From Anaerolineales bacterium (GTDB lineage Bacteria; Chloroflexota; Anaerolineae; Anaerolineales; Villigracilaceae): 64,000 bases of DNA. The position numbers were made by a program, and so were the translations under genes. The notes under the pieces were generated by a model. That model was not told where the DNA came from and ran no database searches. It worked only from the letters and a program-made list of their open reading frames with translations. Shown piece by piece: positions 1 to 64,000 of the stretch. Where the stretch lies: NCBI GenBank assembly GCA_020060625.1, contig JAGUZU010000034.1, forward strand, positions 1 through 64,000, written 5' to 3'. The first letter of the stretch is position 1; each line of letters opens with the position of its first letter.

Positions 1-54
1 TCGCGGTAGGTCATGTGCTGCTCCTTTTTGGTGTGGTAACCGCAAGGATAACAT

Positions 55-375
55 GTGACCTACTCTTTGCTACTTTTACAGAAACGATCTTACACTACTG
101 ATTGGGAAACTTACTTTGATAACAAGCAATATTATTATAATGAAAAAATAGATGAAGCATCATGGCTTGATTCGGAAGATTGGCAGCTTCTTGTAAATAA
201 CAAAAGGTCAGACGGTAAAGATTATGACACCAAATTTATCTTACAAAAATTCCTTGAGCAAACTTCTAAATTAGAAGACAAAGGCTATGCTCTGCCGGAA
301 GATTTAGACATTGAACGGATTAAAGATTTAATTGCTCGCCCCATAGATGTCACTGAACCCGGAGGCGGGCAATGA
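55..375 (+). CDS. hypothetical protein, 106 aa
   Basis: I do not recognise this protein. It starts at a GTG preceded by AAGGA seven bases upstream; an in-frame stop lies just before. The protein is soluble-looking, rich in Asp, Lys, Tyr and Trp, with no signal peptide or membrane segment. Its last four bases (ATGA) overlap the start of the next gene, so the two are probably translated together. Base composition is AT-richer than the dcw genes that follow, which may mean recent acquisition. It could be the remainder of a larger gene whose upstream part lies outside the window. Confidence 0.5.
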   Translation: MTYSLLLLQKRSYTTDWETYFDNKQYYYNEKIDEASWLDSEDWQLLVNNKRSDGKDYDTKFILQKFLEQTSKLEDKGYALPEDLDIERIKDLIARPIDVTEPGGGQ

Positions 376-1217
376 AGAAACGGAATCGCCTCGTCACTAT
401 ACTGATCTTCATCACAATCTGCGCCTTTATTGCCTGGCTATATTTGTGGGGAACAATAATGGACACCCCTATGCAGATGACGCCACTGGGTGACCCTCCT
501 CCACCGGGAGAGGGTTACATCATTGACCCCAATACAATTTTAGCTGATATAGACAAAGGTAAAACAGATATATTTCAGATTTCTAATGAGGGGATGCCTG
601 AACGCAAGTACCCGTCAGGTAGTTTTGCATGGTCTTCAACCGATTATCTGGCAATTGCGAAGGCAAATCACTTATATCTAACGGGGGAACCTGCCAGCGG
701 CGAATGGAAATTATTCCCGCCAGGAGATTTCGATATTTACCAATGCAGGGACAATATGAAAGGATTTGACAGCGCAACAATTATCTTTTACAAACGCAAC
801 CCCGACTCGTTTCCGTCAACTTATATTAATATATTCCCATTGCGTAACTTTGTGAATTCTGATTATTCGGACTATGACCGTATTATTTATGATACTTGGC
901 TTGCGAAGTTATTGTTCAACCCCGATGCTTCTTATGAAGAAGCCCTGCCCATTGAAGGTTCGATGACTGCGGAACGCGCATTGCAAATTGCAGAAGAAGC
1001 GGGAGGAGCAGAAATGCGCCATCGGCTATCAAGTGATGGGTGCCGAGTACGCGTTAAATACAATGCGGATAAATGGGTAGTTCGGTATTACTGGGACACA
1101 AAGGATTTAGCATACACCCTATCATTTGACATCCGAACAGATGGTAGTTGTAAAAAGAAAGAGGATTTGGAATTATGCGAAAGAGTTATCTGCCCACGAT
1201 CATTTTTGTTCCGCTGA
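372..1217 (+). CDS. hypothetical membrane-anchored protein, 281 aa
   Basis: No family is recognised. Residues 9-29 form one hydrophobic segment after a short Lys/Arg-rich N-terminus, so the protein is either membrane-anchored or secreted. The rest is hydrophilic, with a possible PepSY-like stretch near residues 195-230 (ERALQIAEEAGG), but this is weak. It overlaps the upstream gene by ATGA and the downstream membrane-protein gene by 43 nt. Its AT-rich codon use matches the upstream gene and differs from the GC-richer genes after 1250. Function is unknown. Confidence 0.5.
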   Translation: MKKRNRLVTILIFITICAFIAWLYLWGTIMDTPMQMTPLGDPPPPGEGYIIDPNTILADIDKGKTDIFQISNEGMPERKYPSGSFAWSSTDYLAIAKANHLYLTGEPASGEWKLFPPGDFDIYQCRDNMKGFDSATIIFYKRNPDSFPSTYINIFPLRNFVNSDYSDYDRIIYDTWLAKLLFNPDASYEEALPIEGSMTAERALQIAEEAGGAEMRHRLSSDGCRVRVKYNADKWVVRYYWDTKDLAYTLSFDIRTDGSCKKKEDLELCERVICPRSFLFR

Positions 1218-1549
1218 TAATAGCCGCTTTTCTTTCTCCTTGGTTTTACCCACAAATCAGTCCTGTGCTTGGGATCATATCTTTAATATTCAGTCTCGCC
1301 CTCTCCACCTACGCCATCTATACCAAGCACAAAGGGACAGAAAGTGCCCGCCTCAAGATCCTCAAAGACGTGGGCGTGATGGTATTTACGCTTGTTGCAG
1401 TCATTTTCCTTGGCGGGATTGCGGCGACGCTGGCGAACTACCAAGCCAGCATAAGGTGGGGCGAGGTCGCGGGACTCGTGTCCGCGCTTGTGGCGAGTTT
1501 TGCAGTGGGATACCTTGTCCGCGTGGGGATGGTGAAGTTGAGCGGGTAA
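1175..1549 (+). CDS. small integral membrane protein, 124 aa
   Basis: The product is strongly hydrophobic, with about four predicted membrane helices: residues 6-26, 28-48, 64-88 and 94-115. No catalytic motif is visible and I cannot name a family. The start is an ATG preceded by a GAGGAT-like site and lies 43 nt inside the end of the upstream gene. A longer reading frame over the same bases (1126-1566) lacks hydrophobic order and was rejected. The gene is probably cotranscribed with the two upstream genes. Confidence 0.55.
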   Translation: MRKSYLPTIIFVPLIIAAFLSPWFYPQISPVLGIISLIFSLALSTYAIYTKHKGTESARLKILKDVGVMVFTLVAVIFLGGIAATLANYQASIRWGEVAGLVSALVASFAVGYLVRVGMVKLSG

Positions 1550-1557
1550 AGTTTTGG

Positions 1558-2544
1558 CTATCGTGACCACCTCGCATAGACTGCCTGCGAAAGCAGGCGG
1601 TTCGCGCTTTTTTCGCGGGTGACCAGTTCACCGCTGTCCAACTTGCCTTTGTATTTCTTCATTATTTCATCCACCGCCTGCGCCACATGAATGGCGGACG
1701 CCCGCACAGCATAAACGGTAACGATCACAAAGAGGGGATTATCGCTCAGGCACTTGCGGATTTCTTCCAAAAGATTTGGCAGGGATTTATAGACTTCCCA
1801 AACTTCGCCTTTCGGTCCACGCCCGAACTTGGGCGGGTCGAGGATCACGCCGTCATATCTGACTCCGCGCTTGGCTTCACGCTGGACGTATTTCAGCGCA
1901 TCCTCCACGATCCAGCGGATGGGCGTCTCGCCCAAACCGGAAAGTTCCTGATTCGCCCGCGCCCAACTCACGGACTTTTTCGAAGCGTCCACATGAGTCA
2001 CAGATGCGCCCGCCGCCGCCGCCGCAAGAGACGCCAAGCCTGTGTAGCCGAATAGGTTGAGAACGTTCGGACGAGAATCCGCTTTCTGGATGGAACCAGC
2101 CATAAAGTCCCAGTGGGAGGCGACTTCGGGGAATACGCCAAGGTGGCGTCCGGGAGTCGTCATCACGTTGAAGCGTAAATCCCTCACCCCAACCCCTCTC
2201 CCTGAGGGAGAGGGGCAAGGGGTGAGGGGATAACTCATTGCCCATTTCTCATCCACTCGTTTCTTTAAATCCCAGTGACCGCCGCTTTCTTCGCCGGTGG
2301 GGATAAAGACGCCATGCGCCTGATTCCATTCGGATTGGGGCAGGGCGCGGCTCCACATCGCCTGGGATTCGGGGCGCGCAAAGATGTATTTGCCGAAGCG
2401 TTCGAGTTTTTGCCCGTTGCCGGAGTCGAGCAGTTCGTAATCGCGCCAGTTTTTGGCTTCAAGCAGGGTGAAAGTGGGGGAGTTTTGCATGGATGACAAT
2501 GCCATTGAAATGGGAAAAAAGTACCATCCCACTTGCTTTTTCAT
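1558..2544 (-). CDS. class I SAM-dependent rRNA methyltransferase (RlmI/RlmK-like)
   Basis: The C-terminal two thirds show a Rossmann methyltransferase: VLNLFGYTGLASLAAAAAG is the SAM-binding motif I region and VILDPPKFGRG carries the DPPKFGRG motif typical of RlmI/RlmK-type 23S rRNA cytosine/guanine methyltransferases. The protein is 328 aa. An in-frame palindromic repeat encodes about 17 extra residues near position 107 (see the repeat at 2181). The start is uncertain: ATG 2544 has a TACGCT hexamer 6 nt upstream, but homology-like sequence begins near the ATG at 2490. The gene is divergent from mraZ, and its first codons overlap the mraZ promoter. The exact target base cannot be read from the sequence. 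Confidence 0.8.
   Translation of the reverse strand: MKKQVGWYFFPISMALSSMQNSPTFTLLEAKNWRDYELLDSGNGQKLERFGKYIFARPESQAMWSRALPQSEWNQAHGVFIPTGEESGGHWDLKKRVDEKWAMSYPLTPCPSPSGRGVGVRDLRFNVMTTPGRHLGVFPEVASHWDFMAGSIQKADSRPNVLNLFGYTGLASLAAAAAGASVTHVDASKKSVSWARANQELSGLGETPIRWIVEDALKYVQREAKRGVRYDGVILDPPKFGRGPKGEVWEVYKSLPNLLEEIRKCLSDNPLFVIVTVYAVRASAIHVAQAVDEIMKKYKGKLDSGELVTREKSANRLLSQAVYARWSR
2181..2228. repeat. 48-bp palindromic repeat inside a coding region
   Basis: Two nested perfect inverted repeats: an outer 10-bp arm (2181-2190 with 2219-2228) and an inner 11-bp arm (2193-2203 with 2205-2215). It lies in frame in the methyltransferase gene and is translated there as a Pro/Ser/Gly-rich insert (PLTPCPSPSGRGVGV). 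The composition and symmetry are unlike the surrounding gene, which points to insertion of a mobile palindromic repeat. Confidence 0.8.
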
Positions 2545-2560
2545 TCAAAAAGCGTATAAT
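2533..2560 (+). promoter_or_regulatory. sigma70-type promoter of the dcw cluster
   Basis: A TTGCTT -35 box (2533-2538), a 16-bp spacer and a perfect TATAAT -10 box (2555-2560). Transcription would begin near 2567, inside the MraZ-type repeats. It lies upstream of mraZ and of the whole dcw operon. A stem-loop (CGCCGG/CCGGCG, 2591-2606) follows in the 5' leader. Confidence 0.75.
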
Positions 2561-2590
2561 GTGGTAAGAAGTGGTATAAAGTGGTAAGAG
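2561..2590 (+). promoter_or_regulatory. MraZ-type operator, three direct repeats
   Basis: Three consecutive 10-bp direct repeats, each beginning GTGGTA (2561, 2571 and 2581), sit immediately after the -10 box. MraZ is known to bind direct repeats with 10-bp period upstream of its own gene in E. coli (TGGGN type) and mollicutes (AAAGTG type). The spacing and position here fit autoregulation of the operon by MraZ. The assignment is by analogy; binding is not shown. Confidence 0.8.
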
Positions 2591-2636
2591 CGCCGGACCT
2601 CCGGCGTTCGTCTCATTAAAAGGATAAGTAGCACAA

Positions 2637-3083
2637 ATGTTCTTAGGTCACTTCCAGCACAATCTCGATGATAAGGGTCGCCTGATGATTCCGGCGCGCT
2701 TCCGTGAGTTGCTGGAAGGCGGCGCCTACGTCACGCAGGGTTTCGATAAATGCCTCATGGTACTGACCGAGGCATATTTCAAACAGGTGTACGAACGTAT
2801 CGAAGCCATGAACCTCGCCGACCCGACTGCCCGTCTCCTGCGCCGTTTGATCATTGCCAACGCGTACCCGGTCGAAGTGGATAAGGTCGGGCGTATTCTT
2901 GTTCCGCAAAACCTGCGCGCCTTTCTCGGCATTGCGAACGGCGAGTTGGTGGTGGCGGGGCAAGGCGAGTATTTTGAAGTGTGGACACCGGACGAGTGGA
3001 ACGCGCAAATGGCTTTGTTGCAAGATCCCGAAGCCAACAACGCCCGCTTCTCCACGCTCGATCTGTCGAAACCATCGTTGTAG
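2637..3083 (+). CDS. mraZ: transcriptional regulator MraZ
   Basis: MraZ is a ring-forming DNA-binding protein that controls the division/cell-wall cluster. At 148 aa it has the usual length, with two SpoVT/AbrB-like halves, each bearing the family signature: DDKGRLMIPARFR near residue 12 and DKVGRILVPQNLR near residue 82. It is the first gene of the dcw cluster, behind a clear promoter and three GTGGTA repeats that are its probable operator. A weak AAGGA lies 13 nt upstream of the ATG. The stop codon sits at the edge of a small palindromic repeat (3083-3103) that separates it from rsmH. Confidence 0.95.
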   Translation: MFLGHFQHNLDDKGRLMIPARFRELLEGGAYVTQGFDKCLMVLTEAYFKQVYERIEAMNLADPTARLLRRLIIANAYPVEVDKVGRILVPQNLRAFLGIANGELVVAGQGEYFEVWTPDEWNAQMALLQDPEANNARFSTLDLSKPSL

Positions 3084-3103
3084 GTCGGATTGCCAATCCG
3101 ACC
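3083..3103. repeat. short inverted repeat between mraZ and rsmH
   Basis: Nine-base arms (GGTCGGATT and its complement) around a 3-bp centre. The same core occurs inside the 94-bp repeats at 34634 and 39951. It falls in the 28-bp gap between mraZ and rsmH. Confidence 0.75.
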
Positions 3104-3111
3104 TGCTGTGC

Positions 3112-4053
3112 ATGATGCAACACAGACCTGTACTTTACAAAGAGATTATACACGCTCTGCAACCCCGCAATGGCGGTCGGTATGTGGATGGCACCCTGGG
3201 CGCGGGCGGACACGCTCGCGGCATCCTGGAGGCTTGCGCGCCCGATGGGCAACTGCTGGGTCTGGATGTTGACCCGCAGGCGCTGGCGCTTGCTCGTGAG
3301 ACCTTGGCTCCTTATGAGGGGCGCATTCATCTCGCGCAAGCCTCCCATATCACTCTCAGTGAGCAGCTTGCTTCATTGAGTTGGGATGCGGTGGACGGCA
3401 TCGTCCTCGACCTCGGCGCGTCGTCCATGCAGTTCGACAACCCCGAGCGCGGCTTCTCCTTCATGCAGGATGGTCCGCTCGACATGCGCTTCGGTCCGCA
3501 CCTGACGATGAGCGCGGCGGACATCATCAACACCTACGACGAGCGCGAACTGGCGGACATCATCTTCAAGTATGGCGAAGACCGTGACGCTAGAAAGATT
3601 GCTCGCGCGATTGTGCAGAACCGCCCGCTTCATACTACGGGACAGTTGGTTGCCGCCATCGAAAAAGCATCTCCCCGAAGAGGTGACCGCGTCCACCCCG
3701 CCACGCAGACCTTCCAAGCCCTGCGGATCGTCGTCAACGAGGAATTGGCGGCAGTGGAAATCACGCTTCCGCAGGCAGTGGCAGCCCTAAAGCGAAGTCC
3801 TGAGCGAGGCGAAGGATCAGGTGGACGATGCGCGGTGATCTCCTTCCACTCGCTGGAAGACCGCATCGTCAAAGAATATTTCAGAGAGCAGAGCAAGAAT
3901 CTCATCAATCCGCCTTACGAAAAGATTTATGAAGTGGAACGCGGGGCGGTTGTGAAATTGGTCAATAAAAAACCGATATTGCCTTCGGATGAAGAGACAA
4001 AGGAAAATCCGCGGGCGCGCAGCGCAAAACTTAGAGTCATCGAAAAACTATGA
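3112..4053 (+). CDS. rsmH: 16S rRNA (cytosine1402-N4)-methyltransferase RsmH
   Basis: RsmH (MraW) methylates N4 of C1402 in 16S rRNA. The 313-aa product begins MMQHRPVLYKEII and carries the SAM-binding motif DGTLGAGGHARGILE, the GIVLDLGASSMQ block and the family hallmark VISFHSLEDRIVK near residue 245. The ATG at 3112 was chosen because the longer upstream frame runs through mraZ. Just before VISFHSLEDR there are extra residues (RSPERGEGS) where the family normally has only a short Pro-Gly-Gly turn; the DNA there matches a common dispersed repeat. The gene ends with an ATGA overlap into the FtsL-like gene. Confidence 0.95.
   Translation: MMQHRPVLYKEIIHALQPRNGGRYVDGTLGAGGHARGILEACAPDGQLLGLDVDPQALALARETLAPYEGRIHLAQASHITLSEQLASLSWDAVDGIVLDLGASSMQFDNPERGFSFMQDGPLDMRFGPHLTMSAADIINTYDERELADIIFKYGEDRDARKIARAIVQNRPLHTTGQLVAAIEKASPRRGDRVHPATQTFQALRIVVNEELAAVEITLPQAVAALKRSPERGEGSGGRCAVISFHSLEDRIVKEYFREQSKNLINPPYEKIYEVERGAVVKLVNKKPILPSDEETKENPRARSAKLRVIEKL
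3797..3818. repeat. short repeat inserted in frame in rsmH
   Basis: The bases from 3797 (GTCCTGAGCG...) to 3818 resemble the dispersed 'cctgagcgaag...' repeat whose complement (cttcgacaggctc) occurs at about 43590 and, degenerate, near 55326. The segment adds about nine residues in front of the conserved GGR-AVISFHSLEDR block without breaking the frame. Confidence 0.55.
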
Positions 4054-4517
4054 ACCTGCAAAACGTCAACCATCTCATCCATGCCTACCGAATCGCTCCC
4101 TGGCGCGTTCAGCGTCAGTGGTTTGGCAGCGCCTTGCTGGCGGTGGTTGTCCTTGCGATGGTGGCGGCGTTGTATTTGAATGTGACCTCCCGCACCGCCA
4201 TTGCCGGACGCGAGATCCAGGACCTGACTGCCGCGATTACCCTCAGCCAGCAGGTAAGCAGCGACTTGCAAACGCAGCTTGCTTCGCTGACCTCTGCCGA
4301 CGCGATGGAAAGCCGCGCGCTCGAACTTGGCTTCCGCCCGACGGAGCCGGATGAAGTGGAGTATCTGGTCGTGCCGGGATATGTTCCCCCTGCCCCGGTT
4401 GACCTTTCTTCCACGACGCTTCCGCAGCTGAGCGCGTTGACCATTCCGCCGGAGTTCAACCAGTCCCTGCTCGATTGGCTGGATGAAACCATCTCTTCGT
4501 CACGAGGCATTCAATGA
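4050..4517 (+). CDS. FtsL-like cell division protein
   Basis: This 155-aa protein has one membrane helix (about residues 27-47) after a short cytoplasmic N-terminus, then a helical periplasm-side stretch (residues 48-95) of coiled-coil character. That is the FtsL/DivIC layout, and the position between rsmH and the division transpeptidase is the usual ftsL position. FtsL sequences are poorly conserved, so the assignment rests on topology and place. A Pro-rich tail (VPPAPVDLS) follows the coiled coil. It overlaps both neighbours by ATGA, which implies translational coupling. Confidence 0.75.
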   Translation: MNLQNVNHLIHAYRIAPWRVQRQWFGSALLAVVVLAMVAALYLNVTSRTAIAGREIQDLTAAITLSQQVSSDLQTQLASLTSADAMESRALELGFRPTEPDEVEYLVVPGYVPPAPVDLSSTTLPQLSALTIPPEFNQSLLDWLDETISSSRGIQ

Positions 4518-6265
4518 GACAGCAATACGCGCGGCGCAGTCAGGTATTGGCTGGCGTGATGGCGTTTTTTTCGCTTGCTGTCATCGTCCAGATGACGCGC
4601 ATTCAGAACAGCCCCGAGGCGGCGGTCTTTCGTCAGCAATCCGAAAACTATGCCTACGAATTAAAAACCTTCTACCCGAATCGCGGCGAGATTTACGACC
4701 GCAACGGACGTTTGCTGGCGGGACAAAAGACCGTGTACGAGATCGGCGTGGACATGAACACGATGACCGATTCGCACGCCATTGCCTTTGCCGTGAGCGA
4801 CGCGCTGGGCATGGATTACAACCAGATTCTTGAAGTCCTTCAAAACCCGCCCGAAGGGATCTCCTACATCGTCCTTGCCGATTTTGTGGAAGCGCAAACG
4901 GCATTGTACCTGCGCGAATTGAAGACCGCCTTGCAGGAACAAGCCCCGGAAGGGGCATTGGGCGGTTTGACCGGCTTGCAATTCCAGTCGCACCCAATGC
5001 GAAGTTATCCCGAAAATGCGCTCGGCTCGAACATCCTTGGGTTTGTCAACCGCGAAGGAAAGGGATACTTCGGTGTCGAAGAGAACTACGATAACCTGCT
5101 GGCAGGCAACCCCGTGCAGGTGCTTGTCCCCACCGACCCGAACAAGGCATTCGAGATCCCGCGCGTGCCGGACGGCACGACGTTGATCCTCACCGTCAAC
5201 CGCGATCTGCAAGCCTCCGCCGAAAAGATATTGGATAACGCCCTGTACGAATACGGCGCGCAGGACGGGGTCATCGTCATCATGGACCCGCGCAGCGGCG
5301 AATTGCTTGCTGTCGCCACCTCCCGCCGCATGGATTTGAATAAATTCTGGAACTACGGCGTGGTATATAGCAACGCCACCGAATTCAATTCCGCCATTTC
5401 CAAAACGTATGAACCCGGCTCTGTCTCGAAGATACTCACCATGGCTGCCGCCTTGGACAGCGGCACGGTCACGCCGAACACCACCTACCTGGATACCGGC
5501 TCCGTTTTGATCGGCGGCGTCACCATTCAAAACTGGGATCAAAACCCCTGGGGCGTTCAAAACATGGTCGGTTGTTTGCAGCATTCCTTGAACGTTTGCA
5601 TGGTCAACCTCGCCGTGCAAATGGGACCAGGAACCTTCTACAGTTACATGGATGCGTTCGGACTCGGTCATTTGACCAACGTGGACCTGGCTGGGGAATC
5701 GGCGGGCAGGCTCAAGGTCCCGGGTGATTCGGATTGGTATCCCGTTGACCTCGGCACGAACGCCTTCGGTCAGGGTGTTGCCGTCACGCCGATTCAAATG
5801 CTGGCGGCGGTGTCCGCAGTTGTCAACGACGGGCGCATGGTCACGCCGCATGTCTTGCATGCAATGGTTCGCGACGGGCGTCAGTATGACGTCCCCGCGC
5901 AATTCGCAGGCTCGCCCATCTCCGCGCAAACCGCCGATACGCTGACCGAAATGCTTGCCATTTCCCTCGAATCGGAATCATCGCAGGCGCTTGTTCCCGG
6001 CTATCGCGTCGCCGGAAAAACTGGCACGGCTGAAATTCCCGTGGACGGTTTTTACAGCGCCGCCCAAACCAACGCATCCTTCATCGGCTGGGGACCGGTG
6101 GATGACCCGCAGTTCATGATCTACGTCTGGCTGGAACGACCGACCACATCGCCCTGGGGTTCTGAAACCGCCGCCCCGGTTTTTTCCGAAATGGCAAAGA
6201 AAACTGTCGTATTATTGGATATTCCGCCGGATTCAATCCGGCAGCAAATACGAGCCTCACGATAA
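4514..6265 (+). CDS. ftsI: division-specific penicillin-binding protein (FtsI/PBP3 type transpeptidase)
   Basis: A class B PBP of 583 aa that cross-links septal peptidoglycan. It has one N-terminal membrane helix (residues 11-29), a PBP dimerisation domain with YDRNGRLLA near residue 58, and a transpeptidase domain. The three active-site motifs are present: SVSK near residue 302 (catalytic Ser), SLN near 358 and KTGT near 501. There is no PASTA domain at the C-terminus. It overlaps the ftsL-like gene by ATGA and shares one base with murF. In this position in the dcw cluster it is the partner of FtsW. Confidence 0.92.
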   Translation: MRQQYARRSQVLAGVMAFFSLAVIVQMTRIQNSPEAAVFRQQSENYAYELKTFYPNRGEIYDRNGRLLAGQKTVYEIGVDMNTMTDSHAIAFAVSDALGMDYNQILEVLQNPPEGISYIVLADFVEAQTALYLRELKTALQEQAPEGALGGLTGLQFQSHPMRSYPENALGSNILGFVNREGKGYFGVEENYDNLLAGNPVQVLVPTDPNKAFEIPRVPDGTTLILTVNRDLQASAEKILDNALYEYGAQDGVIVIMDPRSGELLAVATSRRMDLNKFWNYGVVYSNATEFNSAISKTYEPGSVSKILTMAAALDSGTVTPNTTYLDTGSVLIGGVTIQNWDQNPWGVQNMVGCLQHSLNVCMVNLAVQMGPGTFYSYMDAFGLGHLTNVDLAGESAGRLKVPGDSDWYPVDLGTNAFGQGVAVTPIQMLAAVSAVVNDGRMVTPHVLHAMVRDGRQYDVPAQFAGSPISAQTADTLTEMLAISLESESSQALVPGYRVAGKTGTAEIPVDGFYSAAQTNASFIGWGPVDDPQFMIYVWLERPTTSPWGSETAAPVFSEMAKKTVVLLDIPPDSIRQQIRASR

Positions 6266-7680
6266 TGCTAACTCTCGCAGATGTCCTGGAAGCCCTTACC
6301 TCGGTTCGCATCGCGGACGCAGCCGCCATCATCACCGAAGCGGCGATAGACTCGCGCCAGGTCATCCCTGGTTCGCTCTTCGTGGCGATCCCCGGCGAAA
6401 ATGTGGACGGGCACGACTTCCTTCCCGATGCCTTCAAGAGGGGGGCGTCTTTTGCTTTAATCCAGAAAGACGTTCCCGCCTCCTTCCCGACCCTTGACCT
6501 GCGCGGCGGTTTATCGGCTGATGCCACTCTCGAACTTGATTCGCCTCTCTGCTTGCGTGTAGACAACACCGTCTCCGCCTTGCAGCAAATCGCCCGCTTC
6601 TGGCGCCGCAAACTGGACTTGCGCGTTGTCGGCATTACAGGCAGCGTCGGCAAATCCACAACAAAAGAGATGGTCGCCGAAGTTCTCGGCGCCCGTTATC
6701 GTACGCTGAAAAATCCCGGCAATCTGAACAATGAGATCGGTTTGCCCCTCACCATTCTGCGGCTTGGCTCCGGTTACGAACGTGCCGTTCTCGAAATGGG
6801 ATTTTACGTCCCCGGCGAGATTCAATTCCTGTGCGACATTGCCCTGCCGCAAATTGGTGTCGTTTCCAACATCGGTACTGTCCATGCCGAACGCGCTGGT
6901 TCGCAGGAGGCGATTGCGCGCGGAAAAAGCGAATTGATCCAGTCGCTCCCGGAGGATGGCGTTGCCATCCTCAACTTCGATGATCCCTGGGTTCGCAAAA
7001 TGGAGGAGAAATCCAAAGCGCGCGTCTTCTTCTACGGGCTTTCACCCGAAGCGGACTTGTGGGCAGACCAGATCGAAGGGCTTGGCTTGGACGGCATCCG
7101 CTTTCGCCTGCATTACAAAAGTGAAGTCCTGCATGCCCGCGTCCCCATGATCGGACGTCATTCCGTGCATACAGTTTTACGCGCCGCATCCGTCGGCTTG
7201 AACGACGGACTGACTTGGCAGGAAATTCTGGAAGGGCTTTCGCACGGTCATGCGCAGTTGAGGCTCGTGGCGGTGCGAAGCGAGATCGGCGCATTGATTC
7301 TCGATGATACATACAACGCTTCGCCAGAATCCATGCTCGCCGCCTTGAATCTGCTGGGCGAATTGGACGGGCGCAAGATTGCCGTGTTGGGCGACATGCT
7401 CGAACTCGGTCCCTACGAACGGCAGGGACATGAAATGGTGGGCATGCGCGCCGCGCAGGTGGCAAAGATACTCATCACCCTCGGCGCCCGCGGACACATG
7501 ATCGCTGAAGCGGCTCGCCGCGCCAGAATGAAACCGACGAACATCATTGAATTTGAGTCCCCCGAACCCATTGTGGATTGGCTGAAGCAGAACCTGACCT
7601 CGAACGATACGGTGCTGATCAAAGGCTCTCACGGCTTGCGCATGGACCGCATCACCGCCGCGCTGGAGGTGCGTTCATGA
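6265..7680 (+). CDS. murF: UDP-N-acetylmuramoyl-tripeptide--D-alanyl-D-alanine ligase MurF
   Basis: MurF adds D-Ala-D-Ala to the UDP-MurNAc tripeptide in the cytoplasm. The 471-aa protein has the N-terminal substrate domain (DSRQVIPGSLFVAIPGENVDG), the P-loop GITGSVGKSTTKE near residue 124, the central Mur ligase block (NIGTVHAERAGS) and the C-terminal domain with DDTYNASPESM. The start ATG overlaps the stop of the PBP gene by one base, and the stop overlaps the mraY start by four. Length and domain order are normal. Confidence 0.95.
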   Translation: MLTLADVLEALTSVRIADAAAIITEAAIDSRQVIPGSLFVAIPGENVDGHDFLPDAFKRGASFALIQKDVPASFPTLDLRGGLSADATLELDSPLCLRVDNTVSALQQIARFWRRKLDLRVVGITGSVGKSTTKEMVAEVLGARYRTLKNPGNLNNEIGLPLTILRLGSGYERAVLEMGFYVPGEIQFLCDIALPQIGVVSNIGTVHAERAGSQEAIARGKSELIQSLPEDGVAILNFDDPWVRKMEEKSKARVFFYGLSPEADLWADQIEGLGLDGIRFRLHYKSEVLHARVPMIGRHSVHTVLRAASVGLNDGLTWQEILEGLSHGHAQLRLVAVRSEIGALILDDTYNASPESMLAALNLLGELDGRKIAVLGDMLELGPYERQGHEMVGMRAAQVAKILITLGARGHMIAEAARRARMKPTNIIEFESPEPIVDWLKQNLTSNDTVLIKGSHGLRMDRITAALEVRS

Positions 7681-8675
7681 GACAGATCGCGCTTTCCCTC
7701 AGCCTTGCCAGCCTTGCCTTCATCATGACCGCGATCTGGGGCGGACCACTGCTTCGCATTCTCCGGCATTTCAAAATCGGCAAGATCATCCGCGTGGAGG
7801 AACCCGGTCATCACGGCGTGAAGATGGGTACGCCCACCATGGGCGGCGTCATGTTCATTTTGCCGGTGCTGATGTTCAGCGGATTGCTGAACGCGGTGGC
7901 ATTGATCGGCGTGACCACCAGCGGGGTGGGGCGTTCTGTCCTTTTGCCGATGGCGGTCATGTTCGCTTATGCCGTCCTCGGCGCAGTGGACGATTGGGAG
8001 GGGATTCGCGGCAAGCGTCGGGGCGATGGGATGCGGGCGCGCACCAAGTTCATGTTCCAGGTCATCCTTGCGTTGCTCACGGCGTATGCCCTCAAATATT
8101 TGATAGAAGCGCCCGACCTGTATCTGCCGGGTTTCTTCTTTGAAATCGAGCTGGGCTGGTGGTACGTGCCGATTGCCGCCTTCATCATTGTGGCTGAGTC
8201 CAACGCCGTCAACTTCACCGATGGACTGGACGGGCTTGCCGGTCTCATCGCCGCCACGGCGATTGCGGCGTTTGGCGGCATTGCGCTGATGCAGGAGCAA
8301 TGGTACCTGGCGCGTTTTTGTTTCATTCTGGTCGGCGCATTGTTTGGCTTCTTATGGTTCAACGTCCATCCCGCTGAATTGTTCATGGGCGACACAGGCT
8401 CGCTTTCGCTTGGCGCGGTGCTGGCTGTCATTGCGTTGATGACGGGACAGTGGCCCATGCTGTTGGTCATCGGCATCATCCCGTTGAGCGAGATGTTAAG
8501 CGTCGTCATCCAGATCGCCTACTTCCGCTGGACGGGCGGCAAGCGCTTCTTCAAAATGGCGCCCATCCATTTGCATTTCGAATTACTCGGCTGGAGCGAG
8601 ACCCAGGTCGTGCAGCGCTTCTGGCTGATCGGCTTGATGGCTGCCTTGATTGGCATAGGATTGTCGCAGGTATAG
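7677..8675 (+). CDS. mraY: phospho-N-acetylmuramoyl-pentapeptide-transferase MraY
   Basis: MraY transfers phospho-MurNAc-pentapeptide to undecaprenyl phosphate to make lipid I. The 332-aa protein has about ten membrane helices. Diagnostic motifs are KMGTPTMGG, the catalytic Asp block AVNFTDGLDGLAG, GDTGSLSLGA and the His-rich loop PIHLHFELLGWSE. The ATG at 7677 overlaps the murF stop (ATGA) and was preferred to an upstream start inside murF. A 91-bp palindromic repeat follows before murD. Confidence 0.95.
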   Translation: MRQIALSLSLASLAFIMTAIWGGPLLRILRHFKIGKIIRVEEPGHHGVKMGTPTMGGVMFILPVLMFSGLLNAVALIGVTTSGVGRSVLLPMAVMFAYAVLGAVDDWEGIRGKRRGDGMRARTKFMFQVILALLTAYALKYLIEAPDLYLPGFFFEIELGWWYVPIAAFIIVAESNAVNFTDGLDGLAGLIAATAIAAFGGIALMQEQWYLARFCFILVGALFGFLWFNVHPAELFMGDTGSLSLGAVLAVIALMTGQWPMLLVIGIIPLSEMLSVVIQIAYFRWTGGKRFFKMAPIHLHFELLGWSETQVVQRFWLIGLMAALIGIGLSQV

Positions 8676-8682
8676 TGATTAT

Positions 8683-8773
8683 GTCATTGCGAGGGCAATG
8701 CTCTTTCGCCCGAAGCAATCTCCAGTTCAGAGTAGAGATTGCTTCGTCGGGATGAACGCCTTCTCGCAATGAC
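8683..8773. repeat. 91-bp palindromic repeat between mraY and murD
   Basis: Outer arms of 11 bp (8683-8693 GTCATTGCGAG with 8763-8773) and inner arms of 12 bp (8711-8722 CGAAGCAATCTC with 8735-8746) are perfect complements. The element fills nearly all of the mraY-murD gap and would form a long cruciform or RNA hairpin inside the dcw transcript. It is of the dispersed intergenic palindrome type seen in many environmental bacteria. No T-run follows, so it does not look like a terminator. Confidence 0.85.
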
Positions 8774-8784
8774 GATTGAACGAT

Positions 8785-10158
8785 ATGAAAAACTGGACCA
8801 ACACCCACGTTCTCATCCTCGGAGCCGCGAGACAAGGCATTGCCCTCGCGCGCTGGCTTGCTCGTCGCGCCTCTCACGTGACCTTGAGCGACTCGCGCCC
8901 CGCCGAAGCCTTTGCCTCCGCCCAAGCCTCTCTCGCAGACTTGAACGTCTCATGGGCGCTGGGTGGTCATCCACTCGAATTACTGGAGGAGACCGATGTG
9001 TTGTGTCTTTCCGGCGGCGTGCCGTTGACGCTGCCCATCGTGCGGGAAGCCGTCAAACGCGGCATTCCACTTTCCAACGACTCGCAGATTTTCATGGAGG
9101 TCGCCCCCTGCAAAACCATCGGCATCACCGGCTCGGCTGGCAAGACGACGACCACAACGCTGGTGGGTGAGATGGCGAAGTTGATGTATGGTAAGCGCGC
9201 ATTTGTTGGCGGCAACATCGGCGACCCGCTCATCAACTACGTGGACGAGATGACTGCCGAAGACCTTGCCATCATGGAACTGTCATCCTTTCAACTCGAC
9301 CAGATGACCATTTCTCCAAACATCGCCGCGATCTTGAACATCACGCCGAATCATCTGGATCGTCACGGAACGATGGAAGCCTACATCCAAGCCAAAGCGC
9401 GGATTTTGGATTTTCAATCTGCCAGTGATATTGCCATTCTCGGCAGGGACGATGCGGGCGCATGGAATTTGCGGGATCGCGCGAAAGGCAAATTGTTCAC
9501 GTTCAGCCTGCGCGACCTGGAAGAGGATTTGAACGGCGCATATTTGCAGGACGGCTTGCTGAGTCTGCGAGATGGATTTGCCTACGTTCCGCTCTTGTTG
9601 CGCGAGAAGGTGCAATTGCGCGGCGACCATAACATTGCCAACGTGCTTGCGGCGTTTGCCATCGGTCATGCGGCGGGCTTCAAATTGGACGCCATGCTCG
9701 AAGCCGTGGAGGAATTTCGCGGCGTGCCGCATCGCCTGGAATTGATCCGTGAGTTGAATGGCGTACGCTGGTACAACGATTCGATTTCCACCGCGCCGGA
9801 GCGAAGCATGGCGGCTGTCCATGCGTTCGAGGAGCCGATTGTGCTGCTGCTCGGCGGGCGGGACAAGAATCTTCCCTGGGGCGACCTTGCCAGGCTGGTC
9901 TGCGAACGGGTGGATCACCTTGTGGTGTTCGGCGAGGCGGGGGAAATGATTCAGAAAATAGTGGCAGGCGTCGGCGGAGAGAGAGGCGTTGACATTCGCC
10001 GCGCAAAGACCCTGAAGGAAGCGGTCGCGCTGGCGGCGGAAGTTGCATCCGCCGGGGATGTCGTCCTTTTGTCGCCGGGCGGCACGAGTTTCGATGAGTT
10101 CAAGGATTTTGCGGAGAGAGGAGAAGCGTTTCGGACATGGGTGCGGGAACTTTCATAA
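8785..10158 (+). CDS. murD: UDP-N-acetylmuramoylalanine--D-glutamate ligase MurD
   Basis: MurD adds D-glutamate to UDP-MurNAc-L-Ala. The 457-aa protein shows the N-terminal nucleotide fold (HVLILGAARQGIALARWL), the P-loop GITGSAGKTTTTT near residue 113, the LNITPNHLDRHGTMEAY block, HNIANVLAA, and the C-terminal YNDSISTAPE and LLGGRDKNLPW motifs. The ATG at 8785 was chosen; an in-frame TTG lies nine bases upstream. It begins just after a palindromic repeat and its end overlaps ftsW by 22 nt. Confidence 0.95.
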   Translation: MKNWTNTHVLILGAARQGIALARWLARRASHVTLSDSRPAEAFASAQASLADLNVSWALGGHPLELLEETDVLCLSGGVPLTLPIVREAVKRGIPLSNDSQIFMEVAPCKTIGITGSAGKTTTTTLVGEMAKLMYGKRAFVGGNIGDPLINYVDEMTAEDLAIMELSSFQLDQMTISPNIAAILNITPNHLDRHGTMEAYIQAKARILDFQSASDIAILGRDDAGAWNLRDRAKGKLFTFSLRDLEEDLNGAYLQDGLLSLRDGFAYVPLLLREKVQLRGDHNIANVLAAFAIGHAAGFKLDAMLEAVEEFRGVPHRLELIRELNGVRWYNDSISTAPERSMAAVHAFEEPIVLLLGGRDKNLPWGDLARLVCERVDHLVVFGEAGEMIQKIVAGVGGERGVDIRRAKTLKEAVALAAEVASAGDVVLLSPGGTSFDEFKDFAERGEAFRTWVRELS

Positions 10159-11396
10159 AAGGACGCTCGCAGTATAGCCCCGCGAATTTTGTGCGCGGCT
10201 TCGACATGCCTTTGCTGGTTGCGGTCATTGCGCTGGTGGTGTTCGGATTGGTGATGTTGTATTCCGCGTCGTGGGATTTTTCGCGCGCGGCGTTCGACGG
10301 CGATGCCATGTACATGTTCAACCGCCAGGTAATGTGGCTTGGGCTTGGGCTTGTGGCGGCGCTGATCATGGCGTTCTTCGATTATCACCGCTGGCGAAAA
10401 CTGGTTGTGCCTGCCATGGCAGTGACCATCATCATGCTGGTCATGGTTTTGTTGATGAGCGAGATTCGTTTCAACGCGAAACGCGCCGTCTTCGACGGTT
10501 CGGTGCAGCCTTCGGAGTTGGCAAAACTGGTTTCCATTTTGTATCTTGCCGTTTGGTTGTATGCGAAGCGCCAGTTTTTACAGGATATTTCGCTTGGTTT
10601 GATTCCGTTGGGCGTGATTTTGGGAGTCGTCGGCGGCTTGATCTATCAGCAGCCCGATTTGAGCGCTGCCGCAACCGTGCTGGTGTTGGGAGGTCTGCTT
10701 TTCTTCCTTGCGGGCGGCGACTTGAAACAGATCGGCGTGCTGCTGATCATTGCAATGATCGCCGGATCGATTGTGGCATCTGTCAGCCTGACGGGACGCG
10801 AGCGTGTGACCGATTTTGTAGCGGGTATCAAAGACCCATTGCAGGCATCGTATCATGTCCGGCGTTCGTTCGAGGCGATTGTCAACGGCGGCTGGTTCGG
10901 CGTGGGCATTGGAAAATCTCTTTCCAAAGTGACCGGCTTGCCCGTGCCGCCAACGGACAGCGTCTTCGCTGTTGTGGTGGAGGAACTCGGCTGGTTTGGC
11001 GCGGTAACGTTGATTGGTCTCTACGCATTTCTCGTCTGGCGCGGATTTGTGATTGCGCGCCGCGCTCCCGACATGCTTGGCACATTGCTGGCTTCGGGTC
11101 TTGTCATTTGGATCGGCATGGAAGCGCTGGTCAATATGGCGGTCATGGTTGGGCTGTTGCCGTTTGCCGGAAACGCCCTGCCGTTCGTCAGCGCGGGCGG
11201 CTCGAACCTGGTCACCACGCTTGCGGCGTTGGGAATTCTTTTCAATATTTCGCGCCAGGCAGGCGACGCGACGATTTCAGATGAAGAATGGAGGTCTTAC
11301 AGTGCGGTTGTTAATTTGCGCTGGGGGAACGGGCGGAGGCGTGTATCCCGCGCTCGCCGTTCTCGAAGCGTTGAAGAAGAAGCATCCAAACGTTGA
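10137..11396 (+). CDS. ftsW: FtsW/RodA/SpoVE-type peptidoglycan polymerase FtsW
   Basis: FtsW is the SEDS-family glycosyltransferase that polymerises septal peptidoglycan with the division PBP. The 419-aa protein has about ten membrane helices and SEDS motifs including MLYSASWDFS, QQPDLSAAA, SKVTGLPVPPTDSVFAV and GLLPFAGNALPFVSAGGSN. It starts 22 nt inside murD. Its basic C-terminal tail (NGRRRVSRARRS) is encoded entirely within the beginning of murG, an overlap of 95 nt in another frame. A downstream Met (10206) is a possible alternative start. Confidence 0.92.
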   Translation: MGAGTFIKGRSQYSPANFVRGFDMPLLVAVIALVVFGLVMLYSASWDFSRAAFDGDAMYMFNRQVMWLGLGLVAALIMAFFDYHRWRKLVVPAMAVTIIMLVMVLLMSEIRFNAKRAVFDGSVQPSELAKLVSILYLAVWLYAKRQFLQDISLGLIPLGVILGVVGGLIYQQPDLSAAATVLVLGGLLFFLAGGDLKQIGVLLIIAMIAGSIVASVSLTGRERVTDFVAGIKDPLQASYHVRRSFEAIVNGGWFGVGIGKSLSKVTGLPVPPTDSVFAVVVEELGWFGAVTLIGLYAFLVWRGFVIARRAPDMLGTLLASGLVIWIGMEALVNMAVMVGLLPFAGNALPFVSAGGSNLVTTLAALGILFNISRQAGDATISDEEWRSYSAVVNLRWGNGRRRVSRARRSRSVEEEASKR

Positions 11397-12399
11397 AACC
11401 CTGTGGGTGGGCGGTGAAGGCGGCATGGAGGAGGAACTCGTGACTCGCGCGGGCATCCCATATCGCTCCGTGCCTGCGGCGGGCGTGCATGGCGTCGGCT
11501 TGCGCGCGCTCCCGGGCAACCTTGCCAAACTCACGCGCGGCGTGATCGCATCACGCCGCATCCTCCGCAGTTTTAAACCGGATGTTCTGTTCTTCACCGG
11601 CGGTTACGTCGCTGCGCCGATGGCAGTCGCCGGAAATCGAATTCCAACCGTGTTGTATGTGCCGGATATCGAACCCGGTCTCGCGCTCAACTTCCTCGCC
11701 CATTTTGCGGATGTCATCACCGTGACCGCGCCAGACTCTAAAAAATATTTCAAAAACCCGAAGCGGATCGTCCTCTCAGGCTACCCGCTTCGCCCTGACC
11801 TCGAAGCCTGGTCCCGCGAAAAAGCGGCTTCATACTTTGGGCTTGACTCCGCCAAACCCGTCCTGCTGGTGACAGGCGGGAGCAAAGGCGCGCGCTCCAT
11901 CAATACAACCGTGATGAATCATTTGCACGAATTGCTCGATATTGCGCAAATCATTCACATCACCGGCTCATTGGACTGGCAGGCAATCGAAGAAAAATCC
12001 CGCCGCCTGCCCGCCGGCTTGAAGGCGCGTTACCATGCCACGCCCTACCTGCACGAAATGGGCGCGGCGCTCGCCGCAGCAGACCTTGTCCTTTCGCGCG
12101 CGGGCGCGTCCACGCTGGGCGAATATCCGTTTTTCGGTCTGCCCGCCGTGCTTGTGCCGTATCCGTATGCGTGGCGCTACCAAAAAGTCAACGCCGATTA
12201 TCTTGCCGGGCATAACGCCGCAGTCATCTTGCAGGATGAATTGCTGGAAGATAAACTTTTACCCGTGATAAAGGACATTCTGTTGAACGAACACAAACGG
12301 GAATCTATGCAGGCTTCCATGAAACAATTATCCAACCCCCGCGCTGCGGATGTCATCGCCAGCCAGTTGGTCGAACTGGCAGGAGAGCAAACCCCATGA
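11302..12399 (+). CDS. murG: UDP-GlcNAc--undecaprenyl-pyrophosphoryl-MurNAc-pentapeptide transferase MurG
   Basis: MurG converts lipid I to lipid II at the inner face of the membrane. The 365-aa GT-B protein starts MRLLICAGGTGGGVYPALAV, with the glycine-rich loop of the family; the C-terminal half has VTGGSKGARSIN, SRAGASTLGEYPFFGLPAVLVPYPY and ADYL. A GGAGG (11290-11294) seven bases before GTG 11302 fixes this start over the in-frame ATG at 11281. The first 95 nt overlap the ftsW C-terminus. The stop overlaps the CvpA-like gene by four nt. Confidence 0.94.
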   Translation: MRLLICAGGTGGGVYPALAVLEALKKKHPNVETLWVGGEGGMEEELVTRAGIPYRSVPAAGVHGVGLRALPGNLAKLTRGVIASRRILRSFKPDVLFFTGGYVAAPMAVAGNRIPTVLYVPDIEPGLALNFLAHFADVITVTAPDSKKYFKNPKRIVLSGYPLRPDLEAWSREKAASYFGLDSAKPVLLVTGGSKGARSINTTVMNHLHELLDIAQIIHITGSLDWQAIEEKSRRLPAGLKARYHATPYLHEMGAALAAADLVLSRAGASTLGEYPFFGLPAVLVPYPYAWRYQKVNADYLAGHNAAVILQDELLEDKLLPVIKDILLNEHKRESMQASMKQLSNPRAADVIASQLVELAGEQTP

Positions 12400-12920
12400 T
12401 GAGTATCGTTTATATTTTTTGGATGTACGTCCTCCTCTTTGCCGTGATCGGCGCCATGCGCGGCTGGGCAAAGGAGTTGCTGGTCGCCTTCAGCCTGGTC
12501 ACCGCGCTGGCGGTAAACCTGCTGTTGGAGAAATACATCCCCCTTGTGCGCGACCTGAAAGACCCCAAGTCCCTGTTTTGGATTCGCACCATCATCGTGA
12601 TTGCGTTGGTCTATTTTGGGTATCAGACCGTTTCTTTGGCGAGGCTGGCATCCAAGGCGGCGCGTGAACGACTGCAAGACGCCCTCTTCGGCGCAGTGCT
12701 GGGCGGCTCCAACGGATATTTGGTCGCCGGGACGGTCCTGTATTACAACCACGTGGCGGATTATCCCTATCCCGATATCATCAGCCGCGCCACGGACCCG
12801 AAAATCGTCGAAACGGTGGAACGGATGATGACATACATGCCGCCGCGCTTTTTGGGCGAGCCGGGCATCTACTTTGCAGTCATCATCATCCTGATTTTCA
12901 TCATCGTTGTTTACATCTGA
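12396..12920 (+). CDS. CvpA-family membrane protein
   Basis: The 174-aa protein has four hydrophobic segments (about residues 3-20, 27-42, 64-82 and 152-172) and the RGWAKELLVAFS stretch typical of the CvpA/colicin V production family. Its role is unknown; CvpA proteins have been linked to envelope homeostasis. It begins with an ATGA overlap with murG, so it belongs to the dcw operon here, an unusual insertion between murG and murC. A short repeat-like spacer made of 'actatttaact' words (12921-12957) separates it from murC. Confidence 0.65.
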   Translation: MMSIVYIFWMYVLLFAVIGAMRGWAKELLVAFSLVTALAVNLLLEKYIPLVRDLKDPKSLFWIRTIIVIALVYFGYQTVSLARLASKAARERLQDALFGAVLGGSNGYLVAGTVLYYNHVADYPYPDIISRATDPKIVETVERMMTYMPPRFLGEPGIYFAVIIILIFIIVVYI

Positions 12921-12957
12921 AAACTATTTAACTGCATTACTATCCAACTATTTAACT

Positions 12958-14337
12958 ATGACACGCGTTCACTTCATCGGCATTGGGGGTTCAGGGCTTT
13001 CTGCCATCGCGCGCCTGCTTAAGGAGAGCGGCTACGAAGTGACAGGCTCCGACCAGGCTCTTTCCGCCTTTGCCGTTGACCTGCAGAACGCGGGCGTTTC
13101 GATCTACATCGGTCATCACCCGCGCAACGTGACCGGAGCGGATTGGGTCGTGCGATCCTCTGCGATCAAGGATGACAATCCCGAGGTCGAAGCGGCGAAG
13201 CGCGCCGGCATTCCCGTTTACAAACGTTCGGATTTCCTCGGTCGTTTGATGTCGAATAAGACTGGCATCGCCGTTTCGGGGACGCATGGCAAAACCACCA
13301 CCACCGCCATGATCGCGTGGATGTTGTATGCGATGAAACGCGACCCGTCCTTCATCGTCGGTGGGACGCTCAACAACCTGAAAGTGAATGCGCGCGCGGG
13401 TCAGGGCGAGGCGTTCGTGATCGAAGCGGACGAATATGACCGCATGTTCCTCGGCTTGAAACCGCAGATCGAAATTGTGACCAGCCTCGAACACGATCAT
13501 CCTGATTGTTTTCCAACCTTCGATGACATGTATTCCGCCTTCCAAAGTTTTGTGGAGCTGCTCCCCCCCGACGGCGCGTTGATCGCCTGCGCCGAAGACG
13601 AAGGCGCCTTCACTCTTCTGACCCATGCGCGCCGCAAAGGATTGAACATCGTTTCCTACAGCGTGCAGGGCGAAATGACCATCAACAGCCCGCAATGGAT
13701 GCAGGCGCGCGCGTTAAAGCCGAACAATCGCGGCGGGTTCGATTTTTCCGCGATGACGAACATGGCTTCCGCCGATATGTTGCATGTTTCCCTGCAAGTG
13801 CCGGGCGAACATAACGTCCGCAATGCGCTTGCAGCGTTGTCGGTTGCGGCGACGCTGGGACTCCCTTTGCAGGAGGCGGCGAATGCGTTGAGTCAATTCA
13901 CAGGGACGGGACGCCGCTTTGAAATTCGCGGCGAACGCAAAGGCGTGATTCTCGTTGACGATTATGCTCATCACCCCACCGAGATTCGCGCCACGCTGGC
14001 AGGCGCAAAGGCGCGTTATCCCAACCGTCGCATTTGGGCGGTCTGGCAGCCGCACACGTATTCGCGCACGCAGGCATTGTTCTATGAATTTTCGCGCGCG
14101 TTCTCCGATGCCGATGAAGTTTTAGTTACCGAAATTTACGCCTCGCGTGAAGCGAAACAAAAATTTTCCTCCGCCGAAGTTGTGAGCGCCATGCCGCATC
14201 CTTCCGCGCATTACAGCGGCACGGTTTTGGAGACGAAAAATCACCTGTTGAGAAATCTGCGCTCCGGCGATGTGGTCATTGTGCTTTCCGCCGGCGATGC
14301 CGACCAGATCAACACCCTGCTTTTGAAGGAATTGTGA
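12958..14337 (+). CDS. murC: UDP-N-acetylmuramate--L-alanine ligase MurC
   Basis: MurC adds L-Ala to UDP-MurNAc. The 459-aa protein begins MTRVHFIGIGGSGLSAIARL and contains the P-loop SGTHGKTTTTAM near residue 105, the EADEYDRMFL block, TSLEHDHPDCF, HNVRNALAAL and the C-terminal DDYAHHPTEIRATL and WAVWQPHTYSRTQ motifs. The ATG at 12958 was chosen because it begins the conserved domain; the 17 codons upstream are repeat-like DNA. The next small gene starts seven nt after the stop. Confidence 0.94.
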   Translation: MTRVHFIGIGGSGLSAIARLLKESGYEVTGSDQALSAFAVDLQNAGVSIYIGHHPRNVTGADWVVRSSAIKDDNPEVEAAKRAGIPVYKRSDFLGRLMSNKTGIAVSGTHGKTTTTAMIAWMLYAMKRDPSFIVGGTLNNLKVNARAGQGEAFVIEADEYDRMFLGLKPQIEIVTSLEHDHPDCFPTFDDMYSAFQSFVELLPPDGALIACAEDEGAFTLLTHARRKGLNIVSYSVQGEMTINSPQWMQARALKPNNRGGFDFSAMTNMASADMLHVSLQVPGEHNVRNALAALSVAATLGLPLQEAANALSQFTGTGRRFEIRGERKGVILVDDYAHHPTEIRATLAGAKARYPNRRIWAVWQPHTYSRTQALFYEFSRAFSDADEVLVTEIYASREAKQKFSSAEVVSAMPHPSAHYSGTVLETKNHLLRNLRSGDVVIVLSAGDADQINTLLLKEL

Positions 14338-14344
14338 GGTTGAT

Positions 14345-14542
14345 ATGGATGACGCACGGGAACAAACGCTTCAAACCCGGACCGATGTGATTGCCCTGCC
14401 CCCATTGAAGATGGTCCTCGTCCATGCAAAGGACGATCTCGAAAACGCCCTTGTGGAAGAGACCCAGCCTGTGAAGCCGCAGGAGCCGGTCGAACCACAG
14501 GCAGTGAAGAAGTTGATCGAGCATTTGGAGAAGAAATCCTAG
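14345..14542 (+). CDS. small hypothetical protein in the dcw cluster, 65 aa
   Basis: An unrecognised, highly charged protein with a Pro/Glu/Val-rich middle (PVKPQEPVEPQ) and a basic C-terminal helix. A GAGGT (14336-14340) four bases before the ATG supports translation. It lies seven nt after murC and five nt before murB, so it is in the operon. There is no membrane segment. It might be a small accessory or a degenerate remnant; homologues in the same place in related genomes would decide. Confidence 0.5.
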   Translation: MDDAREQTLQTRTDVIALPPLKMVLVHAKDDLENALVEETQPVKPQEPVEPQAVKKLIEHLEKKS

Positions 14543-14547
14543 ACGTA

Positions 14548-15471
14548 ATGGTTATGGAAAATATCATGTCTGCTGTTGATGTATTGCGCCAGAAATTTGG
14601 TGATGCCGTGCAGGAGAATGCTTCTCTTGCGCCGTATACCTCTGCGCGTATTGGCGGACCTGCGGATGCGCTGCTCACGGTCAAATCGGCGGATGATCTT
14701 GCGGACGCGATGCAATTGATCTGGGAACATGACCTGCCTTATTACATCCTCGGCGGCGGCTCGAATGTGTTAGTCAGCGATAAAGGCTTTCGCGGAGTCG
14801 TGGTTTTGAATCGGGCGAAGGAAGTCCGCTTTGAGACTGGCGACCAGCCCCGGGTCTGGTGTGAGGCGGGAGTCGTCATTGCGAATCTGGCGAAGCGCTG
14901 TGCGTCCAAAGGTCTGGCTGGACTCGAATGGTCTGCCACTGTCCCCGGCACGGTGGGCGGCGCGGTGTACGGCAATGCGGGCGCGTTCGGCGGCGATATG
15001 AACGGAAATCTGATATGGGCTGAAATATTGACGAAGAACGGGCGCGAGAAATTGCCGGTTGATCGAATGGGTTATGGTTATCGCACGAGCGTTTTGAAAC
15101 GCGGCGAGATGAAGGGCATCATATTAAGCGCATTGTTGAAGTTAAAAAACTCAACGAAAGAGGAAGTGTCTGTTAAAATCGAACAATTCAGCGAACGCCG
15201 AAAAGCCGCGCAGCCGCCCGGCGCAAGCATGGGTTCCATGTTCAAGAACCCTGAGGGCGACCATGCGGGGCGTTTGATCGAAGCCGCGGGTTTGAAAGGG
15301 ACGCGCATCGGCAGCGCTGAGATCAGTACGCTGCACGGAAATTTTTTCATCAACCATGGCGAGACAAAGGCGGAAGATATTCGCGCCTTGATTCAGTTGG
15401 CGCAAAGAACGGTGTTCGAGAAATTCAATGTGAAGCTGGAATTGGAAGTTGAGTTGGTTGGAGAATGGTGA
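14548..15471 (+). CDS. murB: UDP-N-acetylenolpyruvoylglucosamine reductase MurB
   Basis: MurB reduces UDP-GlcNAc-enolpyruvate to UDP-MurNAc using NADPH and FAD. The 307-aa protein has YTSARIGGPADALL, the FAD-binding YILGGGSNVLVSDKGFRG, the ATVPGTVGGAVYGNAGAFG block, YRTS, and the C-terminal PGASMGSMFKNPEGDHAGRLIEAAGLKG and STLHGNFFIN motifs. The S-M-F-K form indicates a type II MurB. Alternative in-frame Mets at 14554 and 14566 are possible starts. The stop runs into a block of short degenerate repeats. Confidence 0.94.
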   Translation: MVMENIMSAVDVLRQKFGDAVQENASLAPYTSARIGGPADALLTVKSADDLADAMQLIWEHDLPYYILGGGSNVLVSDKGFRGVVVLNRAKEVRFETGDQPRVWCEAGVVIANLAKRCASKGLAGLEWSATVPGTVGGAVYGNAGAFGGDMNGNLIWAEILTKNGREKLPVDRMGYGYRTSVLKRGEMKGIILSALLKLKNSTKEEVSVKIEQFSERRKAAQPPGASMGSMFKNPEGDHAGRLIEAAGLKGTRIGSAEISTLHGNFFINHGETKAEDIRALIQLAQRTVFEKFNVKLELEVELVGEW

Positions 15472-15531
15472 AACGCGAAATGCGAGACACGATGAGCGAA
15501 ACGCAAAACGCAAAACGCGAAACGCGGTTGG
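15471..15531. repeat. degenerate 'aaacgc' word repeat upstream of the IVP gene
   Basis: About 60 bp built of variants of the words gaaacgc, caaaacgc and gcgaaacg. A matching block in the opposite orientation (ttttgcgttttgctccttgc, about 16026-16058) lies after the four-helix-bundle gene, so the two blocks flank that gene as imperfect inverted repeats. Confidence 0.55.
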
Positions 15532-15541
15532 ATGATGTCAC

Positions 15542-16024
15542 ATGACTGAGAAAAACGAGATTACATATCAAGAATGGGAAGAGACTGCCCCCGAGGTTTT
15601 CAAGAAGGATTCTCTCTGGCAGATGAAAGCCCATAAATATGCGCTCTTTCTGGGTCATCTGGCATGGTATGACGTTACAAAATTAGTGAACGACGGCAGG
15701 ACCCGGAAACTGGCGGATCAACTTTACGATTCGGTCGGCTCTGTTCCTGCGAATTTATCGGAAGGTTATTCGAGAGGCACAGGAAGAGATCGCGCCCGTT
15801 TTTATGAGTACTCGCTCGGTTCGGCGCGTGAAAGCATGGATCGTTATTATTCCGGCAGGCATGTGATTGGAGAAACCATTGTGGAACATCGTTACCTGGT
15901 CTTGAACGAAATTATCCGCCTGCTTCTGGTCATGGTCCCCCAACAACGCGGCCGCGCCCTGCGGGAAGACCCCGTGCCTTATCAAACTTCAGCCGCATTT
16001 GAGGAAATACCTCAACCCTACTAA
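15542..16024 (+). CDS. four-helix-bundle protein (IVP / S23 family)
   Basis: The central part matches the 23S rRNA intervening-sequence protein family: WQMKAHKYALFL, then ADQLYDSVGSVPANLSEGYSRGTGRDRARFYEYSLGSARES. Such proteins are small four-helix bundles, found either in 23S rRNA insertions or scattered as short cassettes; their function is unknown. At 160 aa it is somewhat longer than typical, with an extra acidic N-terminus. It interrupts the murB-ddl junction and is flanked by inverted 'aaacgc' word repeats, which suggests a mobile cassette. No good ribosome binding site is seen. Confidence 0.75.
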   Translation: MTEKNEITYQEWEETAPEVFKKDSLWQMKAHKYALFLGHLAWYDVTKLVNDGRTRKLADQLYDSVGSVPANLSEGYSRGTGRDRARFYEYSLGSARESMDRYYSGRHVIGETIVEHRYLVLNEIIRLLLVMVPQQRGRALREDPVPYQTSAAFEEIPQPY

Positions 16025-16064
16025 CTTTTGCGTTTTGCTCCTTGCGTTTTTCGTTTGGAATTTT

Positions 16065-17204
16065 ATGTCAACTCCTTTATCTTCCCCTCCCCGCAAACTC
16101 CACGTTGCCGTACTCTTCGGCGGACGTTCGGGCGAACATGATGTTTCGCTGATGTCTGCGCGTTCCGTTTTATCGGTGCTTGATCCCGAACGATACGATG
16201 TGACCCAGATCGGCATCACGCTCGACGGCAACTGGTTGACAGGCGCGAACGCGTTGGAAGCCTTTGAAAAGAATGACGTAAAAGATTTGGACCGCGTCAT
16301 CCCGCCGACTGAACCTGCTTCGCGCCAATCGCTGTTTGTTCTGCGCTCCACCAAAACGGGTGAGCGGCTTGAGACTCTCGCCAAAATTGATGTCTTCTTC
16401 CCCGTCCTGCATGGACCGTTCGGCGAGGACGGCACGATCCAGGGCTTGTTCGAAATGGCGGATGTTGCCTATGTTGGCGCGGGCGTGGCGGGATCGTCCG
16501 TCGGCATGGACAAAGGCATCTTCAAGGATGTGATGCGCGCGAACGGAATCCCAATCGTCGAATCGATCCTGCTTCTGCGAAGCGAAATCGAAACGGACAT
16601 GAACGCCGTCATCGAAAAAGCCGAAGCGATGAGCGCATATCCTCTCTTCACCAAGCCCGCCAACCTCGGATCGTCGGTTGGAATTACCAAATGCAATTCC
16701 CGCTCCGACCTCGCCGAAGGCTTGATGGACGCCGCCCGCTATGACCGCCGCATCCTCATCGAACGCGGTGTCGGCAACGCGCATGAAATTGAAGTCAGCG
16801 TGTTGGGCAACGAAGAACCGCAGGCATCCGTATGCGGCGAAGTCCTGCCGAGCCGCGAGTTCTACTCCTACGAATCGAAATATGTTGACGGCACATCCGG
16901 TCTGCTCATCCCCGCGTCGTTGCCGGATGAAGTGACCGAAAAGATTCGCGCATACGCCATCCGCGCCTACAAAGCCATTGACTGCGCGGGCATGGCGCGC
17001 GCCGATTTCTTCGTCGAGAAGGAAACAAACCGGATATATCTCAACGAGTTGAATACCATTCCAGGCTTCACTTCCATCAGCATGTACCCGAAACTCTGGC
17101 AGGCAAGCGGACTGGAATATTCAAAACTCGTGGATCGCCTGATCGAACTGGCGCTCGAACGCAAAGCCCAGCGTGACCACACCGAACGCCGGAGGATGGC
17201 ATGA
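16065..17204 (+). CDS. ddl: D-alanine--D-alanine ligase
   Basis: Ddl joins two D-Ala molecules for MurF. The 379-aa ATP-grasp protein starts just before the family signature VLFGGRSGEHDVS; later motifs are VLHGPFGEDGTIQGLFEMADVAYVGAGV, TKPANLGSSVGI, ARADFF and the C-terminal ELNTIPGFTSISMYP. Ser-Met-Tyr in this last loop is the usual D-Ala form rather than D-Lac. The ATG at 16065 is preferred; an earlier in-frame start would add a 22-residue extension encoded by repeat DNA. The stop overlaps ftsQ by ATGA. Confidence 0.94.
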   Translation: MSTPLSSPPRKLHVAVLFGGRSGEHDVSLMSARSVLSVLDPERYDVTQIGITLDGNWLTGANALEAFEKNDVKDLDRVIPPTEPASRQSLFVLRSTKTGERLETLAKIDVFFPVLHGPFGEDGTIQGLFEMADVAYVGAGVAGSSVGMDKGIFKDVMRANGIPIVESILLLRSEIETDMNAVIEKAEAMSAYPLFTKPANLGSSVGITKCNSRSDLAEGLMDAARYDRRILIERGVGNAHEIEVSVLGNEEPQASVCGEVLPSREFYSYESKYVDGTSGLLIPASLPDEVTEKIRAYAIRAYKAIDCAGMARADFFVEKETNRIYLNELNTIPGFTSISMYPKLWQASGLEYSKLVDRLIELALERKAQRDHTERRRMA

Positions 17205-18217
17205 GCGCCAAACGCAGCCAGACCCGCGCTGAACTCGTCCGCCGCAGGCGGGCGGAACGTGTTAACCGCGAACTCGAGCAGATCACGAAGCAGGCGCTCA
17301 AGCCCGCAGTCAAGGTCACTTCGCGCGCGCCCACCATTCCTCTTTCTGCTGTGCCGCAGCGCCAGCAGAAACGCCGCCGTTTCAACGTTGTGTTCGGCAT
17401 GCCGGAAATCCATCTGCACCGACCGAAATTTTCCATGCCGCGTTTCCATGCGAATTGGCGGCTGGCATCCTTCCTTTTTGCGCTCCTGCTTGGCACAGCC
17501 ATATACTTCGCGCTTACCCTGCCGTATTTCCACGTGCCAACCGCCACTGTGCTTGGCAATAACCGCTTGAGCAGGGAAGAGATCACCGCCGTGCTGGGAG
17601 TCACGGGTCAATCCATCTTTACCGTCCAGCCGCAGGACCTCCGCGCGCGATTGCTCATGAACTACCCGGAACTGCTTTCGGCGGAGGTAAATGTCTACTT
17701 GCCGAACCATGTTTACGTCACGGTGGTGGAGCGTCAGCCGCTCATCTTCTGGCAGCAGGAAGGCGAAGGCTATACGTGGATCGATCAAAACGGCGTGGCA
17801 TTCGTCCCGCGCGGATTTGTCGAAGGACTCATCCCGGTCATCGCGCGGGACGCGCCGCCCGCGGGCGCTCCATCTTTGGATGACCCTCTCAGCCCGCCGC
17901 CCTACATGACCCGTGAATTGGTGGACGCCATTCTCGCTCTCGCCCCGCTCGCGCCTGCGAACACGACCATGACCTTTTCCTCCGCCGGCGGCTTGGGCTG
18001 GACCGACCCGCGCGGATGGCGGGCGGCGTTCGGCAAAAGCGCGCGCGACATGCCTTTGAAGATGCGCGTGTATCAGTCGCTTGTGGATTCATTGACGGCG
18101 CAAGGCAAAACCCCCGAATACATCAGCGTGGTTTACCTCGATGGACCGTACTACCGCATGGCTGAAACCGAAACGGACGAATCAACCGAAGAACTGTTTG
18201 TGGACAGCGGACAATAA
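17201..18217 (+). CDS. ftsQ: cell division protein FtsQ/DivIB (POTRA domain)
   Basis: FtsQ links the FtsL/B module to the rest of the divisome. The 338-aa protein has a long, very basic cytoplasmic N-terminus (residues 1-85), one membrane helix (about 86-106), a POTRA domain (HVPTATVLGNNRLSREEITAVLGVTGQSIFTV onward, about 109-180) and an FtsQ beta domain. It starts with an ATGA overlap with ddl and ends two nt before ftsA. The long basic N-terminus may bind membrane or nucleoid, but that is only inferred. Confidence 0.88.
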   Translation: MSAKRSQTRAELVRRRRAERVNRELEQITKQALKPAVKVTSRAPTIPLSAVPQRQQKRRRFNVVFGMPEIHLHRPKFSMPRFHANWRLASFLFALLLGTAIYFALTLPYFHVPTATVLGNNRLSREEITAVLGVTGQSIFTVQPQDLRARLLMNYPELLSAEVNVYLPNHVYVTVVERQPLIFWQQEGEGYTWIDQNGVAFVPRGFVEGLIPVIARDAPPAGAPSLDDPLSPPPYMTRELVDAILALAPLAPANTTMTFSSAGGLGWTDPRGWRAAFGKSARDMPLKMRVYQSLVDSLTAQGKTPEYISVVYLDGPYYRMAETETDESTEELFVDSGQ

Positions 18218-18218
18218 G

Positions 18219-19463
18219 ATGGACGAAATTGTAGTCGGCATTGACGTAGGCACGACCAAGGTTTGCACCCTCGTTGGGCGCGTGGAGGATGAAAAGAACC
18301 TCCGCATTCTCGGCGTGGGCATCGAACCGTCTGAAGGCATCCGCAAGGGAATCATTGTGGACCTGCCCGCCGCGTCGCAAGCCATCAAACGTTCCGTCGA
18401 AAAAGCGGAAGGGACTTCCGGCTTGGAGATCACCACCGCGCTGGTCAGCCTCGCGGGCGCGCACGTCTCGTCCGTCAACAGCCGCGGCGCGGCGGGCATC
18501 CCCGGCGGAATCATAGACGTGTCAGACCTTGCGCGCGCGCTCGACCAGGCGCAGGCAATCGCCATCCCGCATGACCGCGAAATCGTGCATGTCATCCAAC
18601 GTGGCATTTCGGTGGATGGGCAGGAAGGCGTCAAGACGCCGGTTGGAATGCACGGTTACAAACTCGAAGTCGAAACGCACATCATCACCGCCGCCACCGC
18701 CACAGTGGATAACCTTCGTCAATGCGTCAGCGCGGCTGGGGTGGACATCCAGCAATTCGTCCTCAACCCGCTTGCCTCCGCTGAAGTGGTGTTGACCGAG
18801 CAGGAACGCGAAATGGGAGTTGCCGTCTGCGACATCGGCGGCGGCACAACCGACCTGGCGATCTACGTGGACGGCGACGTGTGGCACACGATGGTGCTTG
18901 CCGTCGGCGGCAATCACGTCACCCAGGATATCGCGCATGGTTTGCGTCTGCCGATTGCCCAGGCGGAGGAAGTCAAAAAACAGCAGGGATATGCCGTCAG
19001 GTCCGATGTTGGAAGCGAGGAGTATTTCCTCATCCGTCCGTTTGGCGAGGATCACGACATTCGCATCAATCGCCAGGACCTGGCTCACATCATCGAAGCG
19101 CGCGTCGAAGAAACTTTCCGGCTGATTCTTCAGGAGATCAAACGTTCCGGCTACGATGGGCTGCTCCCCGCCGGAATGGTGTTGACAGGCGGCACAGCCG
19201 CATTGCCCGGTATTAACCGGGTTGCAAGCGAAGTGCTGGGAATCCCCGTACGAACCGCGAGACCGGAAAACCTCAAAGGTCTCGTGGATAAGCTTTATTC
19301 ACCCGCATATTCGACCAGCGTTGGATTGTTGAATTGGGCGGTTGCAATGCACGGTCAGGATATTGCCCTTTCAGGCGGCGGAAGACGCCGCCGCAGATCG
19401 CGAGGAGAGAAAACCATGAATTTTGACGCCGTAAAAAATTGGATAAAACGATTGCTGCCTTAA
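18219..19463 (+). CDS. ftsA: cell division protein FtsA
   Basis: FtsA is the actin-like ATPase that tethers FtsZ to the membrane. The 414-aa protein opens VVGIDVGTTKVCTLVG (phosphate 1 motif), has the SHS2/1C subdomain (residues 80-165), the phosphate 2 motif VCDIGGGTTDLAIY near residue 203 and VLTGGTAALPG near residue 322. The C-terminus FDAVKNWIKRLLP is an amphipathic helix of the membrane-targeting type, preceded by a basic linker (GGGRRRRRSRGEK). The ATG at 18219 was chosen from the conserved N-terminus. Confidence 0.94.
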   Translation: MDEIVVGIDVGTTKVCTLVGRVEDEKNLRILGVGIEPSEGIRKGIIVDLPAASQAIKRSVEKAEGTSGLEITTALVSLAGAHVSSVNSRGAAGIPGGIIDVSDLARALDQAQAIAIPHDREIVHVIQRGISVDGQEGVKTPVGMHGYKLEVETHIITAATATVDNLRQCVSAAGVDIQQFVLNPLASAEVVLTEQEREMGVAVCDIGGGTTDLAIYVDGDVWHTMVLAVGGNHVTQDIAHGLRLPIAQAEEVKKQQGYAVRSDVGSEEYFLIRPFGEDHDIRINRQDLAHIIEARVEETFRLILQEIKRSGYDGLLPAGMVLTGGTAALPGINRVASEVLGIPVRTARPENLKGLVDKLYSPAYSTSVGLLNWAVAMHGQDIALSGGGRRRRRSRGEKTMNFDAVKNWIKRLLP

Positions 19464-19603
19464 GATTGACTCCTGTTTTTTCATAAATGGTCATGAAACA
19501 GATGATAACGGTCAATGAGAAAAGAATCACAAAGGTCATTTAAACCCTGTTAAAAAATCGCATTCTCGTTTAAGATTGGCACATTCCTTGCCAGGAGGAA
19601 CAA

Positions 19604-20761
19604 ATGGACACGAACAAACGAAACCTGCAAAACGAAACCTTCGCCCGCATTAAAGTCATCGGGGTCGGCGGCGCCGGTCAAAATGCCGTCAACCGCATGA
19701 TGGAGGAAGGCATTCAAGGCGTGGAATTCATCGCCGCCAACTCAGACGCGCAGGCGCTGACGCTCTCCCGCGCGCCCATCCGCGTGCGCCTCGGCGACAA
19801 GATCACGCGCGGTCTCGGCGCGGGCGGCGATCCCGAAGTCGGGCGTAAAGCCGCGGAAGAATCATCCGATGAACTTTACAACGTGATGAAAGGCGCGGAC
19901 ATGGTCTTCGTCACGGCGGGTATGGGCGGCGGCACAGGCACGGGCGCGGCGCCCGTTGTGTCACAGGTCGCCAAAGAGTGCGGCGCGCTGACCATCGGCG
20001 TTGTCACCCGTCCCTTCACCTTTGAAGGCGGCAAACGCGCGCAATCCGCCGAGGCGGGCGTTGCAAAAATGAAGGAACACGCGCATACGCTCATTTCCAT
20101 TCCCAACGATCGTTTGCTCCAACTGGCGGATAAAAAATCCTCCCTGCAGGATGCCTTCCGCATGGCGGATGAAGTCCTGCACCAGGGCATTCAAGGCATC
20201 TCCGAATTGATCACCATCCCCGGCTTGATCAACCTCGACTTTGCCGACGTCCGCGCAATCATGTCTGAAGGCGGCGCGGCGCTCATGGCGGTCGGTCACG
20301 GCTCCGGCGAAGATCGCGCCAAAACAGCCGCCGAGCAAGCCATCTCCAGCCAACTGCTCGACATCACCATCGACGGCGCGCGCGGCGTGCTCTTCAACGT
20401 CACCGGCGGACCGAACATGACCCTCTTTGAAGTTAACCAGGCAGCCGCCATCATCCGCGAAACGGCGCATCCCGACGTCAACATGATCTTCGGCGCGGTC
20501 ATTGACCCAGACATGGGCGACGACATCCGCGTCACCGTCATTGCGACGGGATTCGAACGCAGCGGAGTCCCGCGGCGCGCCCTCGAACGCCTCCCCCGGA
20601 CCGAGAAGCCTGTTCCCGTTTCGACGCCTTTCACACGCCCCAGCGAATCCGTGAGCGTCAACGCCGAACCCCGCTCCTCCTCCGGGATAAAATCGCAGCC
20701 CGCCCCCAACCTCAACAACGACGATCTCGACGTCCCAACATTTTTGAGAAACAGGCGATAA
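19604..20761 (+). CDS. ftsZ: cell division protein FtsZ
   Basis: FtsZ is the tubulin-like GTPase that forms the Z ring. The 385-aa protein has [17 protein letters not shown], the tubulin signature [10 protein letters not shown] near residue 107, [13 protein letters not shown] with the T7 catalytic loop, and a Pro/Ser-rich linker. It ends in [12 protein letters not shown], the conserved peptide that binds FtsA and other partners. A strong GGAGG (19594-19598) precedes the ATG. The 140-bp gap after ftsA may hold its own promoter, but no convincing one was found. A terminator follows at once. Confidence 0.96.
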
Positions 20762-20773
20762 GTAGAATTGAAA

Positions 20774-20816
20774 AGACCCCAAAGGCTGGAAAACCTTTGG
20801 GGTCTCTTTTATTTTG
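20774..20816 (+). terminator. rho-independent terminator after ftsZ
   Basis: A perfect 12-bp stem (20774-20785 with 20794-20805, AGACCCCAAAGG) with an 8-base loop, followed by CTTTTATTTT. It ends the dcw cluster. Confidence 0.92.
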
Positions 20817-20817
20817 G

Positions 20818-20823
20818 TAAAAT
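20818..20823 (+). promoter_or_regulatory. -10 element (TAAAAT) 7 nt before ATG 20831
   Basis: TAAAAT lies directly after the ftsZ terminator and seven bases before the start codon, with no ribosome binding site between. This spacing would place the transcription start at or next to the ATG. Confidence 0.5.
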
Positions 20824-20830
20824 AGACTTG

Positions 20831-21256
20831 ATGAAAGCCCAACTTCCCCACCCCACGCACTACTCCTACCTCCAACATCGCAGACAACGCAATCTGCAGA
20901 TCATCCTGCCCGTCGTTCTAAGTTCCCTGCTTTTCGTCGGCATGATCGTCCTGATCAGCCTTGCCACTTTCAAATCCGGCGGCGACGTGGGGCGCTGGGC
21001 GGCAATATCCACGATCTGGATCGTTATTCCGATCATGATTGCAGGATTGATCTTTCTTGCGCTGCTTCTCAGTCTTATCTATTTGATGGCGCGGGCGCTT
21101 GGGGCTTTGCCGCACTACACCGGCATTGCGCAGGACTACGCCTATAAAGCGCGCGGATATGTCCTGCGCGGGACGGAAATGTTGGTCAAACCCATCCTTG
21201 CCATGAACGGCTGGCTGGAGACTGCCAAGGCTTTTCTTGAAAGGATAACTCCATGA
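20831..21256 (+). CDS. hypothetical membrane protein, 141 aa
   Basis: Two long hydrophobic helices (about residues 22-44 and 57-85) lie between a basic N-terminus and an amphipathic C-terminus. No family is recognised. The ATG at 20831 is preferred over an upstream start that would read through the ftsZ terminator. It overlaps the next small gene by ATGA, and both end before a second terminator, forming a two-gene unit. A role in the envelope is plausible from its place after ftsZ but not shown. Confidence 0.65.
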   Translation: MKAQLPHPTHYSYLQHRRQRNLQIILPVVLSSLLFVGMIVLISLATFKSGGDVGRWAAISTIWIVIPIMIAGLIFLALLLSLIYLMARALGALPHYTGIAQDYAYKARGYVLRGTEMLVKPILAMNGWLETAKAFLERITP

Positions 21257-21444
21257 ACAAAAGCAGAGTGATTTTGGGCGGCGCGTTGATCGGCGCGTTG
21301 ACGGGTCTTATTGCCGCCCTGCTTCTTTCGCGCCGCGCCGAACGCCACGAACGCGAAACCGCCCTCACTACAGGAGAGGGACTGAAGATCGGCGTGCTGG
21401 TTTTCGGTCTGTTGAGGGCAATCGCCTCCCTGAATGACGATTGA
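21253..21444 (+). CDS. small membrane protein, 63 aa
   Basis: Residues 5-26 form one Gly/Ala/Leu-rich membrane helix (GGALIGALTGLIAALLL), followed by an Arg/Glu-rich stretch and a second weak hydrophobic stretch (KIGVLVFGLLRAIA). This resembles small YtxH-like proteins in layout only. It starts with an ATGA overlap with the preceding membrane-protein gene and is followed by a terminator. Confidence 0.6.
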   Translation: MNKSRVILGGALIGALTGLIAALLLSRRAERHERETALTTGEGLKIGVLVFGLLRAIASLNDD

Positions 21445-21458
21445 CCTGGCGTCTGAAA

Positions 21459-21500
21459 AAAAGACCGATAATCGTAATGGATTATCGGTCTTTTTATCTT
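21459..21500 (+). terminator. rho-independent terminator
   Basis: A 14-bp stem (21460-21473 with 21480-21493, AAAGACCGATAATC) with a 6-base loop, followed by TTTATCTTTA. It ends the two-gene membrane-protein unit. Confidence 0.9.
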
Positions 21501-21547
21501 TATAATGAGGATGCCCAAGGTAACATTTGTGAATCGAGGAGCGCCGG

Positions 21548-24500
21548 ATGACGGAATCTTCTTTTAAGGGGAGTGATTCGTTTCTTGAGTTTTTCAGGAA
21601 TCAGGATTCCGTCATGCTCATTGTCGAACCTTCATCGGGAAGGATACTCGACGCAAACCCCGCGGCGGAGGCGTTTTATGGATATACCCCGCCGCAGTTT
21701 GCCGCGCTCAACTTTACGGATATCCATTCGCTGTTGCCCGACTCTGGGAACGCAGGGTGGGAAACCTTCTTTGGCGGCAGCGGCGGCTGGCGCGCGCTTC
21801 TCTCCAAACATGCCGACGGCGGAACCCAAACGGTTGAAGTCAGCGTTTCCACAATTCATCTGGATGGAAAGCCCGCCCTTGCCTGCGTCATCCGCGATTT
21901 TCCGCCGCGCAACCGCCCATGGATGGGCGATCTCAGATTTCGCATGCTTGCGGAACATGTCCCCGCCGTGGTCTACCAATGCCTCAATGATGAAAAATTC
22001 ACCATCACCTACATCAACGACGCCGTTTTTCAGTTGACAGGCTACCCCGCAAAAGCATTCATGGACGGGGATATCAGTTTTTTCGATCTCTATCACCCCG
22101 ACGATATCTCCATTGCCACCTCGCCGTTTCGAAAGGATTTTCACATCACCTACCGCATCCGCCATGGATCGGGAGAATGGCATTGGGTGGACGAATGGGG
22201 CGCGGGGATGTTCGATGAAGATGGGCGGATCGAGTACCTCGAAGGGATCATGCTCGATATCACCCCGCAGAAACTTGCCGAAGAGGCGCTGCGTGAATCG
22301 GAGGAACGCTATCATTCCCTGTTCGACGGTATGATGGATGGCATCTATCGCAGCACCCACAACGGGAAATTTGTGGATGTCAACCCCGCCATGGTCAAAA
22401 TGTTCGGTTATTCCTCGAAGGAGGAGATGTTGGGGGTGGATATCAAAAATGAACTTTACTTCTCGCCCGAAGAGAGGGGAAGCCACATTCTGGATACGGG
22501 CAAGGAGGAAATCGAAGTCTACCGGATGCGGCGAAAGGACGGATCCGAGATCTGGGTGGAGGATCACGGCTATTACGTTCATGATGAGGCGGGGAATATC
22601 GTCCACCACGAAGGCATGCTGCGCGATGTCACCGAACGGGTCCGGGCGATGGAGGCGCTTCGCGAAGGCGGGAAACTGCTCAAAGAGTCGCAGGCGATTG
22701 CCAGGCTGGGTAGTTACCTGCTGGACGTCCCCTCAGGGAAGTGGAAAAGTTCGGATATTCTCGATGAAATCTTTGGAATTGACGAATCTTACGATCATTC
22801 GGTGGAGGGTTGGATCAACCTTATCCACCCGGATGACCGGGAGGAAATGCTCCGTTATTTCAATGAAGAAGTCATTGCAAAACGCGGCAGGTTCGACAAG
22901 GATTACCGAATCATCCGGCAGAACGACAAAGCAGAACGCTGGGTGCATGGCATAGGTGAGTTGGGGCTGGATGCCGGCGGGCGGGTGTTGACAATGAAAG
23001 GCAGCATTCAGGATATTACCGAACGCAGGCAAATGGAGGAGACCCTGCGCCAGCGGCTGATCGAATTGGAAATTTTATATAAGGTTTCCGCTTCCCTGCG
23101 CACTGTACAAACCTTTGAAGAAACCCTGCCCGTTTTGTTGGATGCGACGCTCTCCGCCCTGGGGACGGACGCCGGCGCGATTCTGCTTCATCACCCCGAT
23201 GCCGGGGAATTGCGCGTCGCATCGGCTCGAGGCTGGTTCACGCATATCCAACACATCCCTGTCAAGCCCGGCGAAGGACTGCCCGGCAGGGTCTTTCTCA
23301 CCGGTCAGCCGTTTTTATCCGATGAGTTTGCATGGGAGGCTTTGCCCTCATCTTTTGCGCACCGCCGAATTCCAGGCGGATGGGGCGGCGCCTGCCTGCC
23401 GATTCGAGCCGGGAACGAAATGGTTGGGGTATTGTTTGTGGCAGTGGAACTGCCGCGCCGGATCACCCCGGAACAAATGAAACTCCTGTACTCCCTGGTT
23501 GAAATTGCGGGGTCCACCCTGCATCGCGCCAGGCTGTATGACGAGACCGCGCGGCGCGCTGTGGAGTTTGCGTCATTGTATGAAACAAGCCGGACGCTAT
23601 CCGAACAGATGGACTTGAAAACGTTGTTGCAGTTCATCGTGGATACGGCGAAAAAAATGCTCGATTCCGAATCCAGCGGCATATACTTGTACGACCCGTC
23701 CGCTCAAGAGTTGGAACTAACCGTGGACACAAAATCCTACCTTGACAGGGGATCGCGCATAAAGATCGGCGAGGGAGCGGCGGGGCGCGTGGCGCAAACC
23801 CGCGCGCCGCTTCGCATCGATGATTATTCCGCATGGGAAGGACGTTCGCCCCAATACGAGGGCATTCCTTTGCGCGCGGTGCTGGAAGTGCCAATGCTGT
23901 ACGGCGGCGAACTGATCGGCGTTTTGACCGTTGACGAAATCGGCGATTCCGAGCGCAAATTCACAAAAGCGGACGAACGCCTGCTCTCGCTCTTTGCCTC
24001 GCAAGCCGCTGGCGCCATCCACTCGACGCGCCTGCGCGAAGAGGCGCTTGACCGCCTGCGTCATTTACAGACCCTCCGCGCAATCGACAAAGCCATCGCC
24101 TCCAGCCTCGACCTGCGCATTACGCTGAATATTCTCCTCAACCATGTTCTCGACCAACTGAATGCGGATGCCGCCGACGTCATGTTGATCCATCCTTACG
24201 AAAAAACCCTGCGCTATTCGGCGGGGCAGGGATTCAGGACGAACTATATCGAAAGCGCCGAAATTCGCCTCAACGACGACTTTGCGGGGCGAGCCGTCAT
24301 GGAGCGGCGCGTGATCAAAGTTTCCAACCGCGAAGACATTCGCGGAAACATCCCCTTTCACCGGCTCTGGGTCGAGGAAGACTTCGTTGATTACATCTGC
24401 GCCCCCCTCATTGTCAAGGGGGAAGTCAAAGGCGTGTTGGAAGTTTACGGGCGTTCCAAACTCAACCCCGGCAGCGAGTGGTTCGAATTTTTGGAAACCC

Positions 24501-25144
24501 TTGCCGGGCAGGCTGCCATCACCATCGACAACGCCCAGATGTTCGACAATACCCAGCGCGTCAACATGGAACTGGCAATCGCCTACGAAGCCACCATCGA
24601 AGGCTGGTCGCGCGCGCTCGACTTGCGCGAAAAAGAAGCCGAAGGGCATACCCGCCGCGTCACAGAACTCACCCTCGCGCTCGCAAAGGCAATGGGCATC
24701 AAGGACAGCGAATTGCAGCACATTCGCCACGGCGCCCTCCTGCACGACATCGGCAAGATGGGCATCCCCGACCGCATCCTGCTCAAGAAGGGAAAATTGA
24801 CGGAAAAGGAATGGGAGGAAATGCGCAAACATCCCGCGCTCGCGCATCAAATGCTGAACCCCATCCACTACCTGCGCCGCGCATTGGAGATTCCCTACTG
24901 CCATCACGAAAAATGGGACGGCTCCGGCTACCCCAATGGACTCAAGAGAGAGCAGATACCGCTCTCCGCGCGCATCTTCACCGTGGCAGATGTTTGGGAT
25001 TCCCTGATCAGCCCCCGCTCCTACCGCAAAGCGTGGACGAAAAAGAAGGCGCTGGCTTACATCAGGGAACAAAGCGGAAAACATTTCGACCCGCGCGTTG
25101 TCAAAGCCTTTCTGAAGTTGATTGACAATTCCAAAGACGCTTGA
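21548..25144 (+). CDS. PAS/GAF sensor with C-terminal HD-GYP phosphodiesterase domain
   Basis: A 1198-aa multidomain sensor. Order: four PAS domains (about residues 10-115, 125-235, 245-365 and 375-495, several followed by PAC segments such as GIMLDITPQKLAEEALRESEERY), three GAF domains (about 505-670, 675-835 and 840-1005) and an HD-GYP domain (about 1010-1195). Catalytic motifs are intact: LLHDIGKMGIPD near residue 1065, HHEKWDGSGYPNG near 1120 and ADVWDSL. HD-GYP proteins hydrolyse cyclic di-GMP. No membrane helix is visible, so it is probably cytosolic. A GAGGAG precedes the ATG. Signals sensed cannot be inferred. Confidence 0.9.
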   Translation: MTESSFKGSDSFLEFFRNQDSVMLIVEPSSGRILDANPAAEAFYGYTPPQFAALNFTDIHSLLPDSGNAGWETFFGGSGGWRALLSKHADGGTQTVEVSVSTIHLDGKPALACVIRDFPPRNRPWMGDLRFRMLAEHVPAVVYQCLNDEKFTITYINDAVFQLTGYPAKAFMDGDISFFDLYHPDDISIATSPFRKDFHITYRIRHGSGEWHWVDEWGAGMFDEDGRIEYLEGIMLDITPQKLAEEALRESEERYHSLFDGMMDGIYRSTHNGKFVDVNPAMVKMFGYSSKEEMLGVDIKNELYFSPEERGSHILDTGKEEIEVYRMRRKDGSEIWVEDHGYYVHDEAGNIVHHEGMLRDVTERVRAMEALREGGKLLKESQAIARLGSYLLDVPSGKWKSSDILDEIFGIDESYDHSVEGWINLIHPDDREEMLRYFNEEVIAKRGRFDKDYRIIRQNDKAERWVHGIGELGLDAGGRVLTMKGSIQDITERRQMEETLRQRLIELEILYKVSASLRTVQTFEETLPVLLDATLSALGTDAGAILLHHPDAGELRVASARGWFTHIQHIPVKPGEGLPGRVFLTGQPFLSDEFAWEALPSSFAHRRIPGGWGGACLPIRAGNEMVGVLFVAVELPRRITPEQMKLLYSLVEIAGSTLHRARLYDETARRAVEFASLYETSRTLSEQMDLKTLLQFIVDTAKKMLDSESSGIYLYDPSAQELELTVDTKSYLDRGSRIKIGEGAAGRVAQTRAPLRIDDYSAWEGRSPQYEGIPLRAVLEVPMLYGGELIGVLTVDEIGDSERKFTKADERLLSLFASQAAGAIHSTRLREEALDRLRHLQTLRAIDKAIASSLDLRITLNILLNHVLDQLNADAADVMLIHPYEKTLRYSAGQGFRTNYIESAEIRLNDDFAGRAVMERRVIKVSNREDIRGNIPFHRLWVEEDFVDYICAPLIVKGEVKGVLEVYGRSKLNPGSEWFEFLETLAGQAAITIDNAQMFDNTQRVNMELAIAYEATIEGWSRALDLREKEAEGHTRRVTELTLALAKAMGIKDSELQHIRHGALLHDIGKMGIPDRILLKKGKLTEKEWEEMRKHPALAHQMLNPIHYLRRALEIPYCHHEKWDGSGYPNGLKREQIPLSARIFTVADVWDSLISPRSYRKAWTKKKALAYIREQSGKHFDPRVVKAFLKLIDNSKDA

Positions 25145-25213
25145 CAATTCAGAACGCCTGTTCTAAAATCTCCCCATTCGACCCATCCCCGATTTAATGA
25201 TTGAGAACCGCTC

Positions 25214-26467
25214 ATGGATTCCATCTCCAAACAAACCTACCGCCGCTTCCTCCTCGCCTCACAGGGACTTTGGCCTGGTCGCCGCTACCGGGGCTTGACC
25301 GGCGCCGATTCCGCTTTGCGCCAGATGCAGGCGCTGCAACTCGACCCGCTGGTCATGGTCGCCCGCAGCCAGGACATTGCCATGTACGGGCGCGTCCTCG
25401 ATTACAAGCCGGACTTGCTCTACAAAATGGCTTATGAAAAACGCCAAGCCTTCGATTATGGCGGCTGGCTGATGATGTACCCCATGCGCGAATTCCCCTA
25501 CTGGCGTTTGCACATGAAGCGCCGCAAAGAAAGAGGCTTGCGCTGGGCGCACTTTACACACCCGCCAAAGGAAGTCGTCAGATTCGTGCTGGATGAACTG
25601 CGCGAAAAGGGTCCGCTTGGAAACCGCGACATCGAAGGCGACGCCGTCAAAGTATGGAGTTATCGCGGGCGCAAGGAGACTTCGGTCACGTTGTTCTATC
25701 TGTGGCTGATCGGCGAAGTGATGATCTCCAACCGCAAAGGCTTCGACCGTGTCTACGACCTGCGCGAGCGTGTTTTGCCTGCGGAATTCGATTACGCCGC
25801 CCCCGATGACGAAGCCGAGGATTTTCTTGGGAAAAAGATCATTGCCTTTTATGGCATCGCGCGCGAGCCTTCGTGGAAGACGGCTTTCGGCGAATCCATC
25901 CATCGCAAAGTGTCGGCGAAGGAGGCGGCGGAGCGCATCGAACGTCTCATCGAGCAGGGGGAGATCGCCCGCGTGCGCGTGGAAGGCTTCAAGGAAAACT
26001 TCCTCATCCGAAGCAGTGACCAGCCCCATCTGTCGGAGTTGGAGGCGGGGCGCGTCCCGAAAATCTGGAAGCCGAAAGGACCCACCACCGAAGAGGAGGT
26101 CACGCTTTTGGCTCCGTTGGAGATCGTCAGCGCGCGCGGACGGGCGAAGAAGGTTTTCGATTTTGATTATGTTTGGGAAGTCTACAAGCCCGCGCATCTG
26201 CGGAAGTGGGGCTATTACACGCTGCCGATTTTATACGGCGATGATTTGGTGGCGCGCCTCGACCCGAAGTTGGATCGCGCGACGAACACGCTTCACATCC
26301 TCGGCTTCTGGCTGGAGGACGACGCCCCGAAAGACGGCGCTTTCGCCGACGCCCTCGCCAACGGACTGAAACGCTTCGCCGACATGATCGGCGCGAAGAA
26401 GATTGATTTAAGCGGAGTGAAGCCTGTTAAGTTGCGAAGCCATTTGAAGTCGAAGATAAAACGTTGA
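25214..26467 (+). CDS. winged-helix DNA glycosylase of the YcaQ/AlkX (HTH_42) family
   Basis: Proteins of this family unhook interstrand crosslinks and excise alkylated bases. The 417-aa protein shows the family layout: N-terminal ISKQTYRRFLLASQGLW, then LQLDPLVMVARSQDI with the QxD catalytic motif near residue 47, YMLRFP-like segments (MYPMREFPYWR), and the ARG-KKVFDFDYVWEVYKP and RKWGYYTLPILYGDDLVARLDPK blocks near the C-terminus. The gene stands alone after the HD-GYP gene, convergent with the rlmI-like gene, whose stop abuts its own. Confidence 0.85.
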   Translation: MDSISKQTYRRFLLASQGLWPGRRYRGLTGADSALRQMQALQLDPLVMVARSQDIAMYGRVLDYKPDLLYKMAYEKRQAFDYGGWLMMYPMREFPYWRLHMKRRKERGLRWAHFTHPPKEVVRFVLDELREKGPLGNRDIEGDAVKVWSYRGRKETSVTLFYLWLIGEVMISNRKGFDRVYDLRERVLPAEFDYAAPDDEAEDFLGKKIIAFYGIAREPSWKTAFGESIHRKVSAKEAAERIERLIEQGEIARVRVEGFKENFLIRSSDQPHLSELEAGRVPKIWKPKGPTTEEEVTLLAPLEIVSARGRAKKVFDFDYVWEVYKPAHLRKWGYYTLPILYGDDLVARLDPKLDRATNTLHILGFWLEDDAPKDGAFADALANGLKRFADMIGAKKIDLSGVKPVKLRSHLKSKIKR

Positions 26468-27682
26468 TTACCTCTTCATACAAACCAACCCCTTCAGGTA
26501 CGCGCCTTCGGGGAAGTGCAAACTGACGGGGTGATCGCCCCCTTGTGATAGATGCTCGACGATCGTCGCTTCCACGCCTGCATCGAGGGCGGCGGAGGCG
26601 GCGATCTTTTGAAACAACGCCGCATCCACGCCGCCGGAACACGAAAAGGTGACGAGGATTCCGCCCGGACGAAGCAATTTGAACGCCAGCAAATTGATGT
26701 CCTTGTAGGCGCGGGAGGCTTTCTCGGCGTGGGCGGATGTGGGCGCAAACTTGGGCGGGTCGAGGACGATCATGTCAAAAGAGCGCGCTTCATCGCGGAA
26801 CTTGCGAAGCAGTTGAAAGACATCGCCTTCCAGCGAAACATGTTTTTCAGAAGGGAGGTTGTTGAGCGTGATATTTTCTTCGAGCAGCGCCAGCGCATCG
26901 GCGGACGAATCAATCGAAACGACAGACTTTGCTCCATTTGCCAATGCGTTAATCGAAAATCCACCCGTGTAGCAAAAACAATTCAACACGTCGCGGTCTT
27001 CGGCAAGTTTGCCCGCGCGATGACGATTTTCGCGCTGATCGAGGTAGAAGCCGGTTTTATGCCCGTGCTGGACGTCCACTTTGAATTTCAGGTTGTGTTC
27101 GTGGATGACGATATTCGATAATCGATCTTTGAATGCTGCTTCCGAATTTCGAATACTCGAATATCGAAGAACGCCGTTAATTGGTTTCAGCCCTTCCAGT
27201 TCGCGCACGTCGGCGTCGGAACGTTCGTAAATATTTGGAACGCCTGTTTCTTCGACAAGGATATCCGCGATGGCGTCTTTCCAAAATTCGGCGCCAGCCG
27301 TGGAGGATTGCAGGACGAGGACATCGCCATAGCGGTCCACAACGATTCCGGGGATGCCGTCGGATTCGGCGTGAATGAGACGCCAGGCGTTCGAATCACT
27401 TTCCACTTTCAACTTTCCACGCAGTTGGATCGCCGCTCTAATCCTTTTACGAAAGAATTCCGCATCCACCGGCTCATCTTCAAACGTCCACACGCGCGCG
27501 CGGATCTGCGAGTGAGGGGAGTAGGAGGCGCGGGCGAGAAACTGCCCGTTGGGGGCAAGCAGGTCAATGGTCGAGCCGGAGGCGATGGTTTCATCAAGGG
27601 ATTGAATCGCGCTGGCAAAGACCCAGGGGTGATGCCTCAGCAGACTCTTTTCCCGTCCGGGTTTAAGGATGGCGTTCATCAT
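26468..27682 (-). CDS. rlmI: 23S rRNA (cytosine-C5)-methyltransferase, RlmI-like
   Basis: The 404-aa protein opens with a PUA domain (LKPGREKSLLRHHPWVFASAI, about residues 5-80), as in RlmI, which makes m5C1962 in 23S rRNA. The Rossmann part has VLNCFCYTGGFSINALANGA, SIDSSADALALLEENI and MIVLDPPKFAPTSAH; a Cys in FSCSGGVDAALF fits the catalytic cysteine. The start is the first of two ATGs that overlap the stop of the GNAT gene (ATGATGA), so the pair is translationally coupled. It is convergent with the glycosylase gene, the stops abutting. Confidence 0.88.
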   Translation of the reverse strand: MMNAILKPGREKSLLRHHPWVFASAIQSLDETIASGSTIDLLAPNGQFLARASYSPHSQIRARVWTFEDEPVDAEFFRKRIRAAIQLRGKLKVESDSNAWRLIHAESDGIPGIVVDRYGDVLVLQSSTAGAEFWKDAIADILVEETGVPNIYERSDADVRELEGLKPINGVLRYSSIRNSEAAFKDRLSNIVIHEHNLKFKVDVQHGHKTGFYLDQRENRHRAGKLAEDRDVLNCFCYTGGFSINALANGAKSVVSIDSSADALALLEENITLNNLPSEKHVSLEGDVFQLLRKFRDEARSFDMIVLDPPKFAPTSAHAEKASRAYKDINLLAFKLLRPGGILVTFSCSGGVDAALFQKIAASAALDAGVEATIVEHLSQGGDHPVSLHFPEGAYLKGLVCMKR

Positions 27683-28122
27683 TCTCCGGGGAAGGGACGC
27701 AGGCGCTGCATCCAGTTTTCTGGTTCTTCGATGGGTTGGAAATCGAACTTGCGATACAGGTCGTGCGCGTCGCTTGTGGCGAGCAGCCAGCGGCGGACGT
27801 GTTTCAGGTCGGGGTGATCGAGGATGACCTGTACAAGCCATTTGCCAAGACCGCGCCCGCGATAATATTCGTGGATGAAGACATCCATGAGATAGGCGAC
27901 GATGTTGTAATCGGTAACGACGCGGGCAAAACCGATTTGTTTTTCACCTTCATAGACTCCAAAGACAAGCGAATGTTTTATCGCGTCCTCCGTCCGTTCG
28001 CGCGGACGCCCCTTTGCCCAGTAGGCGCGCGAGAGAAAATCGTGGACGGTGTTCAAGTGAAGGCGGGCGGGGTCGGCGCTGATTGTGAATGTTTCGCGGC
28101 TGGTTTCGATGATTTGTGACAT
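27679..28122 (-). CDS. GNAT-family N-acetyltransferase
   Basis: This 147-aa protein has the GNAT fold motifs: GVYEGEKQIGFARVVTDYN (beta 4 region), then YLMDVFIHEYYRGRGLGKWL with the acetyl-CoA binding RGRGLGK loop near residue 90. The substrate is unknown. It has no ribosome binding site, but TACACT lies six bases before the ATG with a TG extension, so the message may be leaderless. It is coupled to the rlmI-like gene and diverges from a YczE-like gene over a 62-bp gap. Confidence 0.85.
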   Translation of the reverse strand: MSQIIETSRETFTISADPARLHLNTVHDFLSRAYWAKGRPRERTEDAIKHSLVFGVYEGEKQIGFARVVTDYNIVAYLMDVFIHEYYRGRGLGKWLVQVILDHPDLKHVRRWLLATSDAHDLYRKFDFQPIEEPENWMQRLRPFPGE

Positions 28123-28128
28123 GGGCGG

Positions 28129-28134
28129 AGTGTA
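28129..28134 (-). promoter_or_regulatory. -10 element (TACACT, extended TG) 6 nt before the GNAT ATG
   Basis: On the minus strand TGATACACT is an extended -10 type sequence. It ends six bases before the ATG at 28122, with no ribosome binding site between, which suggests leaderless transcription. Confidence 0.45.
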
Positions 28135-28184
28135 TCACAGCATCGTATTCGCGCGTGGTATCATCGGAACTCCAAAGGAGAACC

Positions 28185-28838
28185 ATGTTAAAACCCATTC
28201 GCTGGAACACGTTTATTCGTGATTTTTTCGTCATCCAGGTCGGCTTTGCTTTGTATGGGCTGTCCATCGCGCTTGCCATCCGCGCCAACCTCGGCACGGG
28301 GACGTGGTCTGTGTTCGAAGTCGCGCTGGCGGACATTACCCGGTTGAGCGTCGGCACGATCACCATCATTGTCGGTTTTTCCGTGCTGGTCATTGCGCTG
28401 GCATTGAAGGAAAAGGTCGGCTGGGGCACGCTTGGGAATATTTTATGTATCGGTCCCTGGCTCGACCTGGCGTTGTGGATCATCCCTTCAATTGAAGGGA
28501 ATTTGTTATTGCAAAGCGCCATGCTGTTGGGCGGCGTGCTGACGCAGGGCGTTGCCAGCGCCGTCTACATCGGCGTGGACGCGGGCGCGGGTCCGCGAGA
28601 CAGTTTGATGCTGGCGCTGCACCGCACGACGAAGTTAAGCCTGCGCATGGCGCGCGGATCGGTGGAGGTTGCGGTCTTCCTCGTTGGCTGGCTGCTGGGC
28701 GGACCGGCAGGCATCGGCACGCTGGTCTCTGCCGCATTGATTGGTCCCGCCGTGCAGTGGGCGTTTAAGATTTTCAAAGTCCAGCCGCACCGTGAAACCG
28801 AAGAGATGTTATCGGAAAGCGGAGTCGCCGCAGATTGA
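28185..28838 (+). CDS. YczE/YitT-type integral membrane protein
   Basis: The 217-aa protein has about five to six membrane helices and the signature GLSIALAIRANLGTGTWSVFEVALA near residue 20 and DAGAGPRDSLMLAL near residue 130, which mark the YczE/YyaS/YitT group. Members are of unknown transport or regulatory function. The ATG at 28185 is preferred because AAAGGAG ends four bases upstream. Sixteen bases separate it from the subtilase gene, so the two are probably cotranscribed, with the LysE-like gene next. Confidence 0.75.
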   Translation: MLKPIRWNTFIRDFFVIQVGFALYGLSIALAIRANLGTGTWSVFEVALADITRLSVGTITIIVGFSVLVIALALKEKVGWGTLGNILCIGPWLDLALWIIPSIEGNLLLQSAMLLGGVLTQGVASAVYIGVDAGAGPRDSLMLALHRTTKLSLRMARGSVEVAVFLVGWLLGGPAGIGTLVSAALIGPAVQWAFKIFKVQPHRETEEMLSESGVAAD

Positions 28839-28853
28839 CCAGGAGGAACTTTC

Positions 28854-31187
28854 ATGAGTGAAGAACCCATCTCGCATACGCAGGTCGTTGAATCCAAAAA
28901 CAGAAGCGCGGGCGCGCTGATCGTCTTTCTGCTGTTTGCGCTTCCCATGCCGCTTTGCCTGTTCGTCTATCATCTAATTCTATGGTTCATGGAGCAGACC
29001 GCCATCGCCTCCCTCAGTTTGAAGGGATTTGCGTTGGCGGGCGTGATCGGATTGGCGTTGCAGGCGGTTGGCGCGGCTTTGATCGCGGGCTTGCTCTGGC
29101 GCTTCAACAAGGACGAGCGCTTTACTTCGTGGTATTTCGGGCTGTTTGCCGCTTCGCTGGCGGGAATCCCCGCCCTGTCCCTGCGCGCGCTTGGTCCCAA
29201 CAATGACCAGCTCGGTTCGATCCTGCAAACTTTGCTGGCGTTGATTGCGGCGTTCGTTGTGATTCGATTTCGTAAAAAACAATTGGCTTGGAACCGCGAA
29301 GCGCTTCCATTTGGCTTGTTGATCGCGGGGATCGGCATTTCGCCTCTGGTTGTCTACGGGGCGTTTGGCTCGTTCGCCGACGCCTTTCTCAGCCTGCTGG
29401 CGGGATTGGCGTTCGGCTTTCTCACGGCGGTTTTGCTTTCCGATGAAGCCGAAAACGTTTTGCTGAACGGCGCGGGCGCGGGCGCATTGCTGGCATTGCT
29501 CGCATCCGCATTGGGGTACGACGGAAGCCAGTTGATACTGGTTGTGATTCTTCCCGCCTTCTCGTTCGCCCTTGCCGCGCTCCTGCCTTCGCGGACGGCG
29601 GCGGGAGCGGCGGTTGGCGTGCTCGCCTTTGCAGGGCTGGCGTTCTTCGACCCCACCGAGTTGACCTTTTTGCTTGGCGATATTCTCAACCTTGCCGCCA
29701 AGGCGGCGGGTATCGCGCTTTTGTTCGGTTGGGGAGTCAGCATTGTCGGGTTGGTCCTGCGTCAGATAACAGGAGCAGGTTCGGGCGGGAGGACGAGGCG
29801 GGCAGTCGGCTGGGCGGGCGCAGGCGTGTTGTGGATGGTCGTCGCTGCGATGTTCTTCGTCTTCGGCAATCCGGGCAATTACAGCGACAGACTCTTCGTC
29901 ATCTTCAAGGATCAGGCGGATATTTCGGACGTGACGAAGATCGCAAACCGTGACGAGCGTTTGTCTGCGGCATACGCGCAGTTGACCGAATTTGCAAACG
30001 CAACACAGATGCCTTTGCGAAACGTCCTCGATAAAGCGGGCGTGGAATACACGCCGTATTATTTGCAGAATTCGATGGAAGTGCATGGCGGGATGTTGAT
30101 GCGCCTCTTCTTGATGACCCGCCCCGAAGTGGAGCGCGTCATTCCCAGCCCGCGCCTGCGCGCCGCTCCCGAAGATTCCCCCCAGCCGGGACCTTTCTCC
30201 ACGCCCAACCCATACGTGTCATGGAACATCGCCATGATCGGCGCGGACAAGGTGTGGGATGAGTTTGGCGCGCAGGGGGAGGGGATTATCGTCGGGCAAT
30301 CCGATTCCGGCGTGGATGGGAATCATCCCGCGATCCAAAAACAATATCGCGGGTTTTTCACGGGCGGCGATTACAACTGGTTCGACCCCTGGGATGGAAC
30401 AACCGAACCGAACGATGAAGGCGGTCACGGCACGCATACGCTTGGCACGATCCTGGGAACGAACGGAATTGGCGTCGCGCCAAAAGCGCAGTGGATTGGC
30501 TGTGTGAATTTGGACCGCAATCTTGGCAACCCAGCCTTGTACCTCGATTGTATGCAGTTCATGCTTGCGCCCTTCCCGCTGGGCGGCGACCCATTCTTCG
30601 ACGGCGACCCGACCAAAGCCGCGCATGTGCTGAACAATTCATGGGGTTGTCCGCCCATCGAAGGGTGCGATGCAAATGCCCTGCTCTTTGCGTCGGAGAA
30701 TTTGCGTCATGCCGGGATATTCGTGGTGGTTTCAACAGGCAACGATGGACCAAGTTGCGAGACGGTTGTCTCCCCGCTTTCGTTGTATGATTCGGTATTC
30801 TCCGTTGGGGCGATTGACCGGCTTGGGAACGTGGCGGAATTCAGCAGCCGCGGACCCGTCACTGCCGATGGGTCGGGGCGTATCAAGCCGGATATTGCCG
30901 CGCCCGGCGTGGATATTTTCTCCGCCCTGCCGCAAGGCACGTACGGTACGAACAGCGGCACGTCCATGGCGGGACCGCATCTCGTCGGCGTGGTGGCGTT
31001 GATCTGGTCTGCCCAGCCCGACCTGATCGGAGATATCGAAGCGACGGAACAGATTATCACTGACACAGCCCAGCCGTACAGAGGCAATACTTCGCTTGGC
31101 TGTTTCAGCGGAGATGTCCCGAACAATGCCTACGGCTACGGCGTGGTGGACGTTTACTCGGCGGTCAAGCAGGCGCTGGGAAAATAA
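28854..31187 (+). CDS. membrane-anchored subtilisin-like serine protease (S8)
   Basis: A 777-aa fusion. Residues 1 to about 345 are a polytopic membrane region of roughly ten hydrophobic helices; a linker of about 110 residues follows; the C-terminal 310 residues are a subtilase domain. The catalytic triad is complete: Asp in GQSDSGVDGNH (near 484), His in GGHGTHTLG (near 525) and Ser in SGTSMAGPH (near 704), plus the oxyanion Asn in LNNSWGCPP. The linker (VIFKDQADISDV...) resembles an I9 propeptide. Strong GGAGG before the ATG. Most subtilases are secreted singly, so this membrane fusion is unusual. Confidence 0.85.
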   Translation: MSEEPISHTQVVESKNRSAGALIVFLLFALPMPLCLFVYHLILWFMEQTAIASLSLKGFALAGVIGLALQAVGAALIAGLLWRFNKDERFTSWYFGLFAASLAGIPALSLRALGPNNDQLGSILQTLLALIAAFVVIRFRKKQLAWNREALPFGLLIAGIGISPLVVYGAFGSFADAFLSLLAGLAFGFLTAVLLSDEAENVLLNGAGAGALLALLASALGYDGSQLILVVILPAFSFALAALLPSRTAAGAAVGVLAFAGLAFFDPTELTFLLGDILNLAAKAAGIALLFGWGVSIVGLVLRQITGAGSGGRTRRAVGWAGAGVLWMVVAAMFFVFGNPGNYSDRLFVIFKDQADISDVTKIANRDERLSAAYAQLTEFANATQMPLRNVLDKAGVEYTPYYLQNSMEVHGGMLMRLFLMTRPEVERVIPSPRLRAAPEDSPQPGPFSTPNPYVSWNIAMIGADKVWDEFGAQGEGIIVGQSDSGVDGNHPAIQKQYRGFFTGGDYNWFDPWDGTTEPNDEGGHGTHTLGTILGTNGIGVAPKAQWIGCVNLDRNLGNPALYLDCMQFMLAPFPLGGDPFFDGDPTKAAHVLNNSWGCPPIEGCDANALLFASENLRHAGIFVVVSTGNDGPSCETVVSPLSLYDSVFSVGAIDRLGNVAEFSSRGPVTADGSGRIKPDIAAPGVDIFSALPQGTYGTNSGTSMAGPHLVGVVALIWSAQPDLIGDIEATEQIITDTAQPYRGNTSLGCFSGDVPNNAYGYGVVDVYSAVKQALGK

Positions 31188-31188
31188 C

Positions 31189-31794
31189 ATGTGGCTCTAC
31201 CTCTTACAAGGTCTCGGCTTCGGACTCGCCGCCGCCTCACAACCCGGACCGTTTCAGACCTATCTGATCTCCCAATCCCTGACCCGCGGCTGGAAGCGGA
31301 CTCTGGTTGCCGCGCTCGCGCCTTTGGTCAGCGACGGTCCCATCATCCTGTTGTGTGTTCTGGTGTTGAGCCAGGTTCCCGACTGGTTTCAGCGTTTCCT
31401 CTACATCGCAGGCGGACTGTTCATCCTGTATCTCGCATACGGCGCATTCAAGGCGTGGCGTGGTTTTGACGCGAATGCGCCGCGTCCCGAATCAAAGATA
31501 GACGGTCTGCCAAAGGCGGCAATGGTCAATGTCCTCAGCCCCGGTCCTTACATGTTCTGGACGCTGGTGACCGGTCCCGTTTTGCTGCGGGGCTGGCGCG
31601 AAACGCCAGCGCATGGAGTCGGCTTTCTTGCAGGCTTCTACATCGCCATGATCGGAACCTTGCTCGCCATCATCGTCGCCTTCGGAAGCGCCGCGAACCT
31701 GGGACCGAAGGTCAACCGCGTGTTACTGGGTGTCTCGTCCGTTGCGCTGTTCGGGTTTGGGCTGTATCAACTGTGGCGGGGAGTGGTGGGATGA
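31189..31794 (+). CDS. LysE-family translocator
   Basis: The 201-aa protein has about six membrane helices with the LysE/RhtB family start GFGLAAASQPGPFQTYLISQSLTRGW (residues 10-35) and the second-half motif MVNVLSPGPYMFWTLVTGPVLL. The family exports amino acids or related small molecules; the substrate is not readable here. It begins one base after the subtilase stop and is convergent with the P-type ATPase gene. The gap between them holds degenerate 'ttcacta' words (about 31838-31875). Confidence 0.82.
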   Translation: MWLYLLQGLGFGLAAASQPGPFQTYLISQSLTRGWKRTLVAALAPLVSDGPIILLCVLVLSQVPDWFQRFLYIAGGLFILYLAYGAFKAWRGFDANAPRPESKIDGLPKAAMVNVLSPGPYMFWTLVTGPVLLRGWRETPAHGVGFLAGFYIAMIGTLLAIIVAFGSAANLGPKVNRVLLGVSSVALFGFGLYQLWRGVVG

Positions 31795-31853
31795 TGCTTC
31801 CCTGGTTGACTATCATTCCTTCACCCGGCGGGGTTTCACTATTCACCACTCAT

Positions 31854-34598
31854 CTATTCACTTTTCACCATTTTCATGATTTCCATCGCAACCAGCACCA
31901 CCACACCCGCCCCCATCGCAATGACCAAATCCACTGCGCCGAGCGGAACAACTTCAAAGAAATTGCTGAATGCGGGGACGTAGATCACCAGCATTTGCAA
32001 AACCACCACCAGCAGGATCATTCCCGCCAAAAGTGGATTGCTCATCAATCCCGTTTTGAATGCGGATTCTTTTTCCGAACGCGAAGCCAATGCCTGAAAG
32101 ACCTGCATAAACGCCAGCGACGTGAAGATCATCGTCTGCCAGGCGGGGTTCTCTGCGAAGAAATACCACGCGCCGAGTCCCAACGCAATCGCGCCGATCA
32201 ACACGCCGACCCAAATGGTCTGCGCGCCGGCTCCGCGCGAGAACACGCCTTCGGTAGGGGAGTAGGGCTTGCGCTTCATGGTATCGGGTTTGGGATTTTC
32301 CACGCCCATGCCCAAACCGAGCAGACCGTCCGTCATCAGGTTGAGCCAGAGCAGTTGCAAAGGCAATAACGGCAAAGGCTTTCCCAAAAACGGCGAAAGC
32401 AGCATCACCAGCACCTTGCCGATATTCCCCGCCACGCTGAAGCGCACGAACTTGCGGATGTTGTCGTAGATCGTGCGCCCCTCCTGCACCGCCGCCACAA
32501 TGGTCGCAAAATTATCGTCGAGCAAAACCATGTCGGACGCTTCCTTGGAAACGTCCGTGCCGGTGATGCCCATCGCCACACCGATATCCGCCTTGCGGAG
32601 CGCGGGCGCATCGTTCACGCCATCGCCCGTCATCGCGACGATATGTCCCTGCTCCTGCAATGCCTGTACGATCTTCAACTTATGTTCGGGGGCGACGCGC
32701 GCAAACACGCTGACTTCATTGACAACGTTTTTCAATTCATCAAAGGATAGTTTTTCGATCTCGACGCCCGCCAATGCTTTTGAGCCTGCGGCGTCGGCGG
32801 AAACAATCCCCAATTGCCGCGCGATCTCGATTGCCGTCAGCGGATGGTCGCCTGTGATCATCACCGGGCGGATGCCCGCCGCGCGGCAGGTCGCCACCGC
32901 GTCCCGCACCTCCGAGCGCGGCGGGTCAATCATGCCAAACAGCCCAACCATCGTTAAATTCTGCTCAAGATCGGTCTCGATGATTTCAGGGATGGAACTC
33001 AGCAGGCGAAAGCCGACAGCAAGGACCCGCATCCCCTTTTTGGCGAGACGCTCATTCGCCGCCTCTATTCTGGACCTCCAGCCTGCATCCAGTTTCTCGG
33101 ACCTTCCCTCCACCCAGACGTGGCTCGTGATGTCGAGCAGTCCGTCCACGCCGCCTTTGGTGAAGGCGATGTAACGTTTATTGCCGATCTCCAAACCCGA
33201 AAGAATGGCGGGATCATATTGCGCCAAATGATGGACGGTGGTCATGCGTTTGCGTTCCGAGTCGAATGGAAGTTCCGCCGCGCGCGGGAAGGATGAATCG
33301 AGCGACGATTTCCAATATCCCATTTTGGCGGCGGCAACCACGAGCGCGCCTTCGGTCGGGTCGCCGAGCGTGCGGAAGCGTTCATCGCCGATGTCTATCA
33401 ATTCGGCGTCGTTGCACAACGCGCCGCCAATCGCCGCCAGCGAGAGAGAGGATTGGGTCGGAGCGCCCAGCCCGCGGGTGGCGCGAAGCGTCCCGTCTCG
33501 TTCCACTTGTTCGGTCAGGTCGATGGCGTGTTCCGCCACGTCGAGCATCACCACGGTCATCCGGTTTTCGGTCAGTGTGCCGGTTTTATCCGAGCAGATC
33601 ACGGTAACCGAGCCGAGCGTTTCGACGGCGGGCAGTTTGCGAATGAGCGCTTCGCGGTTCAACATGCGCTGCGCGCCGAGCGCGAGCGTGATGGTGACCA
33701 CGGCGGGCAGACCTTCCGGCACGATGGCAACTGCCACGCTGACGGCGGTGAGCAGCATGTCGTCAATGGCGTTGCCCTTCCATACGCCGAGACTGAAAAT
33801 GATCGCGGCGATGACCACGCCGATAATGGCAAGATTTTTGCCAAGCGCATCGAGCCTGCGCTGAAGCGGCGTTTGCTCATGTTTGACTTTTTGGATGAGG
33901 TCGGCGATCTTGCCGAGTTCGGTTTGCATCCCGGTTGCCACGACCACCGCCAGCCCGCGCCCCTGCGTGATGATGGTGCCCATGTATGCCATGTTGCGGC
34001 GATCACCCAATGGCAGTTCTTCGTTCGAGAGCGCGGCAGTGTGTTTGCCGATGGGTTCGGATTCGCCCGTGAGCGCGGCTTCCTGAATGCGCAAATTGAC
34101 GGCTTCGAGCAGGCGCAGGTCGGCGGGGATGAGGTTGCCGGTTTCCAGTTGGAGGATGTCGCCTGGCAGCAGGTCGCGCGCGGAGAGTTCCTGTAATTGT
34201 CCATCGCGCATCACCCGCACCTGCGGCACGGACATTTTCTTGAGAGCGGCAATCGCCTGTTCTGCGCGGTATTCCTGAATGAAGCCGAGGAAGGCGTACA
34301 GGATGACGATGGCGAGAATGGCGACGGTGTTTTTCGTGTCGCCGAGGAAGCCCGCGATCACTGCCGCGCCGATGAGGATCAATACCATCGTGGCGGTAAT
34401 CTGCTCCCATAAAATTTGCAGCGGGGTACGCCCGCCGCGTTCGATGAGTTCGTTCGCGCCGTATTTTGCGGCGCGTTCGCCTGCCTGTTGCGATGTCAGC
34501 CCCGCGCTTTGGGATGAAGCGAGTTCATCCAGCACGGTTTTTGTTTCGAGGGTGTGCCAGTTTGTGTTTATGTGAATTTGAGGGAATATATTATTCAT
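31854..34598 (-). CDS. cation-transporting P-type ATPase (P2A, calcium-type)
   Basis: A 914-aa P-type ATPase. It has the cation ATPase N-terminal domain (residues 8-75), the actuator motif LTGESEPIG near residue 177, PEGLP in membrane helix 4 near residue 290, the phosphorylation motif SDKTGTLTE near 337, the KGGVDGLL nucleotide-binding region, MITGDHP and GDGVNDAPALRKADIG near 660, and about ten membrane helices. PEGL in helix 4 and the NLMTDGLLGLGMG sequence in helix 6 fit the SERCA/PMCA-like P2 group, most likely calcium export, although the ion is inferred. It is a single gene on the minus strand. Confidence 0.9.
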   Translation of the reverse strand: MNNIFPQIHINTNWHTLETKTVLDELASSQSAGLTSQQAGERAAKYGANELIERGGRTPLQILWEQITATMVLILIGAAVIAGFLGDTKNTVAILAIVILYAFLGFIQEYRAEQAIAALKKMSVPQVRVMRDGQLQELSARDLLPGDILQLETGNLIPADLRLLEAVNLRIQEAALTGESEPIGKHTAALSNEELPLGDRRNMAYMGTIITQGRGLAVVVATGMQTELGKIADLIQKVKHEQTPLQRRLDALGKNLAIIGVVIAAIIFSLGVWKGNAIDDMLLTAVSVAVAIVPEGLPAVVTITLALGAQRMLNREALIRKLPAVETLGSVTVICSDKTGTLTENRMTVVMLDVAEHAIDLTEQVERDGTLRATRGLGAPTQSSLSLAAIGGALCNDAELIDIGDERFRTLGDPTEGALVVAAAKMGYWKSSLDSSFPRAAELPFDSERKRMTTVHHLAQYDPAILSGLEIGNKRYIAFTKGGVDGLLDITSHVWVEGRSEKLDAGWRSRIEAANERLAKKGMRVLAVGFRLLSSIPEIIETDLEQNLTMVGLFGMIDPPRSEVRDAVATCRAAGIRPVMITGDHPLTAIEIARQLGIVSADAAGSKALAGVEIEKLSFDELKNVVNEVSVFARVAPEHKLKIVQALQEQGHIVAMTGDGVNDAPALRKADIGVAMGITGTDVSKEASDMVLLDDNFATIVAAVQEGRTIYDNIRKFVRFSVAGNIGKVLVMLLSPFLGKPLPLLPLQLLWLNLMTDGLLGLGMGVENPKPDTMKRKPYSPTEGVFSRGAGAQTIWVGVLIGAIALGLGAWYFFAENPAWQTMIFTSLAFMQVFQALASRSEKESAFKTGLMSNPLLAGMILLVVVLQMLVIYVPAFSNFFEVVPLGAVDLVIAMGAGVVVLVAMEIMKMVKSE

Positions 34599-34633
34599 AG
34601 CATCTGTGGACTTTTGGGCGCGGGCTGTTATAG

Positions 34634-34727
34634 TATTGCTCTGTAAAAACTATGCCTACCGCGAAGATTTTGCACGTAGGTCGGATTGCCAATCCGACTT
34701 ACTTTGGCTGCGGCTTGCCGCGCTATG
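34634..34727. repeat. 94-bp dispersed repeat, copy 1
   Basis: Matches 39951-40044 in the same orientation at 91 of 94 positions. It contains two hairpins: GTCGGATT-GCC-AATCCGAC and GCGGC-TT-GCCGC. It fills most of the gap between the P-type ATPase and the membrane glycosyltransferase gene and supplies the latter's TAG stop codon at 34723-34725. Copy 2 lies just upstream of an IS200-like transposase. Confidence 0.85.
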
Positions 34728-36342
34728 GCATTTCATATAAATATGCCGCAGACCCGACCTGAATGATTTTATCCAGTTGTTTTGCTGATTGGTTTAAGTA
34801 TTTCACGAAGTCGTCTTCTGTCCAATAGGCGTGGGAAAATATAAACCATACGCGCTGTTTTGTGTGTTTGATTTTTTCCAGTTCTGCTATTGATGGCTCC
34901 AGCAGGGCAGAAGTGCCCAAAATGCAATTTGTTTCGCTTGCTGAAACAGGACGTAAGCCTAATTTGCTGCGAAAGTAATCTATTTCGTCAACGTGTTCTT
35001 TTTTGGGAATAGGAACGATGATATTGCATCGATGATAGTCGAATCCGTATGTGGAAGCGTAATAACGAAATGCGGGTTCAGCGGCGTAAAAAATATAGAG
35101 CGTATCCTGTGGCTGCATATGAATTTGGACATATTCTAATACGAGTTTCATTTCCTGCCGTGTGTGATGCCCGGGTCGATAGTTGGTGAGCGCCGCCAGT
35201 AAAACAATTTGCGCCGCTACAATTAAAGCGGGGTGTTTGAGAAGGGATGCAAACCGTGTAATTCCCTCCGCGATCATCAATAATATCGCTGGCAGAAAGA
35301 AGAACAACATCCTGCCCGAAAACGGGTAAAGCTGAAAATGAGAGGCGGCGGCGGCTAGAATGGCGGGGAAAATGAGAAAGAAAAACGCCCGCCTATTGCG
35401 GATGAACATGAAAATGCATCCGCTTAAAAACAGATATGCGGGAATTATCATGACAATCCACCCGCCAGGGTCGAGGAATAAATTGATGAAACTCGCGACC
35501 AGCCATTCGATAAATTTATCGAATGGCGATAGAGGCGGCATGAACGCTCCCTTGTCATCCCAAAACTGAATAATCCATTGACCTACGGCAGAGTTTTCAA
35601 CCCCATCTCCCGTTGACAGCCGATATTGCCACGCAAAACTTGCCAGCCAGACGGCAGATACTGCAACCAATCCGAAAACGATTTTCCACTTTTTTTGTTT
35701 TGCTTGTTCCAAAATTAAATATGTCCCAACGGACGCTAGAACAAAAGCCGATGGAAACGAAAACCAGACTGCTGCGGCTCCAAATACCGCCCAAAGTGTC
35801 ATATTTGACGTCGTGATCATTCCATCCTGTGTTGATTGCGGCAATATTGCGGCAAGGATTATAAATGCAACGTCATTTGTATACGGCTTGAACTCGGATG
35901 ACTGGTAAATCAAAGGGCTTGAAAGGCAGAAAAGATAAACTGCTGCAAGAACGCCTTGTGTTGGAAGAATCCTGCCCGCAAGTTTATAAAACAACGGTAT
36001 GGAAATTAAACTGACCAAGAGAGGGAACAGTCGAAGCGTCATATCGTTATTTCCAAACAAGGTTGTCATAATTTTTGTTGTTGCCATAAACCCAATGGGA
36101 ACCATCATTGTTGCTGAATAGTCCATTGGCGGACGCAGGATCTCACCCCATGGTTTATATAGAAAATTGGTTGCTATAAAGGCCTCGTCCAGCCATAAAG
36201 ACCGGTTAAAGAAATATTGGGAAAGACGCAATAAAATCCCCACGCAAATCAGGAAAATGGCGAAGTACGGAGTCGAGTCGAAATGGATGAAGTAGTTGGC
36301 GTTAAATCTGTTTTTGGTGGATAAGCCAGGAAATTTCAACAT
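34723..36342 (-). CDS. GT-C type membrane glycosyltransferase (GT39/ArnT-like)
   Basis: The 539-aa protein has about ten to twelve membrane helices and, after the first, the acidic loop NRSLWLDEAFIATNF typical of polyprenyl-phosphate-dependent GT-C enzymes. The acceptor is unknown. The ATG at 36342 was chosen because AAAGGTG lies 8 bases upstream on that strand; the frame stays open to 36423. The gene is clearly AT-richer than its neighbours, a sign of horizontal transfer, and its last codon and stop fall in a 94-bp repeat. The protein ends AYLYEMP, so its natural C-terminus may have been altered. Confidence 0.75.
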   Translation of the reverse strand: MLKFPGLSTKNRFNANYFIHFDSTPYFAIFLICVGILLRLSQYFFNRSLWLDEAFIATNFLYKPWGEILRPPMDYSATMMVPIGFMATTKIMTTLFGNNDMTLRLFPLLVSLISIPLFYKLAGRILPTQGVLAAVYLFCLSSPLIYQSSEFKPYTNDVAFIILAAILPQSTQDGMITTSNMTLWAVFGAAAVWFSFPSAFVLASVGTYLILEQAKQKKWKIVFGLVAVSAVWLASFAWQYRLSTGDGVENSAVGQWIIQFWDDKGAFMPPLSPFDKFIEWLVASFINLFLDPGGWIVMIIPAYLFLSGCIFMFIRNRRAFFFLIFPAILAAAASHFQLYPFSGRMLFFFLPAILLMIAEGITRFASLLKHPALIVAAQIVLLAALTNYRPGHHTRQEMKLVLEYVQIHMQPQDTLYIFYAAEPAFRYYASTYGFDYHRCNIIVPIPKKEHVDEIDYFRSKLGLRPVSASETNCILGTSALLEPSIAELEKIKHTKQRVWFIFSHAYWTEDDFVKYLNQSAKQLDKIIQVGSAAYLYEMP

Positions 36343-36423
36343 GGATGTCACCTTTAGCCCGTTTTTTTTTTTTGAAATAATATGAGTTGCTATCCCCAAA
36401 ATTTCTGGCGGGGGGCTTATCAA

Positions 36424-36838
36424 TTTATAAACTACCTTGACTTTTTTTCTGAATTTTTATGAGATGCCAATTTGCGTGGTAGCGCCACAGTAAAGAGTGG
36501 AGTCTTCTCTGCCGAACAAATTTAGCCGCGAATTGCGCGAATTTCACGGATTTTTCGTGCCAATTCGTGAAATTTGTGGCAGAAAAAACTCAACCACGCT
36601 TAAGTGCGGTGACACTATTTGCGTTCAAGTCCCAATATTTTGTGCAAAGGATTTTTACCACAGAAACCTGTGCCTCCCGAAGGACACGCCTGCACCCATC
36701 GCAGGTGCGGTGTCGGGACGATGTGTGGCTCAATGCGGGCAAAGACCACAGAGGTTTTTTCTCTGTGAACTCCGTGTTCTCTGCCTGCACTGCGCAGCAG
36801 GCACACGTGTGGTTAAATCTTTCGATGCGGTTTGAATC
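36424..36838. repeat. intergenic region made of decayed repeats
   Basis: No credible gene. The DNA contains runs such as CGCGAATTTCACGGATTTTT and AATTCGTGAAATTTGTGG, then CCACAGAGG...CTCTGTGAACTC words and small inverted repeats (GCCTGCACC/GGTGCGG-like). These are typical wreckage of dispersed intergenic repeats. Open frames across it have no protein-like composition. Confidence 0.5.
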
Positions 36839-37939
36839 TTATATCCCATTTATACCACTCGCCGCGCTTCTCAACGCCGAGCGGATCATCAGGTATTCGG
36901 TGATGTTCTCGGATGTGATGATGCCCACCAATTGCCCGCCGTGTGTGACGGGCAGGGCAGGCACGCCCGATTCCTGAATTCTCTGCAGGGCGCTTTCCAC
37001 CATGTCGTGAGAATCCACTTCGGGCAGGCTTGTTTTCATCACAGCCGAAACGGCGATGTTCTGTCCGTGTTCGGTGAGGGCGGAGAGGAAATCGTCGCGG
37101 GTGAGGACGCCGACCACGCGGTCTTCGTCAATGACGGGGAAATCGTGCTGCGACCCCGCCAGGATCAACTGCGACATGCGCGAAAGCGGGTCGCGCGGAG
37201 AGAGGAAGTGGTATTCCGTCAGCATCGCGCGCCCGACGGGGATGCCGCTGATGGCGTTCTTCATCTGCGCCATGCTGGCTTCCTGCGAAGCGCCAATCCA
37301 TACAAAGAAGGCGATGAAGAGCAGGAAGGGATTCCCAAACAAGCCGATGAACCCGATCAGGAACGCAAAGCCCTGTCCGACGTTCGCGGCGATCTGCGTC
37401 GCGCGGACGTATTCCATGTTCATGGCGAGGATCGCCCGCAGCACACGCCCACCGTCCATGGGGAAGGCGGGGAGCAGGTTGAACAGCACGAGGATGACGT
37501 TGATCAGCATCACTCGTTCGAGAAAACTGCCCGAGGCGACGGTCAACTCGGTGAGCGGCACCAGGCTCCCGGTCAGGAAAAGAAGCGCAAACAATCCCAA
37601 TGCGATGACCACATTCACGGCGGGTCCCATCAAGGCGACCCACAATTCCTCGATGGGTTTTTCCGGCATGCGTTCCAGGCGCGCCACGCCGCCGATGGGG
37701 TAAATGGTGATGTCGCGCGTCCGCACTCCATACCTGCGCGCCGTGAGCGCATGACCGTATTCATGTAAAATCACACACAGGAAAAGGGTGAGGATGAAAC
37801 CGATGCCCTTCAATACCTCGAACCAGTCGCGGTGTTCCAGCCAATAGGTGTAGCCGACCCACCCGATCAAAAGCAGGAACGTGGTATGGATGAAAACGTC
37901 AATGCCTGCGAATCGTCCCAATTTGAACTGCCATTTCAT
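36839..37939 (-). CDS. site-2 protease family zinc metalloprotease with CBS domains (M50)
   Basis: The 366-aa protein has about six membrane helices with the zinc motif ILHEYGHAL near residue 62 and the second motif NLLPAFPMDGGRVL near residue 160, both hallmarks of M50 intramembrane proteases. Two CBS domains fill residues 240-355, so activity is probably tuned by an adenine nucleotide. It resembles the SpoIVFB/Rip3 branch. GGAGG five bases before the ATG supports the start. Substrates, commonly anti-sigma factors or transmembrane regulators, are not identified. Confidence 0.9.
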   Translation of the reverse strand: MKWQFKLGRFAGIDVFIHTTFLLLIGWVGYTYWLEHRDWFEVLKGIGFILTLFLCVILHEYGHALTARRYGVRTRDITIYPIGGVARLERMPEKPIEELWVALMGPAVNVVIALGLFALLFLTGSLVPLTELTVASGSFLERVMLINVILVLFNLLPAFPMDGGRVLRAILAMNMEYVRATQIAANVGQGFAFLIGFIGLFGNPFLLFIAFFVWIGASQEASMAQMKNAISGIPVGRAMLTEYHFLSPRDPLSRMSQLILAGSQHDFPVIDEDRVVGVLTRDDFLSALTEHGQNIAVSAVMKTSLPEVDSHDMVESALQRIQESGVPALPVTHGGQLVGIITSENITEYLMIRSALRSAASGINGI

Positions 37940-38112
37940 GGCGCCTCCTTTTGCAATGACGGCATTGTACCCAAGCCGTGTTAGAAAAGCGTTATAACAA
38001 TTTTATCAAGAAGTATCGGGATGAAAACCTCCGCTTCGGACTCCACCCATGCCTGCTTCGCCTCCCGAACCTTTCCCACCCGAACAAAATCGCCCATCCA
38101 CCGATGAGCGAC

Positions 38113-38173
38113 TTTCCAATTACCAATCTACCAATTACTAATCTACCAACCTACCAATTACTAATCTACCAAC
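38113..38173. repeat. tandem 23-bp repeat after the oxoamine synthase gene
   Basis: On the minus strand, directly after the TAG stop, a 23-bp unit (AGGTTGGTAGATTAGTAATT plus GGT) occurs twice, then a partial third unit (AGATTGGTAATTGG). The same words occur in ligA at 41798-41824. There are no unique spacers, so it is not a CRISPR array. Confidence 0.8.
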
Positions 38174-39385
38174 CTACTTCACCATCCCCATTGCCTTGCC
38201 CGCCTTGTAAATCACATCCATCGCCTGCTCGATGTCGGATGGGTCATGCGCCGCAGTGACCGTCGCGCGCAGGCGGGACATGCCCTCCTGCACGGCGGGG
38301 GAGACGACGGGCAGCACAAACACATCCTGTTCCTGGCAGCGCTTCGTCAACTCGAAGGCTTTTTCGTCGGTGCCGCACAGCACAGGAACGATGGCGGTTT
38401 CAGTCAGCAAGGTGTCGAAGCCCATGCTTTTCAATCCGCCGATGAATTGCTGGGTGTTGGCATTCAAGCGGTCTAATCTTTCGGGTTCATCGAGGATGAC
38501 CTTGAAGGCTTCGTTTGCAGCAGCAGCTTGCGCGGGCGGCAGAGCCGCCGAGAAAATATACGCGCGGCTGCCATGACGCAGGTAGTCGATCAATTCCTTT
38601 TTGCCTGCCACATATCCGCCCACCGAAGGGATGGTCTTGCTGAGCGTGCCCATTTTGATGTCGATCACATCGCCCATGCCGAAATGCTCCTCGATGCCCG
38701 TGCCTTTTTCGCCCAACACGCCCACGGAATGCGCCTCGTCAATCATCAGCCAGGCGTTGTATTTCTTGCACAGGTTTACCATCGTGGGCAGGTCAATGAT
38801 GTCGCCGTCCATGCTGAAGACCGAGTCCGCGATGACAAGCTTGGATACTTCCGCAGGCGCGTTCTTGAGCAGACCTTCGAGATGATCCATGTCGTTGTGG
38901 CGGAAGCGGCGGAACTCTGCGCCAGACATCAAACAACCGTCCACAATGGAGGCGTGGTTGATCTTGTCCGAGAAGACGTAATCGCCGCGTCCCATCAAGG
39001 TGGAGATCGTGGTGAGGTTGGTCACATACCCGGATGTGTACGTGATCGCGGATTCAGTGTGTTTGAAGTTCGCAATGGTCTCTTCGAGTTCGTTGTGGAT
39101 GGTCAACGTCCCCGCCAGCGTGCGCACGCCATTCGTGCCCGTGCCGAATTTGTCCACGGCTTTTTTGGCGGCTTCGTTAATTCTTGGGTGACCGACCAGC
39201 CCCAAGTACGAGTATGAGGCGTACATCCCCATCACGCGTCCGTTCACGCGCACTTTTGAGCCGGGCAGCATTTCCTCCACTGCCTGGTTGTAGAAATAGA
39301 AATCGTGTTTTTTGATCTCGTCCACGCGCTGTTTGAGAGCGGTAATGCGACGGGTGCTGTTGTTATCAACGCTATGAAAATCCAT
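38174..39385 (-). CDS. alpha-oxoamine synthase (glycine C-acetyltransferase / AONS-like PLP enzyme)
   Basis: A 403-aa fold-type I PLP enzyme. Features are SYSYLGLVGHPRI, the GVRTLAGTLTIHNELE block, DEAHSVGVLGEKGTG with the PLP-binding Asp, and the catalytic Lys in MGTLSKTIPSVGGY near residue 245. The family condenses an amino acid with an acyl-CoA: 2-amino-3-ketobutyrate, 8-amino-7-oxononanoate or 3-ketosphinganine synthesis. No biotin or threonine-degradation gene is nearby, so the substrate is open. GGAGG precedes the ATG. The stop codon abuts a tandem repeat. Confidence 0.85.
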   Translation of the reverse strand: MDFHSVDNNSTRRITALKQRVDEIKKHDFYFYNQAVEEMLPGSKVRVNGRVMGMYASYSYLGLVGHPRINEAAKKAVDKFGTGTNGVRTLAGTLTIHNELEETIANFKHTESAITYTSGYVTNLTTISTLMGRGDYVFSDKINHASIVDGCLMSGAEFRRFRHNDMDHLEGLLKNAPAEVSKLVIADSVFSMDGDIIDLPTMVNLCKKYNAWLMIDEAHSVGVLGEKGTGIEEHFGMGDVIDIKMGTLSKTIPSVGGYVAGKKELIDYLRHGSRAYIFSAALPPAQAAAANEAFKVILDEPERLDRLNANTQQFIGGLKSMGFDTLLTETAIVPVLCGTDEKAFELTKRCQEQDVFVLPVVSPAVQEGMSRLRATVTAAHDPSDIEQAMDVIYKAGKAMGMVK

Positions 39386-39466
39386 GAAATTGCCTCCGAA
39401 AGTGATTGCGCAAGTTTAGCCGAGGGAGGGGGGATTGTCCAGTGAGGATGGCGGGATGGGAAATGG

Positions 39467-39927
39467 CTATTCCAGCCAGTCAAATAAATACTTTAAGTCG
39501 TGTTCGATTTCAAACTTCTTGAGGAAATCCAGGTATTCGTCCTTGAAGGTTTGCCGGGCGTGGTGCTCTTCCTGGTTCTGGATGTAGTTGTATACCGATT
39601 CGATCTGTGAAAGGCTGTAGGAGAAGGCGCCATAGCCTTCCTGCCAGTTAAATCTTCCCTTGACCCATTTGTGACCGTTGATGAAATTTGAGGAATTATT
39701 TTTGATATCGCGTACCAGGTCAGATAGCGCCATCGCTGGTTTAGCCCAACAAATACATGGGCATGGTCTTCCACGCCGTTGACAATGATTGGTTTCTGTC
39801 CTTTGTTTTTGATGATCCCCGCCATGTATTTGAAAACTTCCTGCCGCCACTCCTTTTGCAGAAGATTCTGCCTTCCTTCAACGGCAAAGACAATTTGAAT
39901 GTAGATTTGGGAATATGTGCCAGCCAT
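39467..39927 (-). pseudogene. frameshifted IS200/IS605-type (Y1, REP-associated) transposase
   Basis: The N-terminal part (MAGTYSQIYIQIVFAVEGRQNLLQ... to DHAHVFVGL) reads in one frame and contains the HUH-type metal motif as HAHV. The rest (ALSDLVRDIKNN... WQEGYGAFSYS...QEEHH) with the tyrosine region continues in the next frame. Loss of one A from a short A-run near 39740-39742 joins the two halves, so the gene is either newly broken or mis-sequenced. Together they give a full Y1 transposase of about 152 aa. A 94-bp repeat lies 23 bp upstream of the ATG and REP-like hairpins follow. Confidence 0.85.
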
Positions 39928-39950
39928 AATTGCCTCCTGTGTCAGCTATG

Positions 39951-40044
39951 TATTGCTCTGTAAAAACTATACCTACCACGAAGATTTTGCGCGTAGGTCG
40001 GATTGCCAATCCGACTTACTTTGGCTGCGGCTTGCCGCGCTATG
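39951..40044. repeat. 94-bp dispersed repeat, copy 2
   Basis: Three mismatches from copy 1 at 34634-34727, same orientation. It begins 23 bp upstream of the broken IS200-like transposase start and runs into a group of small hairpins. The two internal hairpins resemble the paired hairpins that Y1 REP transposases recognise. Confidence 0.85.
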
Positions 40045-40045
40045 T

Positions 40046-40279
40046 CATCCCTTCGGGATTTGTCTTACTGTACGGTTGATTTCTACAATCCTGTCACCCC
40101 TTCGGGGTTGTACACAATTCTTATGGGTTTATCGTTACTATACCCAGCGCGGTCACAAATTGCGCTCTTTTGGAAGGGGAAAAGCGCAATTTGTGACCGT
40201 GGGCATTATACCCAATCCCGAAGGGATGAAATGATTATAGGATTTGATTTTGCGGATAATGAACCCCGAAGGGGTGTCA
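40046..40279. repeat. cluster of interleaved REP-like hairpins
   Basis: Five hairpins in 234 bp: A (40046-40060, ATCCC-TTC-GGGAT), B (40092-40109, ACCCC-TTC-GGGGT), C/C' with perfect 17-bp arms (40150-40166 and 40183-40199), A' (40214-40228) and B' (40262-40279). A' is the complement of A, and B' of B with one mismatch, in the order A B C C' A' B'. No gene is present in this interval. Confidence 0.8.
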
Positions 40280-40284
40280 TAGGT

Positions 40285-42378
<2,094 letters not shown>

Positions 42379-42714
42379 TTAGTCGTCTATCTTCTTCCAA
42401 AGGTCCAGCGGAGGGCGTTTCAACGGACGTGTCATGGCGGAAAGGTGCGCTTCGTAGTAGGGTTCCGCTTCGGTGGCGAAACGCGAGAGTTCAAAGAGGT
42501 TGCGTCTCACCAGCAGGTCGGCGATCTTTTTCACTTCCTCGCGGGTGAAAGGGAGATTTTCGGCGAGTTCCGTCAGGCTGAAGCGTTTGAGGCGAATGAC
42601 CGTGTTCAAAGCGGAACGGAGCGGCTCTGATAACATGACAATATCCGAAGGGCGGATGTCATCCGCGCGTTCCTCCAATTCTTCGATCGCAACTTGATAC
42701 GGTGATTTGTCCAT
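42379..42714 (-). CDS. winged-helix protein partner of the MinD-like ATPase (copy 1)
   Basis: A 111-aa protein whose centre (LSEPLRSALNTVIRLKRFSLTELAENLPFTREEVKKIADLLVRRNLFEL) reads as a winged helix-turn-helix. It follows a MinD-like ATPase by 27 nt in the same direction and ends at a terminator, so the two form an operon. A similar fold and the same pairing occur at 49884-50258. A strong GGAGG precedes the ATG. Whether it binds DNA is not known; small wHTH proteins can also be protein adaptors. Confidence 0.65.
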   Translation of the reverse strand: MDKSPYQVAIEELEERADDIRPSDIVMLSEPLRSALNTVIRLKRFSLTELAENLPFTREEVKKIADLLVRRNLFELSRFATEAEPYYEAHLSAMTRPLKRPPLDLWKKIDD

Positions 42715-42741
42715 GACGCCTCCATTTTTACGGAGACCAAA

Positions 42742-43497
42742 TCAACCTTTGACCTGATCCACCAGACTGCGTAATCCCTTGGTGACGGGGTGGTCGGGGA
42801 AGTGGATGGCAAAAATGCCCGAACTGGCGAGGGTCATCATTTCGTCGGAGTGGGGCAGCACTGCGCCGACCGTGGCGTTATAGGTTTGTTCCACGCGCGT
42901 GCGTACGTCGTCGAAATCGAATGCGGTGGGGGTCTTGTTGACCAGCATCAGCATCTTTGGCACATCCAGTTTCTTGGCAACATCCACCGTAACGGCTGTT
43001 CCCTGATAGTCCTGTGAATCCGGGCGGAGGATGATAATCAGCGCGTTCGAGATGGCGATGGAGAGCAGGGTCTCTTCATTGAGTCCCGGGTGGGTATCGA
43101 TAAGCAGGTAATCGAGCTTGAGTTTTTCCACCACATCGCGGAAGCCGTCGTTGAGAAGTCCCACGTCGTAGCCTTCCCGCAGGATCCGGGCGATCTCACC
43201 CGGCTTGATGCTGGAAGGGACGAGGAATATCTGCCCTTTGATATCGCCGCCGACGTGTCCGGTCACATCGTGCGCGGCTTCTTCGATGGAGCATTTGCCC
43301 CAGAGATAATCGTTCAGCGAATGAACCATTTCGGATTCATCCAGATTGAACAGCACATGAATACCCGGCGACGCAATATCCGTATCCACTACGCCGACAC
43401 GCGCTCCATCCATCGCCAGCAGCGCGGAAATGTTCGCTGTTGTATTGGACTTTCCCGTCCCGCCACGGAAGGAGTGAATTGAAATGATTTTGGACAT
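42742..43497 (-). CDS. MinD/ParA-like ATPase (copy 1)
   Basis: A 251-aa deviant Walker A ATPase of the MinD/ParA group. The P-loop reads SFRGGTGKSNTT (residues 9-20): the second Lys is present, but the signature Lys before GG is Arg. Walker A' (VVDTDIASPGIHVLF) and Walker B (YLLIDTHPGLNEETLLSI) are intact. No C-terminal amphipathic membrane helix of MinD type is obvious. About half the residues match the copy at 48864. It is followed by a winged-helix gene and preceded by a GAGAGG site. It may be a spatial or regulatory switch; no Min or Par partner lies nearby. Confidence 0.8.
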   Translation of the reverse strand: MSKIISIHSFRGGTGKSNTTANISALLAMDGARVGVVDTDIASPGIHVLFNLDESEMVHSLNDYLWGKCSIEEAAHDVTGHVGGDIKGQIFLVPSSIKPGEIARILREGYDVGLLNDGFRDVVEKLKLDYLLIDTHPGLNEETLLSIAISNALIIILRPDSQDYQGTAVTVDVAKKLDVPKMLMLVNKTPTAFDFDDVRTRVEQTYNATVGAVLPHSDEMMTLASSGIFAIHFPDHPVTKGLRSLVDQVKG

Positions 43498-43549
43498 CTT
43501 CCCTCTCCAGTTTTGTGATAACCTTGCAGGAACTTCTTTATAAGCGAGC

Positions 43550-43690
43550 GTTTCTTAAGCGCTTTTTTGTACACGGATCACGCTGATACTTCGACAGGCT
43601 CGGTACAAGTTTCGCGGATTCTCACGGAAAAATCTTTTTAAAAATCCGTGTTTGTCCGTGTAATCCGTCAAATCCGTGTACTTAAGAAAC
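43550..43690. repeat. 141-bp palindromic intergenic element
   Basis: Perfect terminal inverted repeats GTTTCTTAAG (43550-43559 and 43681-43690), with a second pair directly inside (TACACGGAT 43570-43578 with 43672-43680). The interior has CTTCGACAGGCTCGG and several 'aatccgtgt' words. It lies in the 298-bp gap between the MinD-like gene and the sigma factor gene, which holds no other recognisable gene. Confidence 0.75.
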
Positions 43691-43783
43691 AACCTCTAAG
43701 GATGATTTCCGTTGATTATAGCCTAACTATACCGAAAGTCAAATCCCTACTTTTCCTCTCCCGTTTATGTTATATTCCGGCAA

Positions 43784-43789
43784 TATTAT
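43784..43789 (+). promoter_or_regulatory. -10 element (TATTAT) 6 nt before ATG 43796
   Basis: TATTAT is followed by six bases and ATG, with no ribosome binding site. A second -10-like TATATT lies about 15 bp upstream. The spacing supports the upstream start of the sigma factor gene and a leaderless message. Confidence 0.45.
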
Positions 43790-43795
43790 TCCCGG

Positions 43796-44404
43796 ATGAC
43801 GGCAAGGGAAACCCGCAACCCCTTTTTCAGCCTGACAACCACTAATTTTATGGAAAACATTCCAAAGACTGTTCCAGAAAACCCCAGCGATGAAACGCTT
43901 ATCCGGCAATTCAAGGAAGGCAGGAAGGAAGCGTTCGATACTCTTTACCGCCGTTATCTTCCGAGTGTTTACAAACGTGTAAGGTACGTGGCGCCGGAGA
44001 GCGATATTGAGGATATCACCCAGGAGGTTTTCATCGCGGCATTGAAATCGCTCCCGTCGTTTCGCGGCGATTCGCAATTTGGAACATGGCTTCGTACCTT
44101 AACAAATCATAAAGTAGCCGAATTTTACAGGAAGCGCAACCGCAAACAGGAACCACCCCTTGCGCCGCTCTCCGAGGCTTCCGGCAGGATGGAAGACAAC
44201 GACTCCAAGTCATTGGAGGAACGGGTCTTGATTCAACGGGCGTTGCAAAAACTGCCCCAGAATTATCGAGAGGTGATCCTCCTGCGCTTTGCCGAAGACC
44301 TGCAATTCAATGAAATTGCAGATCAGATGGATCAAAACCTCGAAGCGACCAAGTCCCTGTTCCGCAGGGCAATCTCTGCGCTTCGCAATCATCTGGATGG
44401 ATGA
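43796..44404 (+). CDS. ECF-type RNA polymerase sigma factor
   Basis: A 202-aa sigma70-family factor with region 2 (DTLYRRYLPSVYKRVRYVAPESDIEDITQEVFIAALKSL, about residues 47-90) and region 4 (LPQNYREVILLRFAEDLQFNEIADQMDQNLEATKSLFRRAI, about 148-190). It overlaps or abuts the next gene, a likely membrane anti-sigma factor, and a lipoprotein gene follows, so it may drive this locus. The start is ambiguous: ATG 43796 has a -10 box at leaderless spacing, while Met 19 (43850) fits the family N-terminus equally well. Confidence 0.88.
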   Translation: MTARETRNPFFSLTTTNFMENIPKTVPENPSDETLIRQFKEGRKEAFDTLYRRYLPSVYKRVRYVAPESDIEDITQEVFIAALKSLPSFRGDSQFGTWLRTLTNHKVAEFYRKRNRKQEPPLAPLSEASGRMEDNDSKSLEERVLIQRALQKLPQNYREVILLRFAEDLQFNEIADQMDQNLEATKSLFRRAISALRNHLDG

Positions 44405-44405
44405 A

Positions 44406-44870
44406 ATGAGCCAAATCGAACAGCACTCAAAACCAAATCTGGATGACCGGCTGGCAGAGTTTACGGATGAAGCGCTGGCAGGGCGGATGCAGCAAGTCGC
44501 TTCAGGCGCTGACGAGGAACTGCTCCTGCTCGAAGAAACGATCCTCCGCCTGAGAAAGACCTACCCTCCCATCTCGCTGGATGAAGCGCGCATAAAACAG
44601 ATGCAGGTCCGCCTGAATAATCACATAAAGCGGCTGGCGCAGGATGATCAACAACCGTTCTGGAAAACCTGGTTGACCCATCCGCAAATGGGCGCGGTCA
44701 TAGGAGCGCTGGTTTTATTGCTGGTATTCCTGCTGGCGTCGCCCTTTCTTTCAACTGCCGGGTCATCTGCGACCGCCACTGCGTTTACGCCCACCCAAAG
44801 CACAGTATTTCTGGCTGTGGGGTTGGTTGCTGTGGCGGCGCTCGTCTATTGGATAACACGCCGCAAGTAA
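44406..44870 (+). CDS. probable membrane anti-sigma factor
   Basis: A 154-aa protein with a soluble helical N-terminus (residues 1-75) and two membrane helices (about 95-117 and 129-148). No zinc-binding His-Cys-Cys motif is visible. Assignment rests on position directly after an ECF sigma gene, size and topology. ATG 44397 would overlap the sigma stop and is an alternative start. The lipoprotein gene begins 118 bp downstream; the gap carries no other feature except the AAAGGAG for that gene. Confidence 0.6.
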   Translation: MSQIEQHSKPNLDDRLAEFTDEALAGRMQQVASGADEELLLLEETILRLRKTYPPISLDEARIKQMQVRLNNHIKRLAQDDQQPFWKTWLTHPQMGAVIGALVLLLVFLLASPFLSTAGSSATATAFTPTQSTVFLAVGLVAVAALVYWITRRK

Positions 44871-44988
44871 AGAAACCTGCAACAAACGGCGTTACGACCT
44901 GTCGTCAAGTTTTGAAGGAGGCAGAGAACTGAAAAGATGTTTCGAACTTCGTCGAAAGTGAAATTTATCCATTGAAAGGAGAGAGTTA

Positions 44989-46899
44989 ATGAATACCAAA
45001 AAGAAGCAAAATTGGCAGAGAAAAATATTTGCCCTGTTTGCAGTAACCCTGATTTTATCGCTCTTGCTGGCTGCTTGTGCCGCAGTTCCAGGTTTGGAAG
45101 GCGGCGCGGGCGGCGGTGGTAACAACAACCAAGGGGGTGGGGGCAGTAACGACAACCAAGGGGGTGGCAACTCCGGTGGTGGTGGAGGCGGCAACTCTGG
45201 CGGCGGTGGCAACTCCGGCGGTGGAGGCGGCAACTCTGGCGGCGGTGGCAACTCCGGTGGTGGAGGCGGCAGCTCCGGCGGTGGAGGCAACTCTGGCGGC
45301 GGTGGCAACTCCGGAGGCGGCAATTCCGGCGGCAGCGGCAATTCCGGCGGCAGCGGAAGTTCTGGCGGCAGCGGCAACTCCGGTGGCAGCGGAAGTTCTG
45401 GCGGCAGCGGCAACTCCGGCGGCAGCGGAAGTTCTGGCGGCAGCGGCAACTCCGGCGGCGGCAACTCCGGCGGCAGCGGAAGTTCTGGCGGCAGTGGCAA
45501 CTCCGGCGGCGGTTCGAGCGGACCGAGCGAACCTGGTACCGGTGATCCGAACGTTCAAAACCCTGGCGGTGTAATCGTGCGTGGTTCCAAGCAGGACGGT
45601 TCCGATCCATGTTTGGATGAAGGCGAACTCCCCTGTGGTCAAGGCGATCATGGACGCGGCAACCCGGTGACTGGCAGTTTGCACGCCAATTGTCGCGCGG
45701 CTCAGGGTGAAGTGGATCCGAAATGTACGCCGGATCAGATATTCCCTCCTCCAACCGAGCCTCCCACGAACCCTCCCCCAACTGAGCCTCCGACGAGTCC
45801 TCCTCCAACTGAGCCTCCGACGAACCCTCCTCCAACTGAGCCTCCGACGAGTCCTCCCCCCACAAATCCTCCTCCGCTTTCTCCGCCTCCAATCACGGAG
45901 GTGAAGGCAAAGGAATCTCCTGTGGCAGGCTCCTGCCCGAACTGGATCATGTTCCACTCGTTCCGCTCCGGCACACTGGATGTCTTCCGCTTGGACGGAT
46001 TTGAAGGCATGGACGGTGTCGAAGCAATCAACCTGAGCAACGGCAAGGCAATGGACTCGCGCCCCAGCCGCTCACCGGACGATCAATGGGTGGTGTTCCA
46101 AAGCACGCGCGATGGGAACGTCGAACTGTACCTGACCGACAGCATGGGCAAATCGCAGAATCGCCTGACGAACACGCAGTCGAATAACATCAATGCGATG
46201 TTCGGACCAGATAGCCAGACCGCCTTGTACCAGAGTGACCGAAACGGCAACTGGGACATCTTCATCCTGAACAAGGACACGGGCAAAGAACTGCAATTGA
46301 CCTCCAGCGTCTTTGACGATGTCAACCCGTTCTGGTCGCCGGACAAGAACTGGTTCACGTTCCAGTCGAACCGCAGCGGTTCGTGGAATGTGTATCTGTT
46401 CGACATCTCGACCGGCACGGAATACCAGGTGACCTCGTTCGCGACGGACGTGCTGTTCCCGAGCTGGTCGCCCAACGGAAAACAGCTGGCATTCTTCATC
46501 AACGTCAGCGGGACGTGGGATCTGTTCGTCTCGGACTTGAAGGGCGAGAGTTTCCAACAGATCTCGATTGGCGGGGATGCTGGGAACGCAACCTGGTCGC
46601 CGGAAGGCAACCGCCTCGCCTACCAGGTGACGGCTGGAGAGAACACCGACATCTTCACCTACGACCTGCAGAGCAACACGGAATACCAGTTGACGGACTT
46701 CGGCGGCGTGGACTCGGCTCCGACCTGGAACTGCGGCGGTACGGATGTATCCTTTACCTCGACGCGCGAGGGCAATCCGAACATCTACTCGACGTGGTGG
46801 CAAGGCGGTAGCGACATCTATGGCATCACCCTGCATCCATCCACGGATAAGTGGTCGCAGTGGTCCCCCTCCAAGGAACCTGGTTCCCGAGGTTACTAA
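44989..46899 (+). CDS. lipoprotein with Gly/Ser/Asn and Pro repeats and a TolB-like propeller
   Basis: A 636-aa modular surface protein. A lipoprotein signal peptide ends in LLLAAC near residue 31. Residues 37-180 are an almost pure Gly/Ser/Asn repeat (GGSGNSGG units). About residues 180-250 form a small Cys-containing module, 250-305 are PPTEPPT-type repeats, and 310-636 are PD40/WD40-like propeller blades (WSPDGN- and FQSNRSGSWNVYLFD-type). It is likely a cell-wall-spanning stalk with a binding head. AAAGGAG precedes the ATG. The upstream sigma/anti-sigma pair may control it. The repeat DNA is prone to length change. Confidence 0.85.
   Translation: MNTKKKQNWQRKIFALFAVTLILSLLLAACAAVPGLEGGAGGGGNNNQGGGGSNDNQGGGNSGGGGGGNSGGGGNSGGGGGNSGGGGNSGGGGGSSGGGGNSGGGGNSGGGNSGGSGNSGGSGSSGGSGNSGGSGSSGGSGNSGGSGSSGGSGNSGGGNSGGSGSSGGSGNSGGGSSGPSEPGTGDPNVQNPGGVIVRGSKQDGSDPCLDEGELPCGQGDHGRGNPVTGSLHANCRAAQGEVDPKCTPDQIFPPPTEPPTNPPPTEPPTSPPPTEPPTNPPPTEPPTSPPPTNPPPLSPPPITEVKAKESPVAGSCPNWIMFHSFRSGTLDVFRLDGFEGMDGVEAINLSNGKAMDSRPSRSPDDQWVVFQSTRDGNVELYLTDSMGKSQNRLTNTQSNNINAMFGPDSQTALYQSDRNGNWDIFILNKDTGKELQLTSSVFDDVNPFWSPDKNWFTFQSNRSGSWNVYLFDISTGTEYQVTSFATDVLFPSWSPNGKQLAFFINVSGTWDLFVSDLKGESFQQISIGGDAGNATWSPEGNRLAYQVTAGENTDIFTYDLQSNTEYQLTDFGGVDSAPTWNCGGTDVSFTSTREGNPNIYSTWWQGGSDIYGITLHPSTDKWSQWSPSKEPGSRGY
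45130..45520. repeat. minisatellite coding for the Gly/Ser/Asn stalk
   Basis: Tandem GGCGGCAGCGG-type units, many arranged as 18-bp pairs that alternate AACTCC and AGTTCT endings. The array is in frame in the lipoprotein gene and has no spacers. The antisense strand is open over the region and would give a Pro/Glu-repeat, which is a shadow. Confidence 0.85.
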
Positions 46900-46914
46900 A
46901 ATCCATGTTTAGCA

Positions 46915-46948
46915 GGGAGGTGACAGACGGAAACGTCTGTCACCTCTC
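46915..46948. terminator. stem-loop after the lipoprotein gene
   Basis: A 12-bp perfect stem (46918-46929 with 46934-46945, AGGTGACAGACG) closed by a GAAA tetraloop. It lacks a T-run, so it may be a processing or weak termination structure rather than a classical terminator. Confidence 0.55.
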
Positions 46949-47001
46949 CTCCTGGTCATTATTTGCCATGTTTTAGGCTTGCGGGGGACGCCCGGTTACG
47001 G

Positions 47002-47007
47002 TAGGAT
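47002..47007 (+). promoter_or_regulatory. possible -10 element (TAGGAT) 6 nt before ATG 47014
   Basis: TAGGAT is a weak match to TATAAT, but it has the same six-base distance to the ATG as in ligA and nadD, and there is no ribosome binding site. Confidence 0.3.
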
Positions 47008-47013
47008 TCTTTC

Positions 47014-48117
47014 ATGGTTCTGTACATAGCGCTGGGTATTGCATTTCTAATTCCTTTGGGATTTTTATATTTTATAAATAAGCGGGATTTATTCGACACT
47101 GGAAAAATTTACTTTGTTGTCGTTTCGATGATGTGGGGAGTGATGGCTTATCTCCTTGCTGCGCGGACGAATCCCTATATCATAGATGCGGGCTGGGCAA
47201 CCCGGGAGCAGGTGATTCGTATCACTGGTCCGATCCTGGAGGAACTGCTAAAAAGCCTGATTCTGATCTATCTGGTGCGGCGCGCGGATTTTAATTATGT
47301 TGTAGATGGCGCTGTCTATGGGTTTGGCGCGGGTATTGGTTTTGCCATCATCGAAAATTACGAATATATCGTCGGCAACCCTGAAATTGCGATTGTTGTG
47401 GCTGTGGCGCGGGTTTTTTCCACCAATCTTATCCATGCTGCAGGGAGCGGGGTCATTGGCGTGGCGCTTTCCGTGAGACGGGCGGAAAAAAGCGCGGTAA
47501 AAGGGTGGCTGTGGATATTGCTTGGGTACCTGTTTTCGATGTCGTTCCACATGATATTCAATACTCTGGTAAGCACGGGGATTGCCGTCGTTTTTGCAGT
47601 CATTTTTGGCGGAACGGGGGTGAGTTTGATCTACCTCGCCATTCGGCGGGGATTGAATATTCAAAAAGAATTCATCAGCGAAAAGTTGGGGGAGTTGAAC
47701 CGCGTTACGAAGAATGAAGTCAAGGCGTTGAACCGGATAGAGGAGTTGAATAAACTGCTGAAACCTCTCACCCTGCAATTCGGCGAGGAAAAAGCCGGGA
47801 AGGTGAAGACGATGCTCAGCAAACAGGCGGAAATCGGGATCAAGACCAAATTGCTCGATACCACTCCCAACGAAAGCAGGAAGCGGGAGATGGGCAGGAT
47901 CATCGACAGCCTGCATGCTGAAATGGAAACGTTGCGCAATGAAATTGGACCCTATTGCATGTTGTTCGTCCGGCAGGTGTATCTTTCGCAGGATATGAAC
48001 CTCTGGGGTTCGATCAATGCCCGTGTCGCTGAATCAAGCACAGGTCAAAAAGGAGGCGGGTTGTGGGACCGCGCAGCCAGCCGCGTGCAATCATCCAAAT
48101 CAGAGGAGGATGAATGA
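47014..48117 (+). CDS. PrsW-family intramembrane protease with cytoplasmic C-terminal domain
   Basis: The 367-aa protein has about eight membrane helices in residues 1-215 with PrsW motifs: EELLKS near residue 75, GFAIIENYEYI near 110, NLIHAAGSGVIG near 142 and SFHMIFN near 173. PrsW proteases cut membrane anti-sigma factors. A soluble helical domain of about 150 residues follows (residues 216-367), unlike short PrsW proteins. The stop overlaps the cyclic-nucleotide-binding gene by ATGA, so the two are coupled. Substrate unknown; candidates include the nearby anti-sigma factor at 44406. Confidence 0.8.
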   Translation: MVLYIALGIAFLIPLGFLYFINKRDLFDTGKIYFVVVSMMWGVMAYLLAARTNPYIIDAGWATREQVIRITGPILEELLKSLILIYLVRRADFNYVVDGAVYGFGAGIGFAIIENYEYIVGNPEIAIVVAVARVFSTNLIHAAGSGVIGVALSVRRAEKSAVKGWLWILLGYLFSMSFHMIFNTLVSTGIAVVFAVIFGGTGVSLIYLAIRRGLNIQKEFISEKLGELNRVTKNEVKALNRIEELNKLLKPLTLQFGEEKAGKVKTMLSKQAEIGIKTKLLDTTPNESRKREMGRIIDSLHAEMETLRNEIGPYCMLFVRQVYLSQDMNLWGSINARVAESSTGQKGGGLWDRAASRVQSSKSEEDE

Positions 48118-48851
48118 TGGGTCAGGATATTCTTGAGCATCTGAAAAAGACAAGTATTTTTAGCGGACTTACGGATGAAGCGTTGAGCGATGTCGCCAGG
48201 AGCGCGTCTGCGCGCAAAGTTGCAAAGGGCGATATCCTGATGAAAAAGGGCGAAGTTGGAGACTCGCTTTTTCTCATTCAACAAGGCTGGGTGAAGATCG
48301 TCACCGAAGATTCAAAGGGGGATGAACTGATCATCAACAAATGCGGACCCGGCGAAACAATCGGTGAGATGGCTTTGCTGGATCGAAGCCCGCGCTCCGC
48401 GACGGTGATCGCTTTGGAAGATGCGGAAGTGGTGGAACTGAAGCAGGACGTTTTTGAAAAAGTATTGAACCAGCGCCCGGATGTTTCGCTTTCGATCATT
48501 CGAAGCTATTCGGACCGCCTTCGTTTTTCCACCACCTATATCGAGAAGGCAATTGACTGGGCGCAAAAGATCGCGGAAGGCGATTATTCGTTCATTGACC
48601 AGACCCAGCCTGTCATGTCGAACGCCAAATCGGATGACGACAAGGCAACGCAGCTGCTTTCCGCATTCTTTACCATGGTTCGCAGGGTGAAGGAACGCGA
48701 AGAAGGCTTGAAACAACAGTTGGAAAAGTTGACGTTCGAGATCGATCAGGCGCGCAGAAAACAGGAATTCGAAGAAATAACCAGCACCGAGTTCTATTCC
48801 CGTCTCAAGGAGCAGGCAAAGGCGTTGAGACAGAAACGTTTAAATGAATAA
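48114..48851 (+). CDS. cyclic-nucleotide-binding protein with helical C-terminal tail
   Basis: A 245-aa protein. Residues 5-125 are a CAP/PKA-type cyclic-nucleotide-binding domain (FSGLTDEALSDVARSA..., GETIGEMALLDRSPRSATVIALED with the phosphate-binding cassette). There is no DNA-binding HTH. Instead residues 155-245 are helical and end in EITSTEFYSRLKEQAKALRQ. This tail matches the end of the GAF protein at 56496. It overlaps the PrsW gene by four nt; the MinD-like gene follows after 12 nt. A class III cyclase lies convergent 1.4 kb downstream and could supply the ligand. Confidence 0.85.
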   Translation: MMGQDILEHLKKTSIFSGLTDEALSDVARSASARKVAKGDILMKKGEVGDSLFLIQQGWVKIVTEDSKGDELIINKCGPGETIGEMALLDRSPRSATVIALEDAEVVELKQDVFEKVLNQRPDVSLSIIRSYSDRLRFSTTYIEKAIDWAQKIAEGDYSFIDQTQPVMSNAKSDDDKATQLLSAFFTMVRRVKEREEGLKQQLEKLTFEIDQARRKQEFEEITSTEFYSRLKEQAKALRQKRLNE

Positions 48852-48863
48852 CCTGGAGGTTTC

Positions 48864-49646
48864 ATGAAAGGCAAAATCGTTTCCATTCATTCCTTTCGAG
48901 GCGGGACGGGAAAATCCAACACCACTGCCAATCTTGCCGCTCAAGTGGCGATGGCGGGCAAACGGGTGGGTGTTGTGGATACAGATATTCAATCCCCCGG
49001 CATCCATGTGTTGTTTGGCTTGGATGAGGACAAAATGGGCAAGACCCTCAACGATTTTCTCCATGATAAAGCCACCATTCGTGAGATTGGCTTTCCAATC
49101 GGCGAAAATGCGAGCGGGGCGGCGGGACGCGCAAAACTGGCGGGCAAGAACTTGTGGCTGTTTCCCTCCAGCATTCGCGGACGCGAGATCAGCCAGATTT
49201 TGAAGGAAGGAATCGATTTCAACCGCCTGAACGAGGGGTTGCAAAGCACGATCAAGGAGTTTGATCTCGATTATCTCTTCATCGATACACATCCCGGCTT
49301 GAACGAAGAAACCCTGCTGTCCATTGCAACTTCGGACATCCTGATCATCATCCTTCGACCCGATCAGCAGGACCTTCAGGGAACCTCCGTCACTGTGGAC
49401 ATCGCCCGCAGCCTGGATGTGCCGAACCTGATTCTGATGGTTAACAAAGCCCTGCCCAAATATGACTTTGTCGAACTCAGGAAGGATATTGAAAGCAAGT
49501 TCAACGCGCCTGTGGCTGGCATTCTGCCGCTCTCCTTCGATCTCGCGGACAATGCCAGCAATGACCTGTTCTCTTTGTCCACCCCGGATCATGAGTGGTC
49601 CCGGTCCTTGCGTGAAGTGGCTCAGGCAGTCCTGACGCTGGGATAG
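48864..49646 (+). CDS. MinD/ParA-like ATPase (copy 2)
   Basis: A 260-aa paralogue of the protein at 42742. The P-loop is SFRGGTGKSNTT (residues 10-21), with Arg in place of the signature Lys; VVDTDIQSPGIHVLFGLDE and YLFIDTHPGLNEETLLSI match the other copy closely, as does LRPDQQDLQGTSVTVDIARSLDVP. A clear GGAGG precedes the ATG. It sits between the cyclic-nucleotide-binding gene and a zinc-protein gene in one operon. A MinD-like on/off membrane or protein switch is a reasonable guess; no partner is established. Confidence 0.82.
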   Translation: MKGKIVSIHSFRGGTGKSNTTANLAAQVAMAGKRVGVVDTDIQSPGIHVLFGLDEDKMGKTLNDFLHDKATIREIGFPIGENASGAAGRAKLAGKNLWLFPSSIRGREISQILKEGIDFNRLNEGLQSTIKEFDLDYLFIDTHPGLNEETLLSIATSDILIIILRPDQQDLQGTSVTVDIARSLDVPNLILMVNKALPKYDFVELRKDIESKFNAPVAGILPLSFDLADNASNDLFSLSTPDHEWSRSLREVAQAVLTLG

Positions 49647-49655
49647 GAGTTGACC

Positions 49656-49868
49656 ATGAAATGCTGGCACTGTGAAGAGGAAGCCCGCGCTTCATGCGCA
49701 TTTTGCGGACGGTTTGTCTGCAAGGATCACGCGGCGACCATGTCCACGTTCATCACGATGTTTGTGGGAGCAAATAACACCCCCAAAGGTTTGGCGGTTG
49801 CAAATGTCATCTGGTGCGGCGAATGTGAACCGCAGCCGGAACCGATCAGCATGCCTGAACTGTATTAA
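49656..49868 (+). CDS. small B-box-like zinc-binding protein, 70 aa
   Basis: The protein begins MKCWHCEEEARASCAFCGRFVCKDHA, a Cys/His pattern (CxxC, CxxC, CxxxH) like a B-box or rubredoxin-like zinc finger, with another CxxC-type site (WCGEC) near residue 58. The ATG at 49656 was chosen because AGGAG lies 7 bases upstream; a TTG six bases earlier is possible. It is nine nt downstream of the MinD-like gene. Function unknown; probably a binding or scaffold module. Confidence 0.75.
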   Translation: MKCWHCEEEARASCAFCGRFVCKDHAATMSTFITMFVGANNTPKGLAVANVIWCGECEPQPEPISMPELY

Positions 49869-49883
49869 AAGGAAGAGGTTGCC

Positions 49884-50258
49884 ATGCCCGGAGTCTTTGA
49901 TCGGTTAAACAAGGAAATTCAGGATAAACAGCAGGAAGGCGGGATTACCGCCCTCGACCTGGCTGACCTGCCGCCCGCCCTGCGGAAGATCATGCGCCTG
50001 ATGCTGCGCGAAATCCAGATGAACTACCCCCGGTTGTGTGAAGTAATGGATGCCATGCCTGAAAGGGAACGCCTCACACGCGACGAATTGCAGGGTGCCC
50101 TCTCGACGCTGACCAGCCAGTTTTGGTTGATTCGCATCGGCGAAGGAGAAAAAGCCATCTACAAGGTGAATTTGCGCCGCAAAGCGGGCAGTACGCTGGC
50201 GGCTGGTATCTGGTCGTCGTTGGATGAGAAATTAAAAAGGAATCCGAAGGATACCTGA
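49884..50258 (+). CDS. winged-helix protein partner of the MinD-like ATPase (copy 2)
   Basis: A 124-aa protein with the core LPPALRKIMRLMLREIQMNYPRL...LTRDELQGALSTLTSQFWLIRIGEG, which reads as a winged helix and lines up with the smaller protein at 42379 (LSEPLRSALNTVIRL...FTREEVKKIADLLVRRNLFELS). It ends the operon of PrsW, cyclic-nucleotide-binding protein, MinD-like ATPase and zinc protein, with GAGG five bases before the ATG. It is convergent with the cyclase gene. Confidence 0.65.
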   Translation: MPGVFDRLNKEIQDKQQEGGITALDLADLPPALRKIMRLMLREIQMNYPRLCEVMDAMPERERLTRDELQGALSTLTSQFWLIRIGEGEKAIYKVNLRRKAGSTLAAGIWSSLDEKLKRNPKDT

Positions 50259-50296
50259 CATCTTATCCTTGAAAACGATCTTGTGTGCCGGAAAAA

Positions 50297-51847
50297 CTAA
50301 TCTGCCGCCTTTTGCCCCGACAGTTCGTACAAAGGAACGGGCGCACTCTTGCCCTTAAGCGCCACATCTCCCAAATGACCGCATTCGTATTTTGACTCAA
50401 TTGCCCGCTTCACATTTTCGGAGATGACGATCTGGTTCTTCTGAGCGCGGTTCATCAAACGCGCCGCCGTATTGACGGTATCCCCGAGTACATTATATTC
50501 GCGGCGTCCGCGCGGTTCCCCAACCTCGGCAACGAATGCCGGTCCCGTGTTGATCCCGATCTGGCAATATATCTCCGGCTGGACGTTCCCGATGGTGGGC
50601 GGTTTCTGGCTTAGATTTTGTATCACCTCGCGGATGGCGATTGCCGCGGAGGCGGCGCGCATTTCGTCGTTCGTGTGGGCGGTTGGCACTCCAAAATAAA
50701 CCACGATATCCGACCCGGCAAGGTGATAGGTCACTTTCTTGAGAACGCCGCCGCGCGACTCCACCGCCGCATTGATCAGCGAAAACGCCCGTGAGAAACT
50801 CAATGCCAGTTTTCGTTCCTCTCCGGGCAGGGCGCGGTCGGCGGCTTCGGGCAGCCCGATAAAATTGATGAACATGATCGTCGGCTGCGGAAAATCCGGG
50901 GGAATCCTTCTGTCTGCCGCGCTTTCAACCAATAAAGATAACACCGGCGACGGGATAAAACTCGCAATCGGCTCGATATTGTTGAGCAGGGAAATGATCT
51001 GCTGTAATACCACGTTCTTGTCCCGCTCGATCACAATGTTGCTTGCCATGCGCCTTCGAAGCGGCGTGATCTCATATTCGCCCAATTGATCATCGGTCAG
51101 GTCGTCTGTAACAAAGTGATAACCCGGCTCTCCATCCTCGAAATGAAATTGGTCTGCCACCCGCTCATACGCCTTTTGCGAAAGATTCACCCGCCCGTTC
51201 TTTCCATTGCTTTCCGTCAACTTTGCCTGCTGCACATCCTTTCCCAGCAGCACGTGTTCCATGCGGCGCGGCGTGCCGATATCCGCTGTCAGGAACCTGC
51301 CCGGGTGAATGCCGATCCGCATCATCAAATTGACAACACCCGAAGGCGTTTCGATTTCTGCAAACCCCTTCATGGCTCTTTGCATCCGCAGACCGGCGCG
51401 AACGGCGCGCAGCGTATCGTCATTCCTGTCTGTTTTGGGGAAGATGACCAGCATGGCGTCGCCCGTAAATTCGACCAGTTCGCCGCCTGATTTGCTGATC
51501 ACAGAAATCATCGTGGAAAAATACTTCGTCAACTGCTTTAAAAGGTCTTCCGCGCCTTTTTTCCCTTTGGCGGCATTCGCCTCCATGAGTTTCGTAAAAC
51601 CCGCCAGGTCGGTGAACATCATGGTCCCGTATTGCCAGTCGGTCTTGACGTCTCCCGGCTTCAACGAACTAATATCGATTTGTCTCGAGGTGTAATCATG
51701 TAAAATTCGCTGCAACGTCCGCAAATGCTTGTGAACTTCGATCATAATGTCCACAGACGGGTTGCCCCACATGGAGGCGTACATTTCGGCTGGGAGTAAA
51801 TATCTCAACCGGCTTTCGATGGTGGTAAGCGGCGACTCGGGAAGCAT
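50297..51847 (-). CDS. class III nucleotide cyclase with tandem catalytic domains
   Basis: A 516-aa protein with two cyclase homology domains, as in soluble adenylyl cyclases. The first (about residues 75-225) has the metal-binding TDLAGFTKLME and ELVEFTGDAMLVIF motifs. The second (about 325-510) has degenerate metal sites (MFINFIGLPEA, Asn for Asp) but the conserved EIYCQIGINTGPAFVAEVG and YNVLGDTVNTAARL blocks. Product cAMP versus cGMP cannot be decided. There is no membrane helix. TATAAT lies seven bases before the ATG, suggesting a leaderless message. It is convergent with the winged-helix gene. Confidence 0.88.
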   Translation of the reverse strand: MLPESPLTTIESRLRYLLPAEMYASMWGNPSVDIMIEVHKHLRTLQRILHDYTSRQIDISSLKPGDVKTDWQYGTMMFTDLAGFTKLMEANAAKGKKGAEDLLKQLTKYFSTMISVISKSGGELVEFTGDAMLVIFPKTDRNDDTLRAVRAGLRMQRAMKGFAEIETPSGVVNLMMRIGIHPGRFLTADIGTPRRMEHVLLGKDVQQAKLTESNGKNGRVNLSQKAYERVADQFHFEDGEPGYHFVTDDLTDDQLGEYEITPLRRRMASNIVIERDKNVVLQQIISLLNNIEPIASFIPSPVLSLLVESAADRRIPPDFPQPTIMFINFIGLPEAADRALPGEERKLALSFSRAFSLINAAVESRGGVLKKVTYHLAGSDIVVYFGVPTAHTNDEMRAASAAIAIREVIQNLSQKPPTIGNVQPEIYCQIGINTGPAFVAEVGEPRGRREYNVLGDTVNTAARLMNRAQKNQIVISENVKRAIESKYECGHLGDVALKGKSAPVPLYELSGQKAAD

Positions 51848-51854
51848 AATTCGT

Positions 51855-51860
51855 ATTATA
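51855..51860 (-). promoter_or_regulatory. -10 element (TATAAT) 7 nt before the cyclase ATG
   Basis: A perfect TATAAT on the minus strand, seven bases from the start codon, with no ribosome binding site between. Confidence 0.55.
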
Positions 51861-51951
51861 CTTGAAACACTAAATCAGACCATTTGCAAGGCGCGCCCGG
51901 GTTTCCGGCGTATTTTTAAAATTCAAAATCAATTCAGAGGAGATGAAGAAA

Positions 51952-52719
51952 ATGAAATACCCCAAAGTTCTTTTCTTAAACTTGCTGGCAGTTATCGCTT
52001 TGCTGTTGGCAGCATGTGGCGGAAGCGCCGGCACCGAAACGGATGCCATCCCGCAGGCGACGGCATCTGGTGACTCGGAGCCGGTTGGAGGCGATACCGA
52101 CTCCGCGCCCGCCTCGAGCGACGCGCTCGTGCTTGATCCTGCCAACACAACCGGCGACAACGCCCAGGCATTGGTCGGCTACCTGTACGAAGGATTGGTT
52201 CGCATGGATGGCGACAATGTGACGGGCGCTCTTGCGGAAACCTACACCGTTTCCGAAGACGGTCTCGATTACATCTTCGACCTTCGCCCCGGGATCAAGT
52301 TCCACGATGGAACAGACTTGAACGCGGATGCTGTCATCGCAAACTTCAACCGCTGGTTCGACCCTGAAGATGCCAATCGCGGTTCGGGCGAATTCGCGGC
52401 GTGGGCTTCCAACTTCGGCGGCTTCAAAGGCGAAGTAACCGAAGACGGGCTTGCCAAATCGGCGTATGACGGCATCGAAAAAGTCAACGATTTTACCGTG
52501 CTTTTACACCTGAACACCATCGACCCGGACTTCCTGAAAAAGCTCACCGACCCGGCATTCTCCATTGTCAGCCCGGGTGCTTTTGAGCGCGGCGATGGAG
52601 GCACTGGACCGTACAGGTTCTCCGCGTTGAGCGGCTCGACTGTAACTCTCGAACCGTTTGCCGGTTACTGGAACCCCGCCGCCATTCCCAGCGAAGGCAT
52701 GGAAGCCCCGTTGGAATAA
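51952..52719 (+). CDS. half-length solute-binding lipoprotein (SBP family 5)
   Basis: A 255-aa lipoprotein (lipobox LLLAAC near residue 19) whose body matches the N-terminal lobe of peptide-type ABC substrate-binding proteins: DPANTTGDNAQALVGYLYEGLVR, LAETYTVSEDGLDYIFDLRPGIKFHDG, NADAVIANFNRWFDP, and GTGPYRF. Family members are normally about 500-600 aa; this one stops after ...LEPFAGYWNP plus a short tail, and no second half or transporter gene follows. GAGGAG nine bases before ATG 51952 decides the start over ATG 51943. It ends at a terminator. It may be a true single-lobe protein or a remnant. Confidence 0.75.
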   Translation: MKYPKVLFLNLLAVIALLLAACGGSAGTETDAIPQATASGDSEPVGGDTDSAPASSDALVLDPANTTGDNAQALVGYLYEGLVRMDGDNVTGALAETYTVSEDGLDYIFDLRPGIKFHDGTDLNADAVIANFNRWFDPEDANRGSGEFAAWASNFGGFKGEVTEDGLAKSAYDGIEKVNDFTVLLHLNTIDPDFLKKLTDPAFSIVSPGAFERGDGGTGPYRFSALSGSTVTLEPFAGYWNPAAIPSEGMEAPLE

Positions 52720-52732
52720 AGAACAGAGGAAT

Positions 52733-52769
52733 CAAAAAAGCCAGCCTTCAAAGGCTGGCTTTTTTTGAT
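52733..52769. terminator. bidirectional terminator between convergent genes
   Basis: A 9-bp stem (52739-52747 AGCCAGCCT with 52752-52760) flanked by AAAAAA on the left and TTTTTT on the right. It can serve both the solute-binding gene and the convergent propeller lipoprotein gene. Confidence 0.92.
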
Positions 52770-52784
52770 TCTCGAAGTTTCGAG

Positions 52785-53915
52785 TTACTGATCTGACCAG
52801 ACCGGCTCACCATCGTACGCCACAGAGGAAGTGACCCGGATGAATTCATTGGTCGGCACGGTGACCAGATACAACTCCATATCTCCGCCGGCAAGCGCCT
52901 GGAAGATAAGCCTCACCCCGTCCGGCGACCAGGCGGGTGTGCCGCGCGGCTCGACCCCCTGCTCGAACAACTGGATGACCGTTTCATCGGTTATGCTGAA
53001 TACATTGATTCCATAGCCGGCGCTTTGTTTTGCATTTGCGGCGACCCACATGCCATTGGGCGACCAGGCGGGCGAACCGTACTCCGAAGGCGCAGAGGTG
53101 AGACAGCGCTGGTTCAACCCGTCCCGACCGATCAGGCACAGGTTGGAGAGATCGCCGACAGAGGATTTGTAGGCGATGATGCTTCCATCTGGCGACCAAG
53201 CCGGAGCGGAGTCTGGGGCGGCGCTTGTCGTCAGCGTGGAGACTGCGCCGTTCAGCGAAAGCAGCAGGATGTCCGAGTTCCCGAAGCGGTTGCTGACAAA
53301 TGCGATTTCACTACCATTGGGCGACCATACGGGGCTGCTGTCGCCCGCCGCGTCGTTGGTGAGGCGGATTTGGTTCGAGCCGTCCGCGTTTGTCACGTAG
53401 ATTTCGAGGTTTCCGTCGCGGAACGATTCAAAGACAAGCTGCTGCCCGTCCGGCGACCAGGAAGGGGCGGCGTCTCTTTCAGCCGTATCTGTGACGCGCG
53501 TAACATCGAGCGTGTTTAGGTCGAGAATGTAAATATCGGTATTGTCGTTCAGGGTGGAGACGAATGCCACCCGTGTTCCATCGGGCGAGATGACCGGATT
53601 GCCATCCTCCGAGCCGGAGGTCGTCAGCCGGATCTGTTGAATGCCGTCGGGTGTGGTTTTGTACAGACTCATTTGCCCGTCTCTGTTTGAGACGAAGATA
53701 ATGCTTCCAAAAGGCGCGGGTATGGGCGTGGCGGGGGGCGGCTCTTCCGGCGCATCTGTGATTTCAGCTGCGGCTGTGGGTTCATCTTCAGAGCCAAGTC
53801 CGCCGGCGCCGGGCAGGATATCCGCTGTCGAACCGCAGGCGCTCACGATGACCGATGCGAGAATCAAGAATACGGAAACAGGAATGGTTTTATAAGCGTT
53901 TTGGGTAAAAGTCAT
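52785..53915 (-). CDS. TolB-like beta-propeller lipoprotein
   Basis: A 376-aa lipoprotein with a signal peptide ending VIVSAC near residue 27, a Pro/Glu/Ala linker (residues 40-68) and six PD40-type repeats (NPVISPDGTRVAFVS, APSWSPDGQQLVFES, SPVWSPNGSEIAFVS, APAWSPDGSIIAYKS, SPAWSPNGMWVAAN, TPAWSPDGVRLIFQ). It resembles the head of the lipoprotein at 44989. It probably binds a ligand or protein at the cell surface. It follows the FAD oxidoreductase gene by 23 nt on the same strand. Confidence 0.85.
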   Translation of the reverse strand: MTFTQNAYKTIPVSVFLILASVIVSACGSTADILPGAGGLGSEDEPTAAAEITDAPEEPPPATPIPAPFGSIIFVSNRDGQMSLYKTTPDGIQQIRLTTSGSEDGNPVISPDGTRVAFVSTLNDNTDIYILDLNTLDVTRVTDTAERDAAPSWSPDGQQLVFESFRDGNLEIYVTNADGSNQIRLTNDAAGDSSPVWSPNGSEIAFVSNRFGNSDILLLSLNGAVSTLTTSAAPDSAPAWSPDGSIIAYKSSVGDLSNLCLIGRDGLNQRCLTSAPSEYGSPAWSPNGMWVAANAKQSAGYGINVFSITDETVIQLFEQGVEPRGTPAWSPDGVRLIFQALAGGDMELYLVTVPTNEFIRVTSSVAYDGEPVWSDQ

Positions 53916-53938
53916 TTTTCTTATTTTCCTCTGCCAGT

Positions 53939-55117
53939 TTAGGGGTCTTCGTTACGCCAGATGAAACCGTAATCATGTTCGCCTTTGAGCATTTCGCCGC
54001 GTTCGAATCGCTTGGGGTCGAAGCCGGTCAGGTCAACGGCGGTGGATTTTCCGTCCACGATCAGTTGGCTGACGCACAAACCGACAGCAGGGGAGAGCTT
54101 GAAGCCGGTGCCGCTGAATCCTGTGACGAGATAATATCCCTCGGGTCCTGCCGCGCCGATAATTGCCCGTTGATCCGGGGTTAAGCCGTCCCTGCCAACA
54201 TGGGTGGAATGAAGCGAACCTTCCTCCATGGATGGGATGCGCATGCAGATGCGTTCGATGGCGCGTTCCACAAAGTCTTTGGCGGCGTAGCCAAGATCGG
54301 CTTCGGGGGGTTCACCGAGGCGGCTGTCATCTTCGAGGGCGATCAAGGTCAGGTCGCCGGAATCAGGCCGAAAGTACATGTTGAGCGAACTGTCGATCAC
54401 GGTTGGATGGTCGGTGATTTGGGCAGGTCTGCGGACGTGGAGGACGTCGTGAGTCCAGGTGTCAAGCGGAATGGGCACGCCGAACAGATCGCTTATTTTT
54501 CCAGCCCATGCGCCTGCCGCGTTGATGACGATGGGGGCGGAAAAGTCGCCGCGCGTGGTTTGGACGCCGGTAACTTTGGTTCCTGTGAGGTGGGCGCCGG
54601 TCACTTCGCAATCCTGCGCATAGCTGGAACCCAGCGATTTTGCCGCTGTCAGGAGGGAGTTCGCGGTCAGCGTCGCATCTGCGTATCCGGATTCGGGTTC
54701 ATACGCGGCAATCTCGATGTCATCTGTTTTGAAAAAAGGAGCCAGTTTTTTGACTTCATCCCCGGTGATCACTTCGGTGGGAATGCCGATTTTTTTGTGC
54801 ATCTCCACGTTGGCGCGAAGTTTGTCGCGATGCTGCGGCGGCTCGATGTGCAGGAAGCCGGTGCGGCGGAAGCCGCATTCGCCGCCCACACGTTCGCCCC
54901 AATTACGGAAGTATTGAAAACTTTCCCAGGCGAGCCGCGATTCCAATTCGAGGTCGTAGTGCATGCGCACAAGTCCGCTGGAACTGCCTGTCGCACCAAA
55001 GCCGACCTGCCTGCGTTCCAAAATGACGGGTTTCAGACCGCGTTTTGCCAGGTGAAAGGCAATGCTCGTCCCTATTACGCCTGCTCCGATGATGATTGCA
55101 TCAAAAGTTTTTGACAT
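53939..55117 (-). CDS. FAD-dependent oxidoreductase of the DAO/sarcosine oxidase type
   Basis: The 392-aa protein starts with the dinucleotide-binding motif DAIIIGAGVIGTSIAFHLAKRG and an ERR after beta 2, followed by GATGSSSGLVRMHYD, the DAO family substrate-region motifs and a C-terminal GFSGTGFKLSPAVG that completes the FAD site. Family members oxidise amines, sarcosine, glycine or glycerol phosphate; the substrate is not readable. AAGGA lies upstream of the ATG. A propeller lipoprotein gene follows in the same transcript. Confidence 0.85.
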   Translation of the reverse strand: MSKTFDAIIIGAGVIGTSIAFHLAKRGLKPVILERRQVGFGATGSSSGLVRMHYDLELESRLAWESFQYFRNWGERVGGECGFRRTGFLHIEPPQHRDKLRANVEMHKKIGIPTEVITGDEVKKLAPFFKTDDIEIAAYEPESGYADATLTANSLLTAAKSLGSSYAQDCEVTGAHLTGTKVTGVQTTRGDFSAPIVINAAGAWAGKISDLFGVPIPLDTWTHDVLHVRRPAQITDHPTVIDSSLNMYFRPDSGDLTLIALEDDSRLGEPPEADLGYAAKDFVERAIERICMRIPSMEEGSLHSTHVGRDGLTPDQRAIIGAAGPEGYYLVTGFSGTGFKLSPAVGLCVSQLIVDGKSTAVDLTGFDPKRFERGEMLKGEHDYGFIWRNEDP

Positions 55118-55429
55118 TTTGTTATCCTTGTGGGTTATTGCACGGACCCTGTAACTTTAGTGGCAAATGTACGCCCAAACGGGTCAGCGCGGAATATCCG
55201 GTTATTTACAGTTTTGAAAGTAACTCATTTGATCCTGGCAGGATGTCGATGAACACTATCCACGTCAGTTTTTTATCACGAAGCGCGTCAAGCCGCCAGG
55301 AAAACCATTAAAACTTCGCGTTCGCTTCAGCAGGCTCAGCACGGGCTTTACGCTCCTGGCGGTTCAAATGTATGGTAGAAAGTAATACTATCTCTATCTG
55401 AAATTGCGAAAGGTAAGTAAAATCATCCA
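55118..55429. repeat. intergenic region with a palindromic repeat
   Basis: No gene seen. It holds an inverted repeat CCGCCAGGA (55293-55301) with TCCTGGCGG (55354-55362), enclosing CTTCAGCAGGCTCAGCACGG, a variant of the dispersed 'gacaggctcagc' repeat. Confidence 0.6.
55418..55423 (+). promoter_or_regulatory. -10 element (TAAAAT) 6 nt before ATG 55430
   Basis: TAAAAT is followed by six bases and ATG. It supports the upstream start of the glycosyltransferase gene and leaderless transcription. Confidence 0.45.
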
Positions 55430-56566
55430 ATGTTGTATGATCGAACTGCCGCGCGAACTCATGGTGAAATCATGAAAAATCCGAAATACGTAATTACCGT
55501 TGATCTTGATTTGCCTCCGTTGAAGTCAGGGCTGGAACCATATTACGCCTTCGGGCAATTTCCATCTGCTCGTAATTTCAGGGAGGATATTGCCATTTCA
55601 ACCCGGCGGCTGTGGACGCTCTTGAAATGGGCGCGGCATTGCGAGGTGATGGTCTTGGACAGCGTCAGCGGACGGTTCCATCCGGATTTGTTGGCATGTG
55701 TTTTCATACGTTTTTTTTCCAAGCGACCGGTTATTGTGATGGCGGATGATATGTGGAACAAAGGAGGGATGCTTAAATATATATTTCAAAAAACGATCAT
55801 CCGCGCGGCGGACCCGGCTATTCATCGGTATGCGGTCCATTCGCTTGGGGAAGGAAAAATTTTCGCCCGGTTGTGGGGCATTTCACCTGAAAAAGTGCGG
55901 ACATGTATTTACAATTTTACCTTTACCGACGATGAAATCAACGCCGGAGAAATCACCTCCAATGGCTACATTTTTGCGGGAGGAAGTCCGTTAAGAAATT
56001 ATGATTTATTATTGGAGAGCGCGCGTCAACTGCCCCACCGCCAATTTGTCATTGCCACGCGCGTACTGAAAGGGCGCAAGGACATTCCTGAGAATGTGCG
56101 GGTTGTCCAGGTCTCGCATACGGAATTTATCCGCCTGATGCGCGAATCCGACATGGTCGTAACGCCGCTCGCTTCCGGGGGGACGAGGTCGGGTGGTCAG
56201 CAAACCTATCTTAACGCCATGCGAATGGGGAAGATCAGCATGGTAAATGGAAATGACGTGCTTGGCGTAACAGATTACATCCAGGATCGCGTTAATGGGA
56301 TTATTACCGACGGCACGCCGCAGGGATTTGTCGAAGCGATTGAGTGGGTATATGACCCCTCCAACCTGAATGCGGTGAATAAAATCAAGCAGAATGCCCA
56401 GGAAACCGTGAAGGAATTTTCGTATGAGCGTTACCTCTGCACAATGACGGCGATTATCGAAGAGGCGGTTGCGGAAGCAAATGCTCGAGAATCGTCTACT
56501 TGTCCTGTCGTGTCCGCATTTCCCTGGCTTTCTCCCGTAGATCCTGAAAAAACTTGGACTCGGTAA
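55430..56566 (+). CDS. glycosyltransferase (GT-B fold, family 4-like)
   Basis: A 378-aa cytosolic glycosyltransferase-like protein. The second half has IFAGGSPLRNYDLLLESARQLPHRQFVIATRVL, VVQVSHTEFIRLMRESDMVVTPLASGGTRSGGQQTYLNAMRMGKISMVNG, the usual C-terminal donor domain of GT1/GT4 enzymes. Donor and acceptor are unknown. ATG 55430 is supported by a -10 box at leaderless spacing; Met 15 (55472) with GGTGA is an alternative. The last 71 nt overlap the convergent GAF gene tail to tail. Confidence 0.7.
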   Translation: MLYDRTAARTHGEIMKNPKYVITVDLDLPPLKSGLEPYYAFGQFPSARNFREDIAISTRRLWTLLKWARHCEVMVLDSVSGRFHPDLLACVFIRFFSKRPVIVMADDMWNKGGMLKYIFQKTIIRAADPAIHRYAVHSLGEGKIFARLWGISPEKVRTCIYNFTFTDDEINAGEITSNGYIFAGGSPLRNYDLLLESARQLPHRQFVIATRVLKGRKDIPENVRVVQVSHTEFIRLMRESDMVVTPLASGGTRSGGQQTYLNAMRMGKISMVNGNDVLGVTDYIQDRVNGIITDGTPQGFVEAIEWVYDPSNLNAVNKIKQNAQETVKEFSYERYLCTMTAIIEEAVAEANARESSTCPVVSAFPWLSPVDPEKTWTR

Positions 56567-57392
56567 TTTCCGCCACCTGACGGGATCGGCGCGTTTCGTC
56601 GATCTCGATTTTTAATTTGGCGATTTCCTGACGCAGCGCCGTCTCACGAATGTAGCCATCCAGCGCGGCGGTTGCGAGCAGAATGAGCGCTTCCAGCGCA
56701 TCGTCGTCTGCAAAAGGGATGATTCCGCCCGATTGCTGATCCTTCGCATTGATCAATTGCAAAACGCCGATCAAATTCCCATCCTTGTTTTCAAGGGGGA
56801 TGGTGAGAAAGGATTGGGAACGGTACCGGGTTTGCTTGTCGAAGGATTTTGTGCCGGAGAAATCGAATCCCTCCGCCTGGTAGGCGTCGGCGATGTTGAT
56901 GCGCTTGCGGGTCAACGCCGCATAAGAAACCACATTGGAACGGTTTTCGCTTCCATCCACATTATGGAGGGGAACAGGGCTAAAGGGGATTGGAGTTCCG
57001 CTTGTGCCGCCCATCGTCATGTTCAGGGAAGTATTCCGCAGGATCACGAATTTCAGCAGGTCGTCTTCCACAAGGTATAACGTGCCAGCATCGGCATTTG
57101 TCACTGCCTGCGCTTCCACCACGAGCGATTCGAGCAGACGGTTGAAGTCCCTTTCAGCCGAAAGCGAAACACCGATGGGAATCACCTTCCTTAAAAGGCG
57201 CAGTTGATTGTCCCGCAACAAAATACCATTTGCCATCACGTCCAATAGGCGCGCCAATTGACCGAGGTCCCCGCCATCCTCCCGCAGGTCCTTCAGGAGT
57301 TCGGAGGTATATTCGCCCGCCTCCACTGCGCGGACAGCCTGCATGATTCGTTTGAGCGGAGAAGCGGAACTGATGACTGTAAGGTCTGGCAT
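56496..57392 (-). CDS. GAF-domain protein with the shared C-terminal tail
   Basis: A 298-aa protein. A short helical N-terminus (residues 1-75) precedes a single GAF domain (about 80-245: LLESLVVEAQAVTNADAGTLYLVEDD, TRYRSQSFLTIPLENKDGNLIGVLQLINAKD). After it comes a helix ending in EITESKFFQDLREKAREMR. That tail matches the end of the cyclic-nucleotide-binding protein at 48114. AGGA lies eight bases before ATG 57392, and TATACT at 57413-57418 on the same strand fits its promoter. It overlaps the convergent glycosyltransferase gene by 71 nt and diverges from nadD. Confidence 0.82.
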   Translation of the reverse strand: MPDLTVISSASPLKRIMQAVRAVEAGEYTSELLKDLREDGGDLGQLARLLDVMANGILLRDNQLRLLRKVIPIGVSLSAERDFNRLLESLVVEAQAVTNADAGTLYLVEDDLLKFVILRNTSLNMTMGGTSGTPIPFSPVPLHNVDGSENRSNVVSYAALTRKRINIADAYQAEGFDFSGTKSFDKQTRYRSQSFLTIPLENKDGNLIGVLQLINAKDQQSGGIIPFADDDALEALILLATAALDGYIRETALRQEIAKLKIEIDETRRSRQVAEITESKFFQDLREKAREMRTRQDK

Positions 57393-57405
57393 ATTTTCAT
57401 CCTGT

Positions 57406-57446
57406 TTTCGAGAGTATACCACCGGTGCGCATGCGCCCTCTCGAAA
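57406..57446. promoter_or_regulatory. divergent promoter region with inverted repeat (GAF gene / nadD)
   Basis: Nine-base inverted repeats TTTCGAGAG (57406-57414) and CTCTCGAAA (57438-57446), with a GCGCATGCGC palindrome (57428-57437) between, lie between two divergent TATACT -10 boxes (57413-57418 minus, 57455-57460 plus). A shared operator is possible. Confidence 0.45.
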
Positions 57447-57454
57447 GTTTGCGA

Positions 57455-57460
57455 TATACT
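57455..57460 (+). promoter_or_regulatory. -10 element (TATACT) 6 nt before the nadD ATG
   Basis: TATACT is followed by six bases and ATG 57467, with no ribosome binding site. It suggests a leaderless nadD message. Confidence 0.5.
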
Positions 57461-57466
57461 TCGCGC

Positions 57467-58072
57467 ATGTCAAAAAATAAAATCGGTCTTTTCGGCGGCA
57501 CCTTCGATCCGCCGCATATCGGTCATCTCATCCTTGCCGGTGAAGCGGCTTCCCAGTTCGATCTTAACCGCCTGCTTTGGGCGCTCACCCCGAACCCTCC
57601 TCACAAACAGGAAACCCCCATCACGCCGCTCCCACATCGGCTTGCCATGCTGCAAAAGGTACTCTCGTATCACCCGGTCTTCGAACTCTCGAGACTCGAA
57701 ATAGACCGACCCGGTCCCCACTATACGATTGACACAGTGCGACTCCTCGCCCAGCAGGAACCGTCGGCGGAGATCATTCTGCTCATTGGCGGCGATTCGC
57801 TTCGAGACCTGCCAGGCTGGCGCTTCGCCGCCGACCTCGTGGCTGCGGTTTCCAAAATCGGCGTGATGCGCCGCCCGGGCGGCTCCGCAGATTTGAACGA
57901 GCTCGAGGCGAAACTTCCCGGCGCGGCGGAAAAGATCAAATTCATAGACGCCCTCCTGCAGCCCGTCTCCTCGCGTGAATTGAGGCGTCGTATTGCGGCA
58001 GGGGAAATGTATCGGTATTACGTCCCGCCTGAAGTGTACGAATATATCGAAGCGAATCATCTATATCGTTGA
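57467..58072 (+). CDS. nadD: nicotinate-nucleotide adenylyltransferase NadD
   Basis: NadD makes deamido-NAD from nicotinate mononucleotide and ATP. The 201-aa protein has the nucleotidyltransferase signature GLFGGTFDPPHIGHLILAGEA (residues 7-27), NPPHK, RLEIDRPGPHYTIDTVRLL, LLIGGDSLRDLPGW and the C-terminal SSRELRRRIAAGE (ISSTxIR-type) motif. The ATG at 57467 was chosen because the signature begins four codons later and a -10 box lies six bases upstream. An MFS gene follows after 18 nt. Confidence 0.93.
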   Translation: MSKNKIGLFGGTFDPPHIGHLILAGEAASQFDLNRLLWALTPNPPHKQETPITPLPHRLAMLQKVLSYHPVFELSRLEIDRPGPHYTIDTVRLLAQQEPSAEIILLIGGDSLRDLPGWRFAADLVAAVSKIGVMRRPGGSADLNELEAKLPGAAEKIKFIDALLQPVSSRELRRRIAAGEMYRYYVPPEVYEYIEANHLYR

Positions 58073-58090
58073 CTTCTCCCCCCACTCCCC

Positions 58091-59227
58091 ATGTCCCTCT
58101 TCCTTGACTCCATCTTTTCATCCATTGCCCTCAGCCACTTCATGGTGGACACCTTCAATGCCAGCCGCCCCGTCCTGCTGACCTATCTCGGTTTAAGCGA
58201 ATGGGAGATCGCCCTGTTCTCCACCATTTACATCTGGACATCCGCCCTGACACAACCTTTTTTCGGCTGGGTTTCAGATCGCATGGGTCCGCGCTGGCTC
58301 GCTTCCGGCGGCTTGTTGTGGATGACCGTCTTTTATTCGGCGGCGTTGTTCCTGCCGGGAAAAACCGGCTTGGCATGTTTGATTATCGCCGCATTGGGGT
58401 CATCCGCATTTCATCCGGTTGGTACGGTGCAAGCCACCCTGCGCGGACGCGACCTCCTGAAAGGGCGCGAGACCACCGCCGCCTCTCTTTTTTTCATGTC
58501 GGGTCAACTCGGTCATTTTATCGGTCCAATCATGACAGGATTGATCCTTGCTTCCTATAAGATCCCCGGCATGTTCATCCTGCCTGTGGTGTCCATCCCG
58601 ATCGGTCTTGCATTGCTCAGGCAGTTACGCGACAATCACCAGCATCCAAAGCCCGCGCAGACAAAGCAGGCGAACCGCGCGCAGGCGGGCGTCTTCTTTA
58701 TTCTTATTCTGGCGTTGGTCGCCGCGTTGCAATCCTGGGCGCAGGCAAACATGGTCAACCTCATTCCCAAATACATCAAGGATTTGGGACAGGGAGCGAC
58801 CATCTACGGCAGTATGTCGGGATTGTTCATGGGCGGTTCGGCGCTTGGCAATGTGCTGGGCGGCTACTTTGGCGATAGATATTCAAAACGATTTGTGGCG
58901 TCGCTTGTCTTATTTCTTGCCGCCTTCCCAATTTACGCCGTCAGTAGAATCGGATGGTCGCAGTGGTTGTATTTTTTCATCCCTTTGGCGGGCGCATTGA
59001 CCGGCGCAGTGCATAGCATCATGGTGGTCTTTGCCCAGCGCATCATCCCCGGCGGGATGGCGCTGGCATCCGGCTTGATTCTCGGATTCATCTTTTCATC
59101 GGGCGCGCTGGGGCTGCTTTACACGGGTCATCTGGCGGAACTGTACGGCTTCCCCTTTGTGTTGACGCTGACAACCGGAATGGCGCTGGTCGCCTCACCG
59201 CTGGCGTTGTTTTTGAAGGAAAAATAA
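58091..59227 (+). CDS. MFS transporter (fosmidomycin-resistance-like branch)
   Basis: The 378-aa protein has eleven to twelve membrane helices. The loop between helices 2 and 3 carries the MFS signature FFGWVSDRMGPRWLASGG (residues 54-71), and GDRYSKRF repeats it in the second half. GSSAFHPVGTVQATLRG resembles the FSR/fosmidomycin-resistance subgroup. Substrate unknown. It lies 18 nt after nadD and is probably cotranscribed. Confidence 0.82.
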   Translation: MSLFLDSIFSSIALSHFMVDTFNASRPVLLTYLGLSEWEIALFSTIYIWTSALTQPFFGWVSDRMGPRWLASGGLLWMTVFYSAALFLPGKTGLACLIIAALGSSAFHPVGTVQATLRGRDLLKGRETTAASLFFMSGQLGHFIGPIMTGLILASYKIPGMFILPVVSIPIGLALLRQLRDNHQHPKPAQTKQANRAQAGVFFILILALVAALQSWAQANMVNLIPKYIKDLGQGATIYGSMSGLFMGGSALGNVLGGYFGDRYSKRFVASLVLFLAAFPIYAVSRIGWSQWLYFFIPLAGALTGAVHSIMVVFAQRIIPGGMALASGLILGFIFSSGALGLLYTGHLAELYGFPFVLTLTTGMALVASPLALFLKEK

Positions 59228-59241
59228 AGTACCGCAAAACT

Positions 59242-59305
59242 CGTAATCCGCGTAGGGCGCGTTCTCTTACGCGCCTGTTGGCGTTAGAGAACGCCAATTA
59301 CGCGG
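59242..59305. repeat. palindromic repeat after the MFS gene
   Basis: Nine-base arms GCGTTCTCT (59259-59267) and AGAGAACGC (59286-59294) within a larger imperfect palindrome of cgtaatccgcg / aattacgcgg words. It lies between convergent genes; there is no T-run. Confidence 0.65.
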
Positions 59306-59345
59306 TCACGGTATATTTGTCAATTTCCATAATCTTGCGGCACCT

Positions 59346-60455
59346 CTATGCATTCAAATGATAGGTGTGATACGCATTCTTGCAGGGGTTTCCCCAGGTG
59401 ATGTGCATTTCACGCGAGGTTAAATCCATAACCATCGCGCTGATGGTTTTCTCGCGGTCGAGCGGGTCCAGCCCGGCAATATTGTGGTTGCAGATCGAGT
59501 TGGGGATGTTGACGTGATCTTTCTGAATGGCTTGCAGGCTCTTTATCGTATGCTGTTCCTTTTGCCGGATCAGCCGTGAGGCGCGGAAATAACGCACGCG
59601 GGACGAAAGGAGTTCTTCGGGCTCCTTTTCGATCTGTTTCATGTGTGTATCAAGATAATGATTCGTGTGAACCATATAGCCTTCATGCCCATACAGGATC
59701 TCGAATTTACGCGCCGAGACTTCAATCGAATAGATTTCACCGCTTTCGTGAACGAGTAAGTGGTTATAACCGGCAGCGCGGTGGGGGACGAGAGTCCTGC
59801 CAATGGCGCCGGAGATTCGGCGTGAAGCAAGCACGGCGCGGGCAACCACGAGTCGGGGGATTCCGATGCGCGAGTCGTTCGGGTAGACCGAGTCAATGAG
59901 TTGGGCAATGCCGTGAGCGTTGAATCCGACGTTGGGCAGGAGTCCGCCGTAGGTCATGGCAAGGAAGGGCGGTTCCTTGTCCGGTTTGGCTGAGATGACG
60001 ATGACGTCTTCTTCGTCTTCCGGGATCCAATCCTCGTTGTGCGCTGCCAGCACGTGACCGTCCGCCGTGCGCTCGTCATTGACCGCCATGCTGGTACAGC
60101 GGGTGAGGTGAAGCGCGTCCACGGTGACGGCTTCCATCGCGTTCAAGATGACGATATCGTCGAATGAAATATTTGCGCCTTCGGCAATGCCGCGCATCTC
60201 GTCCACGTATTGAGGATAGCGCTCTTCTGCAAAGGGCAGGTATTTCCGCGCTTGAATTTTTGCGCCGTCCCAGGTAAGTTCGAGTGTGTCGTAGGCGGCG
60301 TCTATAAGAACGTGCGCGTTCTCGATGCTGTGTTGAATTTGGGTCCGGGCGGCTTCGCCGAACTGGCGTCCCATCTCGCGGTGCGAACCGGAGACTTCAA
60401 TGAATAACGGGGGGGTGTTGTGAACAGGGGTGTTTGGAATTTCCTGCTTGAGCAT
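59346..60455 (-). CDS. C45-family autoproteolytic acyltransferase/hydrolase
   Basis: A 369-aa protein of the peptidase C45 / acyl-CoA:6-aminopenicillanate acyltransferase group (Ntn hydrolases). The self-cleavage site is Cys 120 in HLTRCTSMAV, preceded by the conserved ILNAMEAV block and followed by GHVLAAHNEDW and GFNAHGIAQLIDSV. N-terminal GSHREMGRQFGEAA is also typical. Cleavage before Cys 120 would give two subunits. Natural substrates in bacteria are mostly unknown. A GGAGG lies upstream of the ATG. Confidence 0.85.
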   Translation of the reverse strand: MLKQEIPNTPVHNTPPLFIEVSGSHREMGRQFGEAARTQIQHSIENAHVLIDAAYDTLELTWDGAKIQARKYLPFAEERYPQYVDEMRGIAEGANISFDDIVILNAMEAVTVDALHLTRCTSMAVNDERTADGHVLAAHNEDWIPEDEEDVIVISAKPDKEPPFLAMTYGGLLPNVGFNAHGIAQLIDSVYPNDSRIGIPRLVVARAVLASRRISGAIGRTLVPHRAAGYNHLLVHESGEIYSIEVSARKFEILYGHEGYMVHTNHYLDTHMKQIEKEPEELLSSRVRYFRASRLIRQKEQHTIKSLQAIQKDHVNIPNSICNHNIAGLDPLDREKTISAMVMDLTSREMHITWGNPCKNAYHTYHLNA

Positions 60456-60469
60456 ATAATACTTCCTCC

Positions 60470-60506
60470 AAAAGAAAACCGCCTCGGGAAAAGTTCCCCG
60501 AGGCGG
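60470..60506 (-). terminator. rho-independent terminator after the polymer-forming gene
   Basis: On the minus strand a 10-bp stem (60497-60506 with 60479-60488, CCGCCTCGGG) with an 8-base loop is followed by TTTTCTTTT. It ends the sigma/anti-sigma/polymer operon and lies just upstream of the C45 gene. Confidence 0.9.
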
Positions 60507-60533
60507 GCGGATTATATCACGGTCAATTGGAGG

Positions 60534-61595
60534 TCATGACGTGGGTGGAACTTCCTCCACAATTGGCGCGGGCATGACTCCGGGCGGGTTGCGCGCGCCG
60601 AACCAGGTCATTGCTACCCCGCCCATTACAACCAGAGTAACGAGGAAGGATGCCAGCCAGCCGACACAGGGGATCAGGTCTATGAAGCCGACGATCAGCA
60701 CAAGCATGAGCGTTCCAAATCCCGTCGAAAGAACCGGCGCCCAGGTCTGATTAATGGCTTTGGTGAAGCGGTCTCCTACTTCCTGCCCCAGCGCGACCAT
60801 GCCGAACAGCCACGCCAACGGAAGGATGAGCGCCGTGATCAGGGCGATTGGAATGAGGATGATGGTGATTGCCATGAAGACAATTGCCATGGGGATGACG
60901 ATGACCGCCAGCAGACCGTACCCTCCCGCAACAAAAGGCTGCCGGGTAACCGCATCGCTGACGCGCTCCAATTGCGGCTGGAGGAAAAGCGTGAGCAGCA
61001 TCCCGATGGCGGCAACCGCTATTGCGCGTCCGAGAACGCTTGCGATCTCCCAGAACGGATTTACGTTCACTCGGACTTCGGGCGTGCCGGGCACATTTGG
61101 AACATCCGGGACGTTGGGTACTTTGGGGACATCCGGCACGTTGATCATGGGCGGGGCGTTGTTCGTGACATTGCCTGTAATTTCCGCGCCGGGTTCCTTT
61201 TCCACGTTTCCGCCAATGGCGGCGACATCGCCGTCCACTACAGCGGTTTCGGTCAGCAATAATTGACCGCCGACGATGACAACATCACCGTCTATATTTC
61301 CAGAAACCGTCAGGTTCCCGCCGACCAGGGCGACATCGCCGTCGATGTCGCCGGCTATTGTGAGATTTCCTCCCACCAGAACAACGTCGCCATTCACGGA
61401 TGCGCCCTCTTCAATGGCGGCATTGCCGCCAACGACTGCCAGGCTGCCATCCAGGGTTTCATCGCTTTCAAGCGTGTAGTTCTGCCCAAAGAGGATGATA
61501 TCGCCTCCCGGACTTTGCGCAAATACCTGGCTGGTTGGCAGCGCTGCCAATGCCAGTAAAAGCATCACGCGCACTGCGATTATTTTTGCTTTCAT
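60534..61595 (-). CDS. secreted polymer-forming (bactofilin-like) protein with membrane domain
   Basis: A 353-aa protein. After a signal peptide (residues 1-27) comes a right-handed beta-helix-like region (about 30-135) with repeated GDVVLVGGNLTI, GDVALVGGNLTV, GDVVIVGGQLLL units, as in polymer-forming cytoskeletal/bactofilin-like proteins but outside the membrane. A Pro/Val repeat linker (VPDVPKVPNVPDVPNVP) leads to four membrane helices (about 185-340). ATG 61595 was chosen because GGAG lies seven bases upstream. It overlaps the anti-sigma gene by four nt and is the last gene of that operon. Confidence 0.78.
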   Translation of the reverse strand: MKAKIIAVRVMLLLALAALPTSQVFAQSPGGDIILFGQNYTLESDETLDGSLAVVGGNAAIEEGASVNGDVVLVGGNLTIAGDIDGDVALVGGNLTVSGNIDGDVVIVGGQLLLTETAVVDGDVAAIGGNVEKEPGAEITGNVTNNAPPMINVPDVPKVPNVPDVPNVPGTPEVRVNVNPFWEIASVLGRAIAVAAIGMLLTLFLQPQLERVSDAVTRQPFVAGGYGLLAVIVIPMAIVFMAITIILIPIALITALILPLAWLFGMVALGQEVGDRFTKAINQTWAPVLSTGFGTLMLVLIVGFIDLIPCVGWLASFLVTLVVMGGVAMTWFGARNPPGVMPAPIVEEVPPTS

Positions 61596-62122
61596 ACCAT
61601 AGCTCCTTGTGACTTGCGGCTCAACCGCCAAATTGAGACAGCCCATAACAACCCCATCCCTGCGAGCGAGGAGAAGATCACCATCCAGGCATAAGGGGGG
61701 ATGAAGTCTGGCAGAATTCGCGCAAACACTCGGAGGATTTCACTGAATGCCTGCAGGGACGTGAACATGAATAGAAAATAGCCGACGGTTGCCGTGAGCC
61801 ATTCCACAGGCGCGGAAAGGAACGCGTAGATGTAAGGCGCGGCTAGAAAACCAAGCACGCCCAACCCGCCGAAGATCAACACGAACATGCCCCACAGCCG
61901 GCGGCGGCGTTCCGTAATTTTCTGCGCGGCAAGCCGCTGTTGGAAGCGGAGTGTGAACCCAGCCGCAGGGGAGACCACTTTCGCAGATCGCAGAGCAAGC
62001 CCGGTTTCGGCAAGAGCCGAACAGGTGCGGCACATCCGCAGATGGGCTTCCAAGTCGCGCTTCTCCTTGGCGCTCAAGTGTTTATCGTCCAACAGCCAGG
62101 TTTCAAAAGGCTGGTGATTCAT
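61592..62122 (-). CDS. zinc-binding anti-sigma factor, membrane-bound
   Basis: A 176-aa protein with the zf-HC2 motif AHLRMCRTCSAL (His-x3-Cys-x2-Cys, residues 27-35) typical of ZAS-type anti-sigma factors, then three hydrophobic segments (about residues 78-100, 108-130 and 145-165). It would hold the adjacent ECF sigma factor inactive at the membrane. AAAGGAG precedes the ATG. It overlaps the sigma gene by 20 nt and the polymer-forming gene by four. Confidence 0.85.
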   Translation of the reverse strand: MNHQPFETWLLDDKHLSAKEKRDLEAHLRMCRTCSALAETGLALRSAKVVSPAAGFTLRFQQRLAAQKITERRRRLWGMFVLIFGGLGVLGFLAAPYIYAFLSAPVEWLTATVGYFLFMFTSLQAFSEILRVFARILPDFIPPYAWMVIFSSLAGMGLLWAVSIWRLSRKSQGAMV

Positions 62123-62711
62123 GATGTCTCCTTTCCATTTCGGCGAGCAGGTCGTCTTCCTGATCCTGCCATAAGCCTGCCAGTTCCTTGCGGGCGCGAT
62201 GCAGGCGGCTCTTCACCGCGCTCACCGTCAGCCGCAAGGACTCGGCGATTTCCTTTTCTGAATAGTCGTACCAGTATCTCATAATGATCGCGGCGCGGTC
62301 GGTGTCGTTGAGGTCTTTCAACAACTCGTGTACGCGCTCCAGGGTTTGTCCTTTTATAGACTCCGCTTCGGGGTTGGGCGCATCCAAATCGGGATACTCA
62401 AACGTGTTGCCTTCGTCGTCCTCCACATCCATCGAAAACATCGCAAACTTGCGGCGGCGCAGGCGGTCAATGCAGTAATGCGCGGCAATCGAAAGCAGCC
62501 ACGTGGCAAACGGACGTTTTCGGTCGTAGCGGTGCAGGTGCTGGTACGCGCGCAAAAACGTCTCCTGCGCGGCATCCTCCGCCGACTCAGGCTCGCCCAA
62601 CATGCGGTAACACAGGTTGAAAACGGGGGTCTGATAGGTTTCGACGAGCCTGGTAAACGCCTCGTCATCGCCTTGCTGCGCCTGGGCAACCCAGGTCTGT
62701 TCTTCGTTCAC
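62103..62711 (-). CDS. ECF-type RNA polymerase sigma factor
   Basis: A 202-aa sigma70-family protein with region 2 (FNLCYRMLGEPESAEDAAQETFLRAYQHLHRYD, about residues 30-62) and region 4 (LNDTDRAAIIMRYWYDYSEKEIAESLRLTVSAVKSRLHRARKELA, about 135-180). It starts at GTG 62711 behind GGAG. The anti-sigma gene overlaps its 3' end, the usual sigma/anti-sigma arrangement, and the third gene encodes a surface polymer-forming protein, a likely output or sensor. Confidence 0.9.
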   Translation of the reverse strand: MNEEQTWVAQAQQGDDEAFTRLVETYQTPVFNLCYRMLGEPESAEDAAQETFLRAYQHLHRYDRKRPFATWLLSIAAHYCIDRLRRRKFAMFSMDVEDDEGNTFEYPDLDAPNPEAESIKGQTLERVHELLKDLNDTDRAAIIMRYWYDYSEKEIAESLRLTVSAVKSRLHRARKELAGLWQDQEDDLLAEMERRHHESPAF

Positions 62712-62775
62712 ATTGCTCCTATGATGACTTTTTACATCTTCCTTACGCAGGAGACGGGGAAAAGGTTGCGCGATT

Positions 62776-62817
62776 TTGACTATCCGACTACCGGACTAAC
62801 CGACCATCCGACTAATG
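62776..62817. repeat. degenerate 'ccgacta' word repeat
   Basis: About 42 bp of repeated ccgacta / accggacta / ccgacca words abut the stop codon of the YibE/F gene. They resemble word-repeat spacers after other genes in the window. Confidence 0.6.
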
Positions 62818-63990
62818 GTGATGCCCCTCCCCGCTTCCCACCGGACCGAGAACCTGCTCCCACGCCCCAAGCGACTCAGCCCTTTGAGCGAGGAAGATGG
62901 CAATGCTGGTCGTGATCGGCACGGCGGCGATCAGCCCCAGCGACCCGACCAACGTTCGTACGATTTCCTCTGCGATAAACGAAAAATTGATCAGGTAGCC
63001 GTAATCACCCTGCCCAAGCGAGAACATCAACATCATCGGCAGGGAGGCTCCAGCGTAGGCTAAAACCAACGTGTTGACCGTGGCAGCCACATGGTCCTGA
63101 CCGATGCGCATGGATGCGTTGTACAGTCCGCGAAAGCCGAGGGATGGATTCGCGTGATGGAGTTCAAAGACCGCCGAGGCTTGCGTCGTCACGAGATCAT
63201 CCAGCACGCCGAGCGCGCCGATGATCATGCCGCCGAGCAAAAGTCCGCGCAGGTTGATCGGCGTTTCCATCAACTGCATCAGGAACATCACGTTCTCGTC
63301 ACCCGAACCGTTGAGTTTGGCGAAGACCACGAACAGCCCAGAAAGCGCACCCGTGAGTAAAAGGACGATCACCATGCTGAGAACTGCCGCATGGGTTTTC
63401 AACGTCCAGCCGTAGGTGAGGTACAGCGTGACGCCCAACAACAGCGCCGAGCCGACGATGCTGACGCGCAGCGGATCGTTCCCCGTGAGGATTTGCGGAA
63501 TAATGTAGCCGATGATGACGTACAAACTGAACGCCATGCTGATGAGCGCGCGGACGCCTTTCCATTGACTGATGAAGATGATGGCAAGGGCAAAGATAAC
63601 GGTCAGCCACAGGATCGGCGTCGTGCGGACGTAATCCGCAAAATAGGCATTGACCACATTCTCCGGCGTCTTGCTGATGGAGACGAGTATCTTGTCACCC
63701 GGTTTCAGCAGGTAATCATCCGAGCGCACCTGCCGCCTGCCGTAGTCTATTTCCATCATAATGCCTTCGTATTGTCCCTCCAAAATATTCACTCGCGCCA
63801 CTTGATAGGTTTGCAGATTTCCGCCCAGGTCAATTTGACCCTCTTCGATGATTTGCAGCACCTCCGCGCGGACGGTATCCGCGCCGAAGGTGGCAAAGCC
63901 TTCGCCCGGTAACTGCGCTTGAGTGAGAAGGGTGTATGCCAGCACTCCGATGAGCAATAGAAAAGGAAAGAGCCATGATCTGTTTTTCAT
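62812..63990 (-). CDS. YibE/F family membrane protein
   Basis: A 392-aa protein with an N-terminal signal/anchor (residues 5-25), an extracytoplasmic beta-type domain (about 35-115: VRAEVLQIIEEGQ..., YLLKPGDKILVSI) and about eight membrane helices. GGMIIGALGVLDDLVTTQASAVFEL near residue 255 and VNTLVLAYAGASLPMMLMF near residue 310 are hallmarks of YibE/F. In some Firmicutes such proteins were linked to bacteriocin export, but the role here is open. The C-terminus ends in three His. Only 10 bases precede the ATG inside the window, so upstream context is missing. Confidence 0.85.
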   Translation of the reverse strand: MKNRSWLFPFLLLIGVLAYTLLTQAQLPGEGFATFGADTVRAEVLQIIEEGQIDLGGNLQTYQVARVNILEGQYEGIMMEIDYGRRQVRSDDYLLKPGDKILVSISKTPENVVNAYFADYVRTTPILWLTVIFALAIIFISQWKGVRALISMAFSLYVIIGYIIPQILTGNDPLRVSIVGSALLLGVTLYLTYGWTLKTHAAVLSMVIVLLLTGALSGLFVVFAKLNGSGDENVMFLMQLMETPINLRGLLLGGMIIGALGVLDDLVTTQASAVFELHHANPSLGFRGLYNASMRIGQDHVAATVNTLVLAYAGASLPMMLMFSLGQGDYGYLINFSFIAEEIVRTLVGSLGLIAAVPITTSIAIFLAQRAESLGAWEQVLGPVGSGEGHHH

Positions 63991-64000
63991 GGTGTGGATT

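Follow-up and report, generated by a model that had tools for sequence, protein, structure and literature searches.

A conserved Chloroflexota gene cluster that may couple tail-bearing sensors to a MinD-like ATPase and to a PrsW/ECF sigma pathway

The 64,000 nt stretch of Anaerolineales contig JAGUZU010000034.1 that was analysed (the window) contains a conserved gene cluster in which a PrsW-type intramembrane protease, a cyclic-nucleotide-binding (cNMP) receptor and a MinD-like ATPase are found together with a zinc-finger-like protein, a winged-helix protein, a class III nucleotide cyclase and an ECF sigma factor. A tail of about 55 residues, which is shared with other sensors and which co-occurs with the MinD-like ATPase, forms the C-terminus of the receptor. 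We rate the chances as even that tail-bearing sensors act via this ATPase and that their action is coupled, in this cluster, to PrsW, an anti-sigma factor and the expression of surface lipoproteins.

An earlier note on this DNA had described a run of five forward genes with short junctions and a convergent tandem-domain cyclase. Upon re-derivation of the ORF positions, all six genes were found where the note had placed them (Table 1), with distances of -4, 12, 3 and 15 nt between the five genes. The run belongs to a larger cluster which starts earlier, at 42379. Upstream, and absent from that note, are genes for the ECF sigma factor, a protein with two transmembrane (TM) helices, a beta-propeller lipoprotein and a divergent MinD2/WH2 pair. 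For the sigma ORF, the first possible start (43796) is probably too early; 43850 agrees with the relatives and with the promoter.

Table 1. Features of the gene cluster and its surroundings, in window coordinates.
Feature	Position	Strand	Basis or remark
WH2, small winged-helix-type protein, pairs with MinD2	42379..42714	-	WH profile match; no Pfam match
MinD2, MinD-like ATPase, P-loop HSFRGGTGKS	42742..43497	-	54% identity to MinD1
Conserved sigma70-like promoter TTGACT-16-TATAAT, towards MinD2	43714..43744	-	by eye, orthologous intergenic regions
ECF-type promoter CAACCC-N18-CACTAA, 5' of the sigma gene	43816..43845	+	motif scoring
ECF sigma factor, proposed start	43850..44404	+	Sigma70_r2, r4_2
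Putative anti-sigma factor	44397..44870	+	alternative start 44406
PD40 beta-propeller lipoprotein; stalk rich in Gly/Ser/Asn and Pro/Thr	44989..46899	+	
PrsW intramembrane protease; C-terminal cytosolic part of ~150 residues	47014..48117	+	Pfam and motifs
cNMP-binding receptor	48114..48851	+	conserved tail = residues 191-245
C-terminal tail of the receptor	48684..48848	+	tail profile
MinD1, MinD-like ATPase	48864..49646	+	Pfam AAA_31/ParA
Small zinc-finger-like protein (Zn), C2/C2/CH/C2	49650..49868	+	TTG start; ATG at 49656
WH1, winged-helix protein	49884..50258	+	AlphaFold model, relatives' Pfam matches
Tandem-domain class III nucleotide cyclase, one composite site likely	50297..51847	-	Pfam Guanylate_cyc
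PD40b, second PD40 lipoprotein, predicted sigma target	52785..53915	-	
DAO, FAD-dependent-oxidoreductase-like protein	53939..55117	-	named by eye; first gene behind the second ECF-type promoter
Second copy of the ECF-type promoter	55157..55186	-	motif scoring
GAF sensor with the same tail at its end	56499..57473	-	HAMP match below cut-off

The gene order is kept across a genus, with protein identities in the closest genomes that range from about 38% (PrsW) to 99% (Zn). The scattering of these genes in related genomes had been named in advance as evidence against a functional unit; they are neighbours there, and because of this conserved order the cluster is more than a chance arrangement. Counts over genomes are based on profile matches to six-frame ORFs. 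The co-occurrence that the note proposed to look for was found: genes for Zn and WH proteins adjoin MinD in 40 of 45 non-cyanobacterial MinD loci, and PrsW does so too in 33. A sigma gene is near MinD in only 16 of the 45, and in 17 of them there is no cyclase within the MinD-flanking stretches examined. Around MinD in the 35 cyanobacterial loci there is no gene for PrsW, Zn or sigma, and the PrsW/sigma arm is therefore not a general feature.

Several of the components also occur as natural fusions. MinD and the receptor, whose failure ever to be found together would have spoken against the note, do co-occur, and in locus L142 they form a single cNMP-tail-MinD protein. PrsW is fused to a cNMP domain in 8 ORFs from 7 genomes, 6 of these ORFs having the tail. 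There are further five WH-cNMP fusions (four of them, L056, L065, L114 and L137 but not L165, read by eye), four MinD-WH fusions and one cyclase-WH fusion. The iterated cNMP profile drifted to tail and coiled-coil sequence, and matches to it alone were therefore excluded from the counts.

It could be argued that the locus is a plain envelope stress pathway, comparable to Bacillus sigmaW/RsiW, in which PrsW receives a cyclic-nucleotide signal, and that MinD, Zn and WH are unrelated genes travelling along. PrsW, ECF sigma, the two-TM protein and a predicted lipoprotein regulon are indeed present, and the accessible text of PMC3482391 already notes PrsW-cNMP fusions. We nevertheless regard this as improbable, given that MinD keeps Zn and WH beside it in most loci but has sigma nearby in only a minority, that the cNMP-tail-MinD fusion exists, and that tail and MinD are paired in cyanobacterial loci which lack PrsW.

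The receptor (Pfam cNMP_binding, 90.5 bits, above cut-off) shows only the cNMP domain and the tail. The same tail is carried by dCache, CHASE, GAF and HAMP sensors, and it lies at most 30 residues from the C-terminus in 111 of 126 tail ORFs (duplicate genomes included). A CHASE2 protein (L136) and its like continue for about 95-295 residues after the tail, which is thus not always the end of the protein. Among the 13 tail proteins scanned by Pfam, none had a catalytic output domain; they showed sensor domains only or nothing clear. A PDB search with the tail gave nothing credible, the best match (E 0.038) being a designed scaffold. According to the accessible part of PMC1592074, S-helices mostly join sensors to catalytic domains and have a central ERT signature. 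The tail resembles the S-helix described there in being a coiled-coil-like segment of ~40-55 residues behind sensor domains, but differs in being mostly C-terminal and in tracking the MinD-like ATPase; its consensus lacks ERT, and an assignment as S-helix was rejected.

In a class-level sample of 199 genomes, the own genome included, tail and MinD occur together in 23 genomes, MinD alone in 2, the tail alone in 3 and neither in 171 (Fisher test 1e-24, uncorrected for kinship). The corresponding numbers for 201 genomes from the phylum are 24, 1, 1 and 175 (9e-29, again uncorrected), so that 24 of 26 carriers have both, 14 of these 24 being outside the own class; the two samples overlap by at least 8 carriers. 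Among 72,556 plasmid records, 5 of the 6 with a tail are among the 13 with MinD, and on the other 8 MinD plasmids the tail was not found. The pairing extends to cyanobacteria, one Deinococcus plasmid and one Rhizobium plasmid. Considering MinD loci from named genomes, the tail is present in 58 of 80 (38 of 45 non-cyanobacterial, 20 of 35 cyanobacterial) and missing from the MinD-flanking stretch of 22. It is not encoded in the plasmid stretches from Streptomyces, Nostoc NIES-3756 and Pseudanabaena galeata (L174-L176), the latter record having a tail elsewhere. Of the 59 tail sites in the class set, only 25 have a MinD gene at a distance of up to 3 kb, and 34 at up to 10 kb.

The proposal of the note, an action of the receptor on the MinD-like protein, is supported by the shared tail and the fusions. 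Co-occurrence and fusions would also fit co-localisation or the positioning of cargo, as known from ParC/ParP and PomZ-type systems. The ATPase would then place tail-bearing sensors at a membrane or nucleoid site, with the winged-helix protein as DNA adaptor. Membership of the ATPase in the MinD/ParA family is in line with this, as are the presence of one tail on many different cargoes and weak matches of the WH model to the pNOB8 partition protein AspA (5k5q, E 0.007) and to pNOB8 entry 4rs8. However, the cyclase, PrsW and sigma genes, or SpoIIE/STAS genes, in the clusters point to a signalling output, and WH-cNMP and cyclase-WH fusions suit regulation better. We therefore consider positioning unlikely, though less so than the plain stress pathway.

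MinD1 matches Pfam AAA_31 (67.0 bits) and ParA (61.2 bits) above the cut-offs but does not reach that of the MinD cell-division equivalog TIGR01968 (49.8 versus 212.9 bits). The deviant Walker A motif of MinD/ParA proteins, KGGxGK, has a signature Lys. In the family described here, where the motif reads RGGTGKS, Arg takes the place of this Lys in 90% or more of 27 sequences, and the P-loop Lys is invariant. The best PDB sequence match is archaeal MinD 1hyq. With this protein and with FleN/FlhG, which are MinD-like regulators, the family shares the MinD/ParA fold, and a transcription-related partner is plausible; it differs from both in the near-invariant Arg and in having tail-bearing sensors as probable partners. 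The Zn protein shows four Cys/His pairs, all its Pfam matches being below the cut-offs. WH1 from the window has no Pfam match, while some relatives match MarR, IclR or Penicillinase_R models. Its middling AlphaFold model (pLDDT 66, pTM 0.46) has the winged-helix order of elements and weakly resembles ArsR/MarR/MecI structures (best E 0.006).

The cyclase matches Guanylate_cyc in two stretches (126.1 bits, above cut-off). The FTD..GD motif of C1 and the N..R motif of C2 bring the metal Asps and Asn/Arg together in what seems to be one composite site, assuming the roles that we take these residues to have; the base-recognition residues presumably differ from the usual ones. As cyclase and receptor match the PADLOC models PycC and PycTIR, a Pycsar-type anti-phage defence was considered, in which the receptor would read a nucleotide alarm raised by the cyclase. 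The hallmark of Pycsar is a TIR or TM effector with a cNMP domain adjoining the cyclase. The receptor match spans only the first ~145 residues, which is the cNMP part, and because there is no TIR or TM effector domain this candidate was rejected. The order kept across the genus and the predicted lipoprotein regulon also speak against it, which leaves it very little probability.

PrsW is clearly assigned by Pfam (PF13367, 81.6 bits; cut-off 23.5), while the score for equivalog NF033739 (42.3 bits) is under the curated cut-off of 225. The family motifs EExxK, FxxxE, His and HxxxN/D, as listed in the accessible text of PMC12943098, are intact (EELLK at 76, FAIIE at 110, HAAGSG at 141, FHMIFN at 178). 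The two-TM protein has a helical cytosolic part, two TM helices, a short loop and an RRK end (AlphaFold mean pLDDT 78.5, pTM 0.41). No Pfam family was matched by the form from the window, and its model has no PDB fold match below E 1.8. It is a putative anti-sigma factor. The suggested link to proteolysis gains support from the PrsW-receptor fusions in seven genomes and from the upstream ECF sigma and two-TM genes, the latter protein being the putative substrate.

The ECF-type promoter is found 5' of the sigma gene and, in relatives, also 5' of lipoprotein genes. At a fixed spacing of 18 nt, the second element agrees in four or more of six positions in 20 of 21 sigma upstream regions, and in all six in 12. 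The candidate recognition sequence, CAACCC-N18-SACYAA, has 51 sites in 41 genus genomes, as compared to 19 for the reversed pattern. The 49 distinct sites precede sigma (15), a lipoprotein gene (20; 18 by rule, 2 by eye), DAO (5) or other genes (9). A lipoprotein gene is thus behind 20 of 34 non-sigma sites, many of these 20 being orthologous, and sigma or a lipoprotein gene behind none of the 19 control sites, several of which are alike; the motif was defined by the sigma sites themselves. It is predicted that sigma autoregulates its own operon and controls surface-lipoprotein genes.

Gene content and its conservation, the fusions, the pairing of tail and MinD, and the promoter motif with the genes behind it are seen in the sequences themselves; we infer each binding, cleavage and catalytic step of the following model. 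Sensors of diverse input would carry the common coiled-coil-like tail, usually at the position otherwise taken by a kinase or cyclase output, and this tail would dock onto or activate the MinD-like ATPase. The adjacent cyclase would produce a cyclic nucleotide, perhaps cAMP or cGMP; the receptor would read it and, through its tail, set the ATP state of MinD1, whose partners may be the Zn and winged-helix proteins encoded in the same operon. The receptor, which several genomes have fused to PrsW, would also gate this protease. By analogy with PrsW-RsiW, PrsW may cut the putative anti-sigma factor encoded upstream, and the freed ECF sigma would transcribe its own operon and the lipoprotein genes.

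PrsW-RsiW-sigmaW is a case of regulated intramembrane proteolysis in Bacillus subtilis. The cluster resembles it in having a motif-intact PrsW next to an ECF sigma and to a putative membrane anti-sigma factor, and in a predicted autoregulated sigma promoter. It differs in a two-TM partner without anti-sigma Pfam match, in the cNMP receptor adjacent or fused to PrsW, and in the MinD-like ATPase, Zn and WH proteins of the operon. PrsW fused to PilZ, cNMP, FHA and Zn-ribbon domains has been interpreted as signalling peptidases (PMC3482391), and PrsW-PilZ occurs in Leptospira (PMC12943098). A nucleotide receptor attached to PrsW is common to these fusions and ours, whereas the MinD-like ATPase, tail, WH and sigma-operon context are absent from the accessible parts of both papers. 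Among the matches listed in an open-access literature search (titles and abstract starts), none brought a MinD-like ATPase together with PrsW or with a cNMP receptor.

More tentatively, and with somewhat less than even confidence, we propose a widespread, undescribed signalling class in which one tail serves many inputs and drives a MinD-like ATPase switch instead of a kinase or cyclase. Chloroflexota and Cyanobacteria would have it, as would Deinococcus and Rhizobium in at least one case each; in Chloroflexota it would be connected with an ECF sigma and with an intramembrane protease under nucleotide control. The annotation of many bacterial sensors lists HAMP, Cache, CHASE or GAF domains but no output domain. 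If the tail is an output that addresses the MinD-like ATPase, a set of these orphan sensors gains a testable partner, and there would be a concrete route from a cyclic-nucleotide receptor via PrsW to an ECF sigma, with promoter motif and candidate targets.

Plasmids from Streptomyces, Deinococcus and Nostoc have the same MinD family next to glgX and to genes of STAS type, and on those from Streptomyces and Deinococcus there is SpoIIE as well. This resembles the SpoIIE-STAS-GlgX partner-switching cluster, known as the IcfG cluster; unlike in the window, the output would there be partner switching and not PrsW/ECF sigma.

The earlier note had described an operon of PrsW, cyclic-nucleotide (cNMP) receptor, MinD-like, zinc-finger-like (Zn) and winged-helix (WH) genes that faces a class III cyclase. 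Its gene calls and coordinates are correct, and Pfam agrees with all four of its PrsW, cNMP-binding, ParA/MinD-type and tandem cyclase identities. They form part of a longer cluster. It continues upstream on the same strand with genes for an ECF sigma factor, for a putative anti-sigma factor with two transmembrane (TM) helices, whose start lies where the sigma gene ends, and for a PD40 lipoprotein. A second MinD-like gene (MinD2) and another small WH gene (WH2) are divergent from these three. The genome has four PrsW-type matches. While a Pfam search with the WH protein of the operon gave no match, 9 of 44 aligned relatives matched MarR_2, 6 IclR, 6 Penicillinase_R and 5 TrmB models (E up to 0.05). 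Its AlphaFold model has the element order helix-strand-helix-helix-strand-strand, with weak structural matches to ArsR, MarR and MecI.

Table. Positions of features in the window and of one fusion ORF from another DNA stretch (L073).
Feature	Position	Strand	Remarks
M50 protease	36839-37939	-	site-2-type, with CBS domains; ~5 kb from MinD2
cNMP receptor	48114-48851	+	tail at residues 191-245
Short lipoprotein	51943-52719	+	divergent from cyclase; resembles N-terminal part of a peptide-binding protein; clustered with the window in 4 loci
GAF protein	56499-57473		second tail in the window
ECF-sigma-like gene	62103-62711	-	second within the window
L073 fusion ORF	11608-15822	-	single ORF of 1405 residues; MinD, Ser/Thr-kinase-like and FHA-like parts (by eye)

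The C-terminal segment of the cNMP receptor aligns with the C-terminus of neighbour proteins that are otherwise unrelated. This tail has the consensus RE..LRQEV..LRIEIDE.KR..QV.EITET..F..L...A..MR.R (22 sequences) and is preceded, in the scanned proteins, by cNMP-binding, GAF, HAMP, dCache, CHASE2, CHASE3/4HB_MCP, Tll0287-like or Nif11 domains. In most ORFs (111 of 126) it sits no further than 30 residues from the C-terminus; among the exceptions are cyanobacterial ORFs in which the tail is followed by about 95 residues or more, and one of these (in L136) encodes a CHASE2 protein. The 13 tail proteins scanned showed no catalytic output domain, the Rhizobium protein giving doubtful matches only. 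Two further tail proteins are encoded outside the window, on contigs C22 and C139 of the same genome.

Of our inferences, the strongest is that the tail and MinD act together. In the class sample (n = 199, MinD at E < 1e-30), 23 genomes have both, two have only MinD (G137, G144) and three only the tail (G116, G187, G227). In the phylum sample (n = 201, MinD at 1e-50), both occur in 24 genomes, 14 of them outside the class; MinD alone is found in G418, a genome 80% complete, and the tail alone in G355, where the match spans 30 of 55 positions. Titles of near relatives suggest that this phylum is Chloroflexota. Fisher tests, which ignore relatedness and use overlapping samples, gave 1e-24 (class) and 9e-29 (phylum). 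Among plasmids, MinD is present in five of six tail-bearing records and the tail, by the search used, in five of 13 MinD records (two from Nostoc, and Kovacikia, Pseudanabaena and Deinococcus); a Rhizobium jaguaris plasmid has a tail-like ORF of 153 residues immediately upstream of MinD. Tail and MinD genes are only partly linked: in the class set, 25 of 59 tail sites are within 3 kb of MinD and 34 of 59 within 10 kb, so that one or two ATPases may serve several unlinked sensors.

Tail and MinD are even joined in one protein of 507 residues (cNMP-tail-MinD, in L142), followed by Zn, WH and cyclase genes. PrsW-cNMP fusions were found as 8 ORFs in 7 genomes (L053 and L101 are one contig; the ORF in L076 is cut by the contig end). 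Six of these ORFs carry the tail, and a phosphate-binding-cassette-like motif that ends in PRSA is present in all eight. Profiles revealed five WH-cNMP fusions and one cyclase-WH fusion (L060). By eye, the four WH-cNMP ORFs examined continue into a ParA-like region without intact P-loop, and the P-loop is degraded in three of four cyanobacterial MinD-WH fusions.

MinD relatives (E < 1e-30) occur in 25 of the 199 class genomes, including that of the window; outside it they are 34-92% identical. For comparison, 40 stretches around MinD or WH matches were taken. The genes are neighbours in related genomes: close relatives share the gene order WH2-MinD2 / sigma-antisigma-(PD40)-PrsW-cNMP-MinD1-Zn-WH / cyclase, where MinD1 is the MinD-like gene of the operon. 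Some remoter relatives (L127, L134, L140, L141) have the order sensor-MinD-Zn-WH-PrsW-cyclase, with the cyclase before PrsW in L142. A wider contig scan used the best 80 of at least 578 MinD relatives (E up to 1e-3), some from genomes of the other samples; neighbours were counted within 3-6 kb, and some loci are cut by contig ends. Judged by title, 45 of these 80 loci are non-cyanobacterial and 35 cyanobacterial. All 45 non-cyanobacterial loci have WH near MinD, while Zn is there in 40, the tail in 34, PrsW in 33, the cyclase in 28 and sigma in 16; Zn, WH, PrsW and tail are together in 29, and with the cyclase in 20. Of the 35 cyanobacterial loci, 16 have the tail, 13 WH and 3 a cyclase, and none has Zn, PrsW or sigma at these distances.

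The P-loop lysine of MinD is invariant in 27 aligned relatives, and the signature-lysine position is arginine in 90% or more. Archaeal MinD (1hyq) is its best PDB match by sequence, and a crude hydropathy scan found no TM helix in MinD1. In an alignment of 56 cyclases, some of them longer, multidomain and poorly aligned at some motifs, C1 of most relatives retains both metal-binding aspartates, while C2 retains asparagine and arginine and has its first metal aspartate replaced. Given the usual functional roles of these residues, the cyclase likely has one composite site, as in other tandem cyclases. Its base-recognition positions differ from the usual adenylyl- and guanylyl-type patterns.

More tentatively, the tail may dock on MinD, PrsW may cut the two-TM protein, and the ligand of the receptor may be the cyclase product. 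The M50 protease, a gene for which is also present at the edge of L078-L080, is a candidate for a second cut of this putative anti-sigma factor. PrsW fusions to cNMP, PilZ, FHA and Zn-ribbon domains are described in PMC3482391 and interpreted there as signalling peptidases; PMC12943098 describes PrsW-PilZ in Leptospira. In those parts of the open-access literature that were searched, neither the tail, nor its link to a MinD-like ATPase, nor the sigma/lipoprotein circuit was found.

Upstream of 20 of 21 sigma orthologues, CRACCC is followed at a fixed 18-nt spacing by at least four of six positions of SACYAA (all six in 12 cases); the remaining region has CAGCCC at the same spacing. At the sites of the genus comparison, the motif ends 4-5 nt upstream of the sigma start codon. 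With a tighter pattern there are two matches in the genome, before the sigma gene and before the genes for an FAD-dependent-oxidoreductase-like protein and a second PD40 lipoprotein; its reverse has none. A related pattern, searched in 41 genomes of the genus, gave 51 sites versus 19 for the reversed control. The 49 distinct sites precede the sigma gene (15; sigma gene sites defined the motif), a lipoprotein gene (20; 18 identified with a lipobox rule and two, in L180 and L181, by eye), the oxidoreductase-like gene (5) or other genes (9). Lipoprotein genes account for 20 of the 34 non-sigma sites versus none of 19 controls (p 1e-5, orthologous sites being uncorrected and several controls alike), and no control precedes a sigma gene either, by rule or eye. 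From these promoter sites, the sigma factor is predicted to drive its own gene and a regulon of surface lipoproteins. By eye, MinD2 has its own conserved sigma70-like promoter.

The MinD family also occurs in other settings. On plasmids of Deinococcus (L171), Streptomyces (L174) and Nostoc (L175) its neighbours are genes for GlgX, AGE epimerase and STAS-type proteins, joined by SpoIIE on the Deinococcus and Streptomyces plasmids; it may thus also act on a glycogen-linked pathway of partner switching. In L066 and L068, MinD and a HAMP-tail sensor adjoin a SpoIIE phosphatase (Pfam in L066) and RsbW-like and STAS-like genes (by eye and clustering). In L172 and L176, NHLP/Nif11 RiPP genes, some for cNMP-domain proteins, are near the MinD family.
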